Source: Mucor racemosus (taxonomy: Eukaryota > Mucoromycota > Mucoromycetes > Mucorales > Mucoraceae). Taken from it: DNA of 64,000 bases. Location: the NCBI GenBank assembly GCA_027405735.1, contig JAPEHQ010000003.1:310001-374000 (forward strand), given 5' to 3'. The stretch's first letter is position 1. Each line of letters begins with the position of its first letter. Below, in pieces: positions 1 through 64,000 of the stretch. A program made the translations under genes and the position numbers. The notes beneath the pieces were generated by a model. That model was given only the letters and a program-made list of their open reading frames with translations. It had not been told where the DNA came from and ran no database searches.

Positions 1-1697
1 CCATAATTCATATAAGGATATTGCTGATATGGATATGCCACTAAATAAATAGATTTAGAATTAGAAGAAGAACAGAAGATTCACATGCTGAAATTATACT
101 TTTATCTGTTTTATAAAGAGTAGATTGATGTTGATTTAATTAAAATTATTATAAATGAGAATAGAAAAAAGGGATAATTTGAGTGAAATATAAAATAAAA
201 AATAAAAAAAAGTAAATAAAGGGAGAAGAAAGAGAGATTGTTGTTTACTGATTGAATTTGGGAATTATAATAAATCGTCCATATTCACTCACACTCCAAA
301 ACACTTACATCTCTACCTTAATTTAGACTGCATTTTTTTATATAGCAGATCAATTCCGGATCGCTTTTCACCATGGCAACCGCATAACTCTAGTTATTCA
401 GTCAGATGACATGTAGAAAAGATATTAGAAATCATATGATACCGGTTCTCTATTTTTTTTTAAATGATAAATTAAGTTGATGTTGGACAGAATGCAAACC
501 AAGGAATATACTATTGAATTGTATCATTCATCTTTCTTCTTGACGTAAATATATTATTACTGCAAATTCCTATTGTTTAAATGAGCAGCAACAGGATTAG
601 GCAATGTTGTTGATATAAACTCCATCAAACGTTTTTCTTGCAATTGCCAAAACTGTGTTCATTGTGCTACCATTTCCTGGCGGAAATTGTTGAATTATAG
701 CCGGGCTCTCTTTCACTATGTAACTCAAAAAAGTAAGTTTATAGTTTTTTTTCACAAACTAATTGATTCAAGAAAGTCAGTGGCATGTAATAGTGAAAAA
801 AAAAGACCCTCTTTTTAGTTTGTTTTAAAGGGTAGTACAGGTGATGATCATAAATTGTCAATCAATTGAATTATTTTGTATTCATTCTAGTATATCTTTG
901 ATTATTCATGCATTAGATCAGTATTTCTCGGGACCAATCTTTTAAAGTTTCAAGTGTAATGACAGATGATCTTCAAAGAGTATACACAACATCATACTTC
1001 TTTTTAAAAGACATGTTTTTTTTTGAAACAAAGGATATATATACGATATATACAGTATATGAATCGGGCTATACGACATTTATCAGCGGAGAATAGCTGA
1101 AGAGAATGTATCAGCCTCATCCGCCGCAATCAGTATACATATACTTTGAGCATTAATTGATACGTATATTATATAACGAATTTCAAAACAACAAATGTCT
1201 AGATATGTTTAACATGTTATAAAATAATATGACTTATATTTCAACGTTCAAATATGTACTGAAGCAGCAAAATAATTCTTTAAAGTCTACATTCATATCG
1301 ATTTTTGCTTTTAAGGTACATTATTATTGTAATACAATATTTATACCTATTTATATATATACATTGATAAAGTATTAAGCCAATAAAGATAAGATCATTG
1401 TACAAATTATTGATTTGAATTAATAGCACGCCCAGAAAAAGAAAATGTGAGCAGATTATTATTGTAGGTTATGCTGACCGTTTATAGTAACCAAATTTAG
1501 TTGGATTTCATGAAGGTTTTTATATTGTTGAGTAGTATAAATATGATTAAATAAAGTAAAATGAAGTTGAGATGTATTGTTTGTGTGTGGTTACATATGA
1601 TAAGAATAGTTATTTGACAATTGAAAATAGAGTAGAGTAGAGTAGGGTGAATTATATAAAAAGATTAAATGAACTGTTGATAATAAAAATGACAATC
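1..1697. other. Left-end AT-rich stretch, no firm gene
   Basis: No convincing complete gene. Two weak minus-strand hints exist. At 1-48 an AG acceptor is followed by a short open frame rich in Tyr/Pro/Gln that runs off the left edge. At 557-652 a 31-codon open stretch ends in TAA and follows an acceptor-like ACAG; it contains the motif FWQLQEKRLMEF. I found no partner exons for either. The rest is AT-rich sequence with short homopolymers. Confidence 0.5.
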
Positions 1698-3481
1698 TTA
1701 AATCATTAAATCACTAGCTTGATGTTCAACAAAAATTTCAGTACCAAGAGAGGGTACACCATCATAAAGAACATATAATATACCAGCACCAGGTGGATAA
1801 ATAGGAGCAGTAGGTGGTGCAGTAACCTTTAAAGTTTGTAAATCTTCAGAAACCTCATGTTCCAAAAATACATAACGTTGTGACATATGCATTGAATGAG
1901 TACTAAAACCAGTACGAAGTAGACCAACGCGAATCTTTTGTGCATCTTCTTTAGTAGATGCTAAACCATCCAAATTCAATAAAATATCAAAGTTTTCGCC
2001 ATAAGTGACAACACGAGGTACATGAGAGATTAAAGGTCTAGTATTCGTCTTGAACAAATAAGGAGGAGAAAAGTACTCTACTCTAAATTCTGTTGGGTAC
2101 TCGGCATTAACATCAGGAGGGTCAACATTATTAGAACCTGCAATCCAAATACGACCATCAGGCAAAGTGAGGGCAACAGAATGATACATGCGAGCAATGT
2201 TGGTGTTGGCTAAATTTTGAGTCCAACGTTTACCAGCGGGAGCGGAAGGTGTATAGATAAGAGGGTCAAATGTAGGATCATGATTACGACCATTATAACC
2301 TGCCCATCCTCTTTGGCAACCATTCGCCCAAAGAAGATTACCGTCTGCCATAATAAGACCATCAGGCATAAGACGCTTGTGTACAAATGTTTCCATCTTC
2401 CATTCAGGATTTTGATCACCCAAATTAATACGACCACAAGTGTCATCAGCAGCAGCATTGTTCTTCATACGTTCAGAACCACCACAGATCAAAATTTCAA
2501 TATTATAGTTATTTTTGGGATCCAATGGAAGCATAATAGCACCGCCAGTTAATGGATAAGAACGAGGATTACCGGGGATCTTTGGCAATTCCTTGACAAC
2601 TTTTTGATTCTTGTAATCATAAATGATTGATTTCTTATTAGCAAAGATAAATAAATTGCCATCAGGGAGAGTAAAGACAAAAGGATATAAATTATAAGGC
2701 ATAGTTTCATTTAAAAATTTGAAATTAACTTCTCCTTCAGGTCTAGGAGGCCAGAATTCATAAGATGGAACATTAATTTCTTGACGATTGACAGCTGTAC
2801 CTTTAGTAGAGCCACCAATAATAAATAAATCACCTTCAGGTAATTGTTCTACAGTAGGATACCAACGATTTTGTGTCATTCTACCAGTTTTGTATTCTTC
2901 CCAAAGACATGATTGATCTGTACATGGAGTAAAATGTCGAATAGATTGCCAACCAGGCTCTGCTTTCCAATTTCGACCTCTCTTTTCACCACCGCCAGTA
3001 CTAATGAAACTACCATTGCTCAGGAAACCACCTGCAGAGCAAAATGTGTTGGTTTCAAGAGGCAAAGGTCGGTAAGTATCTGTTTCTAAATCATATTGTA
3101 CTGAAAAAGCACTTTGACCAGAATCAAATTGAGCTTCATTCCATTCAGCTAAATTAAATCTATTAGTATCAAATGTTGGGTAACTTTTTTAAATATATAA
3201 ATTATAGAAACACACCTTTATCAATGATTAAAATGGTTTTTTCACTACATTTAAAAGCAATGAGTTACTATAAAATGCAACTATATTAATCCAATTTATT
3301 ACTTTAACATGGTTGCATGCATAGCAGCTACACCAGTTCTACCAATAGCCTCCATTTTGCCTGATTTTGCAAATGGAGAAATAACATTTTGATTATTTGT
3401 CCAGTGAAATGGTGAATCTTGAATTTGAGCAGTAACTGTCGTAATAGCAGCTACAATTGATAAAAATGCTGTTGATTTCAT
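1698..3481 (-). CDS. Secreted glyoxal oxidase / galactose oxidase-like copper radical oxidase
   Basis: Predicted extracellular copper radical oxidase that oxidises aldehydes or alcohols and releases H2O2. Exon 1 (3481 to about 3305) starts with a signal peptide (MKSTAFLSIVAAITTVTA) and reaches the family motif around AMHATML. The long last exon (to 1698) carries the Kelch-type propeller and the C-terminal DUF1929/E-set domain. Visible signatures are NTFCSAGGFL (the Cys of the Cys-Tyr cofactor in this family), YPFVFTLPDGNLF, YHSVALTLPDGRIWIAGSN (copper-site Tyr-His) and the STHSMHMSQRY histidine. Between 3066 and 3304 one or two introns interrupt the gene. A micro-exon reading EKTILIIDK lies near 3210-3245, but its downstream junction could not be resolved with normal GT-AG borders. 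The start is the only ATG followed by a signal peptide. Family assignment is strong; substrate is unknown. Confidence 0.85.
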
Positions 3482-5428
3482 TGAAATGATATAATTGTGA
3501 ATAAAGAAAAGAAAGAAAGAAGGAAGGAAGGAAGGAAGGATCCAACTTTTTAACTAATTTGTATTCAAAAGAAATAATCGTGGGGCTGAGGACCTTAATT
3601 TGTTGTAATTAATGTGGAAACAAGGTTTTCAGGGAGTTTTAATTAATGAGGTGATGTTTTTTCATATAAAAATAGAGGTATGCAGATGTTCCACTATTTG
3701 TTGATTTTAAAAATAGTGAATCGGCTATTACAAAAAGGAAATAACATGGATTGGTCACATTATCTGGCTTAGGTAAAATTTACAGTTGAAATGATAATAA
3801 TGATAGCATATAACTGCCTTTGAGAAGCGGAAGACTAGTCGAAAATAAGTGAGCTGATTGAACTTATGTAACTTGCGCAAGCTCATCATAATACTGCCAA
3901 CCGGTCGTCATTTTGGGCAAAAAGAAATCTGAAACTCGAAGCTAGTTCTAGTACATGATGTTAAAAAGTTCATAACTTCATGCATAAACATCCTCTTTTA
4001 ATACAATAAAAACCTTACTCAAACTTCAGACTATTTTTTAAATACGTACAATGTTTATTTTTTGAGATAAACTATTCACCTGCTTTGGAGAAATCCTTTA
4101 AAGTTCGTCGTTTTCTACAGAAAAATGAAAAAAAAATTAACCAAGCGGCGTTTGAATTGAAAACGTAGTAGTCGATTAATTTGATCAGATTTGAGAAAAT
4201 TACAAAAAAAAAAAAAAAAATAAGCTTCAAAGAATTTTCAAACCTCAATTCATGTCATAATTTTTCTATAAACCATTAAGTAAACCAATTTAATCGTATA
4301 ATATGATTCAGCTGAAATTTTTTGTTTTTGGTTTTAACAAATAATTAATTTTACATCATTAAAATAATGCAATTTTAATTATCTTGATAAAAATCAAAAA
4401 ATTAAGCTTGCAACTTGCAAATTAACAATGTCAATTTATGCGCATGACAATTCTGGTCATTTTTCACCAATATATGCCTTAGTAAAAAGTTTCATTTTTC
4501 GGCTCAAAAAAGCAATTTTATAAAAAATGAGATTTTGGATGAGGTATGGTAAGGCAAAATTGAGATGATATTAATTTTTGGAAAAAAATTGGGAAATCAC
4601 ATCAAATCGATTCTATATAATGACTGTATTCGTTTCGTAGGCTTTTAGGCTAGTTATATGGTCGAAAACTGTCAGGATATGCGATTAAAGTATGAAAAAA
4701 GACTGATTTAGGTATATCTAAGGCAATTTGTTGCAATTAACTTATATTTCAGTTATTCTTATTACTGTAAATACATCAAATGTAATGCTACTTTAGTTTT
4801 TGTTTCGTTTTGAGCCAAATAACTACAAAAAATTGTGGTACAAGCTATGAAATATCGTTTACGAATGGATATAACTGGTCGAATTTACACGAATAATTAG
4901 GTCAAGGTACCACGTTCAATCCCAAAACTATGTTCTATTGGGTCATTAAGATTTCAACTTTCTAAAAATGGATATCTAAATATACTTGCATTTGGTACAA
5001 CGCTACAGATACCGAAAGATTAAAGACCCTGAATGAGTTTTACAAAAAATTGCATTGACTCCCCATCATCTCCCTACATCCTTCTTGATCTTACTGTTAT
5101 GTAAGGGGACTTTTGCTATAAGTTTTGCTTGCTTCCTTTACTTTCAACTATATAGTATTTTTATCTTGTATGATAAATTGAAATAAAATACCTTTTAATT
5201 CAAATAATTCTGATAATTTTTAACAGCCCAAGTTTTCGATATTTGGATTTTTTGGGTAATTTGCATAGCCAATAATCTCTAATTTCACATAGTTTCAATC
5301 TATCTTAATCATCGATAATATCATTACCATGTTTCTAACACTAACTATCTATATAAATCTGGCATGAAAAACATCGACCCACATTTAATAAAGTTAAAAT
5401 TATCCTAATTTAAATGCTTTATTTGGTT
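3482..5428. other. Intergenic, no gene seen
   Basis: About 1.9 kb of AT-rich sequence with frequent stops in all frames and an A17-like run near 4205. It is the shared flank between the glyoxal oxidase promoter side and the 3' end of the next minus-strand gene. I see no conserved protein fragment, tRNA-like fold or clear terminal repeats. Confidence 0.6.
3506..3541. repeat. (GAAA)n/(GGAA)n microsatellite
   Basis: A purine tract of GAAA passing into five GGAA units lies about 25-60 bp upstream of the start codon of the glyoxal oxidase-like gene. It is the kind of length-variable tract that can sit in a promoter or 5' UTR; any effect is unproven. Confidence 0.8.
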
Positions 5429-6704
5429 TCACATTTGAGAAATATCATCGTGATAGCTTGCTTTTACAGGGCTATACAACGGTTTAGGAAAAGTTAATAG
5501 ATCATAATCAACAGTTCCCAATTCACCAATATGAGAGAAACTATTACTTGAATTTTGATTAGGAAATTTAGATCCAACTACATTAGCTACAACGCCTAAA
5601 AAGCTTTGTGGTCTCCATTTTGTACTAATAAAAGAACTTTGGTTTGAATTTCTAGCGTTTCCCCTCTTAAACATGGATGGTTTTTCTGTAAAGAATACAC
5701 CATTGTTGTCAATTTGATTACTCGAACGCAGAGGGTTGCGATTTCTTTGTCGTTTTTTGTAATTTTGAATCAATAAAGCTCCTAATGCTAATATACTAAA
5801 TCCACCAAAACCAAGCCCTAATCCTAAGCCCAAATCATGGATGGATAAATGAATTTGAGCTCTGTGGCGATAAGCACTATTATCATCATTACCGTTATTG
5901 TTGTTAGAAGGAGTTGATGTACTGCCACTAGCGGTAATTATTACTGCAGGAATAGGTTGAATTATTGAAGGGGAAGGTGATGCTAACAATGAGGAAGAAG
6001 ATATGATGAAAGAGGAGTTGAGGGGACGTTTATTTTTTACAGGATTATCACGAGGGGATGATAATAACCGAGATTTAGTAGTTGCTGTTGCTATCGATAT
6101 AGAATACAATGAAGTTCTGCTTACTAAAGATGTAGAATATGCCGATGTAGGTGTTTCTTTAATGAAATAGTACCTATTGTCAGTTGTGGTTGGTGAAATG
6201 TGTGGACTCAATGAATTTATTGTCGTTGGTGTTGTTGTTGATGGAGTTTGTGAGATTTGTATTGATTTTGCCGGCGATATCTCAGTATTTTTGACTGATT
6301 TCTGCAGCATCAATTGTTGCTGTAGCTCCATCGATGTTCGATTGTGTTGTATTTGCAGCGACATCTTTATCAATACTGGTTTTGTCTTTATTTTTACTTT
6401 GTTTATGATGCTTATGATGCTTATGATGCTTATGATGCTTTTTCTTTGTTGCAGATTTTGGTAATAGAGCAGTAGTCGTAGTTTGTGATACATTGGCATT
6501 TGACATGATAGTTTTAGTATACGGCAATAATGAAATGTTCGTATGATGATTAGATTGAATTACATCTGTGTAATATTGAATTGATCAACATAAATGCCAA
6601 ATTACAACAAATTAGATAATACCTGATATTATATTATAATGGATAGCAACAGGTATTATATATATAATCAATAATTGAAAAATTAGAATGACTGAAGATT
6701 TCAT
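5429..6704 (-). CDS. Ser/Thr-rich type I membrane protein (cell-wall sensor-like), function unknown
   Basis: I do not recognise a family. Three exons give a coherent protein. Exon 1 (6704-6623) encodes a signal peptide (MKSSVILIFQLLIIYIIPVA). A 57-nt intron follows. Exon 2 (6565-6398) contains a Lys-His tract of four HKH-type repeats. A second intron of about 96 nt (donor GTAAAA at 6397, acceptor near 6302) restores the long frame of exon 3. Exon 3 is very Ser/Thr-rich, has a single hydrophobic segment (LGLGLGFGGFSILALGALLI) and then a basic cytoplasmic tail starting KKRQRNR. Signal peptide, Ser/Thr ectodomain, one membrane span and short tail resemble fungal wall-stress sensors in architecture only. 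An ATG at 6499 opens a frame straight through the repeat, but it reads non-protein-like IISIISII and would skip the signal peptide. Confidence 0.65.
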
Positions 6705-7008
6705 GATGATTATATATATATATATAATTATACATTAAGGAGAGGAGAAAATAAAGATAAAAGATGCTTACTACAACTGTTGCAGTATATTATGATCATT
6801 TATAATTAATTAACGGATTACTTTTCCGCCGTTAATCGTACAAAAGCATTCACTTCTTTGTTATTGATCTTTGAAAAAAAACCCACGTTTTTCATGCAAG
6901 TATTACTACAAGGTTTGCATGTTTCTCCCGCGCATTATACATAAATTATCTAATAAACACAACTTCTTTATTCAACATGCCAAATTGCCTTTTAAGGGAT
7001 TTTTATAT

Positions 7009-7958
7009 CTAATGTTGTCTTCTCTTTCTGTCACCATGGGAACGGTGCTTCTTAATAGCGTTCCCCCAGGCACTTCTGGTCTTTGTCTTTGTCTTTCTAG
7101 AAGTAGTCTTAGCCTTGCTCTTTTTAGTAGAGGTAGACTTCTTGGTAGTCTTCTTGGTGGTTTTCTTGGTAGTTTTCTTGGTGGTCTTCTTAGTAGTTTC
7201 CTTGGTGATCTTCTTAGTAGCCTTCTTGGTGGGAGAGGTCTTGGATTTCTTGATGGCAGTAGTCTTCTTAGTAGTAGCTTTTTTGGTAGTAGTTTTTTTA
7301 GTAGCAGTAGTTTTAGTCTTGGTCTTGGTACTCGTGGTTTTTGTTCTGGTGGTAGTGCTATCTGATGATGATCCAACATCAATGCCTTGATTAGTATTAA
7401 CCTTTCCAGGGGTATAAATACCACTACAATATGAGCTTGCTACAGTAGTCCAGCTAGCAGGAGAAGCATCATATCGTTGACCAAAGAGGTATTCAAATGA
7501 AGGGATACTCAACTAAATTAAAGTAATTAATATGCTTGAATTGTATTCCTTTTGGGGCAAAAAGATCTTACATCTAAACCACTTCCACCGAGATCAACGG
7601 CCAAAACGTAGATAAACTTGGAAGTATCAACAGAATTGACAACCTTGAGACAGAGACCACAGGTGGCACTAGTATCCATTTTGGCAACAGCTGTGATTCT
7701 AGCCAAATTCAGCTCGTTGTAAGGCATACCACAAGCAGGGGGATTGTTTGCAAGAGCAGATGCAGCTTATATAAAGCAAGGGTTAGTATATCTAAACAGT
7801 AATTGGGAAAATTTAAGGGAAAATATATACTAGGTATACTTACGAAGACCATAATAATCTTGAGGGGTAATACTAGCAGAACCTGAAAGTGTGGCAGCAT
7901 TGGCCATGGAAACAATTGAAGCAGCAAAAGAAACAAATAAAGTGGATTTGAACATCAT
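7009..7958 (-). CDS. Secreted double-psi beta-barrel (RlpA/expansin-like) protein with Lys/Thr repeat tail
   Basis: Three exons (7958-7844, 7765-7572, 7512-7009) join in frame with GT-AG introns of 78 and 59 nt. The N-terminus is a signal peptide (MMFKSTLFVSFAASIVSMANA). The next ~100 residues match the fungal small secreted DPBB type: ACGMPYNELNLARITA, CGLCLKVVN, VDLGGSGLD, LSIPSFEYLFG and a closing Cys. The aspartate of DLGGSGLD and the DLS-like LSIPSFEYL segment fit the barrel signature. After about residue 160 comes an unusual tail of roughly 110 residues built almost only of Lys, Thr and some Arg/Ala. It is highly basic and predicted disordered. Family members act on or bind cell-wall polysaccharide or inhibit proteases; no specific activity can be assigned. 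The tail could anchor the protein to acidic wall polymers (inference). Confidence 0.8.
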
Positions 7959-8931
7959 CTCAGGTATAATAATAAGGAAATATTACTTAGTTTAAAGGGA
8001 AATGGAATGGGTATTTTGAATTGAATGATTGATTGAATAATTAGAAAGAACAGGATAAAATGGCTTTCTTTTATATACTTTTCATTTGGCTGTCTAACTG
8101 ACCCCTTCTTTTTTTTTTTCTTTTCATCTCTCAAAATAAAGATGTGGGGATCAGTAAATCAATCAAATTAATTGATTTTATATTTCTGTTGTACACAACT
8201 GTCGAACATTCTTATAAACAGGTCTTTTTGTTTTGCAGAAAATGTCGTACTAAAATTAAAAAGTCAGGACATTTGTTAAACTCGCTTTTTTTTTCAAAAT
8301 AAAATACGCCAATGTAAGATTTATAAGTTTAGTAATAGTTTACAGTAAATTGATATACTGTTTACTAGTAATTCCAGGCTGTAATAACTCCTGCAACATG
8401 TACAATTCTCGTAAAATTAGTAAATTTGAGGACCAGAGAAAAATAAAAATGTCGCACACGAATAATTGAAACAACGCATTTTCCAAAAATCAGGACACTC
8501 GTTTAATAAAGCTTTTTACAATCCTACCATAAACTTTTTTCAAAGAAAAAAATTCTGTAGTAACTATGATATACTAGCTGATGTTTTATATGTTTTTTGA
8601 AGCTTATAAGCTGCATGGGTTCTTGTGTAAAATCTTATAAATTTTTGATTTTGCCGGTTGTAATAAAATTTAAATCCATCAAGAATAAAACAATAGACAA
8701 CAGCAACACATTTTTAATGGTAAAATAGTATGTATATAAAAGGAATATATAAGTATACCTTCTATACCGAGGGAAATATATGTATTTAATGTAATTAATT
8801 GCATTTTATTGTTTTGGGGAGTATAGTACCACAATACGAAATGTCGATCTTTTAAAAAAAACACTGTCGTATATTTATAGAAAAGAGTGTCGCACAATTA
8901 ATAAAAATAGTGCCGCATACATAATTGTTCA
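7959..8931. other. Gene-free stretch with scattered GTCGNAC motifs
   Basis: No gene. Two similar segments near 8240-8290 and 8450-8510 each pair a GTCGTAC/GTCGCAC motif with a CAGGACA motif about 25-45 bp later, and further GTCGCAC/GCCGCAT motifs lie at 8888-8920 next to the transposase relic. They are probably decayed parts of the same transposon. Confidence 0.45.
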
Positions 8932-9392
8932 TTAAATAGGACGGCCTGCAAGGCAATCATCAAAATGTTTAACAGAATAGCGTAAAAATCCTTCAAAAGA
9001 TGCCTGAGAAACTTGGTTACTAGCATCTGCAATTATCTATGGAATAATATCTTTTTAGCATAAACTCTTTTTTTTGCACTACTCTTAACAACAAACCAAA
9101 ACTGTTCTATTGGGTTGAGTTCTGGGGAGTAAGGTGGCAAGTAAATACACTTGTAGCCACGCTTCTCAATAATTTCACAAATTATTATATTTCCTGTACG
9201 TATGAGTGCATTATCCATGATTAGATACTGTCCTTTCATTTCAGGAAATTTGTCCATCTCAGCAAGAATGTCTGGCGTTATCATTTTAGCAAAAGACGTA
9301 CATGACAAGAAGTCTTCATAAAGAAGTTCTTCAGTTCTATTATTTACTTTTATTCTTTTCTCTAATTTTATCTCTTTGCTCTCGATTTCCAG
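8932..9392 (-). pseudogene. Tc1/mariner-type DDE transposase fragment, inactive
   Basis: Open frame of a DDE_3-type endonuclease. It contains LIMDNALIRTGNII (second catalytic Asp region) and the hallmark LPPYSPELNPIEQFWFVVKS with the downstream acidic residue. The copy is truncated: upstream a TAG at 9393-9395 closes the frame and no N-terminal DNA-binding domain is visible. It is also broken: after YAKK near 9055 the frame must shift by one base, and then an in-frame TAG precedes the normal C-terminal stretch (IIADASNQVSQASF, ending in GRPI and TAA at 8932-8934). It cannot make active enzyme. Confidence 0.85.
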
Positions 9393-9447
9393 CTAATCAG
9401 AGGCAATTATCCTTGTCTTACTTTTAAATCTATTGAGATATAATGCA

Positions 9448-9722
9448 GCCGAGCTTTTTTTTTTTTGTGCATGACTAAAGCTCGTTCACCCATACGAGCT
9501 TTTTTGTGAAGCAACTAAAGCTCATCACTTCAGTGAGAGCTTCATTTTACCTTTCAAGTGACAAATATCTAAAGTAAAGTAAACCCATGAATGCCAATGA
9601 CAATTATCTAAAGTATTAATATCATATCATTTACTAATCATCGTTAAATTTGAGCTTTTTGAAAAGAAGGCAGAAGCTCGTTCTCCCTACATGAGCTTTT
9701 GAAAAGAAGTCAAAAGCTCTAT
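9448..9722. repeat. Cluster of GAGCTTTT / AAAGCTC inverted motifs
   Basis: Alternating GAGCTTTT and AAAGCTC (or GAAGCTC) words recur at 9448-9545 and 9650-9720 and can pair into several short hairpins. Two blocks share an AGCTCGTTC...CCTACATGAGCTTTT-like arrangement with a few substitutions. No gene is present. Probably a decayed short inverted-repeat element next to the transposase relic. Confidence 0.45.
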
Positions 9723-9901
9723 AATTACCTGAATGTTTCCTGACGTTCAAAGTTTTAGTACTTTTTTAAAAGATTTTCATGCTTTTAATATTAACTGTAA
9801 ACAACCAAAGCTAATTATTATGTGTTTATATATATAATAGATAGTTTGTAAAATTATTTTTACTACAAATTTCATATTATTATGATACTTAATATAGAGA
9901 A

Positions 9902-10015
9902 TACCATATATTATAAAAAAGTACCATATTTATTATGTAATCCACCGGAAACTGTCCGGCGATTCGGCTATGTCCGGTAATATCGGCAATTGAAAAAGCA
10001 CCATATTTTTATCCT
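9902..10015 (+). repeat. ~112-bp CCGG-hairpin dispersed repeat, copy 1
   Basis: Aligns along its length with 42184-42294 in the same orientation. Shared parts are a left ACATTATA-GAAAAAG-CCATA-like block, a GC-rich core of repeated TGTCCGG words, and a right end reading CACCATATTTTTATCCT. Short length, hairpin core and isolated positions suggest a MITE-like element. Borders are estimated from the alignment. Confidence 0.6.
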
Positions 10016-10176
10016 AACCCAGTTTTTTTTGTTTTGCGACATTATTTTGGCAAAAGGTGTACAATAAGTTTATTTTATTTGCTTGTCATATTTGTATGAT
10101 TTGATTTATAGTAAAGATTAATAAGAAAGGGGGAATACATTTATATATTATAAAAAAAAAGAGAGAGAGAAATAGC

Positions 10177-11164
10177 TTAAAACCCACAACAAGAAGAAGA
10201 TTTAGCAGTTGAAGGTTCTTCATCCATTGGTAAATAGGTTGTTGGTTTTCTTTTAACCGAAGGAAGGTATTGTTTGCGTTCTACTAAAACACGAGCTATA
10301 TGAATAAAAATATCTTCAATTCGGCCTAATAATGTGAAAATGGATTAAAAATCAGATTTTTGTTATTTCCTCTGTTTATCTCTCTCTTTTCTCTTTCTAT
10401 TTTTTTTTTTTATGCAATTCTAGATAATTTACCATCGTCTTCTTTTGCTGATACTTCATATAGTAATGTTTCTGGACCCAACACACGCGTGATATATTTC
10501 TGAGCATCATCATATGATACTTCCCTCCGAGCTTGGGCTAAATCCAACTTGTTTGCTGCTACGACAATAACTAAATCTTCAGTCATATTTCTTTTGAGTT
10601 CTAGAAAATTAGAGGGTTAACAAGATATTCTGTTTATAAAATGACAAAAGTAACCTTCTATCCATGATGACAATTCTTCAAAACTTTCTTGGGATGTAAT
10701 ATCATATACTAATAAAGCTGCCTGCGCACCTCTATAATACATTGGAGCCATTGCCCGAAATCTTTCTATACTCGAGGATCTTTTTCAATTATCTCCTTGT
10801 ATGTTCATGCCATATTTCTTACAGAATAATAATTACCTTGGCCAGCTGTATCCCATATCTGGAGTCTTATTTTACAATTATCAACAGTTCTATCAAAATG
10901 TGTTTATAAATGACGCAATTATATATTAAAAATAGAAAAAAACCTTACTGTTTCTTTGTCATAAAGGAAGCTCCAATGGTTGAAGTAGAGTTTGGTGAAA
11001 ACGTTTTATCGATATAACGTACAACAAGTGATGTTTTACCAACACCTATAAACAATTTTTATTGCTAAATTTTCTAATGTTTCAACATGAAAAACTTGTT
11101 ATATACCTTGACTACCCAAAATTACTACTTTTGCTTCCAAAGTTGAAGCCGAAGAACCATACAT
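10177..11164 (-). CDS. Rab5/Rab22-like small GTPase
   Basis: Membrane-traffic GTPase. Six exons join to a protein of about 200 residues starting MYGSSASTLEAKVV. All nucleotide-binding motifs are present: GSQGVGKTS (P-loop), STIGASFMTKK (switch I, with the GASFMTK wording of the Rab22/Rab31 and Rab5-related groups), WDTAGQERF (switch II), ANKLDL (NKxD) and EVSAKED (SAK). The MAPMYYRGAQAALLVYDI segment is typical of early-endosomal Rabs. The C-terminus SSSCCGF ends in a CCxx-type double-cysteine prenylation site. Introns are about 60-110 nt. Expected role: early endosome or vacuolar transport. Exact orthology (Ypt5 versus Rab21/22-like) cannot be decided by eye. Confidence 0.85.
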
Positions 11165-11416
11165 TATTATTTTTTATTTATTTAAATGTGTATATATATG
11201 TATATATGTATATATATATATAATAAGAGAAGAAAAAGAGGAGAGAAATAACAAGGGAAAAAGAAGAAGAAAAAAAAAAGAGGAAAAAAGGAAAAATAAA
11301 GAGGGGGAAAAGAAGGGGAGCAACAACTACGACGAGCAAAGAGGGATATGTTTGTATGTGTGTGTGCGTGTGTACAACAATAAAGTTTTGGTGTATATGT
11401 GGTGCTTCCTCATTTC

Positions 11417-14400
11417 TCATTCCGCAATAGTAGCAGATGCTAATGTTGCTCTCATTTTATTCCTTCTTGATATCGTATTTTGCCACGATTCATCACCACT
11501 TCGAAGACCAGCTTTAAGCTCTCTTAATACATGTTCAAAACCTTCTTCTGTAGGTCTTGAAAATGAATCCATAATAGGAGAAGAAGATGAACAAGCAGAC
11601 GCAATACCATAATTACTAGATAATGTAATTTGCTGTTGCTGCTGTTGTTGTTGTTGTTGTTGTCGTTTCTATAGTAATAATATAAGGGTCAGTTTGAATA
11701 AACATTCATAAAAAATTTATACTTATTTACCTTGAGTTGCATCTCTTGTTGACGTTGTCTTTTCAATGCTCTTTCTCTTGCTTCATGTATTTCAATTTGA
11801 GCTTTTTCAAATGAATTTGAAAATGTTGAAATAATATCAAAAAATTCTTCTGATTTGATTGTATTTGGGTCCTCACCATAATACACAATTAAATCTTTTA
11901 GCTTTTCTTCAATATCTCTTGTCATCGCTTTAAGATCGTTGACTACAGGTTCTGCTTCTAAAACAAATTCTTCCATGGCTTCAGCAAATCGATCAATTTG
12001 TAATTCGGATGTCTTTCTGCGTCTATTCAAGTTCAATTCTTCTTTAATTTGACTTAAATTTCCATTTAATGAGTTGACAGAAGCAAATAAAGTTGGAGGC
12101 GATACTATATATTGTACATTTTGCATTAATATTTGCATTTTAAATGTACAAACATGTGTTGAAAAATAAATACTTACATTTTGCTGCGGCTTGCAAATGA
12201 GATATATCTTGTCTAAAATTAACAACATCGTCGTCTGATTTTGATAAAAAGTAAACCAAATAATGCAATAATGTAGGTACATTACTGATGCCTTCTCCTT
12301 CTGCTCTGGTGTCTCTCATCTTTAATAAAGCATCTAAATGAAATCCGCATGCATTTCCTCTAATAGTTTGTCCATTGAGATAATTTCCAATCGCAAGAAC
12401 CGTCTTTAAAACGTGTTTAAACTTTATACTTGATTTTAGTTCTGTAATGGCCATTTGAATGATATCTAATTCGGGTAAAATTTCCTCTAACTCATCCTTA
12501 AATCTTCGACGGAATATCATGCAGCTGACACGGTCTGCTAAACGAGGAATATACATGATGGACCTATAATATCTTTCAGCATTGCCCAACATGTCGATAT
12601 CCCCCTGGTATTCTTTGACAGTTTCAATTTCTTCTTTAGTAGGAATATATTGTCGAATCGCCATTAAATTATCAGTGCTTAGACTATTGTCATCAATGTT
12701 CCAAATGGCATCTCGAATATCGGGATAAGGAAGCTTGATCTTGGCCAACATGATGGCAATGTTATTTGCTCTATTGAATTCCAGTAATGTAATCAAGTTT
12801 TGTTTGCGAATCTCTAATGATGCTGTCGTATTAGTTGCGGTAGTGTTTGTGGCAGAAGCAGCATCCTTTTGTCCCTTTTTAAATAAACGTTCTAATTCAA
12901 CCGTATCTAATTGAATAGATACTTGTTCAGAAAACTCATCTTCATCGCTACTACTATCGCTACTAGAGCTGCTACTGGATTCAAAGCTACTTGTATCATG
13001 AATCAAGGATGTAGGTGATTTAACAATTTCATTCCAAACTGTATTTCCAATTTTATCCATGGGTAGTTTAGACCAAAAGAATTGCTTCATGACAATAGGA
13101 GGAGGAGAATAATCGTTGATTGTATGCTGATTGTTCATGGCTAATCTAAAACTATGATTATTATTAACTGTTGGAAATACGGGTGACGTTGTCGCAGATG
13201 AAGAACCAGTAGGTGATGTTGGGCCATTTGTTGTTGCAGCATTTTCATGCAATGATTTCAAATTTGGAAAGCATAAATTCAATGCTAATGGATGTAAATA
13301 CCTTGAATTACGGTGAGATGAATTACGACGAACCAAATTGCGTCTTTTGATGATAGGATTAAGTACATCTTGTTGTTGATTCATTGATAAACTAGACATT
13401 GGTGGTGGCGGAGGTGGCGGAGGTGGTGGTGGTGGCGCCATATCCAAATTAGGGACTTCTGGTAATGTCACTGCTGCTGTTGTTGGAGATGCAGCCATTT
13501 CTTGGTGATGTTTCTGCAACATTTCTTGCTTTTCAGATTCCATAATGGCAATAAGATCATCCCTTTCTTTTACTTCAGCTAATGCTTTAGAAACTTTCAT
13601 TAATAATTCGTTTTTTTCTCTTCGAATTCTAGCTGTAGCATCCTGGCTTTTGATGAAATTATCTTTTAACTCTTCCACCATATTTCTTAAACCTTCAACA
13701 TCTTCCGAATTGCTGTTATTTTTTGCATTAGATAATGGCGATAATGAATCAATAGATGCGCGATGACTATTCTCTTCTTCATCCCGATCATTTGTGTTTG
13801 ACAGTTTTCCTACAATAGGTTGAATAGAAATTACAAATTGTTGAAGAGCAGATTGGAAATCATCTAGAATTGCATATAAGAATATGATCATATGAGTTAA
13901 TGTACATTATGTATGCTTACTGTTGGTACGAATAGGTTTTAAATTCTTTGCAAAAATGTGAATCAAGCTCCAAATATCTTGTACAAATCTCTTATTGGTA
14001 GAAAGTTGGTCAGTACCAACGGTGATTAACTCGCTGATACTATCAACTACCAAGTAATAGATTTCTGGATCGCTATAGAAAGCTTTTAATGCAGATGCAA
14101 CCATATCATCAGGTTGACTGTACAAGTGATAATTAGTTATCATGTAGGGCTTCTATATATAACATATGTACTTACAGTTGTAGTATACTTTGTCTTTTAG
14201 TGCTTTCCAATGCTCTCAATTTATCTGCATCCATCTTCTTTCTCAATAAATACATTGAAATTTGTTTTTCCAAAGAGTCTGGTAGTCTCTCTTTCTTTTG
14301 TTCTAATCTTTTTACCAACTCTTCAAACCCTCTTCTTTCAAGTTCACTACGAAGCCCACTTCTTTTCTCGATAGTATTTGGAGTTTGTACAATATTGTTG

Positions 14401-17400
14401 AATAAGCTCAGTGCTGCAGTGAGGCAATCAAATACTAATAATTCTTGTTGCTCATTAATGAATGACGATAATCCACTCACTGCGTTTTTCTTATCGTGAT
14501 ACACACCATTGCTTTGAGTGATGCCGCCAAGCTCATGCAAGCTCTGCACTAACCGTTCAAACCGATACTGTTCACCTTTTACTTCTGAAATCACAGCCAA
14601 TACTGTATCATAGCTAGAAGCATTAACTATACATAATGCTGATAAAATTTCAAAAATAAGTGTACACATTTTATAGGCCATTGTGGATGCATTGGTATTG
14701 GCATTGTTGTTATTAGATGAATCTTTGGTATGATTTGATGCAGTTGAACGAGATGGAGATGGACTAATGTTGTTGTTATTATTTGAATTACTGTTGGTAG
14801 AAAATGAAGGCAGTAATTGAGATCCAATAGATGTGATTGAAGGTGATTTTTTGAATACAATTGAAGAACTAGAAGGTGTAGGCTGAACTACAGAAATAGA
14901 TGCTAAACATGCAAACAAAGCAATAATCAAATGATGAAGTACCACTGGACGCATGAGCACTTGTTGTAATCCAGGCTAATTTGTTATAATTGAATAAAAC
15001 ATAAAGAAAAGAAGAAGGATTCAAGTTAGAAAATATTCTATATACCAAAAAAAAAAAAAAAAAAAAAAAAACAGCTGCAAACATTGCTGCTACTACTATG
15101 TAATCAATTGAAAAAAAGGGGTGGAGATAATGGTAGAGGGAGATATATAATAAAAGGGGAGATGTGCTCCTCTTTTTTTGAAAAAGATATATATGATAAA
15201 TTTACCTTTGTATTTAATAAAACTTTTATGCATTTAATACATTCAAAAAGACATTGCCCTTCAGCATCTGTTAATTTGATAGTATTGCTCTTTTTTCTTG
15301 ATTAAAAATGTTATTACTAATCTCGATACAATTGCATATATATTTGTATATATGTGCTTACTTTTGCTTTTTACTGGTCAATTTATCCAATACGTTTTCC
15401 AATGCGACAAGACCACCATGGCGCCTTGATAAAAACTCATTAATCCAAGATACATTTCCTGTAGCTAATGTAATCCTTAATGAAGTTAAATGTTTTGTCA
15501 AGGCATCTGTAGTTGTATTTCTATAATGGGATCATGAAATAATGAGGAGTTGATATTATATATATCTAAGGGATTACTGTATATACCTGCTTCGAAGACG
15601 CTCAACATAGTAATAGGGACTATTACGATCTCGACCACGTTTAATTGTATCATCCATGGCTGGCGATGATGATGATACTAATGAAGCTAAATGACTACCA
15701 TCTTTTCTTGTTAAACTTTGATACGCATAACTATTGCTCAATATAGAACTTGAAGCAGACGTTTCTACTACATTCGAAGATGTTGTATTTGACGGAGTAA
15801 CATTAGCGGTAGTGCTTGTTGTTGGAAATAAATTACTGACAGAAGGATGATGGTTAACATTATTTGATCGAGCAGTATTATTGATATTATAATGACGAGG
15901 TAATGTATTATTATCAAGCAATAACCATGCTGCAGATTCATCACTTGTAGTATCTTCAAGTTTATGCGCAAGTGCATCAAATTCCATAATCATAGATCCA
16001 ACTTTGGACCGATTACTATTAATTGTAGAGGTTAAATTTCTTCTAGCATATTTGTACGTTGCTGCTCGTCGGTCCAATGTTGGACCATCTGTTTGCGTAG
16101 GTACAGGTGAAGTTGGAGGTGTAGCGGTATTATTAGTATTAATAGGATCATTTCCAGATTTTGTAACAGCTGATATTGGACTTTTGACAATAGGAGTCGC
16201 ATTAACAGAAGAAGATGAAGAAGAAGCGCCAGGCTTTTCGTGTATCTCCTTTTTATGATTTTTGCTATGATTCTTTTTCTGACTACTATAATGCTGCTGT
16301 TGTTGTTGTTGTTGTTGCTGTTGTTGAGGACTATTAGGAAAAGTAGGAGTGGACATTGGAGAAGATGGAGAGATTTCTTCATTCATTAATAAAGAACTCA
16401 TATCTTCAACACTGCTGTTTACAATTAAAGAAGAAGCCAGTGATCGATGGCTGCTAGAATTACCCATCTTGGTATCGTTATTCGATGGAAATAACAATCG
16501 ATTTGAAGTTTCGCTTCTTTTCATTGCTGCTGCTTTGTTTCTCAATCCTTTATGAGGGAAAATAGATGTAGTAGAATTAGAAGTTGGCATACTTTTGCGA
16601 AGAGAGCTGTCGACAGCTCTGTTTTCTTTGATATGTTGATTTTGTTGTAGCAAATAAAGTTTTCTTTCTCTAGGCAATTGCCGTAACTTTTCTCGATGAG
16701 CATCCTTCATATTCAATTCGTCCTATTTTTTGATAAATGTAAGAGATAACAATGTATCTACAATAGTAAAAAAAAATACTCACAAGAAGTGTTTCAAATG
16801 TGCTTGTCAATTCATTTGAATCAATATTAGGTGATGTTGTATTACTGCTATCATTATTATTTATACTGCAGTTTGAAATTGTCAATGTAGAAGAAGAAGA
16901 TTTCATTGATACACCAGAAGCAGAGAGAGGAGGTGTATTTGATGCAGTTGGGGTAGTTGAATTGATGGTTGAAGATGATGAATTTGTTGAATGAATAGAA
17001 GATGTAGGGCTTGTACCATCTTCTTCTGTTGAATGGCCTCCGAGCCAGGTTGGTAATAAGTTTTTACCAAACCTGGAGGACGCACTCATGCGTAAACTTG
17101 GACGTTCGTGAGCACTCGTCGTTGTGGATGTTGTTGTGGTTGTTGATTGAGGTGAAGAAGAAAAGTGATTGATATTTGAAAGCTTTGTATTTAATCGAAT
17201 TGGATTCCTTTTTTTTTTATTGTTTTTATTAGGACTAGGTGAGATTGGTATAGTTGAAGTTTTGTTGAGTTCTGAATTAGAAGATGTTATCATGCTTGGT
17301 TTGATTTTTGCCGGTAGTTCATTCGTATTTGCAGTAGGAGATGAATGTGATTTTCTTACTTGTTGAACTTTGGATGCTTTGGATGAAAATAATGTTGATT

Positions 17401-17443
17401 TTGGAGGTTGATTGTTATTATTTAATTCATGATTTATGCCCAT
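11417..17443 (-). CDS. Formin with GBD/FH3, short FH1 and FH2 domains (Bni1/SepA/Cdc12 type)
   Basis: Actin nucleator for polarised growth and septation. Nine exons (17443-16784, 16722-15587, 15520-15375, 15267-15206, 14975-14176, 14117-13921, 13863-12178, 12104-11731, 11668-11417) give about 1,770 residues in one frame. The N-terminal ~590 residues are disordered, Ser/Thr/Asn-rich with a polyQ tract. The GBD/FH3 region follows (YKYARRNLTSTINS to about EIYYLVVDSISEL), then a coiled coil (VEELKDNFIKSQD). FH1 is short: one uninterrupted run of 13 prolines near 13393-13435. FH2 starts KQFFWSKLPMDKIGN and contains the diagnostic GNYLNGQTIRGNACGF. The last exon has a polyQ run and a basic ISRRNKMRATL tail that could be a DAD-like autoinhibitory end (inference). 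Rho GTPase binding at the GBD is expected from the family. Exon 3's donor was chosen because it alone keeps frame. Confidence 0.9.
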
Positions 17444-18517
17444 TACTACTATAAATTACTATAGAAAGGGAGTATTCAATGTATAGAAGAAGAAAAAGAG
17501 AGGCAGAGGGATTAGTATAGAAGATGTTCAGCAGATCAATGTGCGTATAGTTTTTTGTATAAATGAATGGTTTTATAGCTTAATGATAAACAAAGAAAAA
17601 GGAATGAGTATCTGATGGAAACGAAAGGAAAGGGAAAGAGCAAAAAGAAAAGCAAAGGAAGTCCACTTTTTTTTTTATTGTTGTTGTTTGATGTATTTTC
17701 ACACAAAGTTATCAATTTTAAACATTTTAGTTTGAGTCTATTTCTAGCAAATATGACAAGTTTACATCGAGTCGATCAATTATGTATATTTTTTTATGCT
17801 CAAACTATTATAATTGACGGGACGACGGTAAATCTTCAAGGAGAAAGAGAGACACTCAGGGGTAAAAATAAGTTTCTCTTTTTTTGTATTGAGGAGAGTT
17901 AACCGTATTTTATATAGCACTCCTTACGTAGATGTTTCTACTAAAGTCTCTATAATAATTTATGGATATAAAGTGTAGTTTGTATATCATATATGCTCCT
18001 GCTTCTGATTTATATAAAAAAGGAGTGATATTCTACGCTTGACATGATATTTGTTTCTGATCAATTTGTAAACTTAAATGTAAAAAGCCGTTGGGATATA
18101 TTGCATTTATAGTTTTAAACTGAAATTTTATATATAATGGCTATATTTTTTATTCATGCTCCAATGCCGAGATTAGAATTTACATTTACAAGGCTTCAAA
18201 TTTAATCGAAACTAGATCAATGCCCGTAATCAAAATTTGAATAGTTTCTCTTGATGACACTGTATAAATTTTTAGTTTGATTTATCTCGGACTGATCAAG
18301 TATAAAATTTATTAAATTTTCAATTGAAAGATGCATGAACTCTATTGAGTAACACTCTATACATTTGTCCCCATTACTCAATAATAATGTTATTACCAAC
18401 TGGATGAATATAGCCCTCAGTAATCATCAGGCTATCACAAGTGATGAAAGATTAAATACTCCATGATATTTTTATATATGAATCAAGTAAATTGCCAACA
18501 AAATGATTATAGAAACG
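17444..18517. other. Intergenic, upstream of formin
   Basis: About 1.1 kb between the formin start codon and the rhodanese stop. A purine-rich tract lies at 17610-17660 and AT-rich sequence fills the rest. Open frames here (17615-17902, 18217-18399) lack recognisable domains or plausible composition. Likely holds the formin promoter and 5' UTR. Confidence 0.6.
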
Positions 18518-18942
18518 TTAGAGTTTTTCAACTGGGTATCCCTTCTCGATCCACTTTAAAATTCCACCTTCTACATTATATACATTTTTGAATCCTAATT
18601 TGGAAACAACATATTGAGCAGCAAGTAAGCTTCTTCTTCCAGATCTACAGGAAATCACAAGCTATAGTATATGGCAATATGTATTAATAATCTGCATTTT
18701 TCAAAGAAATTGATATTATTTAGTACCTGCTCGTCTTTGTTGATGGCTGAGAATTTCTTTTCAAATAGCTCCGGATTTGTATTTGTCAAAAAATAGGGTA
18801 TATTATCGTCGTAACCTTTGATAGTTCCTTGTTCTTCCAATTCACTGGGTTCACGAACATCGATGAATGAAGCTCCAAGGGGCCTATTCTCTAACCAAGA
18901 TGTAAGATCATCTACTGTGAATGATTTGATGTCAATTGTCAT
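18518..18942 (-). CDS. Single-domain rhodanese (sulfurtransferase-like)
   Basis: Small rhodanese of about 120 residues in two exons split by a 65-70 nt intron at about 18662-18727. It starts MTIDIKSFTVDDLTSWLEN, has FIDVREPSEL (conserved Asp-Val-Arg), and the active-site loop reads CRSGRRS, so the catalytic cysteine is present. It ends GGILKWIEKGYPVEKL. The family transfers sulfane sulfur to cyanide or thiol acceptors; the cellular acceptor is unknown. An upstream in-frame ATG at 19122 would add a hydrophobic 60-residue leader, but its composition looks like untranslated AT-rich DNA. I prefer the start at 18942, which makes a cytosolic or mitochondrial enzyme of normal single-domain length. 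Confidence 0.8.
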
Positions 18943-19908
18943 TTTGTCGTTGAAAAATATACAAGAGATAAAGTAGTAAATCAATAAAGTGGGTACCAAA
19001 TATTTTATAATCATAAGGATCAACAAACAAGATATTGATATGTCGCCATTATGGAATAAACGAATTAAATCAAATTGATTGTTTTGATTATTTAATGGGC
19101 GATAGCAGGGCGTTATACCCATATCTGGAGCTGAGGATTTGAAATGTAATTGTTTGATAAGGGATTACAAAGAAATACATATATTTGAATGTGCAAATAA
19201 AATTTGAATGCATTATTTACAAATAATTTTTAACGTATTATAACCCAAAAATGAATTAAATTATTTATTAGATATTGAGCAAAAATTCATAAAATGTACC
19301 GTGTAATATATGCGAAAAATCATTCATAAAGTGTATATGATCAATTGATAAGCTTTATATCGTATAAAAAGTATCCAGTATATGACGCTGTCTACTATTC
19401 ATTTGAATATTATTAACTGCGAATTATCAGTGTATCAACTCATTCAAGAAACAAAGGTTTACGATTTCTAGTATTTTTATTGTATTAATTTGTTTATAGT
19501 TATTGCAATCAATATTGGAAATCTGATTTTTTTTTTAAAAAAAAAGGTACAGAGCATATTGCATAATGATTTTGATTATTCATATAGAGGACATTTACTT
19601 ATTAATTTCGGTAGTTGCCATCGTCATATATGCTGGTTTTGGCTGATTTAGAGTTATTTATAATTTAAAATGGTCTACTGAGCTCTGAGCCACAAAATCT
19701 ACTTGGAAAAGGTATGCGCTTTGATTCCTATAATTTAAGCAGCAAATCAATGATAGGCTAAAATTATATATCTGAATACTATTTTTGCAGTTTTGCAGTC
19801 TGATGGTATCCAAGTTCTCCAAATCACTATAAATGCCCTCATACTTTTTCAATTATTTTAAATCTTTAGAAATCTTTTGTAATAAAAACTTTAGCTGATT
19901 ATAATTGT
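18943..19908. other. Intergenic, no gene seen
   Basis: AT-rich DNA between the rhodanese start and the repeat island. Open frames such as 19658-19852 have no domain and no support from splice sites. No terminal repeats were noticed. Confidence 0.55.
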
Positions 19909-19916
19909 ATTTCTAC

Positions 19917-20271
19917 TAGCGTTCGCAAAATGACCGAGTCCAAGTGAGCGCAAGCAATTTCAGCAAGCATTTGCCGAGTCTAACATATTTGAAAGTTACT
20001 CAAGCAAGCCCAAGCCTAAGCAATGGCTCGCCGAGCAGTTTCATATCGAGCATTCTTAGTTTTGAAAGCAAGCAGATTTACACGTAAGCAAGCCTATTTC
20101 AATTTGAAGCAATTCGAGTAAGCAGACAAGCAAGCTTTCAATGTTTTCGTCGAACGCCAAGCAGGAAATTGCTAAAAAAAATTTAATCAAGCAAGCCAAA
20201 GCAAGTAATAACCTGAAAAAAGCGTAATTCAAGCGAGCCCAAGCATAGGGCTCTCTCTATTGCGATTGCTA
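19917..20271 (+). mobile_element. hAT-like MITE, copy A (355 bp, AAGC-rich)
   Basis: Non-autonomous DNA element bounded by terminal inverted repeats: TAGCGTTCGCAA on the left and TTGCGATTGCTA on the right. The interior is a monotonous AAGC/CAAGC-rich sequence with no ORF and a GAGCCC-7 nt-GGGCTC hairpin near the right end (20235-20253). It is about 94 % identical by hand alignment to copy B (34786-35162), which lies in opposite orientation. TIRs beginning TAGCG fit the YARNG start of hAT elements. The 8-bp flanks do not match each other (ATTTCTAC left, CCTGAACT right) because of the inversion described in the findings. Confidence 0.85.
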
Positions 20272-21752
20272 CCTGAACTATAAACTAAGCAAAATAGGCA
20301 ATATCTATTACTATGATAGAAACATAAAATTTTCTATTAAAAAAACCGTCTGTCATACCATACATTCGTTAAAAATTGCAAAAGTGAGCCCGCAGAGCGA
20401 TGCCGTAATTGAGTATAGCAAGATCGAACGACTAAGTCTCTTATACTACTATGGTATATATCTAAGTTTTAAATAAAAATGCGTTTTTTTAAACTTTTAT
20501 TATATTTAACCATGTACGGTCTGAAAATTCAGACTTTGTAGCGGACATTTTTGGGGACTCATTTTATCCTTACCAACACTCATGATTTTTATCAAAAAAC
20601 AGAAAAAACAAATTTTGATACCAAAATCAACGTTTAAATATACTACAATATGAGAGAAAATTGTAGACATAGCTAATACGCACTTTATAAAAGCTTAATA
20701 TTAAATGTTAAGTAATGAAACTTAGCATTTTTGGCCCAAAAACGGTTTTTTGATTAAAGGATTTTGATGTAATATTTTGTAGTAAAAATGTTTATTATTT
20801 TTTATTGAGCAAATAGAGCGCTAAATTCTGTATGTGTCTATATTTTTTGTTTTTATAATTGGTAGTATAATTAACTCTAGATTTGGAAAACCAGAAAAAA
20901 AAATTAAAAAAATGTCAAAATTGGTGATCTGGACAAGAATAATTTTTAAAATTAATATTCCGCTTTTAAGCTTTGTAAGTCTTAAAAATAAGAGATTTTA
21001 TAATACTTGAGAACTTTTTCAAGAATGTACGATGCTGTACCCACTTGATTTGAGTTGATTACTGTAAGTTTTTATACATGTTAATATTATGTGGTAGTCT
21101 ATTTGATAGTAATATAGTCTTACTTTATAATTATTGCGCTAGAGGTAATTTACATTTTGCTTTAATCTTACGTTTTCAATATCATCCATAAACATGGCCA
21201 ATCGCTGGAACCTGGAACCTATTGCAGCCTTTTTACCCTCGTTGTCCCAAGCCAATTTATTCAATGCTTTACCAGAACCAACCTAAGAAACTTAAAAATG
21301 GTTCCTCGGTATTTGCATTCAAATTACATAAATTAATTGCCTGGTTCCATCTACAACAGTAGTATCAAACATATCATCAGCCCGCCTTATGATAATGCTA
21401 ATTTAAAAACAGAAACATCTCATTGGCATTATTGTCACAAGCTATGAAAAGCTTGATTTTAATAATGTAGCAATTAAATAAAAAAACAGGATGATACTAA
21501 TCGCATATGATGAGTATTCAACATCTAGTTGAGTTTAATAAAGAATGCTTTTGAACCCTTTTGAAAATCTTGAAGCAAACACAACATCTTGGTCCTGTAA
21601 TTTCTATCCATCAAAATGTCGCGATTTCCACCACACAATGAATGTACCTTGTATCAATCTTGACCTCCTCGTTTTACATTGAGTATCAGTTTTTTATCAG
21701 TTGTTGTATTTTCTCTGATTCATTAATATTCAGTCATATTGAACGATAATTT
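20272..21752 (-). repeat. Tandem unit T1 (larger part), displaced by inversion
   Basis: About 1.48 kb homologous, in inverted orientation, to 35680-37160. It begins exactly at the right border of MITE copy A. Its missing end (about 104 bp) is found at 35163-35266, on the far side of MITE copy B. Read on the minus strand it includes a decayed coding segment (VGSGKALNKLAWDNEGKKAA and a preceding GT-AG intron of about 45 nt), discussed under unit T2. It has stops and frameshifts and no intact gene. Confidence 0.75.
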
Positions 21753-23679
21753 GTAGCATTGCCAAAAAAAGAGTAAATACTTTAAGAGTTTTCTACATAC
21801 CAAATTATGCGATTTAGTAGCAATGATTGCATTTAACTACGATGCTTTTTGAATCTATTATTGATGTTAATCGGAATAATTAATTAGTACTTTCATTCGA
21901 AAGTAAGCTTTGCTTTATACATTTACATTCACCCATTCGATAAATAACATTGCATTTAGTATCCATTATATCAAGCAACCTACTTCATCTTCTTGATTCG
22001 ATACATTTGACAATTAAATGCCAAAATTACACTTGAGCCGCCAGGTATCGCCACAAAACAATCTCGTACAGGTCGACGAAGTATCGCAATTTGCATTATC
22101 TTTTTGTGCTCACATAAATCTGAGCCCTCTCTCACATTCATAGATCGCTGCATAAACCATATCTCTATCTGTTCAATTTAGCTGAAATACATTGAACACC
22201 AACATTGTACTTGGTAAAACGCCTTGCTTTATTGCGAGTCAACACAACTAATTTAATGCTACTTTTGCATCAGCAGTTGAATCAGATAAATTTGAGATTA
22301 GACAACCCCTTTTAATAACTTTGCACGCCATGAGCTAATAATAGACCGTTATTATAGATACGCTAATCAAGGATTTCGAGTTAACTCTCCTCATGGACAA
22401 ACGAGGCTCGATTAGCAGTATAAACAAAATATTATTAAAATCAAATATAGCAATTGAATGAGCAAGAGATGATAAACCATGTAAATTAACATACTTGAAT
22501 TATTTCAAGCGTTTTGAACTGAATACGCCTTTACTTTTGACCTATAAAAATTGATTTATTAGTAAAACCAATTAACAAGTAATTATTATGGTGTACCTTT
22601 GATAGTTAGTAGTGGTATACAAGACAACACCTTGTTTTTCTCTTCTTGGCTGTTGGTCATTAAACAGCAACAAATATTTTTTAGAAACTAAATAGATTAA
22701 CAAGAGTTTATTCATTATTCAAATCAAATGAATACTATACATACTTCTATAATCACCAATTTTTCTGCAAGTTAATATCGACTTTAGGCCAAAAAAGCAT
22801 TGATTATTACGTAGATAGTGGAACAAACTGACTAAGTCTCCTCGGATGATTTTTTGTTCGAGAAAAATATTATAACGCATTTTAACATTAACAGTTAATA
22901 ATTTATTTTCAAATAAACAATAGGAAAAACATGTATTTGTACCTACTATTTGATTTCAGTTTATAAAAAAATATTGGTCTTTTTGTTGTTGTAATTTTGA
23001 ACATAAATAAAAGAGCTGAGGAAAGAGTGGCGACGAAAAACGAAAAATAATACTAAATCAGTCGACTTTGTGCGTTACAAACAGAAACTTACAAAGACAT
23101 AAATACTTTTAGTGTTGTCAAACAGGTTGTTATCGTTGTTCCCATTTGGTCCCGAAAAAAGAACATGTGCAGAACTCTTTCAAACCCCAAACTTCAAATT
23201 TATACATCTCGTCAATAAGGCAATTCTATTGAATCAGAGTAACTCACATCTGCTTTGAATCATTCATCAAATTATCTTTGTTAATAATTATATTATGATT
23301 GATATACTTTAGTGAATTGACTAAAAAACTTTGGCCTCATTGCTCTGCTCATCTAGACTGCCGGATCGGCACAAAATTTTTTATTATTATTCTGCCCATT
23401 GGTGCAGATCATTATGCCCATGGGAAGCATAGTTCGGCTGTAGTGATAGGTTAATATCAGATAACCAACTTGTTGTTCAAACATACGGAATGCACGATGA
23501 CCCATGGAAGCTGATATCAGAAATATTATCTGTAGAAGCTATTCATACCTACTATTATATCTACTGTAGATGTAGAGTGGCAGCTTACTTGCATCAGTAT
23601 TCATAAGGATCGTCTTAGCTTTTTAATTGATTTTAATAAAAGAGCATAGTGAGCTATAGATGCATTTTCGTGCTGATTT
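21753..23679. other. Gene-free repeat-island DNA
   Basis: AT-rich, no ORF of 60 codons or more on either strand, no recognisable protein fragment. It separates tandem unit T1 from R1 copy 1. It may be decayed transposon DNA, but I could not match it to anything else in the window. Confidence 0.5.
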
Positions 23680-25430
23680 TTTGACATATACACAGTAGGT
23701 TCTGAAAGTTGCTCTTTGAGTTGAGTGTGTTAAAGGCGTGCATTTACTATCATGTAAAGTTGGAAGTTATTAGGTTCAAAATTCGCCGAGATAGAGTTTT
23801 TGCTGTTGGTTTTTACTAGCGTTGGTGTCGAGCTGGGTTTTGCCAGCCAAATTTACTAGTATAATCTGGGCTCGACAGCATCCCTAGTTTTTACGGTTTT
23901 ACAAAATAGGATTATTCAGATGGTTTTAAAATGGTTTTCGAATGCCTTCATCCAATATTGAGTCAAATTATGTGAAATATTGAACAAAGATGTATCATCC
24001 CTCTATGGGCTATTGATATCTGTTCAAAAATAAAAGAGTTAATACCAGAATATAAATGCATTGGCTTAATATTGACCAAAAATGACCCAAAATCAATTGT
24101 AAAAAATTAAGCATCCAAATTGAATTGTTAATTTTTTGTATTCACAAGATAGATCCAATTGAAAACTATTTTTTTTTTGTTTCAGCGAAAAATGTTAATT
24201 TTTTGTCGAGATAATCAAAATAATAGTTCATATCACAGCTTAAAACCTATCATAACGGGGCCCCAAAACTGATTTGAAAAATGATTGAAAATGATTCAAA
24301 AAATCAAACTGCTTAATAACTCATGAACTGCAAAATAAGTAGACCTAAGGTATTAAATGTTTTTTGTAGAGTTTTAAATTCTGCATTCTTCTCAATAAAT
24401 TTCAGACAAAGACTTTAAATTAAATTTTGCGTAAAATGCAATTGAAATTTTGGAGGTTTTTTGGAGATACACATCATTGTTTATAAGCATATTCCAAAAA
24501 TTGTTTATGAAAATAATGTGCAACAAAATTATCTATCGATTGAGTTATTGCAAAACCTTCTAGCTGCACTTTTCGTAGAGAAGACAAGATTTTCATATTT
24601 TTTTTTAAATTCAGACTTTGGGATGAGGGTATACAAAGGAATAATTGAAGCTAGAAACGAAGGCGTCTCTTTGTACACATTTTTGAGGATATCTCCACGA
24701 AAAATCAATATTTTAAAAAAACTAAATTGGGTCTGAGAGAGCTCAATAGGGTTGATCACATGAATATAAAAAAAGATGCTGTTCAATTTAACGAAAATTT
24801 TGAAATCGACTACAAAAATGTCAAAAAAATGAAAAAAAAAATAAAAATGCTCGGGTTTTTTTCATAATTAAATATGCTATAGAGCGCATTAAAACAAGTA
24901 ACTTTTATTATTAAAACATAATAGTATGACTTAATGTTTTGTAGAGATATGAAGCCTCAAAATGTTTGATTTTTAGCAATGAAATACCTGTGAAAATTTG
25001 AAACATTAGTATTGAAAAATTAATACCAACTGCAAAAAATAGGGTATTTCCGGATACTTGTTTTTAGATTAAAGTTGGCCATCTCAGGTACATTGGCATA
25101 TAACTTTTTCTTGGTGTTGTTTAGTGAAAAACAAGGTAGAGCAAGGATGAAAAGTGAGACCCAGTTTTTAAAGAAAAAGCAGCAAACTTCACGTGTTTTC
25201 GAGTCTTTCGTGAGATATTGAATAAATTTAAGAATAGGTAGCATAATACGACTAATGCATATCCGTTTAGCAGCGTCTAAGATATATCCTAAAACGTGTT
25301 TTAGTTACAGAAAAGATGGCGCTTCGATTTTGATGAAAATTCAATTCAAATTTTGGTCGACCAGATACAAAAAAAAGTATGAAGTCCATTTTAATTCATG
25401 GAATGTAACTTGTTCTGAGTATATCAGAAT
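23680..25430 (+). repeat. R1 dispersed repeat, copy 1 (longest)
   Basis: Longest copy of a repeat present five times in this window (others at 33090-34605, 49130-50275, 50590-52135, 62525-63760). It contains the conserved reading frame at 24461-24736, starting MEIHIIVYKHIPKI and including GMRVYKG and RISPRKINIL, cut short by a frameshift compared with copy 3. On the other strand the 3' part keeps another open frame (25244-25020) with KKLYANVPEM and SIRKYPIF. A 70-bp element is nested at 23817-23886. Borders are where pairwise similarity fades and are approximate. No terminal inverted or direct repeats were found. Confidence 0.75.
23817..23886 (+). mobile_element. 70-bp hAT-like mini-element with 8-bp TSD
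   Basis: Flanked by a perfect direct repeat GTTTTTAC (23809-23816 and 23887-23894). Its ends are imperfect inverted repeats of about 17 bp: TAGCGTTGGTGTCGAGC and, read from the right, TAGGGATGCTGTCGAGC. The related R1 copy 4 has the empty site with a single GTTTTTAC at about 50732-50739. An 8-bp duplication and TAGNG ends fit the hAT superfamily. It is too short to encode anything. Confidence 0.85.
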
Positions 25431-26584
25431 GAGAATAAAGTTTGTCAACTATAGAGTGTAAGTTTAAGCACCATGAAAACTTATAAAATGAATATCTTTT
25501 TATTGATAAATTAGAAATAAAAGCGATTGATGGTTACGGATTGTCACTTTTTAGCTCCTACAGTAAAATTAAATAAATGAAAACCTATTTTTTATTATTA
25601 GAAGATGTTCCTAAAAGGAACTAATTTAATGAAGGCTACTCTAGTACCTACAATACCCCCATTCATTCTAATTCATCTGTATACAATCTATTATTTTGAT
25701 GTCATAAGCAAATAGACTTAGTAATTCTATTGGAGAGCATAACTTCATGTATCAGTGGTGTGTCGATCTGCAACCTGGAAATATAGCTGCCAAATTATGT
25801 TTCCAAACCTTCAAACAAAATTTATAAGACAGGTTTCTGTCTACTTTATAAAGCCAAAAAAGAAAAAGAAAAAAAAAATAAAGAAAAATCACAGTAAAAT
25901 GTGTATGTTGTACATTAATTCGATAACTGAAAATACTAAAATAAATCAATTTGATGGCAAAAAAAAAAACTCTTTTAAATCATTTTGTGTGGTAAGTCGA
26001 GAATCAAAATTATGATTTTTGCAAAATCAGTATATAAGATTTTCAAAGCCCATCAATATCACAAATCAGTCATTACAACAACAGCTAATATGCATAATAC
26101 CTCTTTGAGTGTTTTATTGATGAGTTATTTTGTTAGATTTTGAAATATATTTGATTTTTATGTATTCTCAATGCAACATAAATTAAATAAGCAATTAAAC
26201 AGGTTATGCAAATTAACCACCATTTACTAATACCAAAGGACGAGCTAATTCATTATGGTAATGCCATATATCATTATAAAAGAAGAAATTGTGTGCATAC
26301 CTGTATAAATATAGTCTTTTATCATATGCAACTCTTGATGAATGGTACACATGCACGTTGTACTAAGGTGATTTATGTGTCTTTTTACATTGGTGCTGTC
26401 GTCAATTGACGGGTTTAAACATCAATTATAAATGTTCCAGCCCGCCGAGGTACCGAAAATCAATAAGATTGTCAAAACTTAATTGGTGTGGCCTTAAAAG
26501 CGTTTCATTACAACCATAAAAACCCCTTTCCCTTTTTTTTCCCTTGTTTACATACTTTCATTATTTATACATATTTACAACAAC
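25431..26584. other. Intergenic, upstream of a membrane-protein gene
   Basis: AT-rich, with an A-rich low-complexity patch near 25855-25890. Open frames at 25755-26015 and 26206-26409 lack domain-like composition. The last ~150 bp, with a CCCCTTTCCC-T pyrimidine tract at about 26523-26545, are a plausible promoter/5' UTR of the next gene. Confidence 0.5.
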
Positions 26585-27041
26585 ATGACAGTAAGATCAA
26601 ACGACGCTGATTTCTCGTATCTTCTTACCGAGAGCATTTTATCCAAAACTCCAAACAGTAATTTACCATTTAAACAAGGAAATATCACATCGTCCGATTC
26701 ATTAAAAGGTGCACCATATTATAATAATGATAACATACAACAACAGCAAGCAACACCACGACTTGTTACGCCATTACCACATAATTCTATAGTAATTCAA
26801 CAAAAAGACTCGGATTTATCATTCAATAATTACATTGGAAATCATTTTAAAGAAGACGCACCTGTACTACTGGATCGCCTCTCTGCCGCATCGCCTATAC
26901 CATCTGCTGCATCACCTATACCATCTACTGCACCACTCAACCCAACTTTAAAGAAATCTGAATCTACCTTTTGGGCATATCTGTCAAATGATTTAGATGG
27001 TAGACCTCCTCCAATATCTTCAGATATTTCCATAAAACAAT

Positions 27042-27076
<35 letters not shown>

Positions 27077-27397
27077 AACACAAAGGACACAGAAAACCAA
27101 AACACGTGGCACGAATATGATTCAATTTTTGCTGGTCAAACATCGTCTTATACAACGGCTACACATTTCTTTTCAGCTGGCGCCTTTCTATTCTTATTTG
27201 GATTCATATGTCCTCCTTTATGGTGGGTTGGTTCATTTTGTCCAACACGTGTTGATGATGGATATCAAAAAAAGTATAATGTTGATATCAAAATGATTAA
27301 GAGATGGAGAACATTGAATAGATTCTTTTCTTTGGGATTCAGTACGTTATTAGTTATTGCAATCATCGTTTTGGCTGTGATTTACTCGAAAACATAG
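26585..27397 (+). CDS. Conserved-looking fungal two-helix membrane protein, function unknown
   Basis: Intronless gene of 270 residues. The N-terminal ~180 residues are polar and disordered (Ser/Pro/Asn/Gln-rich), with a duplicated ASPIPSAASPIPSTA motif and a run of about 12 Asn. The C-terminal ~85 residues hold two membrane segments: FFSAGAFLFLFGFICPPLWWVGSF and LGFSTLLVIAIIVLAVIY, linked by a basic loop (KMIKRWRTLNRF). The GFICPPLWWVGSF motif looks like a conserved fungal signature, but I cannot name a family. The start ATG follows a pyrimidine-rich leader. It lies inside the 14.5-kb inverted segment. Confidence 0.75.
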
Positions 27398-27619
27398 ACT
27401 TTTATTTTTACCCCTTTTTTTTTTTGTTTGTTTGCATTTGTACATTTATACCCTTTTATACATTTTTATATAAAAACTACATTTATATTCTTAACAAACC
27501 ATAAATTCATTAGAATATTTTTATTGATATGTCACGATAAGAAAAAGAGGAGAGGGCAAAACTATTAGTATTATTATTATTTAGTAAGAAGTAAGAGTAG
27601 CATTAAAGAATAATTTTAA

Positions 27620-28471
27620 TTATTCTTGTGCATGGATAATGTTGTTGATATTTCCCGCTGAAAGGCAAAAAAAAAAAATTCCCAAATTAGTTTTTCAATT
27701 AATTAACACATAAATTGCTTACATTCATCTTTAACATAATCCATTTTCATGTCATAGCACCATTTCCCATCAACAATAAATTTGTATTGAATACTAACAG
27801 TACGATCCAAACTATCCACATTTGCCTCAAAGACGTTATTGACAGGTGTCATTACAATTGATCCTTTAAATGATAAAAATTTAGATTAGATTCCCAGATT
27901 TAAAAGACGAGTCTGTTTCACAATATCACAAAAGATTTTAGGCCTCATCTACCATCTCTACCTTCCCTCCTCCCCTTCTTTTTCAATTGTCCTCAGGTAT
28001 ATATTCATCATTTAACAAAAATTTACCTTTCCAATGATCAAAATCACCCGTCAATACTACATGCTTTCCACCATAAGGCCATAAAAACTAGATTTAGACG
28101 GGGGGAAATGGAAATATCGTTAATATCAAACATTACCAATCAAAGATCCCTTCATTTACCGTTTTGGAACTACTCTTATTGTTATTGTTGATAGTGACAG
28201 CTTCATGAGTAACTTTTTCGGTTGGTAATGTCCACACAGGAACATCAATTGACTTGGTATTCTCGATTTTAATAAGGCCTTTTTGATAATATGAAGGATC
28301 TTTTTGCTGAGGCTCGGTGAAAAAACCTCGATTATTTCGTTCAACATTGGAGATGGGAATATATGCGAAATCCATCATTTTATTCACACCAAAGATGGAA
28401 TATTTGTGTGTTTTTTCTGGTGAGCGATGGTACAATTCGTTTCCTTTTCGGCTGTGAAGTTGAATTGGCAT
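27620..28471 (-). CDS. CBM48 / AMPK-beta-like glycogen-binding-domain protein
   Basis: Four exons. Exon 1 (28471 to about 28165) starts MPIQLHSRKGNELYHRSPE and is mostly disordered. Exon 2 begins FLWPYGGKHVVLTGDFDHW, the classical start of the AMPK1_CBM / CBM48 fold, followed in exon 3 by IQYKFIVDGKWCYDMKMDYVKDE, which supplies the second conserved Trp and the YKFIVDG strand. The short last exon ends GNINNIIHAQE. The domain binds glycogen or starch-like glucans, or serves as an interaction module as in yeast Mdg1/Crp1. At about 185-190 residues with only this domain, it is not the AMPK beta subunit itself, since the C-terminal ASC region is missing. Exon 1's donor GTAAAT at the KT codons was chosen because it alone keeps frame. 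Confidence 0.8.
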
Positions 28472-29392
28472 TTTTCTGTTCTATAAAAATAAGAAAGATA
28501 GAAGAAAGAGAGTGAAACGAAATCAGAATGGGAAAAAAAAGGATTTTTATTCTTGACTAAGCTTTTCTCTTTAGATTGTCTGGTCCGGATTCACTCTTTT
28601 TACATTTAGAGGTATTGTACATCTTTAGAGTTTTTATAATCAGCTGAATTGAAAGATTATGATCAAATAAACATTTTCTCATATAGTAAAACTCTTCTTT
28701 GATGTAACAATAATAAACTTTGGACGATTGCGAAAAAGTGGCCCGAGAACATTTGTGTAATGATTCCCAACCAAAAAGAGATTCCCCAAACTCGTACTAA
28801 AAGTGGTTCCGTGCATATCTCTTGGGAAGAAAATTCATCAGGAACAAGGTTCCTAAAATTTGCAACATGAGTAACTATGGCAACATCCCATTTCCTAGAT
28901 TAAGAAATATTTTCTTTTCTTTTATTATTAAAAATTTACATTACATTATGTGTCAAAGATTTATCAAACCAAAAGATATCACTTAGGTAGAACTAGGAAG
29001 TATAATACAATAAAGAAATCATTAGCCATCATTACATCGTAAGGGGGGCGATGGAAAGCTTAAATTACCCCACCTCCTGAATACTAATACTAATACAGAA
29101 TAGAACACTCAGCATATATCTGCGTTCCACGGTATACCGTAAACTAATGAGAGTATGAATTAAGATATGTTTATTTGTTGATTTTGTTACTTTCTAAACA
29201 GTGGCACATGCTATCCTGACTGTATACTACTGTAAGGACAGTTTCTCATCCGCAAATCTCATAGTGTCAAGAATTTATAAATGATTCAGCATCCAATTAT
29301 AAGCATTTAAGTGAAGTTACTTGGGAGCTACACTGGATTCAAATGAACTATCATTTTTTTTTCTAGTAAGAATATATTACATATTTGTGTTC
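28472..29392. other. Intergenic, no firm gene
   Basis: About 0.9 kb upstream of the CBM48 gene. AT-rich, no domain-bearing frame. Likely promoter for the minus-strand gene plus unassigned sequence. Confidence 0.5.
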
Positions 29393-29613
29393 ATGACTTC
29401 CTCAAGTGATAGATCATCATCACCAGCGAGGAGAAGAGGAGAAGGAGAAGCAAAATTATTGAAACACCGCTCATTTTCATATCGAGTTGAATCGAGGATT
29501 TCGAGGCATTTTGAAAACATTTTATTGCTTCAGGTAATTTGAAGTTTCAATCGTATTTTGTCCCAACCTGACAGGATTTTTTTAAGAAAACACAAATAAT
29601 AAAAACCGATTAA
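29393..29613 (+). CDS. Possible small basic protein (59 codons, two exons)
   Basis: Low-confidence model. An ATG opens MTSSSDRSSSPARRRGEG and continues through KHRSFSYRVESRISRHFENI to a consensus donor after CAG at about 29534. A 41-nt intron ending CTGACAG would join it in frame to a short exon ending in TAA at 29611-29613. The Ser/Arg-rich composition is protein-like and unlike flanking DNA. No family is recognised. It could equally be a chance frame. Confidence 0.25.
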
Positions 29614-29780
29614 TCAAATTAAATTTGTTTATTAGGTTGAATGCATTTAAAATTGGAATATTAAATTGAAGAAAGGTTAACACAAAAAATAAATTGGTGA
29701 GAGATAGGGGGAGTCATTGGTTATAAAGTTTACATAATCATCAGTTTAAAAGTACAAATCGAAATTAAAAAACGTAGGAA

Positions 29781-30370
29781 CTATTTTGCATGCTTAGGAA
29801 CATCACCAAATTTAATATTTCCCTCTTTTCCATCAATGTGTAATTCTAATTTATGTTATTATCAGGCTACAACGGAACAAACACTCTCAAAATAATACTT
29901 ACTAGGCGTACTTCCTCCTTCCTCTCTGACTGCCTGGACGCCATTTTGTCTTAATAACGAAGATACTTGATTAGCCAACTCAAGTTTCTACGGAATTAGA
30001 AGTTGAAATTAGCTAAATGACCTACAAACCATATATACACTAATGTAAACAACTTTACCTCTTCTAATACATCGCAGTTTGTTTCATTTTTGAATTGCAT
30101 GAATCTTGAATAGGTTTCTTTTCTGGCAGCTAATCATATAAGAAATAATGTTGGTCCTATTGTTCTTACTCATCTCACTCATCAAGTCTATAATTACCTT
30201 GAATAGCTTTGAGATCACCTAGAAAGATTGGGATTGACCGTTAGTCTTTTGAAATATGTAATAGAAATCTCTGCCACCTTGCGCGACATACCTGTGAAAA
30301 CTTCTCTTTGGGTTTTTAAAAGATTACGATAAGCAGCAATAGCAGCTTGCTTTGAAGGAGAAATAGACAT
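29781..30370 (-). CDS. Mitochondrial LYR-motif complex III assembly factor (Mzm1/LYRM7)
   Basis: Five short exons give about 100 residues: start MSISPSKQAAIAAYRNLLKT, where the AYRNLLK segment is the LYR-type motif, then ETYSRFMQFKNETN, ELANQVSSLLRQNGVQAV and a conserved C-terminus ending HIDGKEGNIKFGDVPKHAK. This matches Mzm1/LYRM7, a matrix chaperone that stabilises the Rieske iron-sulfur protein Rip1 before its insertion into the bc1 complex and helps recruit the Fe-S transfer machinery. Introns are small (about 50-85 nt); one exon is only about 6 codons (DLKAIQ). Length is normal for the family. Confidence 0.85.
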
Positions 30371-31512
30371 TATATATTTATAATAAATAAACGTTATCGT
30401 TGAAGAGAAATAATCTTCAAATATGTACGAAAAAGAAAAATAATAGAAAAAAAGCGAATAAAGTGACTGTCTGGATCAGTTTACGATAGACATTTAATGG
30501 CACCTTTGCAATGTAAAGACGTTGAAAGGATTGCTATTGTGTATTTAACAATAGCGGTTGAGTGTTGCGCAATGGGAATTTGTTAAGATTGATATAGTTT
30601 TAGAAAAAATTAGTTGCTAGGCAACAAAAACTTTAAATAAATTAGTTTGATCTCCTACTGTTATCATGTACATTTGGTTTTGCTATAGATTTATATTTCC
30701 ATGATTTACATGCTGTTTACGTAAGATAATTCAGGTAACAATACGATCCTATATGAGATGATCCTTCGAAAATTTTGCTAAAAAAAAGTTACACAATAGG
30801 TAAAACACTGTTCATGCTGTTTCACCTATCACAAGGAAATCCAAGTAAAACTATCCACTATTTATAGTAATTTAATAGTGGTAAAATACTGTTTCCATTG
30901 GCGATATTTAGTGAAACAGATATGTAGCTGATAAAAATACTGATGGTTAAATGGTTAGTTTGAACATTAAATGATTGGATGAAGCAATTTATTGAAGGGG
31001 GTAGCTAGTGAACCATTGAAAGTGTAATTGAATAAAGGAGGGCCAGAATTGATACATTTTATATGTAATTTTATGAAAAAAGGGGTCAGGGAATGTATCA
31101 TTATAAACGTGATAATGAGCATTGGGTGTTTAACAGAGAAAATTTAATATAAAAATTCAATTTTCTGTTTTTTTTTCACTAAGCATAGTTTTACTAAATG
31201 ACATTTACTAAGAAAAAGTTAATATAACACGTCCAATTACGGATGGAAATTACATAGTTTATAAGGAGTTAAATACATATATATATATATATATTCAAAC
31301 GATGGTAAAAGCCTACTTTTATGTATACATCCAGCACTTTGAGTGCCACATATTTCATTTTAATACTCAATATTGTAGGGATGATTTACTCGTATTTTAT
31401 GATGATGAAAAAAAAAAAAAAAAAAAGGTTAAAAATATTTCATCTAGTTTAGTCAACATTCTTTTTTCACTTTTTTTCTTTTAGATACATTTTTCAAACA
31501 TTCTTATCATCC
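30371..31512. other. Intergenic between divergent genes
   Basis: About 1.1 kb between the minus-strand Mzm1 start and the plus-strand tetraspan start. AT-rich with an (TA)n tract near 31278-31292 and an A18 run near 31410. Probably promoters for both genes. No other gene seen. Confidence 0.55.
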
Positions 31513-32815
31513 ATGACACGGGCTCGAAAAGAAAGTGCTTTTCATCTTGCATTATTAGTCCTAGTACAATGGATTAGTTTAGCTGTTGTCATTCTCAATG
31601 CAACAGCGTTGTACTTGCTTCGATATTCAAAACATTCAGGACTTGTAAATGTTTATTCCAGTCCAGCAGATTATATGCTGTTGATTTTGGGTTCTTTGTC
31701 TTTTGTCGGTTCGACATTGTATTTGTTTCTACATTTACATTTATACTTTCGAATTATCGATGATCATCCATTCACTCCTCCAAAGACAATGTCGGCAATC
31801 GAGGTTATTATGGCTGTCATTTCAATTGCATTATGGACAGTAGCAACATCTGTAATTTTAACACATTCACAAGGTAAAATCAAATCCATCATTTATATAC
31901 TTAGTATTTAATAGTTTATATATACAGAATCGACATCTCCATGTAGATTTACCAGTTCTCTATACACTCAAAACCATAGTGACATTTGCGAATTATTCGA
32001 TACAACTCTAATGCTTGGTAAATCAAGGGGGACTAAAATAGTAATTAAGGGGTATTTTGTTCGGTAGTAATAACTCAATCTGTATTATTTTAGCGTTCGC
32101 AGCTGTAGGTGGTTGGGTTCTAGTCTTGCTAGCCACTTTGTTTATTTTAATTCGCTCCCCTATTCCGCCGACCACTATCTTCACAATAGAAGCACCACCT
32201 CAACGATTTTCTCAACCTATGGTAGTATCACTTCCTGACGAAGCTTATCATCAACCAGGGCAACCACCAAGTCGACCATATTATATGGGACACTATAACA
32301 ATAATAACAAAATTAGGCCTGTTAGTGAAGATATTGATGCGCAACAGCAAATAATATTAGCAACGAATAACTCGCCTCAGCGTAACAAACGGAAAAGCAT
32401 GGTTCTACATAACAGCGGAAATGCGCCTGGAAGTTCAATTCAGGCTACCACATCGAGATTTACGATAGATCACGTACTGCTAGATGATGAAATCTGTGAT
32501 GATGGTGGTTTAGCATCAGCTACTGCATCTTCTAATATAAATAATTATTATTCATCTTATTATCAACCTCAGCATATGCCGTTGTCTTCTCCATCAAATA
32601 CAAATTCATCGGCTACTGATAATACAACATCAGCGTCATCGTATTATTCATCAAGGTGTCAAATACCTCAAGTCGAAAGTCAAAGAACTTTTCAAAGTCT
32701 GCCAACAATTGATTCGGTCTATACTGGTTTTCAGTCAATTCAGTTTGATTTACCTATCATTCAAGTGGGAATGTTGTCCCATATCGATGTCTCTTTCCTT
32801 CAGAAAAAATCTTGA
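31513..32815 (+). CDS. Four-helix (MARVEL-like) membrane protein with Gln/Ser-rich tail
   Basis: Three exons: exon 1 to about 31873, exon 2 about 31928-32018, exon 3 from about 32095 to the TGA. The first ~180 residues form four membrane segments: ALLVLVQWISLAVVILNATALYLL, YMLLILGSLSFVGSTLYLFLHL, VIMAVISIALWTVATSVIL and GWVLVLLATLFILI, with a short loop between helices 3 and 4 containing two Cys (SPCRFT, DICELF). This layout fits MARVEL-type fungal plasma-membrane proteins. About 230 cytoplasmic residues follow, rich in Ser, Gln, Asn and Pro. Exact function unknown. A frame opening at 32057 is only exon 3 read backwards into its intron. Confidence 0.7.
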
Positions 32816-33089
32816 GGAGAGACAGTAGAATCTCTATGTTCATTTTCTCTAATTAACATCTCAATTTGGCTATGCTATTACTATATATACATTTAGCCAA
32901 ACATGACATATTTTTTTATCTTCATAAATTGTAGTAAAGATATCATTAGCATTACTTCTCCCTAATACATATTAAATATTCATCTAAATACAAATAGTAC
33001 AAGCTTAGCTTTTTATAAGCAGTACACTAATCGAAATAAATACCTATTAGATTCAGATGACTGCCTTGAATGAAGGTATTTTTTGGAAA
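32816..33089. other. 3' flank of the tetraspan gene
   Basis: Short AT-rich spacer between the TGA at 32813-32815 and the fading border of R1 copy 2. No gene seen. Confidence 0.5.
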
Positions 33090-34605
33090 AATGTTTCGTT
33101 TCACATCCTGCTATGAATTTTGGTAGACATTATTCGTATAGATGAACACATTTGAGAAAATTTGAATTCCCATAGTTTTCAGTCTTCAAAATCGAAGCCT
33201 GCCCTCTTTTCTATGACTAACCTCACACTAAACATTTTTTAGGGTATGCCTTAGGCATTACTGTACAGATGTGAATTGGTCAAATTATGCTACCTATTCC
33301 TAAATTTATTCAATATCTCACAAAAGATTCAAAAACACATAAAATTCGCTGCTTTCTCTTTAAAAACTAGGTTTCACTTTTCATCCCTACTTTACTTTTT
33401 TTTTTTCACTAAATAGCATCAAGAAGAAATTATATGCCAATGTACCTGAGATGGTCAACTTTAATCTAAAAACAAGTATCCGGAAATATCCTATTTTTTG
33501 CAGTTGGTATTAATTTTTCAATGCTAATGTTTCAGATTTTCACAGGTATTTCATTGCTAAAAATCAAAAACTTTGAGGCTTCATATCTCTACAAAACATT
33601 AAGTTATACTATTACGTTCTAATAATAAAAGTTACTTGTTTTAACGCGCTCTATGACATATTGCAGTTTAAAATAATTCTGAGTATTTTTATTTTTTTTT
33701 TCATTTTTTTGATATTTTTGTACTCGATTTCAAAATTTTCGTTAAATTGAAAAGTATTTTTTTTTTTACATTCATGTCATCACCCTTATTGAGCTCTCTC
33801 GGACCCAATTTAGTTTTTTTCGAAATATTGAATTTTCGTGGAGATATCCTCAAAAACATGTACAAAAAGACATCTTCGCTTCTAGCTTCAGTTTTTCCCT
33901 TGTATACCCTCATCCCAAATTCTGAATTTGAAAAAAAATGACAAAAATCTTGTTTTCTCTGCAAAAAATGCAGCTAGAAGGCTTTGCAATAGCTCGATCG
34001 ATAGATCATTTTTTTGCGCATCATTTACATCGCTTATATTTAAAATATGCTTATAAAAAGTGATGTATATCTTCAAAAATCCCCAAAACTTTCAGCCGCA
34101 TTTTACGCAGAATTTTACGTAAAACATTTGTCTGTATTTTATTTTGATAGATGCAGAATCTAAAACTGTACAAAAATTATTTAATACGCTAGTTTTGAGA
34201 GTTATATGTAGATAACGATTATTTCCAATACAAATAAAATAAAGACTACAAGCGATTATATCACGGAGAACGTAGGGTCTTTATTATTAAGTTAAAAAAG
34301 GAAGCCAAGAGCCATCAGGTCCTGGATTCTAAAAGTATTTATACCATTTCAATTCCATTTGGATGTCAGGTTCAATATGGGATTGAAATGAGATTTAACA
34401 TAAATAATAGGCAAAAACCTACAAGTTTAACTTAATTCACAGTTCATGAGCATTTAGAATAATTTGTTTTTGAATCATTTTCTGTTCTATTTCACAAATC
34501 GATTTTAGAACTCAGTTGGCATAGGTTATAAGCTGTAGTATAAACTATTATCTTAATTATCTCCACGAAAAATTGATATTTTTTGCTGAAACAAAGAATA
34601 TAGAG
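33090..34605 (-). repeat. R1 dispersed repeat, copy 2 (inverted, interrupted by a solo LTR)
   Basis: Minus-strand copy of R1. The conserved frame is split by a frameshift into MKIYITFYKHILNIS (34076 downward) and GMRVYKGKTEARSED with RISPRKFNISKKTKLGPREL (33964 downward). A 228-bp solo LTR at 34196-34423 interrupts it; R1 similarity resumes at about 34440 (CAGTTCATGAGC) and continues to about 34605. The 3' part runs to about 33090 and still aligns with copy 1. Orientation is opposite to the other four copies, but it and copy 1 both lie inside the inverted segment. Confidence 0.75.
34196..34423. mobile_element. Solo LTR (228 bp) with 5-bp TSD AGTTT
   Basis: Starts TGAGAGTT and ends CCTACA (TG...CA), flanked by the 5-bp direct repeat AGTTT at 34191-34195 and 34424-34428. 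The insertion is absent from R1 copies 1, 3, 4 and 5, where the same position is continuous. No internal retrotransposon region is present, so this is a solo LTR left by LTR-LTR recombination. Superfamily not assigned. Confidence 0.8.
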
Positions 34606-34785
34606 TAGCATTTAATTTGCTCTACGACATATATGTTCGAAAAGCTATGCAAACACTACGAATTACTCGAAAAATCTTTCAAAATAAAATGTCAAAACGA
34701 TCAGTTTGTTACACCAGGGGATTATATCAATCTCAATACTAAAATATGTACTAAATCATTTAATAAAAATAAAAGCAGTAGAAAT

Positions 34786-35162
34786 TAGCGATCGCAATCA
34801 AGCTGTGCGAGCATAAGCAAGCGAGCGAGCCCTATGATTGGGCTCGCTTGAATTGCGCTTTTTTCAGGTTATTACTTGCTTTGGCTTGCTTGATTAAATT
34901 TTTTTAGCAATTTCCTCCTTGGCGCTCGACGAAAACATTGAAAGCGTGCTTGTCTGCTTGCTCGAATGGCTTCAAATTGAAATAGGCTTGCTTACGTGTA
35001 AATCTTCTTGCTTTCAAAACTGAGAATTCTCGATATGAAACTGCTCGACGAGCCGTTGCTTAGGCTTGTGCTTGCTTGAATAACTTTCAAATATATTAGA
35101 CTCGGCAAATGCTTGCTGAAATTGCTTGCGCTCATTTGGGCTCGGTCATTTTGTGAACGCTA
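34786..35162 (-). mobile_element. hAT-like MITE, copy B (377 bp, AAGC-rich)
   Basis: Inverted relative to copy A and about 94 % identical over the shared ~325 bp. Plus-strand ends are TAGCGATCGCAA on the left and GTGAACGCTA on the right. It carries a perfect hairpin (GCGAGCCC, 7-nt loop, GGGCTCGC at 34825-34847) and about 22 bp near its left end that copy A lacks. Flanks are GTAGAAAT (left) and AGTTCAGG (right): these are the reverse complements of the left and right flanks of copy A, respectively. No ORF. Confidence 0.85.
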
Positions 35163-35266
35163 AGTTCAGGCGCTATAATAATGCTTTTACATTGACTGAA
35201 GTGTGCAATTTAACAGGGTTTTAATTGCGCTAAATAATGTAAAGCCTTAAAAACCCTTTTCTACGT
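35163..35266 (+). repeat. Orphan end of tandem unit T1
   Basis: About 104 bp homologous to the end of unit T2 (up to 37271): GCTTTTACATTG, AATTGCGCTAAATAATGTAAAGCCTT and CTTTTCTACGT are shared. It starts at the right border of MITE B and, once the inversion is undone, is contiguous with 20272-21752. Confidence 0.75.
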
Positions 35267-35679
35267 GTGTTGTTTCTCACTTTTTGTTTTTATATTATCC
35301 CAAGAATATATTCATCGTTTGATAAGGCATATCAGACTATCAAGCTGATTCATCTACAACGCATAGAAACTGAAGTGATATTCAACAGATGCAGTTGCAT
35401 TGGAAAATTCAGCTCTTAGGGGTAGAAACACCTAGAATTATACTGGAAAACCAAAGTTCGCATTGGTCATCAAAGACAGACACCAACTTTCCAATCCACC
35501 AGTGTTAATTGCAGATATCAATTGTATAATCCTCTACCAATGCAAAATAGTAGTATGATATACTGTATCAATCAGTTCGACGATTATAATTAATAGTAAT
35601 AACAATAATAGGATCAAGTTTTTAAATTAATAACAAATAACTACTTACAGTATACTAGTAAACTGTAATTTAATACACT
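35267..35679. other. Spacer between tandem units
   Basis: About 410 bp with no gene and no similarity noticed to the rest of the island. In the restored ancestral order it would separate units T1 and T2. Confidence 0.45.
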
Positions 35680-37271
35680 ATCATTCAAAATGACTAAATA
35701 TTAATGAATCAGAGAAAATACAACTGGTAAAAAACTGATACTCAATATAAAACGAGGAAGTCAAGATTGATACAAAGTACATTCATTGTGTGGTGGAAAT
35801 CGCGACATTTTGATGGATAAAAATTACAGGACCAAGATGTTATGTTTGACTGCTTTAAGATTTTCAAAAGGGTTCAAAAAAAGCATTCTTCATTAAACGT
35901 AACTAGATGTTGAATACTCATCATAAGCGATTAGTATTATTCTGTCTTTTATTTAATTGTTGTATTATTAAAAGTCAAGCTTCTGGCTTTTCATAGCTTG
36001 TGACAATGCCAATGGGATGTTTCTGATTTTAAATTGACATTATCATAAGGGGGGCTGATGATATGTTTGATACTACTGTTGTAGATGGAACCAGTCAATT
36101 AATTTATGTAATTTGAATGCAAATACCGAGGAACCATTTTTAAGTTACTTAGGTTGGTTCTGGTAATAAAGCGTTGAATAAATTGGCTTGGGACAAAGAG
36201 GGTGGTAAAAAGGCGGCAATAGGTTCCAGGTTCCAGCGATGGACATGTTTATGTTTATGATGATATTGGAAACGTAAGATTGAAACTTAATGTAAATCAC
36301 CTATTACGCAATAATTATAACGCAAGACTATATTACCATCAAATAGACTACCACATAATATTAAAATATATAAAGATTTACAGTAATAAACTCAAATCAA
36401 GTGGGTACAGCATCGTACATTCTTGAAAAAATTCTGAAGTATTATAAAATCTCTTATTTTTAAGACTTACAAAGCTTATAAGCGGAATATTAATTTTAAA
36501 AATTATTCTTGTCCAGAGCATCAATTTTGACATTTTTTAATTTTTTTTTTTCTGATTTTGCAAATCTAGAGTTAATTATTCTACCAATTAAAAAAACAAA
36601 AATATAGACATATACAGAATTTAGCGCTCTATTTGCTCAATAAAAAATAATGAACATTTTTACTGCAAAATATAACATGAAAATCCTTTAATAAAAAAAC
36701 TTTTTTTGGGCCAAAAATGCTAATTTTCATTACTTAACATTTAATATTAGGCTTTTATAAAATGTATATTAGTTATGGCTACAATTTTCTCTCACAATAT
36801 AATATATTTAAACGTTGATTTTGGTATCAAAATTTGATTTTTCTGTTTTTTGATGAAAATTATGAGTGTTGGTAAGGATGAAATGAGCCCCGAAAATGTC
36901 CGCTACAAAGTCTGATTTTTCAGACCGCACATGGTTAAATATAAGAAAAGTTAAAATAAGAACGCTTTTTTATTTAAAATTTAGATATATACCATAGTAG
37001 TATAAGAGACTTAGCTATTCAATCTTGCTATGCTAAATTACGGCGTTGCTCTACGGGCTCGCTTTTGTAGTTTTTCAATGAAGCTATAATATGACAGATG
37101 GTTTTTCTGATAGAAAAATGTATGTTTCTATAATAACAGTTACTGCCTATTATTTTGTTTAGTTTGTGGTTTATGTGCTGTAATGCTGCTTTTACATTGG
37201 CTGAAATGTGCAATTTAGCAGGGTTTTAATTGCGCTAAATAATGTAAAGCCTTGAAAATCCTTTTCTACGT
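35680..37271 (+). repeat. Tandem unit T2 (about 1.59 kb), complete and uninterrupted
   Basis: Homologous to T1 (20272-21752 inverted plus 35163-35266). Near 36060-36290 it carries a decayed gene piece: a TTVVDGTSQL-like run, a GT-AG intron of about 45 nt, then NKLAWDKEG, KKAAIGS and, one frame away, DGHVYVYDDIGNVR. This looks like the C-terminal WD-repeat end of a dynein intermediate-chain-type protein (tentative). Frame breaks make it non-coding. The site where MITE B interrupts T1 is intact here (around 37165-37190). Confidence 0.65.
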
Positions 37272-37856
37272 AATAATACCAGAAAAAATGTCAGAAAATC
37301 TGAAAGCTTTGTTCATTCTTCATTATTGCATGAATTGATTATTAGATGGTCAGGATCTAAATAACCAAAAGCAACTCGTAGAAACTGATATTTGGAGCAT
37401 TTGTGGATGTTTCCAAGAGCAACCTGACTATTTAGTTTGAGCTTATTTGAACTAATATTGGCCGAAAAATACTGAATTTCTATGTCGATTCACTAAAAAT
37501 AACGACCGTTTCACGAAATTAAAATAGGAAATAGCTTTACTTAATGTCTTTCTAAAAAGTTTAATTTATCTGCAAAAAAAGCACAAATTCGATTTTGAAT
37601 GCTACATAGACATTTGATATGTCTAATATCTAAAGCAAAATCTATGTAAGCATAGATTAACATATAAAAGAAGGGAGGAGAGGCTTATCAGCTTTTTAAT
37701 GGCTGTGTATATAAAAATATAACAAAATTAATCGTGTACAGATTGGAAGAGCATTGTATATATACAAGTATACTTGTAAAACATGGATATTTTCAAGAAT
37801 TTATTTAACATGTTAGATAAAAAGTGTTTAATTCGAATTCTGGGATATAGATGCAT
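37272..37856. other. Intergenic, 3' flank of the Vma12-like gene
   Basis: About 0.6 kb of AT-rich DNA marking the end of the repeat island. No gene or repeat recognised. Confidence 0.5.
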
Positions 37857-38650
37857 TTAGAGTGTTGCAATTTTTTGATTTTTAGTCTTTTTCTTTTCGG
37901 ATGTTGCTGCATAGGCGTATTTTGCATATAATATCACTTCAACAATACCAATAAAAAACGATCCAGCTAATGCAGTTAATACTTGCTATGAAAATCAAAA
38001 ATATAAGTAATAAACTTCAAACAAAGATATGTAGACTCTTACCAAGCCAAGATCGCTGAATATGGATTGTGATACTTTATATACAGCAACATAGACAGCA
38101 ACCATCGAGAATAAAATATTGAAGATAGTTGCAATATGGCTTTTTACTTCTTTCAATTCATCTGGTTTGATACCTAGGTTGAATTTCTGGTCTTCAGATG
38201 TTACGACACTAGATACCATATTGTTGTAATTTCTCTCTTGTTGTTCAGCACGTAATTTGTCTAAATACGCCAGAAATTTGGGATCCTATTTGGTTATGCA
38301 TTGATTAAAAAAAGTTGACATTTAAGCTCTCAGCCCATATTAACATACTTGAGGGATAACCTCTTTGGGGGCAAAGTATAACCCGCTTCCAATAATTAAT
38401 TCATGAAAATGAATACCTTGATTACATAAAAACAAGTAAGTTATCAATACTCTATATTAATTGCATACATCATACCTAAATGTTTCGCAACGTATTCCAC
38501 CAAATCTGTGGATACAGGATAAGTCTCTTTAGACGAAAGATCTAATTTTGAAATCTTCTCGGCCTCTTCTCTATGTTTCTCGGAAAATTCTGGCTTCACC
38601 AAAGCTTCTTTGATGGAATTTTGTATCGTTTCAGTTAGACGTAAATCCAT
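37857..38650 (-). CDS. V-ATPase assembly factor, Vma12/Vph2 (TMEM199) family
   Basis: ER membrane protein that helps assemble the V0 sector of the vacuolar ATPase. Four exons. Exon 1 starts MDLRLTETIQNSIKEALVK. Exon 2 supplies HELIIGSGLYFAPKEVIPQ and exon 3 DPKFLAYLDKLRAEQQERNY, which is the family's conserved core: a basic-acidic region before the membrane part. Two membrane helices follow: IATIFNILFSMVAVYVAVY and, in exon 4, LTALAGSFFIGIVEVILYAKY. The tail is lysine-rich (EKKKTKNQK), suited to ER retention. Total about 215 residues, normal for the family. Introns are about 60-95 nt. Confidence 0.8.
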
Positions 38651-38788
38651 TTTTGTTGTTTAGGAGAAGAAGCTTTGGACTATCAATGACCGAGTAGTCC
38701 AGAAATCAACGTCCTTTTTTTTTGAACCACAGTCTTGATAAACACTACTTTTTGAGAGAAAAAAAGATAGCTTTCAAGTTTGGAAATC

Positions 38789-40241
38789 ATGCCCTCATCA
38801 GATTGTATATACACAGGCTCCTTGACATTGGGTCAAGGTAAAAGACTGATTTTAATGGCCAAATTAACATGAGATTCACATCGATTTGCTTTGTCTAGAC
38901 AAGTTGTGGAAAGGCGAGAGCATCATTACAGGTTATTCTCTTTTTTACTGCTTATTTTCTCTCTTGTATTGTTAATCATTGTAATATTTTTAGGCTTGTG
39001 TTTATATACGGACAATTCTTCAGATAAGAGTCAAATTCGCGATGTTTCTTTTCAATTGCGAGCAATTACCAATCTTACAGCCATCAAGTTATTTACCTTC
39101 AGTCCATATAGATATAAAGCGTAAAATTAAAGCTTTTTTTTTATTGTAAATGTTAATTTAACGCTGATCTTTAGTGTGCAAATGAATGAGGAAAGTAAAC
39201 TTATTGATTTTCTGGCTGAAGTATTTAACGAAGAGGTATATACAAACATATATACATTAGACATAATGGAATTGTTAAGAGTGTACGATAGTTTAATTTA
39301 TGTGGTACAACAAAAAACGCTTTATTAATTCAAGTGAACAATCATCAAGAAGAAGAAGAGGAAGAAGAAGGCGAAGATGGTAATACGGCAATCACTATTT
39401 AAAAAGATATATTATTCATCATAAATTATAGTACAAAGAATGAACATGGTATTGTATGGGGAAAAAGCTGATGCCGACCATTCTATTTCGGTGTATGCAC
39501 ATCCATTAATGAATGACACATGCTATTTTCCTGCTTATGAAATGGCAATCACTACAGATGATGCCGAAGAGAAAAGTATGTCAATTTTAGATGAAATATT
39601 TGGGATGGATCATGTATACAAGCATCGAGAAATGATGTCCTCGGCGGATATGATGGTACCTGTCAATAGATATACAGAAATAGAGATGCTTGAAAATTTG
39701 CATTCAAATAATTCTTCACAAAATAATTCTTCAGACATAATTACATCAGCAATGGCAGCTCGAAAAGCAACACATAATCGTCGACATCATATATCTGAAA
39801 AGAAATCAAGTAGTAGATCGCTAAAATCAGTGCCATCCAAATATGTATCAACTAAACCAATACCACCTGCTCCATCTGCGACTTCGATTAATAGGCTTGC
39901 TCAGGAAGAAAAGAAAAACGTAAATTTGTGGTAATCTATGGTTTTATTGATCTAACGCAATTGTTTTATTAGATGATTCGCAAAGCTGTTAAAGAAGAAT
40001 TGACAAAACAAGGAAAGCATATTAACGATGAAAAAGAGCTATATCAACAAGTATATACCAATATTCGATATTATTATGTAAGTAAGATTTGGATTCTCAA
40101 TTGATATTTACTGACGCTTTTCATAAATAGAGAGATATTGTCAACTCAATAACAGAAATTGATCAAGACAAACTAAATATTATTGTGAAAATGAATGTCG
40201 ATTTTCATAGCAACATGGAAAACATAATGAAACTACTTTAA
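38789..40241 (+). CDS. Multi-exon gene; possible Sld7/MTBP-type replication-initiation factor (tentative)
   Basis: The best model starts at 38789: exon 1 38789-38837, exon 2 38899-38931, exon 3 38994-39120, exon 4 from 39175, then an acidic micro-region (poly-Glu near 39350-39375), a long exon about 39431-39920 and two final exons ending at 40241. It begins MPSSDCIYTGSLTLGQD and continues ESIITGLCLYTDN. The intron between exons 2 and 3, if translated, mimics a membrane helix; the frame that does so has no ATG. The junction between exons 4 and 5 is uncertain. The C-terminus (NMIRKAVKEELTKQGKH, ELYQQVYTNIRYYYRDIV) resembles the C-terminal domain shared by Sld7 and MTBP, partners of Sld3/Treslin in CDK-dependent origin firing. 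That assignment is from pattern only. Confidence 0.45.
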
Positions 40242-40458
40242 AAAAATTGTATATAATAATAATAGTAATAAAAAGTTTATTTATAAAGAGAAAGCGAATA
40301 TATAATTTTACAATATATTATATCTAATTGATTCCATGATTATAAAATAATAAATGGAGATGTTGTATGTATATAAAAAAAATGAAAAGAGATACAGACT
40401 GAAATGATATATGAACAAGGGTGATTTAATAAATGGCCAAAGAAAATCTATAAATGAT

Positions 40459-40510
40459 TTAAGATTGATGAAATTGTGGTAATTGAGGATTATTTTGCTG
40501 CTGCTGCTGC

Positions 40511-40595
<85 letters not shown>

Positions 40596-41340
40596 GAAAA
40601 ATGTGTTGTTGTTGTTGCAATAACTGTTGTTGCTGTTGCTGTAATAACTGCTGTTGCTGCTGCTGTAATTGCAGTTGTATTTGCTCCTCACGTCTTAATC
40701 TACCCCTCTTTAAAGGTGGCTGTTGTTCATGCCATGCATCCATATTCATTGATCTACCCATAAAAGATAGTTCAGTAGGCATCATTCGTCGTTTAAATCC
40801 CTCGGTTATGTTGTTGTTGTTGGTAGCTTGATCCCATACACCATCCATTGTGCGACCATTTGATAATGGCACAATATTATGAGTAAATGTAAATTGGGAA
40901 TGAGGATCAATTTGAAAAGGATTATTAATAAGTTTTTGTTGTAGTGGTAATTCGTCATTTTGATGTATTCTAGAGGAAGGAGTAACATTTTGTTGTTGTA
41001 CAGGAGGTTGTGTAGACGTAGTATTATTTGTGGGAGAAGCAACAGATGAGCCGCCCATTTCAGAAGTTAACTGATTATTTTTCTGACGAGCAAAAGATAA
41101 AACATCTTGTACAGGAATATAGCCGTTTTCGGGTTGAGCACTGATAAACTCGTATAAATCTTGCAAAGCTTGTTGATAACCAGCTGCGTATGACTTCCGG
41201 TTTTGAACTAAAGAATCTTTGTATAAAGTTGTAACTTTTAAAGCAGCAGCTTTGAAAGAGTCCATCAAAGCATTTTCTGTTGATTCGTAAGAATCCATAA
41301 TATTATTTTGTGGTTGATTTGATTGTGCTGTTCCTTCCAT
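40459..41340 (-). CDS. PolyQ protein with HAPSTR1/C16orf72-like domain
   Basis: Intronless, about 293 residues from the ATG at 41340. The N-terminal domain reads ESTENALMDSFKAAALKVTTLYKDSL, RKSYAAGYQQALQDLYEFI. This resembles the C16orf72/HAPSTR1 (TAPR1) domain, a stress-response partner of the HUWE1 ubiquitin ligase in animals. The middle is Asn/Gln/Pro-rich and includes a basic PPLKRGRLRREEQ segment that may be a nuclear localisation signal. The C-terminus is dominated by glutamine: several short runs and one uninterrupted run of 34 Gln, then NNPQLPQFHQS. The open frame extends to 41535, but the extra 65 residues are Phe/Ser-rich and look like 5' UTR. Domain naming is from memory of the motif. 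Confidence 0.65.
40495..40596 (-). repeat. (CAA/CAG)34 trinucleotide repeat, coding polyglutamine
   Basis: 102 bp of pure glutamine codons on the minus strand: mostly CAA, with CAG only near the 3' end. It is a candidate for length variation between strains. Confidence 0.9.
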
Positions 41341-42506
41341 AATATGAAAAAAGTAAGAAATTGAGAAAAAGAGAGGATAAAAGGGGGAGCCTTTTACTCT
41401 TAAAAAAAAGTAAAATAATGTTTGTAAGACTAACCAAAAGTTACAAATTTTTTGCACCTCTCTATGAAATAAAGAAAAAGGAAAAAAAACGCAGGGAATA
41501 GAGACTGCTTCAAGTTTCTTGTATACGCTTACCACCCGATTTGTTGGTTTATCTTGCAGTTCCGCACCAAATCTTGTTCAACTCATACTCATGGTGAGTA
41601 ACTTTTATGGTATTTGAATCTTTAAATTTGAGTGTCCTACTTGGAATTACACCCCCACATCTACTATCGAATGATTAAACGCCAACAGTAAGGCATCTGA
41701 CACTGCTGATATACTTGAATGTGAAACATGACTTTCATGTATCAAAACTTAAAGGCATTGTAGCGATATTTTTCGTTGGATAAGTATATATTATTTCAAT
41801 TACACAGATGATCATGTTCATGAATAATATTTGATCCCCTAAAGATATCGCGATTTTATAGTAAAAGCGGTTGAGAGAAGGCTACAATGATGATAAAAAG
41901 GCATTGGAGCTGAAATTATGACTATATTTTATAGAATTGTTTTATCTGAATTAGAGTATAAAGATATGCTTCCCAATTGATATATTATTCTTTGAACTGA
42001 TTTACAGGTATACATATTTTTAAATCAAATGAGCACGACTATTTTGCTTTGTCCATTGCATATCTTAAAAAATGCCATGACCTTCCATTAGCAGAAAAAT
42101 AACGGAATTCCTTCTCCTCCCACCTAAGCTTAAAAATAAGTGTATAAATGATTTCTATTGTTATGCTATTTTTTTTATAAGGGTATCCCACATTATAGAA
42201 AAAGCGCCATAATTGTTATATAATCGCCGGACACATGTCCGGTAGTCCGGTAATGGCAAAAATACCATAAAAAAAGGTACCATATTTTTATCCTCTTGGC
42301 GCAATGCAAAAGAATCCATCTTTTGAGAAGTAGCGAAAAAGAAAAGGCATTTCAACGCTAATTCGAAATAAACAAAATATAAACGGTTTTCAGACTTATT
42401 ATTAAATATATTAATGTTTTTATTTTGTAAAATTAAAAGTACAAGCTTTTGGAAAAATCCTTTAAATATGAGTCTAGGTAAATGTCCATGCCATTTATTT
42501 TGCTGT
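41341..42506. other. Intergenic with one small repeat
   Basis: Holds the presumed promoter/5' UTR of the polyQ gene, AT-rich DNA and, at 42184-42294, copy 2 of the CCGG-hairpin repeat. An open frame at 42161-42526 overlaps that repeat and has no domain; it is not called. Confidence 0.55.
42184..42294 (+). repeat. ~111-bp CCGG-hairpin dispersed repeat, copy 2
   Basis: Same orientation as copy 1 at 9902-10015. The core is a perfect palindrome CCGGACACATGTCCGG followed by another TCCGG. The right end (ACCATATTTTTATCCT) matches copy 1 exactly. Copy 2 lacks a few bases of the core seen in copy 1. Confidence 0.6.
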
Positions 42507-43736
42507 CTATTGCTTTTCTTCCCCATATTTGACCATCATAGACATAGTTTCATAGATAAGATCTGAAGCCAAGAAAGTTGTCAATTGTGCTTGAGTGTCA
42601 TATGCAGGTGCAACTTCAACAACATCCATACCCACAATGTTGTAACCATAAAGACTACGAAGAATGTATCTCATTTCTCTGGTCAAAAACCCACCTGTCT
42701 CTGGTGTACCTGTAGCAGGTGCCATTGAAGGGTCAATAACATCAATATCAATAGAAAGATAAACTAAAGCATTATCTGGAGAACCCAAAATTTCCTTGAT
42801 GCGCTCTGAAATCCCATCTACACCCAAAGTGAAAATGTCATTGGCTTTAATCATACGATATCCCAACGCTTCATCACGGGCAATGTCATCTTTATCGTAC
42901 AAACTAGATCGAATACCAACATGTAAGGATGTTCCATTGGTAGTCAAACCTTCTTTAGAGGCGTGGTAAAGAGGATTACCATGATTGTACTTGGATCCCT
43001 TGGCCTTGACGTTATAGATCTCTGGAGCCCAAGTATCTAAATGAGAATCAAAATGGATGACAGAAATAGGTCGACCATGAGCTTCACGCATAGCTCTTAA
43101 AACGGGTAACAAAATGGTATGATCACCACCCAAAGTAATCAAACGAGGAATACCATTATTAATTTTAGAGTGTGTAGGACGAGCAGGACGAGAAAGAACA
43201 TATTTGGCATGTGCTTCAATTTGAGACATGGCATGATCACTGTCAAAAGGTTCAAATGGAATATCACCACAATCTACGGCCTTTGCCCAAGATTTGAAAG
43301 GGTTAATGTGGAGTTCATTATTATAACCCTGCGATTTATTGACGTTAGTATTTTTTTTTTTCAAATTCATATAATAAAATACCTTAATACGCTTTGAACC
43401 TTCACGAATTCCAGATGGACCAAATCTAGCACCTGTTCTAAAAGTAACCCCGATATCATATGGAGCGCCAATGACAGCAATATCGTAATCTTCATTAGCA
43501 TCTTCTTCCCAGCATTGGAGATAGGGTAAATGAGCAAAAGTAGAGATACCAGCAAAAGAAGGAACATAACTATCTTTTTGTAAAATTGGACGATTGAAAA
43601 TGACAGGCATTTCATCAGGGCCTGACAATGGAATTTGACCTATATTGCCATTATTGTGGTGATCATGGCCAGCATGGGCAGTAACAGCGGACAAGAAACC
43701 AGTCAAGACCAGACTTTTAAGGATGGAAGAAAGCAT
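42507..43736 (-). CDS. Secreted ureohydrolase (agmatinase-like)
   Basis: Manganese ureohydrolase of the arginase/agmatinase family that releases urea from a guanidino compound. The N-terminus is a signal peptide (MLSSILKSLVLTGFLSAVTA) followed by a His-rich HAGHDHHNNG. Metal ligands are all visible: LGGDHTI, HFDSHLD (Asp-x-His-x-Asp) and SIDIDVIDPSMAPATGTPETGG. A 54-nt intron (43383-43330) must be removed: it has GTATTT, a perfect TACTAAC branch site and CAG, and joins SKRIK to GYNNELHINPF. Since 54 is a multiple of three and has no stop, the frame stays open if it is retained. The mature form is about 391 residues before signal cleavage. Substrate (agmatine or another guanidine) is not fixed by sequence. 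Confidence 0.9.
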   Translation of the reverse strand: MLSSILKSLVLTGFLSAVTAHAGHDHHNNGNIGQIPLSGPDEMPVIFNRPILQKDSYVPSFAGISTFAHLPYLQCWEEDANEDYDIAVIGAPYDIGVTFRTGARFGPSGIREGSKRIKVFYYMNLKKKNTNVNKSQGYNNELHINPFKSWAKAVDCGDIPFEPFDSDHAMSQIEAHAKYVLSRPARPTHSKINNGIPRLITLGGDHTILLPVLRAMREAHGRPISVIHFDSHLDTWAPEIYNVKAKGSKYNHGNPLYHASKEGLTTNGTSLHVGIRSSLYDKDDIARDEALGYRMIKANDIFTLGVDGISERIKEILGSPDNALVYLSIDIDVIDPSMAPATGTPETGGFLTREMRYILRSLYGYNIVGMDVVEVAPAYDTQAQLTTFLASDLIYETMSMMVKYGEEKQ

Positions 43737-44059
43737 GTCTATATGTTTGTATATGAAGAAAAGAGCAAGTAAAAAGACAATTGAATTTTCCCTCGAAAAG
43801 ATCCATCATTTAATGCTTTAGGAGCCATTCTCACGAAAGCATTGATCGCTGTCTCTATTGGACGAATATTTGTCAGAACATTGAACAAATTGCATTGAAC
43901 ATCCGTAGCAAGGAATGGGTGCTTATAGTTGCTTACATGATTGTAATGAAATTGTTACTGGCCAATTAGAAAATGGTACGCGTTAAGGCTTTATTATTCA
44001 ATTATCTCATTTCATTAATTCAAAACCTTCCTTCTCAAACGTGGAATAATTTCAATAAA
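43737..44059. other. Divergent intergenic region
   Basis: About 320 bp between the start codons of the ureohydrolase (minus) and Hrd3 (plus), likely carrying both promoters. AT-rich; no specific element identified. Confidence 0.55.
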
Positions 44060-45803
44060 ATGAATAAACAGCAGCCTCAAAACTGTTGGAAAATGAGAGT
44101 TATTTATTTAGCTCGTAAGTTTTCTTTTCTCAAATGAAATTGAAATGTAGGAATTGTTAATCTAATGTGTACATTATTAGCTTTTATTCTCGGTTGTGTA
44201 GCTCAAATCGTTTCTGCAGCAGAAACTCAAGATAAACAGGCAGTAAATATATCTTTTTTTTTTTTTCTGTTTTCGTAAGCTTTAAATAATTTTAACTTGT
44301 GATTTAGGCATTCACAACATCAATAGAAAAAGGAAATGCAGATGTTTATACTGATGGTCTGTTTTGACATTTTTGTTATTTGCATATATTGTACTAAAGT
44401 GTTCTTGTTAAATAGGTCAACGCTTATATCATGAAGCATTGAAACAACTTGAAATCATCGAAAAAAATTATGTAAATACAACAATTGACCCAACAAATGA
44501 TAAAACTAGCTTTACAGATCGTATAATTGAAAAAATAATCACTTTTTGGTCATCAAGTACAGCAAACTCCATTACACAGTCTTCATCAATGAACAAAGAG
44601 CAGCAATCAAAGGATTTTGAAACTGCAGCTGCATTACTCGAAAAATCAGCCAGAGATTATGACAACAATGATGCTTTATTACTGTTGGCCGAATTAAACT
44701 TTGTAAGCGCATACCATATCTAATCAAATTAATGCAAAATTAACGCATTTGCAGTTTTCCAAATATGCATACCCAAGAAATTATAAAAACGCATTCGATT
44801 TCTACAACGAATTAGCATCAAAAGGTAATGCTACTGCACAGCAAATGATTGGTTTCATCTATGCTACTGGTATTGGCAATATTGTTGAACGAGATCAGGC
44901 CAAAGCACTTTTATACCACACATTCGCTGCTCATGGTGGCGATACCACAGCTGAAATGACAATGGGTTATCGCTACTTGTTGGGCATTGGCACAGATGAA
45001 ACTTGTGAAGATGCCTTATATCACTACAAAAACGTCGCAAATAAAGTCATTGATTACTACCTTTCTGGTCCTCCAGGAGGTCATACCCCACCCTTATCAA
45101 AGGTTCGACTTTCTGAAGAGCATGGTGGTGTGTATGGATATGGCGCAAGTGTAACTACCGAGAAAAGATCTCGCCATTCAGGTGGGTCTGAGAAATCTGT
45201 TAGTATTGCTGAAATTTTGCAATATTGGCGCTATTTGGCAGCAAAGCAAGATGTCGACGCTCAATTAATGTTGGGACAAGTATACTATTTAGGAACTCGT
45301 AGTATTCCACGCAATTTCAATGAAGCATACATGTTTTTCCATCAAATTGTTGATAAAATCTCTCCAGGAGGAAAAATACCCGCAAAAAATAGTAAAGTTA
45401 TTGGACAGGCTGCTGGTTATCTAGGTCTAATGTATTGGCGTGGTGAAGGTGTAGATGCTGATGAAAAGACAGCACATAAATGGTTTCAATTGGGTGTTGA
45501 ATTGGGTGATTCTACATCTCAAAATAGCTTGGGAATGATGTATTTGGACGGCATTGTTGTTGCTAAAAATAGAGAAAAAGCTATTGAATATTTCAAGAAA
45601 GCTGCAGATCAGGAAAATCCAAATGCTCAAGTTAATTTAGCAAAGGAATATGCACAATCTGAAACTAATATGCCTCATGCTATTCGATTATTTACAAAGG
45701 CTGCTGATGCTAAACACTTACTGGCTTACTGGTATCTTGCTCATATGAATGAACAAGGCATGACACCAAGACCATCTTGCCGAGTTGCAGTTTCAGTAAG
45801 TGA

Positions 45804-45834
<31 letters not shown>

Positions 45835-46888
45835 GTATTGATATTATGGAATTTTGTTATTTATTATCACATTTTAGTATTATAAAGCTATTGCCGAAAG
45901 AGGAGATTGGTTAAACCCTACAGTTGAAGATGCATATAAATCATACATGAAAAATGATAAAGAAGGCGCACTTTTGAATTACATGTTGGCAGCAGAAAGA
46001 GGATATGAAGTAGCACAATCTAACGTTGCATATATACTGGATAATGACAAAAGGATGTTGGCTAATTTGCCATTAATTGGTGCTTCATCTGACCAAGAAC
46101 AGCCTACAGAGATTATTCAGGGCCTCAATGAACAAGAATCTGCATTTATCTATTGGACTCGATCAGCAAATCAAAACAACGTTGACTCAAGAGTTAAGAT
46201 GGGAGATTACTATTTCAAAGGTATAGGCACTCCAGTTGATTTCGAAAAAGCAGTTTCTTGTTATCGATTAGCAGCTGAAACACAAGGATCGCCATTGGCA
46301 TTTTGGAACCTGGGTTGGATGTATGAAAGTGGTATAGGTGTTGCTAAAGATTTCCATCTTGCTAAAAGAGCATATGATCAAGCATTGAATATAGACCAAG
46401 ATGCTTATTTGCCTGTTAAATTATCACTTATCAAGATGTATGCCAAATATTACTGGGAGTGGATCACTGGCCATGAAGTTGGTCCAGCTCTTCAATCAGG
46501 TGATGGAGATGAAGATACGGTAACAAAGAAGAGAAAAGTTGATTCTCAAAAGCAATATGATATTGGAGAAGAAATGGAACGCCAATACAAGATGAAAAAA
46601 CAAAAAGAGCGCGAGGAGCAAGAAAGATTAGGTGAAGATGGACCATTCAACGATAATGATGATACATACAATGAAGATGATTATTCTGAAGAAGATGAAT
46701 TGTTTGAAAGTTTATTGATCTTATCGTTATGTTTATTAGTTGGTTATTTAGTTTATGTGCGTCAATTTCGTTTTGGTGGTAATTTAAGAAATAATGGATT
46801 CTTTAATCAAAATCAAAATCCTAATCAAAACCCTAATCCTAATCCTAATCCCAATCCTATTCATCCTAATCATCCCAATAATCAATAA
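44060..46888 (+). CDS. Hrd3/SEL1L, ER-associated degradation adaptor with Sel1 repeats
   Basis: ER membrane partner of the Hrd1 ubiquitin ligase that receives misfolded luminal proteins. The first exon (from 44060, with a second in-frame ATG at 44093) and exon 2 form a signal peptide (MRVIYLAPFILGCVAQIVSA). The lumenal part consists of many Sel1 repeats, for example AQQMIGFIYATGIGN, AEMTMGYRYLLGIG, AAGYLGLMYWRGEGVD, SQNSLGMMYLDGIV and AFWNLGWMYESGIGVA, ending with the Hrd3-type YYWEWITGHEVGP. An acidic/basic stretch precedes the single membrane helix SLLILSLCLLVGYLVYV. The cytosolic tail is Asn/Pro-rich (NPNPNPNPNP). Six introns, one containing (TA)n at 45807-45828. An upstream micro-exon structure (44238-44420) was inferred from GT-AG and frame. 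Confidence 0.9.
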
Positions 46889-47090
46889 TCAATAAACGTA
46901 TCACACTAATGAGCCCATACGTCACTAAAACCTTTTAATGTGGGGGAGATTGGTCTTGTATTCCTATACTCAGCAACCCAGGGGGGGGTGGTGAGGGCGT
47001 GCTTAACTTTTGGAATAATACCACGACCATACAACAAAATGCAATTTCTTTAACCCTTCTCCCTTTTTTTTTTTTTAATTTAAAAAGAAA

Positions 47091-48843
<1,753 letters not shown>

Positions 48844-49129
48844 AAATTTTGTAATTTAATATTTTCCTTTCTCTTTTTTGTACTTTTTTCCCAAATGTGT
48901 TTCTTTTAAAAACTTGAAAATCACTTTACACACTCTTACACATACTCAAACAAAACAATTAATAAATTGTAAAATAAAAAAATATAATTATAAATCTTTG
49001 CGTTTACATTTTTAGCGTTGCGTTTGCTTTTAATGCGGGTGTTCATATCGCAGGAATCAAATACTTGATACCTTTTAACGGGTGCATTGGCTGAATTTAA
49101 ACCCCATGATTGAAGCATCCATTGTTCGT
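48844..49129. other. 3' flank of ATP2
   Basis: T-rich 3' UTR-like sequence (TTTTCCTTTCTCTTTTTTG near 48860) followed by AT-rich DNA up to R1 copy 3. A minus-strand open frame at 48936-49118 (with NAPVKRYQVFDSCDMNTRI) looks mildly protein-like but has no start context or family match. Confidence 0.5.
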
Positions 49130-50275
49130 GTTCATGAGATAGATCCAGTTGAGAACTACTTCAGCGAAAAACATTAATTTTTCGCCGAAATAATCAAAAT
49201 AATCATTCACATTACAGCATAAGGTCTATGATAACTGAGTTCCAAAATCGATTTTCTTCCAAAACGAACAAAAAATGATCAAAAAAACAAATTTGTTTAA
49301 ATGCTCATGAACTGCAAAGTAAGTTGACCTACCTAGTTAAATGATTTTTATACATTTTTGAATTCTGCATCTATCTAAACAGAATTTGAATAAATGTTTC
49401 ACATTAAATTTTGCGTAAAATGTGATTGAAATTTTGGAGGTTTTTTGAAGATACACATCATTTTGTATAAGCATATTTTAAATATAAGTAATGGAAATAA
49501 TGCAAAAACAAATTATCTATCGATTGAGCTATTGCTGCACTTTCTAACTGCATTTTTCGTAGAGGAAACGAGATTTTTGTCAATTTTTTTTTCAAATTCA
49601 GAATTTGGGATAAGGGTATACAAGGGGAAAATTGAGGTCAGAAATGAGAGTATCTCTTTATACACATTTTCGAGGATATCTCCACGAAAAATTAATATTT
49701 TGAAACAAACTAAATTGGGTCCGAGAGAGCTCAACGAGATTGATGATATGGATGTAAAAAAAATGTTGCTTAATTTAACAGATACTTTGAAATCTACTAC
49801 AGAAACATCAAAAAAAATGAAAAAAAATAAAAGTGCTCAAAGTTTGCTCATACTGAAATATGTTATAGAGCGCTTTAAAACAAACAATTTTTATTATTAA
49901 AACGTAATAGCATAACTTAATTTTTTGTAGAAATATGAAGCCTCAAAGTTTTTGATTTTTAGCAATGAAATACCTGTGAAAATCTGAAACATTGGCATTA
50001 AAAAATTAATACCAACTGCAAAAAATGGGATATTTTTGGATACTTGTTTTTAGATTAAAGTTGACTATCTCAGGCACATTGGCATATAATTTTTTCTTGG
50101 TGTTATTTAGTGAAAAAAAAAGTAGAGCAGGGATGAAAAGTGAGACCCAGTTTTCAAGAAAAAAGTGTGTATTTTACGCGTTTTCCAAGTCTTTTATGTG
50201 CTATAATGTAAATTTGGAAACAGGTAGCATAATGTAATCAATTTATATCTAATTAACAATGCCTAAGGTATACAT
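49130..50275 (+). repeat. R1 dispersed repeat, copy 3 (best-preserved frame)
   Basis: Contains the longest R1 frame, 49445-49900, 151 codons: starts MKIHIILYKHILNIS, includes FGIRVYKGKIEVRNES, RISPRKINILKQTKLGPREL and a lysine-rich end. Truncated at its 5' side compared with copies 1 and 4. It begins about 290 bp after the ATP2 stop codon and is followed, after about 310 bp, by copy 4 in the same orientation. Confidence 0.75.
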
Positions 50276-50589
50276 TCATTGCAATGGGAGCTCATTTCAG
50301 CCTATAATAATTCATCGAGAACGAGTCTGCTTACTTCCCTTAGTAAATGTAAATAGCAGGTAATAAACTTGTTTTTTTTAAACTTTTTTTTAAAGAATGC
50401 ATAATAACCAATAACCTATAACCTATGGGAGCTGAAACTTCTTGTAGCATTTATTTATCAGCAGATACACAGTAATGCTATCTTTTTTCTGTGGAATTAG
50501 GGCTTATTTGTATTCCTATTTATTAAGAACAAATTTCACATTGGTTTGAATAAAAATGCGCAGCAGCAAATTATAGGTGTGCTTTGCCG
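50276..50589. other. Spacer between R1 copies 3 and 4
   Basis: About 310 bp of AT-rich DNA without a gene. Similarity to the 5' flank of R1 copy 1 fades in around 50550-50600. Confidence 0.45.
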
Positions 50590-52135
50590 ATGATTTTCTC
50601 AACACACAGTAACCTGTTGAAGTTGCCATTCGAGACAATTTTGTCAAACATGTGTACTTACTATCATGTAAAATTGGAAATTATTAAGTTCAAAATTTAT
50701 CGAGTTAGGGTCTTTTGTTGTTGGGTTTTTACGGTTGTGAAAAATAGGTTTTAGATAGTTCTCAGAAAGGTTTCGAATTTTCTCACCTAATATTGAGCTT
50801 ATTTCTCTCAAATTTTAAAAAGAAATATATCTTCGCTTCATGGCTATTGGTATCTGTCCCAAAATAAAAGGGTTAATACCAAAATGTTAGTGCATTGACA
50901 TAACGTTAGCCTAACATCGCCCTAATACATTTACTTGAAATTGATTTAAAATTGATGGTATAATTTAAACTCCATAATTGAGATATTAGTTTTTTGTATT
51001 CATAAGATAATAGATCCAATTGTAAGCTGCTCTGTATTTTTTATTCCAACGAAAACTATTGGATTTTGATAGAGAAAATCAAAATAATAATTTACATTAC
51101 AGCCTACAGTCTGTTCCAACTGAGCTCAAAATTTGATTTGCAAAAAACGATCGAAAAATCATCCAAAACACAAAATTGTTTAAATGCTCATGAACTGCAA
51201 AATAAGTCCATCTAGTGTATTAAATAGCTTTTGTACAGTTTTGGATTCTGCATCTACCTAAATAAAAATTAGACAAACATTCCACATTAAATTGTGCGCA
51301 AAATGCAATTGAAATTTTGAAGGTTTTTTGAAGATACACATCACTTTTTATACGTATATTTCAAATATTAGTAATGAAAATGATGAATAAACAAATTATC
51401 TATTGATTGAGCCATTACTGAACATTCTAACTGCATTTTTCATAGAGGAAATGAGATTTTTGTCAAATTTTTTTCAAATTCAGAATTTGGGATAAGGGTA
51501 TACAAGGGGAAAATTGAGGTCAGGAATGAGAATATCTCTTTATACACATTTTCGAGGATATCTCCACGAAAAATTAATGTTTTGAAACAAACTAAATTGG
51601 GTCCGAGAGAGCTCAACGAGGTTGATGATATGGATGTAAAAAAAATGTTGCTTAATTTAACGGATATTTTGAAATCTACTACAAAAAATATAAAAAAATG
51701 AAAAAAAAAATAAAAGTGCTCAGAATTTTTTTATACTGAAATATGTTATAGAGCGCTTTAAAACAAGTAAGTTTTATTAATAAAGATTGCTGGAATAGCT
51801 TATTTTTTTGCAGAGATATGAAGCCTCAAAGTTTCAATCCATCAGCAGTGAAATACGCGTAAAAATCTGAAACCTTAGCAATGAAAAATTAATACCAACT
51901 GCAAAAAATAGGATATTTTTGGATACTTGTTTTTAGATTAAAGCTGAACATCTCAGGTACATTGGCATATAATTTTATCTTGGTATTATTTAGTGAAAAA
52001 AAAAGTAGAGCAGGGATGAAAAGTGAAACCCAGTTTTCAAGGAAAAAGCAGCGAATTGTACGTGTTTTCGAGTCTTCCTGGAGATATAGGAATAGATAGC
52101 ATAACGCGATTAGTTTATATCTAATATATGAATTC
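50590..52135 (+). repeat. R1 dispersed repeat, copy 4
   Basis: Near full length. Over 49590-49780 versus 51460-51650 it is almost identical to copy 3, but its plus-strand frame is broken near 51390-51480. It keeps the minus-strand open frame (52158-51889) with ENWVSLFIPALLFFSLNNT and KLYANVPEM. It provides the empty site (single GTTTTTAC) for the 70-bp element in copy 1 and lacks both LTR insertions. Confidence 0.75.
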
Positions 52136-52848
52136 ACTTTGCTAATTAGTGATAACATTTGTTGGCATTAATCTCATATGTATTCCTATACTTTTAAAAA
52201 ATTAAGGACTTGTTTATATACTTTATTGAAACTAATATTTTAATCCATTTCACAAACGTGAAATATATATCAGCATTATTTCCAAGTAGTTTTTGTCTAA
52301 CATGCAATTATATACAATATGCCCTGTCTGACGAAATGCATTTTTACCTTGTATATATACCAATTTTTTTTTAGTCCAGTAGATGTATCTTTCATTGAGA
52401 TTATTATAGACAAACAAAGAGAAGTAATTCAGGATTAATCATTTTCAAAACTCGAATGATTTGTGTTACATGAAATTATTTCTACATTTTCTAAAAATTT
52501 GAACAATCTGTGCTCCCAGTGTGCTTGTGTTTTTAATTAAAAAAACTATGCGGCACACACTCCAAGATTAACATATGTAAAAGCATTATTTATATGCATA
52601 TCGTTGTGGTACATTTATGATCCATGAAATGTTACTCTGTACGCTCTTTTGACATTTCAGGGATTATTACTGCGCGTATATTTCTAAATATTCACATATC
52701 TCATTTATAGAAGACCGGATTATGTGTAATTTAATATATGTTTGGTTATACCAATTGCTTATGATGAGTGGAATAAGCTATTTTTATTAAAGTGTATGTG
52801 AATATTTATATTTACAAAAAGGAGTATTGCTAACTATATGTGAAATTA
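52136..52848. other. Intergenic, no gene seen
   Basis: About 0.7 kb of AT-rich DNA, likely including the 3' UTR of the next minus-strand gene. Nothing else recognised. Confidence 0.5.
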
Positions 52849-53124
52849 TTATTCCATAGGATTTGTTTTACCATCTTGAGGTTTCTTTGCACAGTCTTGA
52901 CCGTGGTGATGATCTCGTTGTAAAGTTTCCTTGAAATTATCTTTGATATCTACAATTTTTTCCTTAATATTATGTAATGTTGAGTGATTGGCTGTATCGT
53001 CAGTTGCAGCAGTAGCATCGATTGTTTCTTTGCTGACAGTTTCTTCCATCATTGGTTTGTCAGCAACGTCAGAGCGGAGAGGATTTATAGAGTTGGCAGG
53101 GTAGGCTGTATTTAAGGCTTCCAT
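52849..53124 (-). CDS. Small hydrophilic protein (91 aa), function unknown
   Basis: Single-exon frame starting MEALNTAYPANSINPLRSD and ending KKPQDGKTNPME. It is strongly hydrophilic, with Thr/Ala/Asp-rich middle and an amphipathic Lys/Glu segment (HNIKEKIVDIKDNFKETLQRD), then a His/Asp patch (HHHGQDC). The composition recalls small fungal stress or hydrophilin-like proteins, but no family is recognised. A T-rich leader and a TATTTATATAAA TATA-like box at about 53190-53201 sit about 70 bp upstream of the ATG, supporting a real promoter. Confidence 0.55.
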   Translation of the reverse strand: MEALNTAYPANSINPLRSDVADKPMMEETVSKETIDATAATDDTANHSTLHNIKEKIVDIKDNFKETLQRDHHHGQDCAKKPQDGKTNPME

Positions 53125-54414
53125 ATTATTGTATGATATATTTCAAAATGAATAGAAAAAAACTGTGAAATTTTATCTTTGTGTGGGGGGTATTTATATA
53201 AAACCTTTGTAAAAGTTAAATAATCCAAATGATATCATGATGACCTTTTATGGAAGTTCCAATGATGTCATGTAAGATCTACACGTTGAAAAGTAGTTTT
53301 AAAAAGGAGCAAACGAGGTCAAGTATTGAATGACGTACAGGAACTTCCGTCTATTTGCCTCGGGAATGCGGTAAAGACACAATTATACATAATATAATTA
53401 TTCCGCTGCCAAGCATCATTCAGATTTGGTGCGCTAATGATGGCATTGCCATAACATATATATTTAATTAATCATTGCATAAAAGTGATCGACTGTTTAC
53501 TAACCCTATAACAACGTAAATAAAAATCACATGCTTTATCGTATAGTTTGTATCGTCTTTTTTGCAAGTCTTGCCTTTACAAGTAGTTGTATAAGCATTA
53601 ATATTCACGCTAGATATAGGCATACCAATGAGAATACAAGTTTTAATATTAGATCAGTTTTTATTCAAAACGTAATAAGAGAGAAATTGTAACTTCGATA
53701 TCGTTCAGGATTCATTAGTATTGACAAACTATTACTACTAACATTGAGACCTGCCTGTTGCTGCACCAAAGAATGTCTAAAACAGCACTTTAAAAACCTT
53801 GTTCCTATAAAGTATGCTGAAAGATTATTCTCAACTTGCCATAGTAGTAGATGTGTTTCATTGTCAATTTGAAGTTTATAGGCCCCTTGTTTTGCTACGA
53901 TTTTGCCTTATGACTTTACATAAAAAGCACAAAAAAAAAATATTAATGTGTAGAAATTGGCAGATACTATAGCTTTTGTTAATAAAGAGAATGTGTTTAT
54001 TTTGAAAGCTTTGAGAACAAATTCTTTAAATACTTTAAATTGCTAAAATCCTAGAGATCAGAAAGCTTTTATAAATTGAGTAGCCGCAGATCAAAATAGT
54101 ATCATGCCCTGAAATCTTGTATTTTCTCAAGTTTCTTTGTTCAAACGAATCAAACTGTAAATCAAGCAATTTTAAAATGAAGCATAATACCCACAGGCTT
54201 TTTCCTATGTACAGATTAGGAAAGTGAAGTGTAACACAATAACAATCAAAATCTTATCGTACGTCCGCGCATGCATGTGAATATTTTTTCTTGCGTGTTT
54301 ATAAAAGAAAATAAGAGATTGTATTAAAAAAAAAGGAAGCAGACAGAAATGCAATAGTAGCATATAAATATATATATATATAAATGTAATTATAGATGAT
54401 AATAAGAAGAAATT
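53125..54414. other. Intergenic region with one possible small ORF
   Basis: About 1.3 kb. Besides the promoter of the 91-aa gene and the 3' flank of the Rho gene it contains the 53-codon frame at 53531-53692 listed separately. The rest is AT-rich with no recognisable element. Confidence 0.5.
53531..53692 (+). CDS. Possible small secreted peptide (53 aa)
   Basis: ATG-started frame beginning MLYRIVCIVFFASLAFTSSC, a plausible signal peptide with cleavage near the Ser/Cys. About 33 polar residues follow (HARYRHTNENTSFNIRS), ending NVIREKL before TAA. Too short for statistical support and without a known family. It stands alone between two minus-strand genes. Confidence 0.3.
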   Translation: MLYRIVCIVFFASLAFTSSCISINIHARYRHTNENTSFNIRSVFIQNVIREKL

Positions 54415-55206
54415 TTACATGATGGCACAACTAGAAGATTTTTTCATTGTGCTTCGAATAGCCGAACTGAATACCTCTTCTACTCCTTTTTCCAATTTCG
54501 CAGAACATTCGACATATTTATAAGCCCCCACTTGTCTAGCCGCCTCAACACCCTATATTGTCTATCTGTGTGAGAATAAAATGCTGTATATATGTTTATA
54601 AACATGTATAAACAAACCTGATGTGCTGTGATGGGTTTCAAAGATTGCTTTTCCAATTCTTGAATCGTTTTTTGATCTTGTCTTAAATCGGTTTTGCAGC
54701 CAACTAAAAGAACAGGTAAACCAGGACAGTATCTTTTCACTTCTGGCATCCACTAAATTGTCATGTTCTAAGTATTTTTTGTTTGTGATAGCAATGATTG
54801 TTTACAGATATACCTTTTCTGATATATTTTCCAATGATTCGGGTATATCCACTGAAAATGCAATCAAAACAACATCTGAATCAGGGTAAGATAAAGTCCT
54901 CAGTCTATCAAAATCCTCTTGCCCTGCTGTATCCCATAATTCTGCTACCACAGGTTGTGAGTCAACAATGACATCTTTAACTGAATTATCAAAGATAGTC
55001 GGAATATAATCCCCCTAATTTATTTTGTTATTGTGTTTCAATAATGAATACAATATATTTGAATATGTTGATAAATAAAAACTTACAGCAGGAAAGAAGC
55101 CTTTACAAAATACACTTAATAGACATGTTTTACCACATGCACCATCGCCTACAATAACAATTTTTCTCTTAAGAGGTTCATCATCTGAAGATCCACAACA
55201 ACTCAT
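54415..55206 (-). CDS. Rho-family small GTPase
   Basis: Signalling GTPase controlling actin and wall synthesis. Four exons give about 200 residues starting [19 protein letters not shown]. Motifs: [11 protein letters not shown] (Rho-type P-loop), [10 protein letters not shown] (switch I), [18 protein letters not shown] (switch II), GCKTDLR (Rho-type TKxDL variant), a Rho insert helix region ([16 protein letters not shown]) and [15 protein letters not shown]. It ends SSSCAIM, a CAAX prenylation box (CAIM) preceded by MKKSS. The N-terminal MSCCGSS is unusual: two adjacent cysteines just after the start could be palmitoylated (inference). By wording it is closer to Rho1/Rho2/Rho3 than to Cdc42/Rac, but the subgroup is not certain. 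Confidence 0.88.
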
Positions 55207-55419
55207 TTTATGTAAATATGTGTATAAAGTAAGAAAGAAAAGAAAAGAAAGAAAGAGAAAAAGAGAGAAAGGAGCAACAAAGTGAAATAAATGTATTTTA
55301 TTACTGTGAAAATAGGAGGCATATATAATAGTAATACAATGTATTGGATGTAGTGCAAAGAGGCTGAATTTAGCTTATAGTGCTTAGCAAATGTTATATG
55401 CGTTGAGGCTGGTGACCTA

Positions 55420-56883
55420 TTATTTACCCTTTGTGCTGTTATTACGACGTGCCACTTTTCTTTTCTTTGGTTTATATTCTTCATCTTCATCTTCATCTAG
55501 ATTTGATCCTTCATCTTGTTCAATATAATTGAGTTCTTCCTCTTCTTGTGCTTGTAGTGCCAATGCCATAGCTAAATCATTATCTATGTCATTGAATGTA
55601 TCTATTGATGCTGCTGCGGATTTCGGTGCTTTTTTGCATTTGGTAGTTGCCTTTTTAGATGTTGCACGACTTGAAGTAGTGGCAGTGGTAGGTGTTTTTC
55701 GATTGCTTGGCGGGTGACTCTACATGTTTAAATGATAGTTATGTTTGAAATTCGTATTGATATGTCAAAAAAGCATCAATTTACCTTTGAAAATGCCTCA
55801 TTTTCTGTAATTTTCATAATTTTATCTTGAACCTTTTTTAACTCTGCTTGTAATTGATTCATCTCTTCTTTTTTTCGAACAAGTGTTAGATACGGCTATT
55901 GTAAAGGATGTGGGAATAACAGATACAGACTCTTCATCTATTCAAATTTTGAACCCCGCATTTGCAAATACATCAATTTTAAAGAAATTTTTGTTGCTCT
56001 TGAAAGCAGTTTTTCAACTAAATTTATAGATAAATCGTATTTTTAGCATCTAAATACAATTATATATATTTTTTTTTCCCTAAAACTGCTTTGAAAACTT
56101 GGAAAATATCTATTTAAGATGATATGTGATAGCGGACTTTTAGGGCGACTGATTGCAAATCAAGAATACTAAAAGGCATTTTGCAAATTGTTATGAGAAA
56201 AGCTATTTCAAGATTTGGTGTATTTTAAAATGCAAGCGCTCAAAATTGAATAGAGAAAGTCCATAAGAGAGTTCCCAAAAAACACTGATTAAATAAGGGT
56301 TTTCTTTTGCGTGTGATATTGTAAATCTACTTACATTTTCAATTTTTGGCAAACTTATTATTGACCATTCAGATTCAGGAAGTTCGAAATGTTCTTTATT
56401 GTGCAGAACTTTAATTCGTAGCTCTTCTCTTGTTAATTTATTTCCTGTATTAACAATGCAATTGTTTTTACGTTTAATATCAGGTCCCTGAATTTTAGCA
56501 TTCTTTTCTCCAATGATTTTAGGGTCGATATGAAGCCCTGCAAATTCAGCTGTGCTTTGTTGACCCAATAATCTTTGTAATTGCAGATTTAATTGTGCAT
56601 TGGTTTTATAAGGCAGCACTTGGCTTTCTCTAATTTTAGACCAATTGCCAATACCGAATTTTATGACAGCAAGTCGAAGTGCTTCTGATTCTTGATCAGT
56701 CCAACCAGGTGAAAGAGTTAAATTCCAAAGACTAGGTGAATCATTGGATCGAATGATATTGCGAGCACCTTGAGGCATGCTTTTGGGTGCATTTTCATTA
56801 TCAATAATATGGGTTTTTGGCATTTGTGGAAAGAAATCTAGTTTTTTGTCTCTTGGCCAAATGGTCACAATAAACTTGAACAT
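55420..56883 (-). CDS. Myb/SANT-domain protein with coiled coil and acidic-basic tail
   Basis: Three exons. Exon 1 (56883-56335) holds the Myb/SANT-like repeat: LSPGWTDQESEALRLAVIKFGIGNWSKI, then the conserved-looking LPYKTNAQLNLQLQRLLGQQST and EFAGLHIDP. A 439-nt intron follows (56334-55896), unusually long here. Exon 2 is a coiled coil (VRKKEEMNQLQAELKKVQDK). Exon 3 is Thr/Ser/Lys-rich, then acidic (ALALQAQEEEELNY, DEDEDEE) and ends with a nuclear-signal-like PKKRKVARR. Probably a nuclear chromatin or transcription factor; I cannot name the family beyond Myb/SANT. The ORF frame runs on into the intron to 56203 before a stop. Start codon is 62 bp from the divergent FANCL start. Confidence 0.75.
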
Positions 56884-56945
56884 GTTGCGCGTTTCAATTC
56901 ATACTCCCTCGCCCTTATTTCTCTTTTAATCACTGTCAATTTATC
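56884..56945. promoter_or_regulatory. 62-bp divergent promoter region (Myb/SANT gene and FANCL)
   Basis: The start codons of two oppositely transcribed genes are separated by only 62 bp. Transcription start sites for both must lie here or inside the partner gene, so the region is very likely a shared bidirectional promoter. No specific binding motif is evident. Confidence 0.5.
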
Positions 56946-58433
56946 ATGAATAATGTGCCGTTTCCATTAATTTTACCCATAGACGATGAGCATCAAGTAT
57001 ACAAAGGATTTATATCAATCCAAGTAAGATCAATATCAATCAAATGATCGCAGTAATATAATAATTATAACATTACAGAATATTGAATATCAAATACAAC
57101 TGCAATTGGGCCCTAAAGGTTATTTAAATGGCAAAGAAAATTTACTAAAATTGTTTAATGAATATCCACAAGCAAAAGATTTAATTGAAACAAAGCTACA
57201 TCAGGCAACAGATATCATGTCATTTTTAAACGAGTTTAAAGATATTATTGTAATAAAACAAACGACGGATAAACTCTTTTACTAATGCTAAATGCTGAAT
57301 TTCTTAAATAGGAAACCATAGTAATTACTAAAGATAACAAATTTAACTATTCACATGATAGATATTCCCTGATTTACAATGAAATTAAAAACATTGGATT
57401 TGAAAATGTACATGAAATTTCGGATGATATGTTGGAAATTACATTTAAATCAGTGTAAGTACTTTATAATATATATATATATATATATATATAACAATGA
57501 ACATGTTGTTAACCTCAATGAAAGCGATGAGCAACATAGAAAACATCTAGTCAAGATCAATCTGTCAAATAATTACCCTTTTACATCTCCTAAAGCTGAA
57601 TGGGATTTGCCTGTTGCTATTTCTAATTACTCTACACTAGCAAAAATTTTATCACAACACCGATCATTTGTGATTAAATATCAATTATTCTTCAATTGCA
57701 TGGATGATTTAGATAAACACATGAGGATATTAGAACCAGATAAACCTAAAAAGAGTGATAAATGGAGAAGAATTGCTTTGGGACATCATTGTTCACTTGA
57801 AATTCAAATCAATGCCGAGTCTCCACTCGAAATGAAACCAAAAATTCGATTTTTCGGAAGTGCCAAAAGAGTGAAAGACCTCCAAACAAAATGGAAAGCA
57901 TTCATATGGTAATGCAAGTGTATAATATGTGATGGGCATTGTTATTAATATCAAACATATGTATTTAGGAACAAGGATTTATCGATACATCAAAATTTAT
58001 TAGATTCATTTCAATTGGTTAATAATGATAACGATGCTTTTGAAGATTATACAGCAACAGGTGATATTGAATGCGGTATTTGCTACTCGTATAAACTGAA
58101 TAATACAGATACACCTGATATTGTTTGTAGTAATATATCTTGTAGTCGAGGATTTCATTATCAATGCTTATATGAAGTGAGTTTTTTTTTCAAAATGATG
58201 TCATTTGACGTCTTTGGCACTAATTTAACACCTGGATCGCATGGATTTTAGTGGCTACGAGGAAACCCAAGTACAATTCAAAGTTTCAACATTTTGTTTG
58301 GTCAATGTCCGTATTGTAATGAGGTAAATGATTATTTTATTTGGGGGGTATACATGTTTAAAAAACCAAATAAATATTAAATTATATTATATATATAATA
58401 TAGAAAATAAATATAAATACAAAATTGACTTAA
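56946..58433 (+). CDS. FANCL, Fanconi anaemia RING/PHD E3 ubiquitin ligase
   Basis: DNA-crosslink-repair ligase that monoubiquitinates FANCD2/FANCI in animals. Seven exons: 56946-57023, 57079-57249, 57312-57454, 57525-57908, 57969-58176, 58252-58323, 58404-58433. The start MNNVPFPLILPID opens the ELF/UBC-like region; the central URD/RWD part contains NNYPFTSPKAEWDLPV and LGHHCSLEIQINAESP. The C-terminal RING reads ECGICYSYKL, CSNISCSRGFHYQCLYEWLRG, SFNILFGQCPYCNE, with all zinc-binding Cys/His in FANCL order and the characteristic YEWLRG. About 360 residues, normal for the family. Intron 3 contains an (AT)n run (57469-57493). The stop TAA overlaps the stop of the convergent arrestin gene. Confidence 0.88.
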
Positions 58434-59615
58434 ACTGCCAATAAAGATTCTTCATATGTTGGAGGACATTCCATACCGAGGCCATGTCTTTTTAAAGCTT
58501 CAATTTCTTCCATTGAAATAGGACAATCATAACTAGGCAATTTTGTGAATTCACGATCCCCTAATTGAGGAACATGGCTATCCAACAGATCAATGTGCGT
58601 TTGAAAAGAAATAGTTCTAGTTGCATGTCGGCTATTGATGTTGGTGCTATCGGGGACGGATATTAGGAGTGAAACTAGTAAAAGATGGCTAACTCGGAAG
58701 TTGTTGTATTTTTGAGTAGAGTGAGATACAGTTTTATCGTCAGGTATTTGATACAGACAATTTCCTTGCCAATTTTGATTCAAAGGTCGGTTAGGTAAAG
58801 ACAACATTGTGCCTTTAGCGGGATATAAGAAATGAACAGATTGACTTGTACGATCAATGTTATCCTCAGTTGGAGTAACTACTCGCTTTTCAACCAATTG
58901 CAAAAATACTTGTTTTAATCTCAATTCTTTAACTGTAGGTGCAATTTCGATCTTGAGAGGCAATTTAGACCCAAGCACAGCTGATTTTGTGTCAATAGTA
59001 ATGCGATATTGGCACCAATTTGAAAAGTGTTTATGTGAATCGATCGTAGCTGGATAATTCTCACCTGTTATCATGCCTGAGTCAGGTAGACGAGCTAAAA
59101 TAATCTGTTTTTTGATCTCCTCATGCATTAGAGATGCCCCATCTTTTTTATAATGTAATGATACAGAAATGTTGTAATCTACATCAACTTGAGAACAGCT
59201 GATCGTCTCGGGAATTCCTGCAGGCAAAGACATTTCAAATGAAAATCGAGTTGAACCAGAGTTTAATAAAAGAGGTGGTGATAAAGCAGATTCGGGTGTA
59301 GGATATAACTGTAAATGACTTGCGGCGATATTTTGTTGATTTTGTCTAGTTTTTTCATCTATGAAAATAGATAAATTAGTATTTGACACACTTGCAGCAG
59401 AAAACAAATAAATATTTACCTTGTTTCCACTCGGTTTTCATCAAACCATTAAAATCGATTTGTAGCTTTTCAAGTATATGACTCTTTTGAAAATTAACAT
59501 TGACAGTTCCTCGGATAACAGGAGATGTTTCTAAATTTGAACCGATAAATACTATAGGTTCTAATAATTGGATAGATAGGGATTTCGATACAGATAATCT
59601 ACGATTCCACATCAT
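58430..59615 (-). CDS. Alpha-arrestin (ART-type ubiquitin-ligase adaptor)
   Basis: Two exons split by an intron of about 70 nt near 59360-59420. The start MMWNRRLSVSKSLSIQLLEP opens the N-terminal arrestin fold (VIRGTVNVNFQKSHIL, FSFEMSLPAGIPETI, DVDYNISVSLHYK); the C-terminal fold follows (SAVLGSKLPLKIEIAP, KQVFLQLVEKR). The end contains ECPPTYEESLL, a PPxY motif that binds WW domains of Rsp5/Nedd4 ligases. Family members bring the ligase to plasma-membrane transporters for endocytosis. At about 370 residues it is shorter than many fungal ARTs, since little follows the second fold. Convergent with FANCL with stop codons overlapping in TTAA at 58430-58433. Confidence 0.82.
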
Positions 59616-59729
59616 GATTTATTGTAGTATAAAAGATAAAAATTGGGGGAAAAAAAGAAAGGGGGAACATGGCCCTTTTTATATACATTTGTCAAAAAAA
59701 GGTACTAATTTACGGCATTTTAATATTAT

Positions 59730-60609
59730 TCATCCTAGCAATAATTGGTTCTTCTTTAATAGGATTGCCAGTTGTCCAGTTTCATGTAACTGTTCAAGAT
59801 CGTCAGCCCCTCCAATTGTTTGACCGTTTAAAAAAATGTTTGGAAATGTAGCTCTACCAGATATTTCATTTAATGTCATTTTTACTTGATAATCGTCATC
59901 TAAAAGTATAATAAAAATTAAGTATTTAGACTTCAAATGACGTAAATGTCATATAATATCATTGGTAAAGCTTACCTCGCAAGTCAACCTCAATTACCTC
60001 AAGAGGTTCCTTCAAATTGTATAAACCTAAAATTCGTTTTGCTTTTTTAGAAAATCTATTTGAATAATCAGGTTAATAAAAAGAAAAAAAGAGAAATGCA
60101 CCCAATAAATGAATTTCTTCCATATTTATACAAATGTGATCATAATTAATCACTGGAACCCTTATCCTCCTTATTTTCATCAACGAAAATTGTATATAGC
60201 CCATTGAATCCCCATAATTTTTTAAATGTTTGTGGCACGTTACTTACGGACAATAAGTTTTACTGAATACAATCAATTGATTATCTTGAATATGACCCAA
60301 AATTTCATCTTTAAGGCTAAGTGTTTTTATATTTTTGAATTCATCTTCTTTTTCGGCATATACGGGCAATATATGAATAGTATTGGTATCACTATCGCCA
60401 GAAATGATGGATGTAAATGAGCTTTTTCCATAATAACTAACTAAACATAATGTTGCCAAAGAAATAAAAGCAATAAACGAATATAATCGAATACGACGAG
60501 AATTACAGTTGCGTGTATTATTATTTCTTTGTTGTGCTGCGTATTTCTCCTTTGCTTCTATATCATCCTGAACAGTAAAAGGTAAACTCGATGTATTGGC
60601 GGCACTCAT
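59730..60609 (-). CDS. Membrane-anchored glutaredoxin (Grx6/Grx7-like)
   Basis: Three exons. Residues 1-40 are hydrophilic and basic, then one membrane anchor (LYSFIAFISLATLCLVSYY), a stalk, and the glutaredoxin domain: LIVFSKTYCPFSKKAKRILG with active site CPFS, LEVIEVDL, and the glutathione-binding ATFPNIFLNGQTIGGADDL (TxP and GGxDD motifs present). The type II topology (cytosolic N-terminus, lumenal catalytic domain) matches yeast Grx6/Grx7 of the early secretory pathway. The second active-site position is Ser, so it is of the monothiol class I type. The CPFS motif is formed across an exon junction (CC|A TTT). About 185-190 residues. Confidence 0.85.
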
Positions 60610-60714
60610 ATTTTGTTGCTATGATAATAAATAATTGGAAAAATGGAAGAGTGCACGAAAAATATAGCTACATTTTTTTTTGTTTTGTGTATTATCGTAA
60701 GCTTATTTTATTGG

Positions 60715-62089
60715 TTAAAAGCTAATTTTAACTTTTTTAATGACATTCTTGTAAAGTTCTGGCTCTTCGATTTCCTTCTTGCCTTGAATCAATCGAAGTT
60801 CACAATTATGAACCAAATTAGCAGCATTAGGTTTCGTTTTCATGCGGCTGTTTTTCTGTTGTTGGTAAATGTATGTCTTTCTAGTAATAGCATTCACACT
60901 ACAGATAACTTTAAATACAGCATCGATCAAGGAGCTCTGCTTTTGTGCGAAATGTGCAACTGTCAATGAGGAGAAAAGATCTCCTGTTCCCGTGAAATAA
61001 CCTTCGTATGTGGGGAAAGCAATTAAATATTGTTCGGTTGTACCATCGTTGGTTTGTTGACTAGATAGACAATATAATGATTCCTCGGAGCTTGTTTCTA
61101 ATTGAACCTCGACAGGCACATCTTTTAAGGGTAAAGATAAGGTTGTAATGACAACATTGGGTGAACCTAATGAATGTAATTTCTTTGCTACTTGGCATGC
61201 CTCTTCTAATGATGCAATTTTCATCTCCGATAAGGTTCTATATCCATCAGTGGTGTTGTATTTTAGTTAACGTTAACAATCTTCATTCAAAAAAAAAATA
61301 ACCTTACTCTGCCTCGAATTGATTAGGTGTAACAACATCAGCGTATTGCATAATATTTCTATATAATGGTACAATTTCAGGCGCCACATACAGAGCACCT
61401 CCATCTCCCATTACAGTATCGCAAACTACAACGTTGGATGAGATCTATGTATCATATAATTAAAATATTTATACTTGCGATAGATCAAATCAGGATTCAC
61501 AGCTTTGAGCTTTTTAACCATTTTTTGAATGGTTTCCAAAATAGCAAAATTACCGATATAACCTACCATTCACAAATCATGAATATACAAAAGAATGCAA
61601 TTTAATGCTAGTCATTTTACCTGTCAGGACATGGGTGTATTCGCCAATGAGTTCATTCTTTTCTAATCCATCAAACAAATCTTGCACATCCTGTGCAGTC
61701 GTTCTACTTCCAGTCCAAGATGGATAACCTGCCAAATGTACAATGAATACTCCCTGGTTTTAAAATGTAAACATTTAACATTTTACCAGTATGATTTGAA
61801 AATTGAACTGTATTCAAATTATCTACATCGAATCCAAGTGTTTGAAGTGGGAAAACGGCTGCTTTGTTACCTTAAATTATAATTTAATTTTAACCGATAT
61901 TAGAACATTCTGACTAAATTTCCAAGTGTTAAGATATAAATTACCACAATAACCGGATACCTATAAGCAATTGGTCAAGTTTTTCATATTTTTTTTTTTG
62001 CTCCTTGTATATACACATACCGTATGAGATTGAATACTTAATACTCTATAATTTTGTTCTTCATCTACTGTTGTGGAGGTGGTTGTCAT
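60715..62089 (-). CDS. Pyridoxal kinase
   Basis: Phosphorylates pyridoxal, pyridoxine and pyridoxamine using ATP, making vitamin B6 cofactor. Several exons from the start [26 protein letters not shown]... (62089). Conserved pieces in order: [21 protein letters not shown] (written here in two parts, SIQSHTVSGYCG and NKAAVFPLQ), [47 protein letters not shown], and the anion-hole/catalytic [11 protein letters not shown] with the base aspartate. The C-terminal exon is long (61224-60715) and ends with a Lys-rich stretch. Introns are short, placed between these blocks. Length of about 340 residues fits the family. Confidence 0.88.
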
Positions 62090-62524
62090 GGTAGCTGCTT
62101 GTCTATGATTTCTCTTTAGGAAGAATAAAAAAGGAAAAATAAAAAAGAGGAAAAGCTTTTCATCGGGGCCGCCCCATCTTTGATATGTAGAGATGTACGG
62201 AATCTTAAAAATAATAATAGCTATTTATGTATATGGAATTCTCTTTCTAATATTCCATCACAAGTACGTGTATAAAATCGAAGAGTAATCCGTCAACCTT
62301 CTATTCAGTATATTCTCTATTCCTTAATGATGGACCCTAGGTTTTATAACGTAATATAACCGTATCTCACCAGTGCGGCTCTTATCGGCTATTGGTGTTG
62401 ATTCGCTGTAATTCAATTCAATCCATTATCAATTATGTAAAAATTACCCAATAATGCTTGCATTTAATAAAATGAGCCTCTTTCTAATAGGGCTTATTTC
62501 ACATTCATACATCCAACTTTAAAT
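62090..62524. other. Upstream flank of pyridoxal kinase
   Basis: About 430 bp with the presumed promoter/5' UTR (A/G-rich tract near 62125-62150). No gene recognised. Confidence 0.5.
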
Positions 62525-63760
62525 TACTCTGTATTTTTTGTTTCAGCAAAAAATATTGACTTTTCGTCGAGATAATCAAAATAATAGTTCACATTACAGC
62601 ATAAGGTCAATTGTTGTAACTCAGTCTTTTATATATAATCTCAATTATAATAATATTAATAAAATCAGTCTCTTTTCCTCAAACATAATATAGTCCATAT
62701 TTAGATTATTACACAATGATAACTGAGTTCCAAAAATTGATTTGTGGAATCGATCAGAAAATGATGAAAAAAACAAATTTGTTTAAATGCTCATGAACTG
62801 CAAAGTAAGCCGACCTAGCAAATTAAATGGTTTTTGTACAGTTTTAAATTCTGCATCTATTTAAATAAAATTTGAATAAATGTTTCACATTAAATTTTGC
62901 GTAAAATGCGATTGAAATTTTGGAGGTTTTTTGAAGATACACATCATTTTTTATAAGCATATTTAAAATATAATACACTGAAATGATGCGCAAGAAAATT
63001 ATCTATCGATTGAGCTATTGCAAAATTTTCTAGCTGCATTTTTCGTAGAGAAAACAACATTTTTGTACAAATTTTTTTCTGTTTCAGAATTTGGGATAAG
63101 GGTATACAAGGGGAAAATTGAGTTTAGAGATGAGGATGTCTCTTTGTACATATTTTTGAGGATATCTCCACGAAAAATCAATATTTTAAAAAACTCTAAA
63201 TTGGGTCTGAGAGAGCTCAACGAGCTTAATGACATGAATGCAAAAAAAATGTTGCTCAATTTAGCCAATATTTTGGAACCTACTATAGAAATGCCAAAAA
63301 AAATGAAAAAAAAATAAAAGTGCTCAGAATTTTTTTGTATTAAAATATGTTATAGAGCATTTCAAAACAAGTAAATTTTATTATTAAAACGTGTTAGTAT
63401 AGCTTAATTTTTTCTGGAGATATGAAGCCTCGAAGTTTCAATCCATTAGCAGTGAAATACGCGTAAAAATCTGAAACATTAGCAATGAAAAATTAATACT
63501 GACTGCAAAGAATAGGATATTTCCGGATACTTGTTTTTGGAACAAAGCTGAACATCTCAGGTACATTGGCATATAATTTTTTCTTGGTGTTATTTAGTGA
63601 AAAAAAAAGTAGAGCAGTGATGAAAAATGAGACCCAATTTTCAAGGAAAAAGCAGTGAATTTTACGCGTTTTTGAGTCTTTCGTGGGATATAGAATAAAT
63701 TTAGAGATAGGAAGCATAATGCGGTCAATTCATATCTATTTTGTAGTGTCTAAAGCGCAT
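62525..63760 (+). repeat. R1 dispersed repeat, copy 5
   Basis: Plus-strand frame 63018-63317 with FGIRVYKGKIEFRDEDVS, RISPRKINIL and LGLRELNELNDMNAKKML; the upstream part of the frame is broken. Minus-strand open frame 63717-63493 with ENWVSFFITALLFFSLNNT and KKLYANVPEM. Interrupted by a 102-bp LTR-like insertion at 62612-62713. Confidence 0.75.
62612..62713. mobile_element. 102-bp LTR-like insertion with CAAT direct repeat
   Basis: Starts TGTTGTAAC and ends TTATTACA (TG...CA, with short inverted TGT...ACA ends), flanked by CAAT at 62608-62611 and 62714-62717. R1 copy 3 is continuous at this place (near 49232). Contains a TATATATAA tract. Short for an LTR, so a TRIM-type or truncated element is possible. 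Confidence 0.5.
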
Positions 63761-64000
63761 TTTTGGTCAACAGTTTATCCTGGGTCCTACTAACTCTTTA
63801 ATATCTTCATATTGGGATTTTCTTTCTAATTTGCGTATTCGGTGAACAATTTCTGAGTTATGCCTTCTATTCCGAGACTTTCAATAGTCATGAAAGTTAT
63901 TTTTGAATATTTACAATATGACCATATCTTTGTAAGTATTGGTGCATTATGATGGTGAATAAATTTATTAAATACATTATTTATTGGAGGACGAAGAAAA
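63761..64000. other. Right-end sequence, nothing recognised
   Basis: AT-rich DNA after R1 copy 5, running off the window. No frame or repeat identified. Confidence 0.5.

Follow-up and report, generated by a model that had tools for sequence, protein, structure and literature searches.

How did two inverted copies of one short transposable element come to carry 8-bp flanks that disagree at each copy, and yet agree, as reverse complements, between the copies? In the window, by which we mean the whole 64,000-bp stretch analysed (C3:310001-374000), the answer that best accounts for this arrangement is that a 14.5-kb segment in this Mucor-like fungus was flipped via recombination between two inverted hAT-type copies, a reading to which we assign a probability of about 0.87. 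The inverted segment spans 20272..34785 (14,514 bp, with no strand assigned), a delimitation based on a scripted flip and on the continuity of the repeats that host the two elements. Each duplication is split between the two elements, and only when the segment is turned back do both host repeats run on without a break. The inversion itself appears well supported in the single genome examined, and is of a kind that a known mechanism produces. That the flip came about by a crossover and not a transposase reaction, and in the fungus itself and not during assembly, is what we infer from the comparisons given below.

Element A lies at 19917..20271 on the plus strand (355 bp, beginning TAGCGTTCGCAA and ending TTGCGATTGCTA) and element B, its inverted copy, at 34786..35162 on the minus strand (377 bp, 93-94% identical to A), so that the two are separated by about 6% divergence and a 22-bp difference in length. 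On re-check these coordinates were exactly those given for two MITE copies in a preliminary description of this DNA. The termini of both elements have the form TAGCG...GCTA. Short non-autonomous hAT elements, or hAT MITEs, are a known class, and A and B resemble them in being short and without a long open frame, in their TAGCG..CGCTA ends and 8-bp duplications, and in sharing ends with transposase-bearing elements of the same genome. Among the listed ends of the family there are seven pairs that stand 6.4-6.6 kb apart, each enclosing a match to the hAT dimerisation domain PF05699, which gives at least seven transposase-bearing elements of this length. Because A and B have their ends in common with these elements, they are non-autonomous hAT elements, and a source of transposase for them is likely to be present in the same genome. 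Across the genome, the end patterns of the family matched at 196 left and 166 right ends. Exact 8-bp duplications border all seven of the long transposase-bearing elements found among the listed ends, and at the nominal ends of 19 of 58 short copies there are duplications with no more than one mismatch (11/36 and 8/22), a count that leaves out the fragments L039 and L042 and in which several of the non-matching copies are truncated. For 17 copies with unmatched flanks, the missing duplication was sought within ~400 bases on the other side, and none was found. A and B are ordinary members of the class, noteworthy solely for what appears to be their later recombination. Their hAT identity and their nesting in other repeats were both absent from the preliminary description, and it is these repeats that supply a test of the flip.

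As assembled, A is flanked by ATTTCTAC on the left (19909..19916, plus strand) and CCTGAACT on the right (20272..20279, minus strand), and B by GTAGAAAT on the left (34778..34785, minus strand) and AGTTCAGG on the right (35163..35170, plus strand). GTAGAAAT is the reverse complement of ATTTCTAC, the two being the displaced right half and the left half of the site-A duplication, and CCTGAACT is the reverse complement of AGTTCAGG, these being the displaced left half and the right half of the site-B duplication. All four 8-mers, and the mismatch of flanks at each element, are thus as had been claimed at the outset. When 20272-34785 was flipped by script, A came to lie between two copies of ATTTCTAC and B between two copies of AGTTCAGG, reproducing the restoration of two perfect 8-bp duplications that had also been put forward. 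Within the window CCTGAACT and AGTTCAGG occur once each, and ATTTCTAC and GTAGAAAT three times each. Given the window's own 8-mer frequencies, two random 8-mers from it are identical with a probability of 7.3e-5, and both pairs with a probability of 5.3e-9.

Since unmatched flanks are common in this family, it is the reciprocal match and not the mismatch that constitutes evidence. An empirical control compared 86 left with 88 right family flanks, a survey that covers part of the 196 left and 166 right end-pattern matches; A/B was the sole reciprocal exact match in it, and a hunt through these same flanks for further reciprocal exact exchanges yielded none. The exact cross matches numbered three, namely A/B, B/A and that of a C10 element with C1:956k, two whose right flanks resemble each other for 20 bases. 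A further eleven pairings had one mismatch, and one of these was reciprocal, between C13:292k and the C3:2438k element; these two are merely similar targets, as both have their own exact duplication. The possibility that each 8-mer is common around other insertions was accordingly not borne out among the 86 x 88 flanks.

The host repeats bear on the flip from another direction. Element A is inserted in a repeat, Y, the main part of which is at 19797..19916 on the plus strand and is 97-99% identical to 39 other listed places (766 first-look candidates were found, of which 40 were scored). The displaced continuation of this copy, ATTTCTACTGCTTTTATTTTT on the minus strand, is at 34765..34785. A second repeat, X, in which B is inserted, is likewise divided: the large part of its copy 1, displaced by the inversion, is at 20272..22346 on the minus strand, and its terminal part, outside the inversion, is at 35163..35347 on the plus strand. 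One genome copy matches the large part to 22346, and matches to its interior extend to ~23.5 kb. Copy 2 of X, with ends as matched, follows at 35350..37271 on the plus strand and contains an unoccupied site B at ~37168-37175. For 72 genome loci and the X copy 2 of the window, we scored whether the insertion site was crossed in a sequence without the element; L009 and L056 overlap among the 72, and neither was counted in the crossings. In the restored order, of the 18 Y matches that come up to site A from its left side, 17 run on through it, and in these 11 to 15 of the 12 to 15 bases aligned beyond the site are identical; of the 32 X matches that reach site B, 29 cross it (28 elsewhere and the X copy 2 of the window). 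At site B the 15 bases that follow include 9 to 13 identical ones, as is to be expected when the scored full-length X copies are ~84-90% alike. In the assembled order there are 0 crossings at site B and 1/18 at site A, that of L076, with 3/15 of the next bases matching. L076 was considered as an empty site for the assembled site A and was dropped, being a place where Y lies beside X and 3/15 bases match. The X matches that stop at site B, in a looser search, are L078 and a place on C1 that has an element of its own at this position.

Host-repeat continuity of this kind supports the proposed flip without any use of the 8-bp match. The order of events suggested in the preliminary description, in which both elements inserted first and the segment was flipped later, draws support from the restored duplications and from the empty sites together (17/18 for Y and 29/32 for X). 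These empty sites are paralogous repeats, and it is by paralogues only that the flanking DNA is seen to be contiguous in the uninverted state.

Ectopic recombination between the inverted copies is, on present evidence, the best-fitting account of this pattern. A non-autonomous hAT element would have inserted in the Y repeat, at the target ATTTCTAC. Some 15 kb away, at the target AGTTCAGG in the X repeat, another copy would have inserted in inverted orientation. Host homologous recombination, as a non-allelic crossover between the inverted copies, would then have flipped the 14,514 bp between them; in the process each target-site duplication would have lost one half to the other site, and both elements would have become chimeric. 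The most likely place for the exchange is within positions 1-107 of A, given that the remainder of A, from 108 onward, groups with L009, the C1 copy that adjoins X at the same site.

The elements themselves retain some trace of such an exchange. A and L009 have derived bases in common at 108, 115, 141 and 238, and share a shortening of the right end; from 108 on B retains the family state. Further to the left, A and B depart from the family at 29 and 68, where L009 does not, and at position 23 a T is present in A, L009 and L010, against B. Position 68 is C in A and T in B, and so is not one state, and the T at 29 is also present in one other copy, as is the T at 108. Trees of 28 rows were built on left and right parts of the element, a split that was chosen after the sites had been inspected: the right part joins A and L009 with support of 100/99 and rejects A with B (p-AU 0.016), and the left part joins A and B at 81/91 (not starred) without rejecting A with L009 (p-AU 0.44). 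The columns of the shortened right end depend on the alignment, and the end counts as one event; treated so, two sites joining A and B lie to the left of five sites joining A and L009, an order with a chance of ~0.1. For this reason chimerism is not called proven, and we describe A and B as suggestively chimeric, with few sites carrying the signal. If L009 arose from A at a later time, as it may have, it no longer serves to mark the X-resident copy. Pattern searches located the X-left junction of the element at B only, and its X-right junction at two places, A and C1, plus a third with 3 mismatches. A pattern search for the partner of the C1 copy, using its left flank AATTCTAT, returned six places with 2 mismatches, none of them convincing and one of them B of the window.

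As to the age of the event, the split Y copy has 0 private differences in 133 positions compared with 16 other copies, and its two variants are each in common with one other copy. Because this copy is without private differences and both target-site duplications are intact, the inversion postdates a Y insertion that itself looks recent, and little time seems to have passed since. At 3% per lineage, the probability of zero changes in 141 bases is 0.014 (0.97 to the power 141), or 0.20 if the two variants of the split Y are counted as changes.

An assembly misjoin via A and B, with the real chromosome in the other orientation and the arms swapped inside the elements, has to be weighed against recombination in the organism. 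As the preliminary description rightly stated, a misjoin through both repeats would mimic the pattern: the duplications would again be exchanged, and continuity would again be restored on flipping back. We nevertheless regard it as unlikely, given that A and B are 93-94% identical and that the longest string identical between them is 50 nt, or 39 nt in the inferred exchange interval (positions 1-107 of A). The N count in the window is 0, and the assembly consists of 53.2 Mb in 54 contigs. It keeps apart the inverted arms of L057, which extend for at least 2.2 kb (2,219 bp) at 99.95% identity, as well as Y places at 97-99% identity (39 others listed). As such near-identical inverted arms are kept apart, the reads behind the assembly were probably much longer than the 377 bp of the longer element. 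Chance likeness of the flanks, with no inversion at all, gains something from the many family copies with unmatched flanks and from the expectation of ~0.5 one-way exact matches in the 86 x 88 survey (7.3e-5 x about 7,500). Set against a probability of about 5e-9 for both pairs and repeat continuity at both sites, it is scarcely credible. We also considered, and dropped, the idea that A and B are the ends of one composite element, the outer flanks being unlike each other and the inner flanks likewise.

The remaining alternatives invoke transposase, and hAT transposase domains do exist in the genome. In hybrid element insertion, one element on two sister chromatids forms a hybrid that inserts at a second site and inverts the segment. 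As PMC2775673 presents it, the process ends with two copies that are identical and have exchanged duplications; this is "strikingly similar" to the product of ectopic recombination, and nearly the same outcome. The identical copies so predicted are in contrast to A and B, which differ by ~6% and 22 bp beside a split Y with 0/133 private differences. The zero-change probability of 0.014 also weighs against it, although this rises to 0.20 with the two variants counted and there is then no rejection, as does the rejection of A and B as sisters in the right part of the element (p-AU 0.016), provided that L009 is not itself derived from A. We hold hybrid element insertion to be a distinctly improbable source of the inversion. 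Reversed-ends or other alternative hAT transposition, as in maize Ac, is suggested by a hAT family with nearby copies, and such reactions do make inversions. In the portions of PMC8225341 that describe them, a new target site is duplicated and the inter-element fragment is lost, whereas the present locus has two old duplications that have traded halves, and each host repeat runs on across its site. An alternative hAT transposition was worked through for this locus and dropped, as it would leave a new duplication and not two exchanged old ones; a reaction of this type seems very improbable here.

Four open-frame regions are present in the inverted segment, near 26.5-27.4, 28.1-28.5, 30.2-30.5 and 31.5-32.8 kb. 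They had been called four gene models, and the regions are indeed there, seen only as open frames. The first contains an open frame at 26585..27397 on the plus strand, whose named relatives among 27 listed are mucoralean fungi, and the last a predicted two-exon gene at 31453..32815 on the plus strand (splice inferred) that is 85% identical to a Mucor circinelloides protein. Outside the inversion are a Vma12 gene (37995-38285, minus strand) and an agmatinase gene (42507-43736), both with clear Pfam matches, the latter 89% identical to proteins of Mucor circinelloides and M. fragilis. From these protein identities of 85% and 89%, the fungus belongs to Mucor or is closely related to it. Both breakpoints lie within repeats. 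Vma12 and agmatinase, the two with clear matches among ten open frames scanned with Pfam, are uncut. A dispersed repeat, D, has copies inside the inversion at 24104..25354 (plus strand) and 33157-34223 (minus strand), and others in the window at 49094-50272, 50962-52125 and 62716-63753. Relatives with the same genes include Mucor circinelloides, Parasitella parasitica, Mycotypha africana and Pilobolus umbonatus. For Mycotypha africana, a contig of 1,328,884 bases is given for the agmatinase and likewise for the 26.5-kb and 31.5-kb genes; this indicates linkage only, the locus names giving no gene order. We saw nothing that argues for assigning a function to the flip, and so have no reason to assign one. 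As the inverted pair is still in place, there is a slim chance that the segment may still flip to and fro, with both orientations to be found in a strain or species and the enclosed genes changing neighbours. If true, this would make it a reversible inversion, built by transposons, in a member of the Mucorales. The locus is a spot for direct strain-to-strain comparison.

When elements nest in other repeats, the latter serve as empty sites within the same genome, and a single assembly can then reveal an inversion together with its breakpoints. The A/B inversion is a clean new example of an already known kind of event. Inversions by ectopic recombination between inverted copies are described for Galileo of Drosophila in the relevant sections of PMC2775673, and the likeness extends to inverted copies at both breakpoints, to exchanged target-site duplications, to the absence of any gain or loss of flanking DNA seen, and to chimeric copies, for which the evidence is strong for 2z3 and only suggestive here. 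Galileo, as presented there, belongs to the P-superfamily and makes 7-bp duplications, in contrast to the hAT elements and 8-bp duplications of this locus, and uninverted chromosomes were sequenced in that work, whereas here the comparison is within one fungal genome, for a 14.5-kb segment, with empty sites provided by paralogous repeats. The reversed-ends inversions of maize Ac/Ds, in the parts of PMC8225341 that treat them, are alike in the hAT superfamily, the 8-bp duplications and the elements at the breakpoints. They differ in having a newly made duplication and in arising from a transposase reaction, unlike the exchange of old duplications in the present case. The inversion would accordingly add a hAT case, from a Mucor-like fungus, to the mechanism documented in Drosophila in those sections of PMC2775673.

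A third copy of the non-autonomous hAT element represented by A and B, the inverted copies bounding the proposed inversion, lies on contig C1 at 1515078-1515434 (locus L009; positions 4079-4435 of locus L056). Its right flank is CCTGAACG with X, the repeat holding the insertion site of B, joined at the point in X at which A is joined to it, and its left flank, AATTCTAT, belongs neither to X nor to Y, the repeat holding the insertion site of A. A pattern search for a partner of this C1 copy turned up none. On contig C24 an inverted pair of copies stands about 0.8 kb apart (593810-595362, L016), with a perfect 8-bp duplication at each copy separately and no exchange of duplications between them.

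Nine copies (L023, L027, L030, L034, L035, C3:691k, C2:2513k, C3:590k and C16:319k) have a single left flank in common, a repeat, W, which ends in TTACCAAAAC and immediately abuts the element. Their right flanks were all different in the eight of the nine that were read, and the common left and differing right flanks look as if W and the element had moved together as a single unit terminating at the element's right end. Among the matches listed, four left ends of the family on contig C7 (2311226, 2314635, 2318045 and 2321454) are spaced at 3.41 kb and all carry one variant end, TGTCCGAG, in what looks like a tandem array. Seventeen of the 70 matches in the genome to PF05699, the hAT dimerisation domain of transposase, have an identical score of 68.2 and a 339-aa open frame, and perhaps represent a second, recently amplified hAT family.

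Within the window, a long TTG/CTG trinucleotide run (40495-40680) overlaps an open frame on the minus strand (40459-41535). Repeat X itself falls inside long inverted arms at L057, L075, L073 and L065; these arms are 1.5-2.2 kb long, 94-99.95% identical and spaced 0.7-2.3 kb apart, a foldback-like layout.
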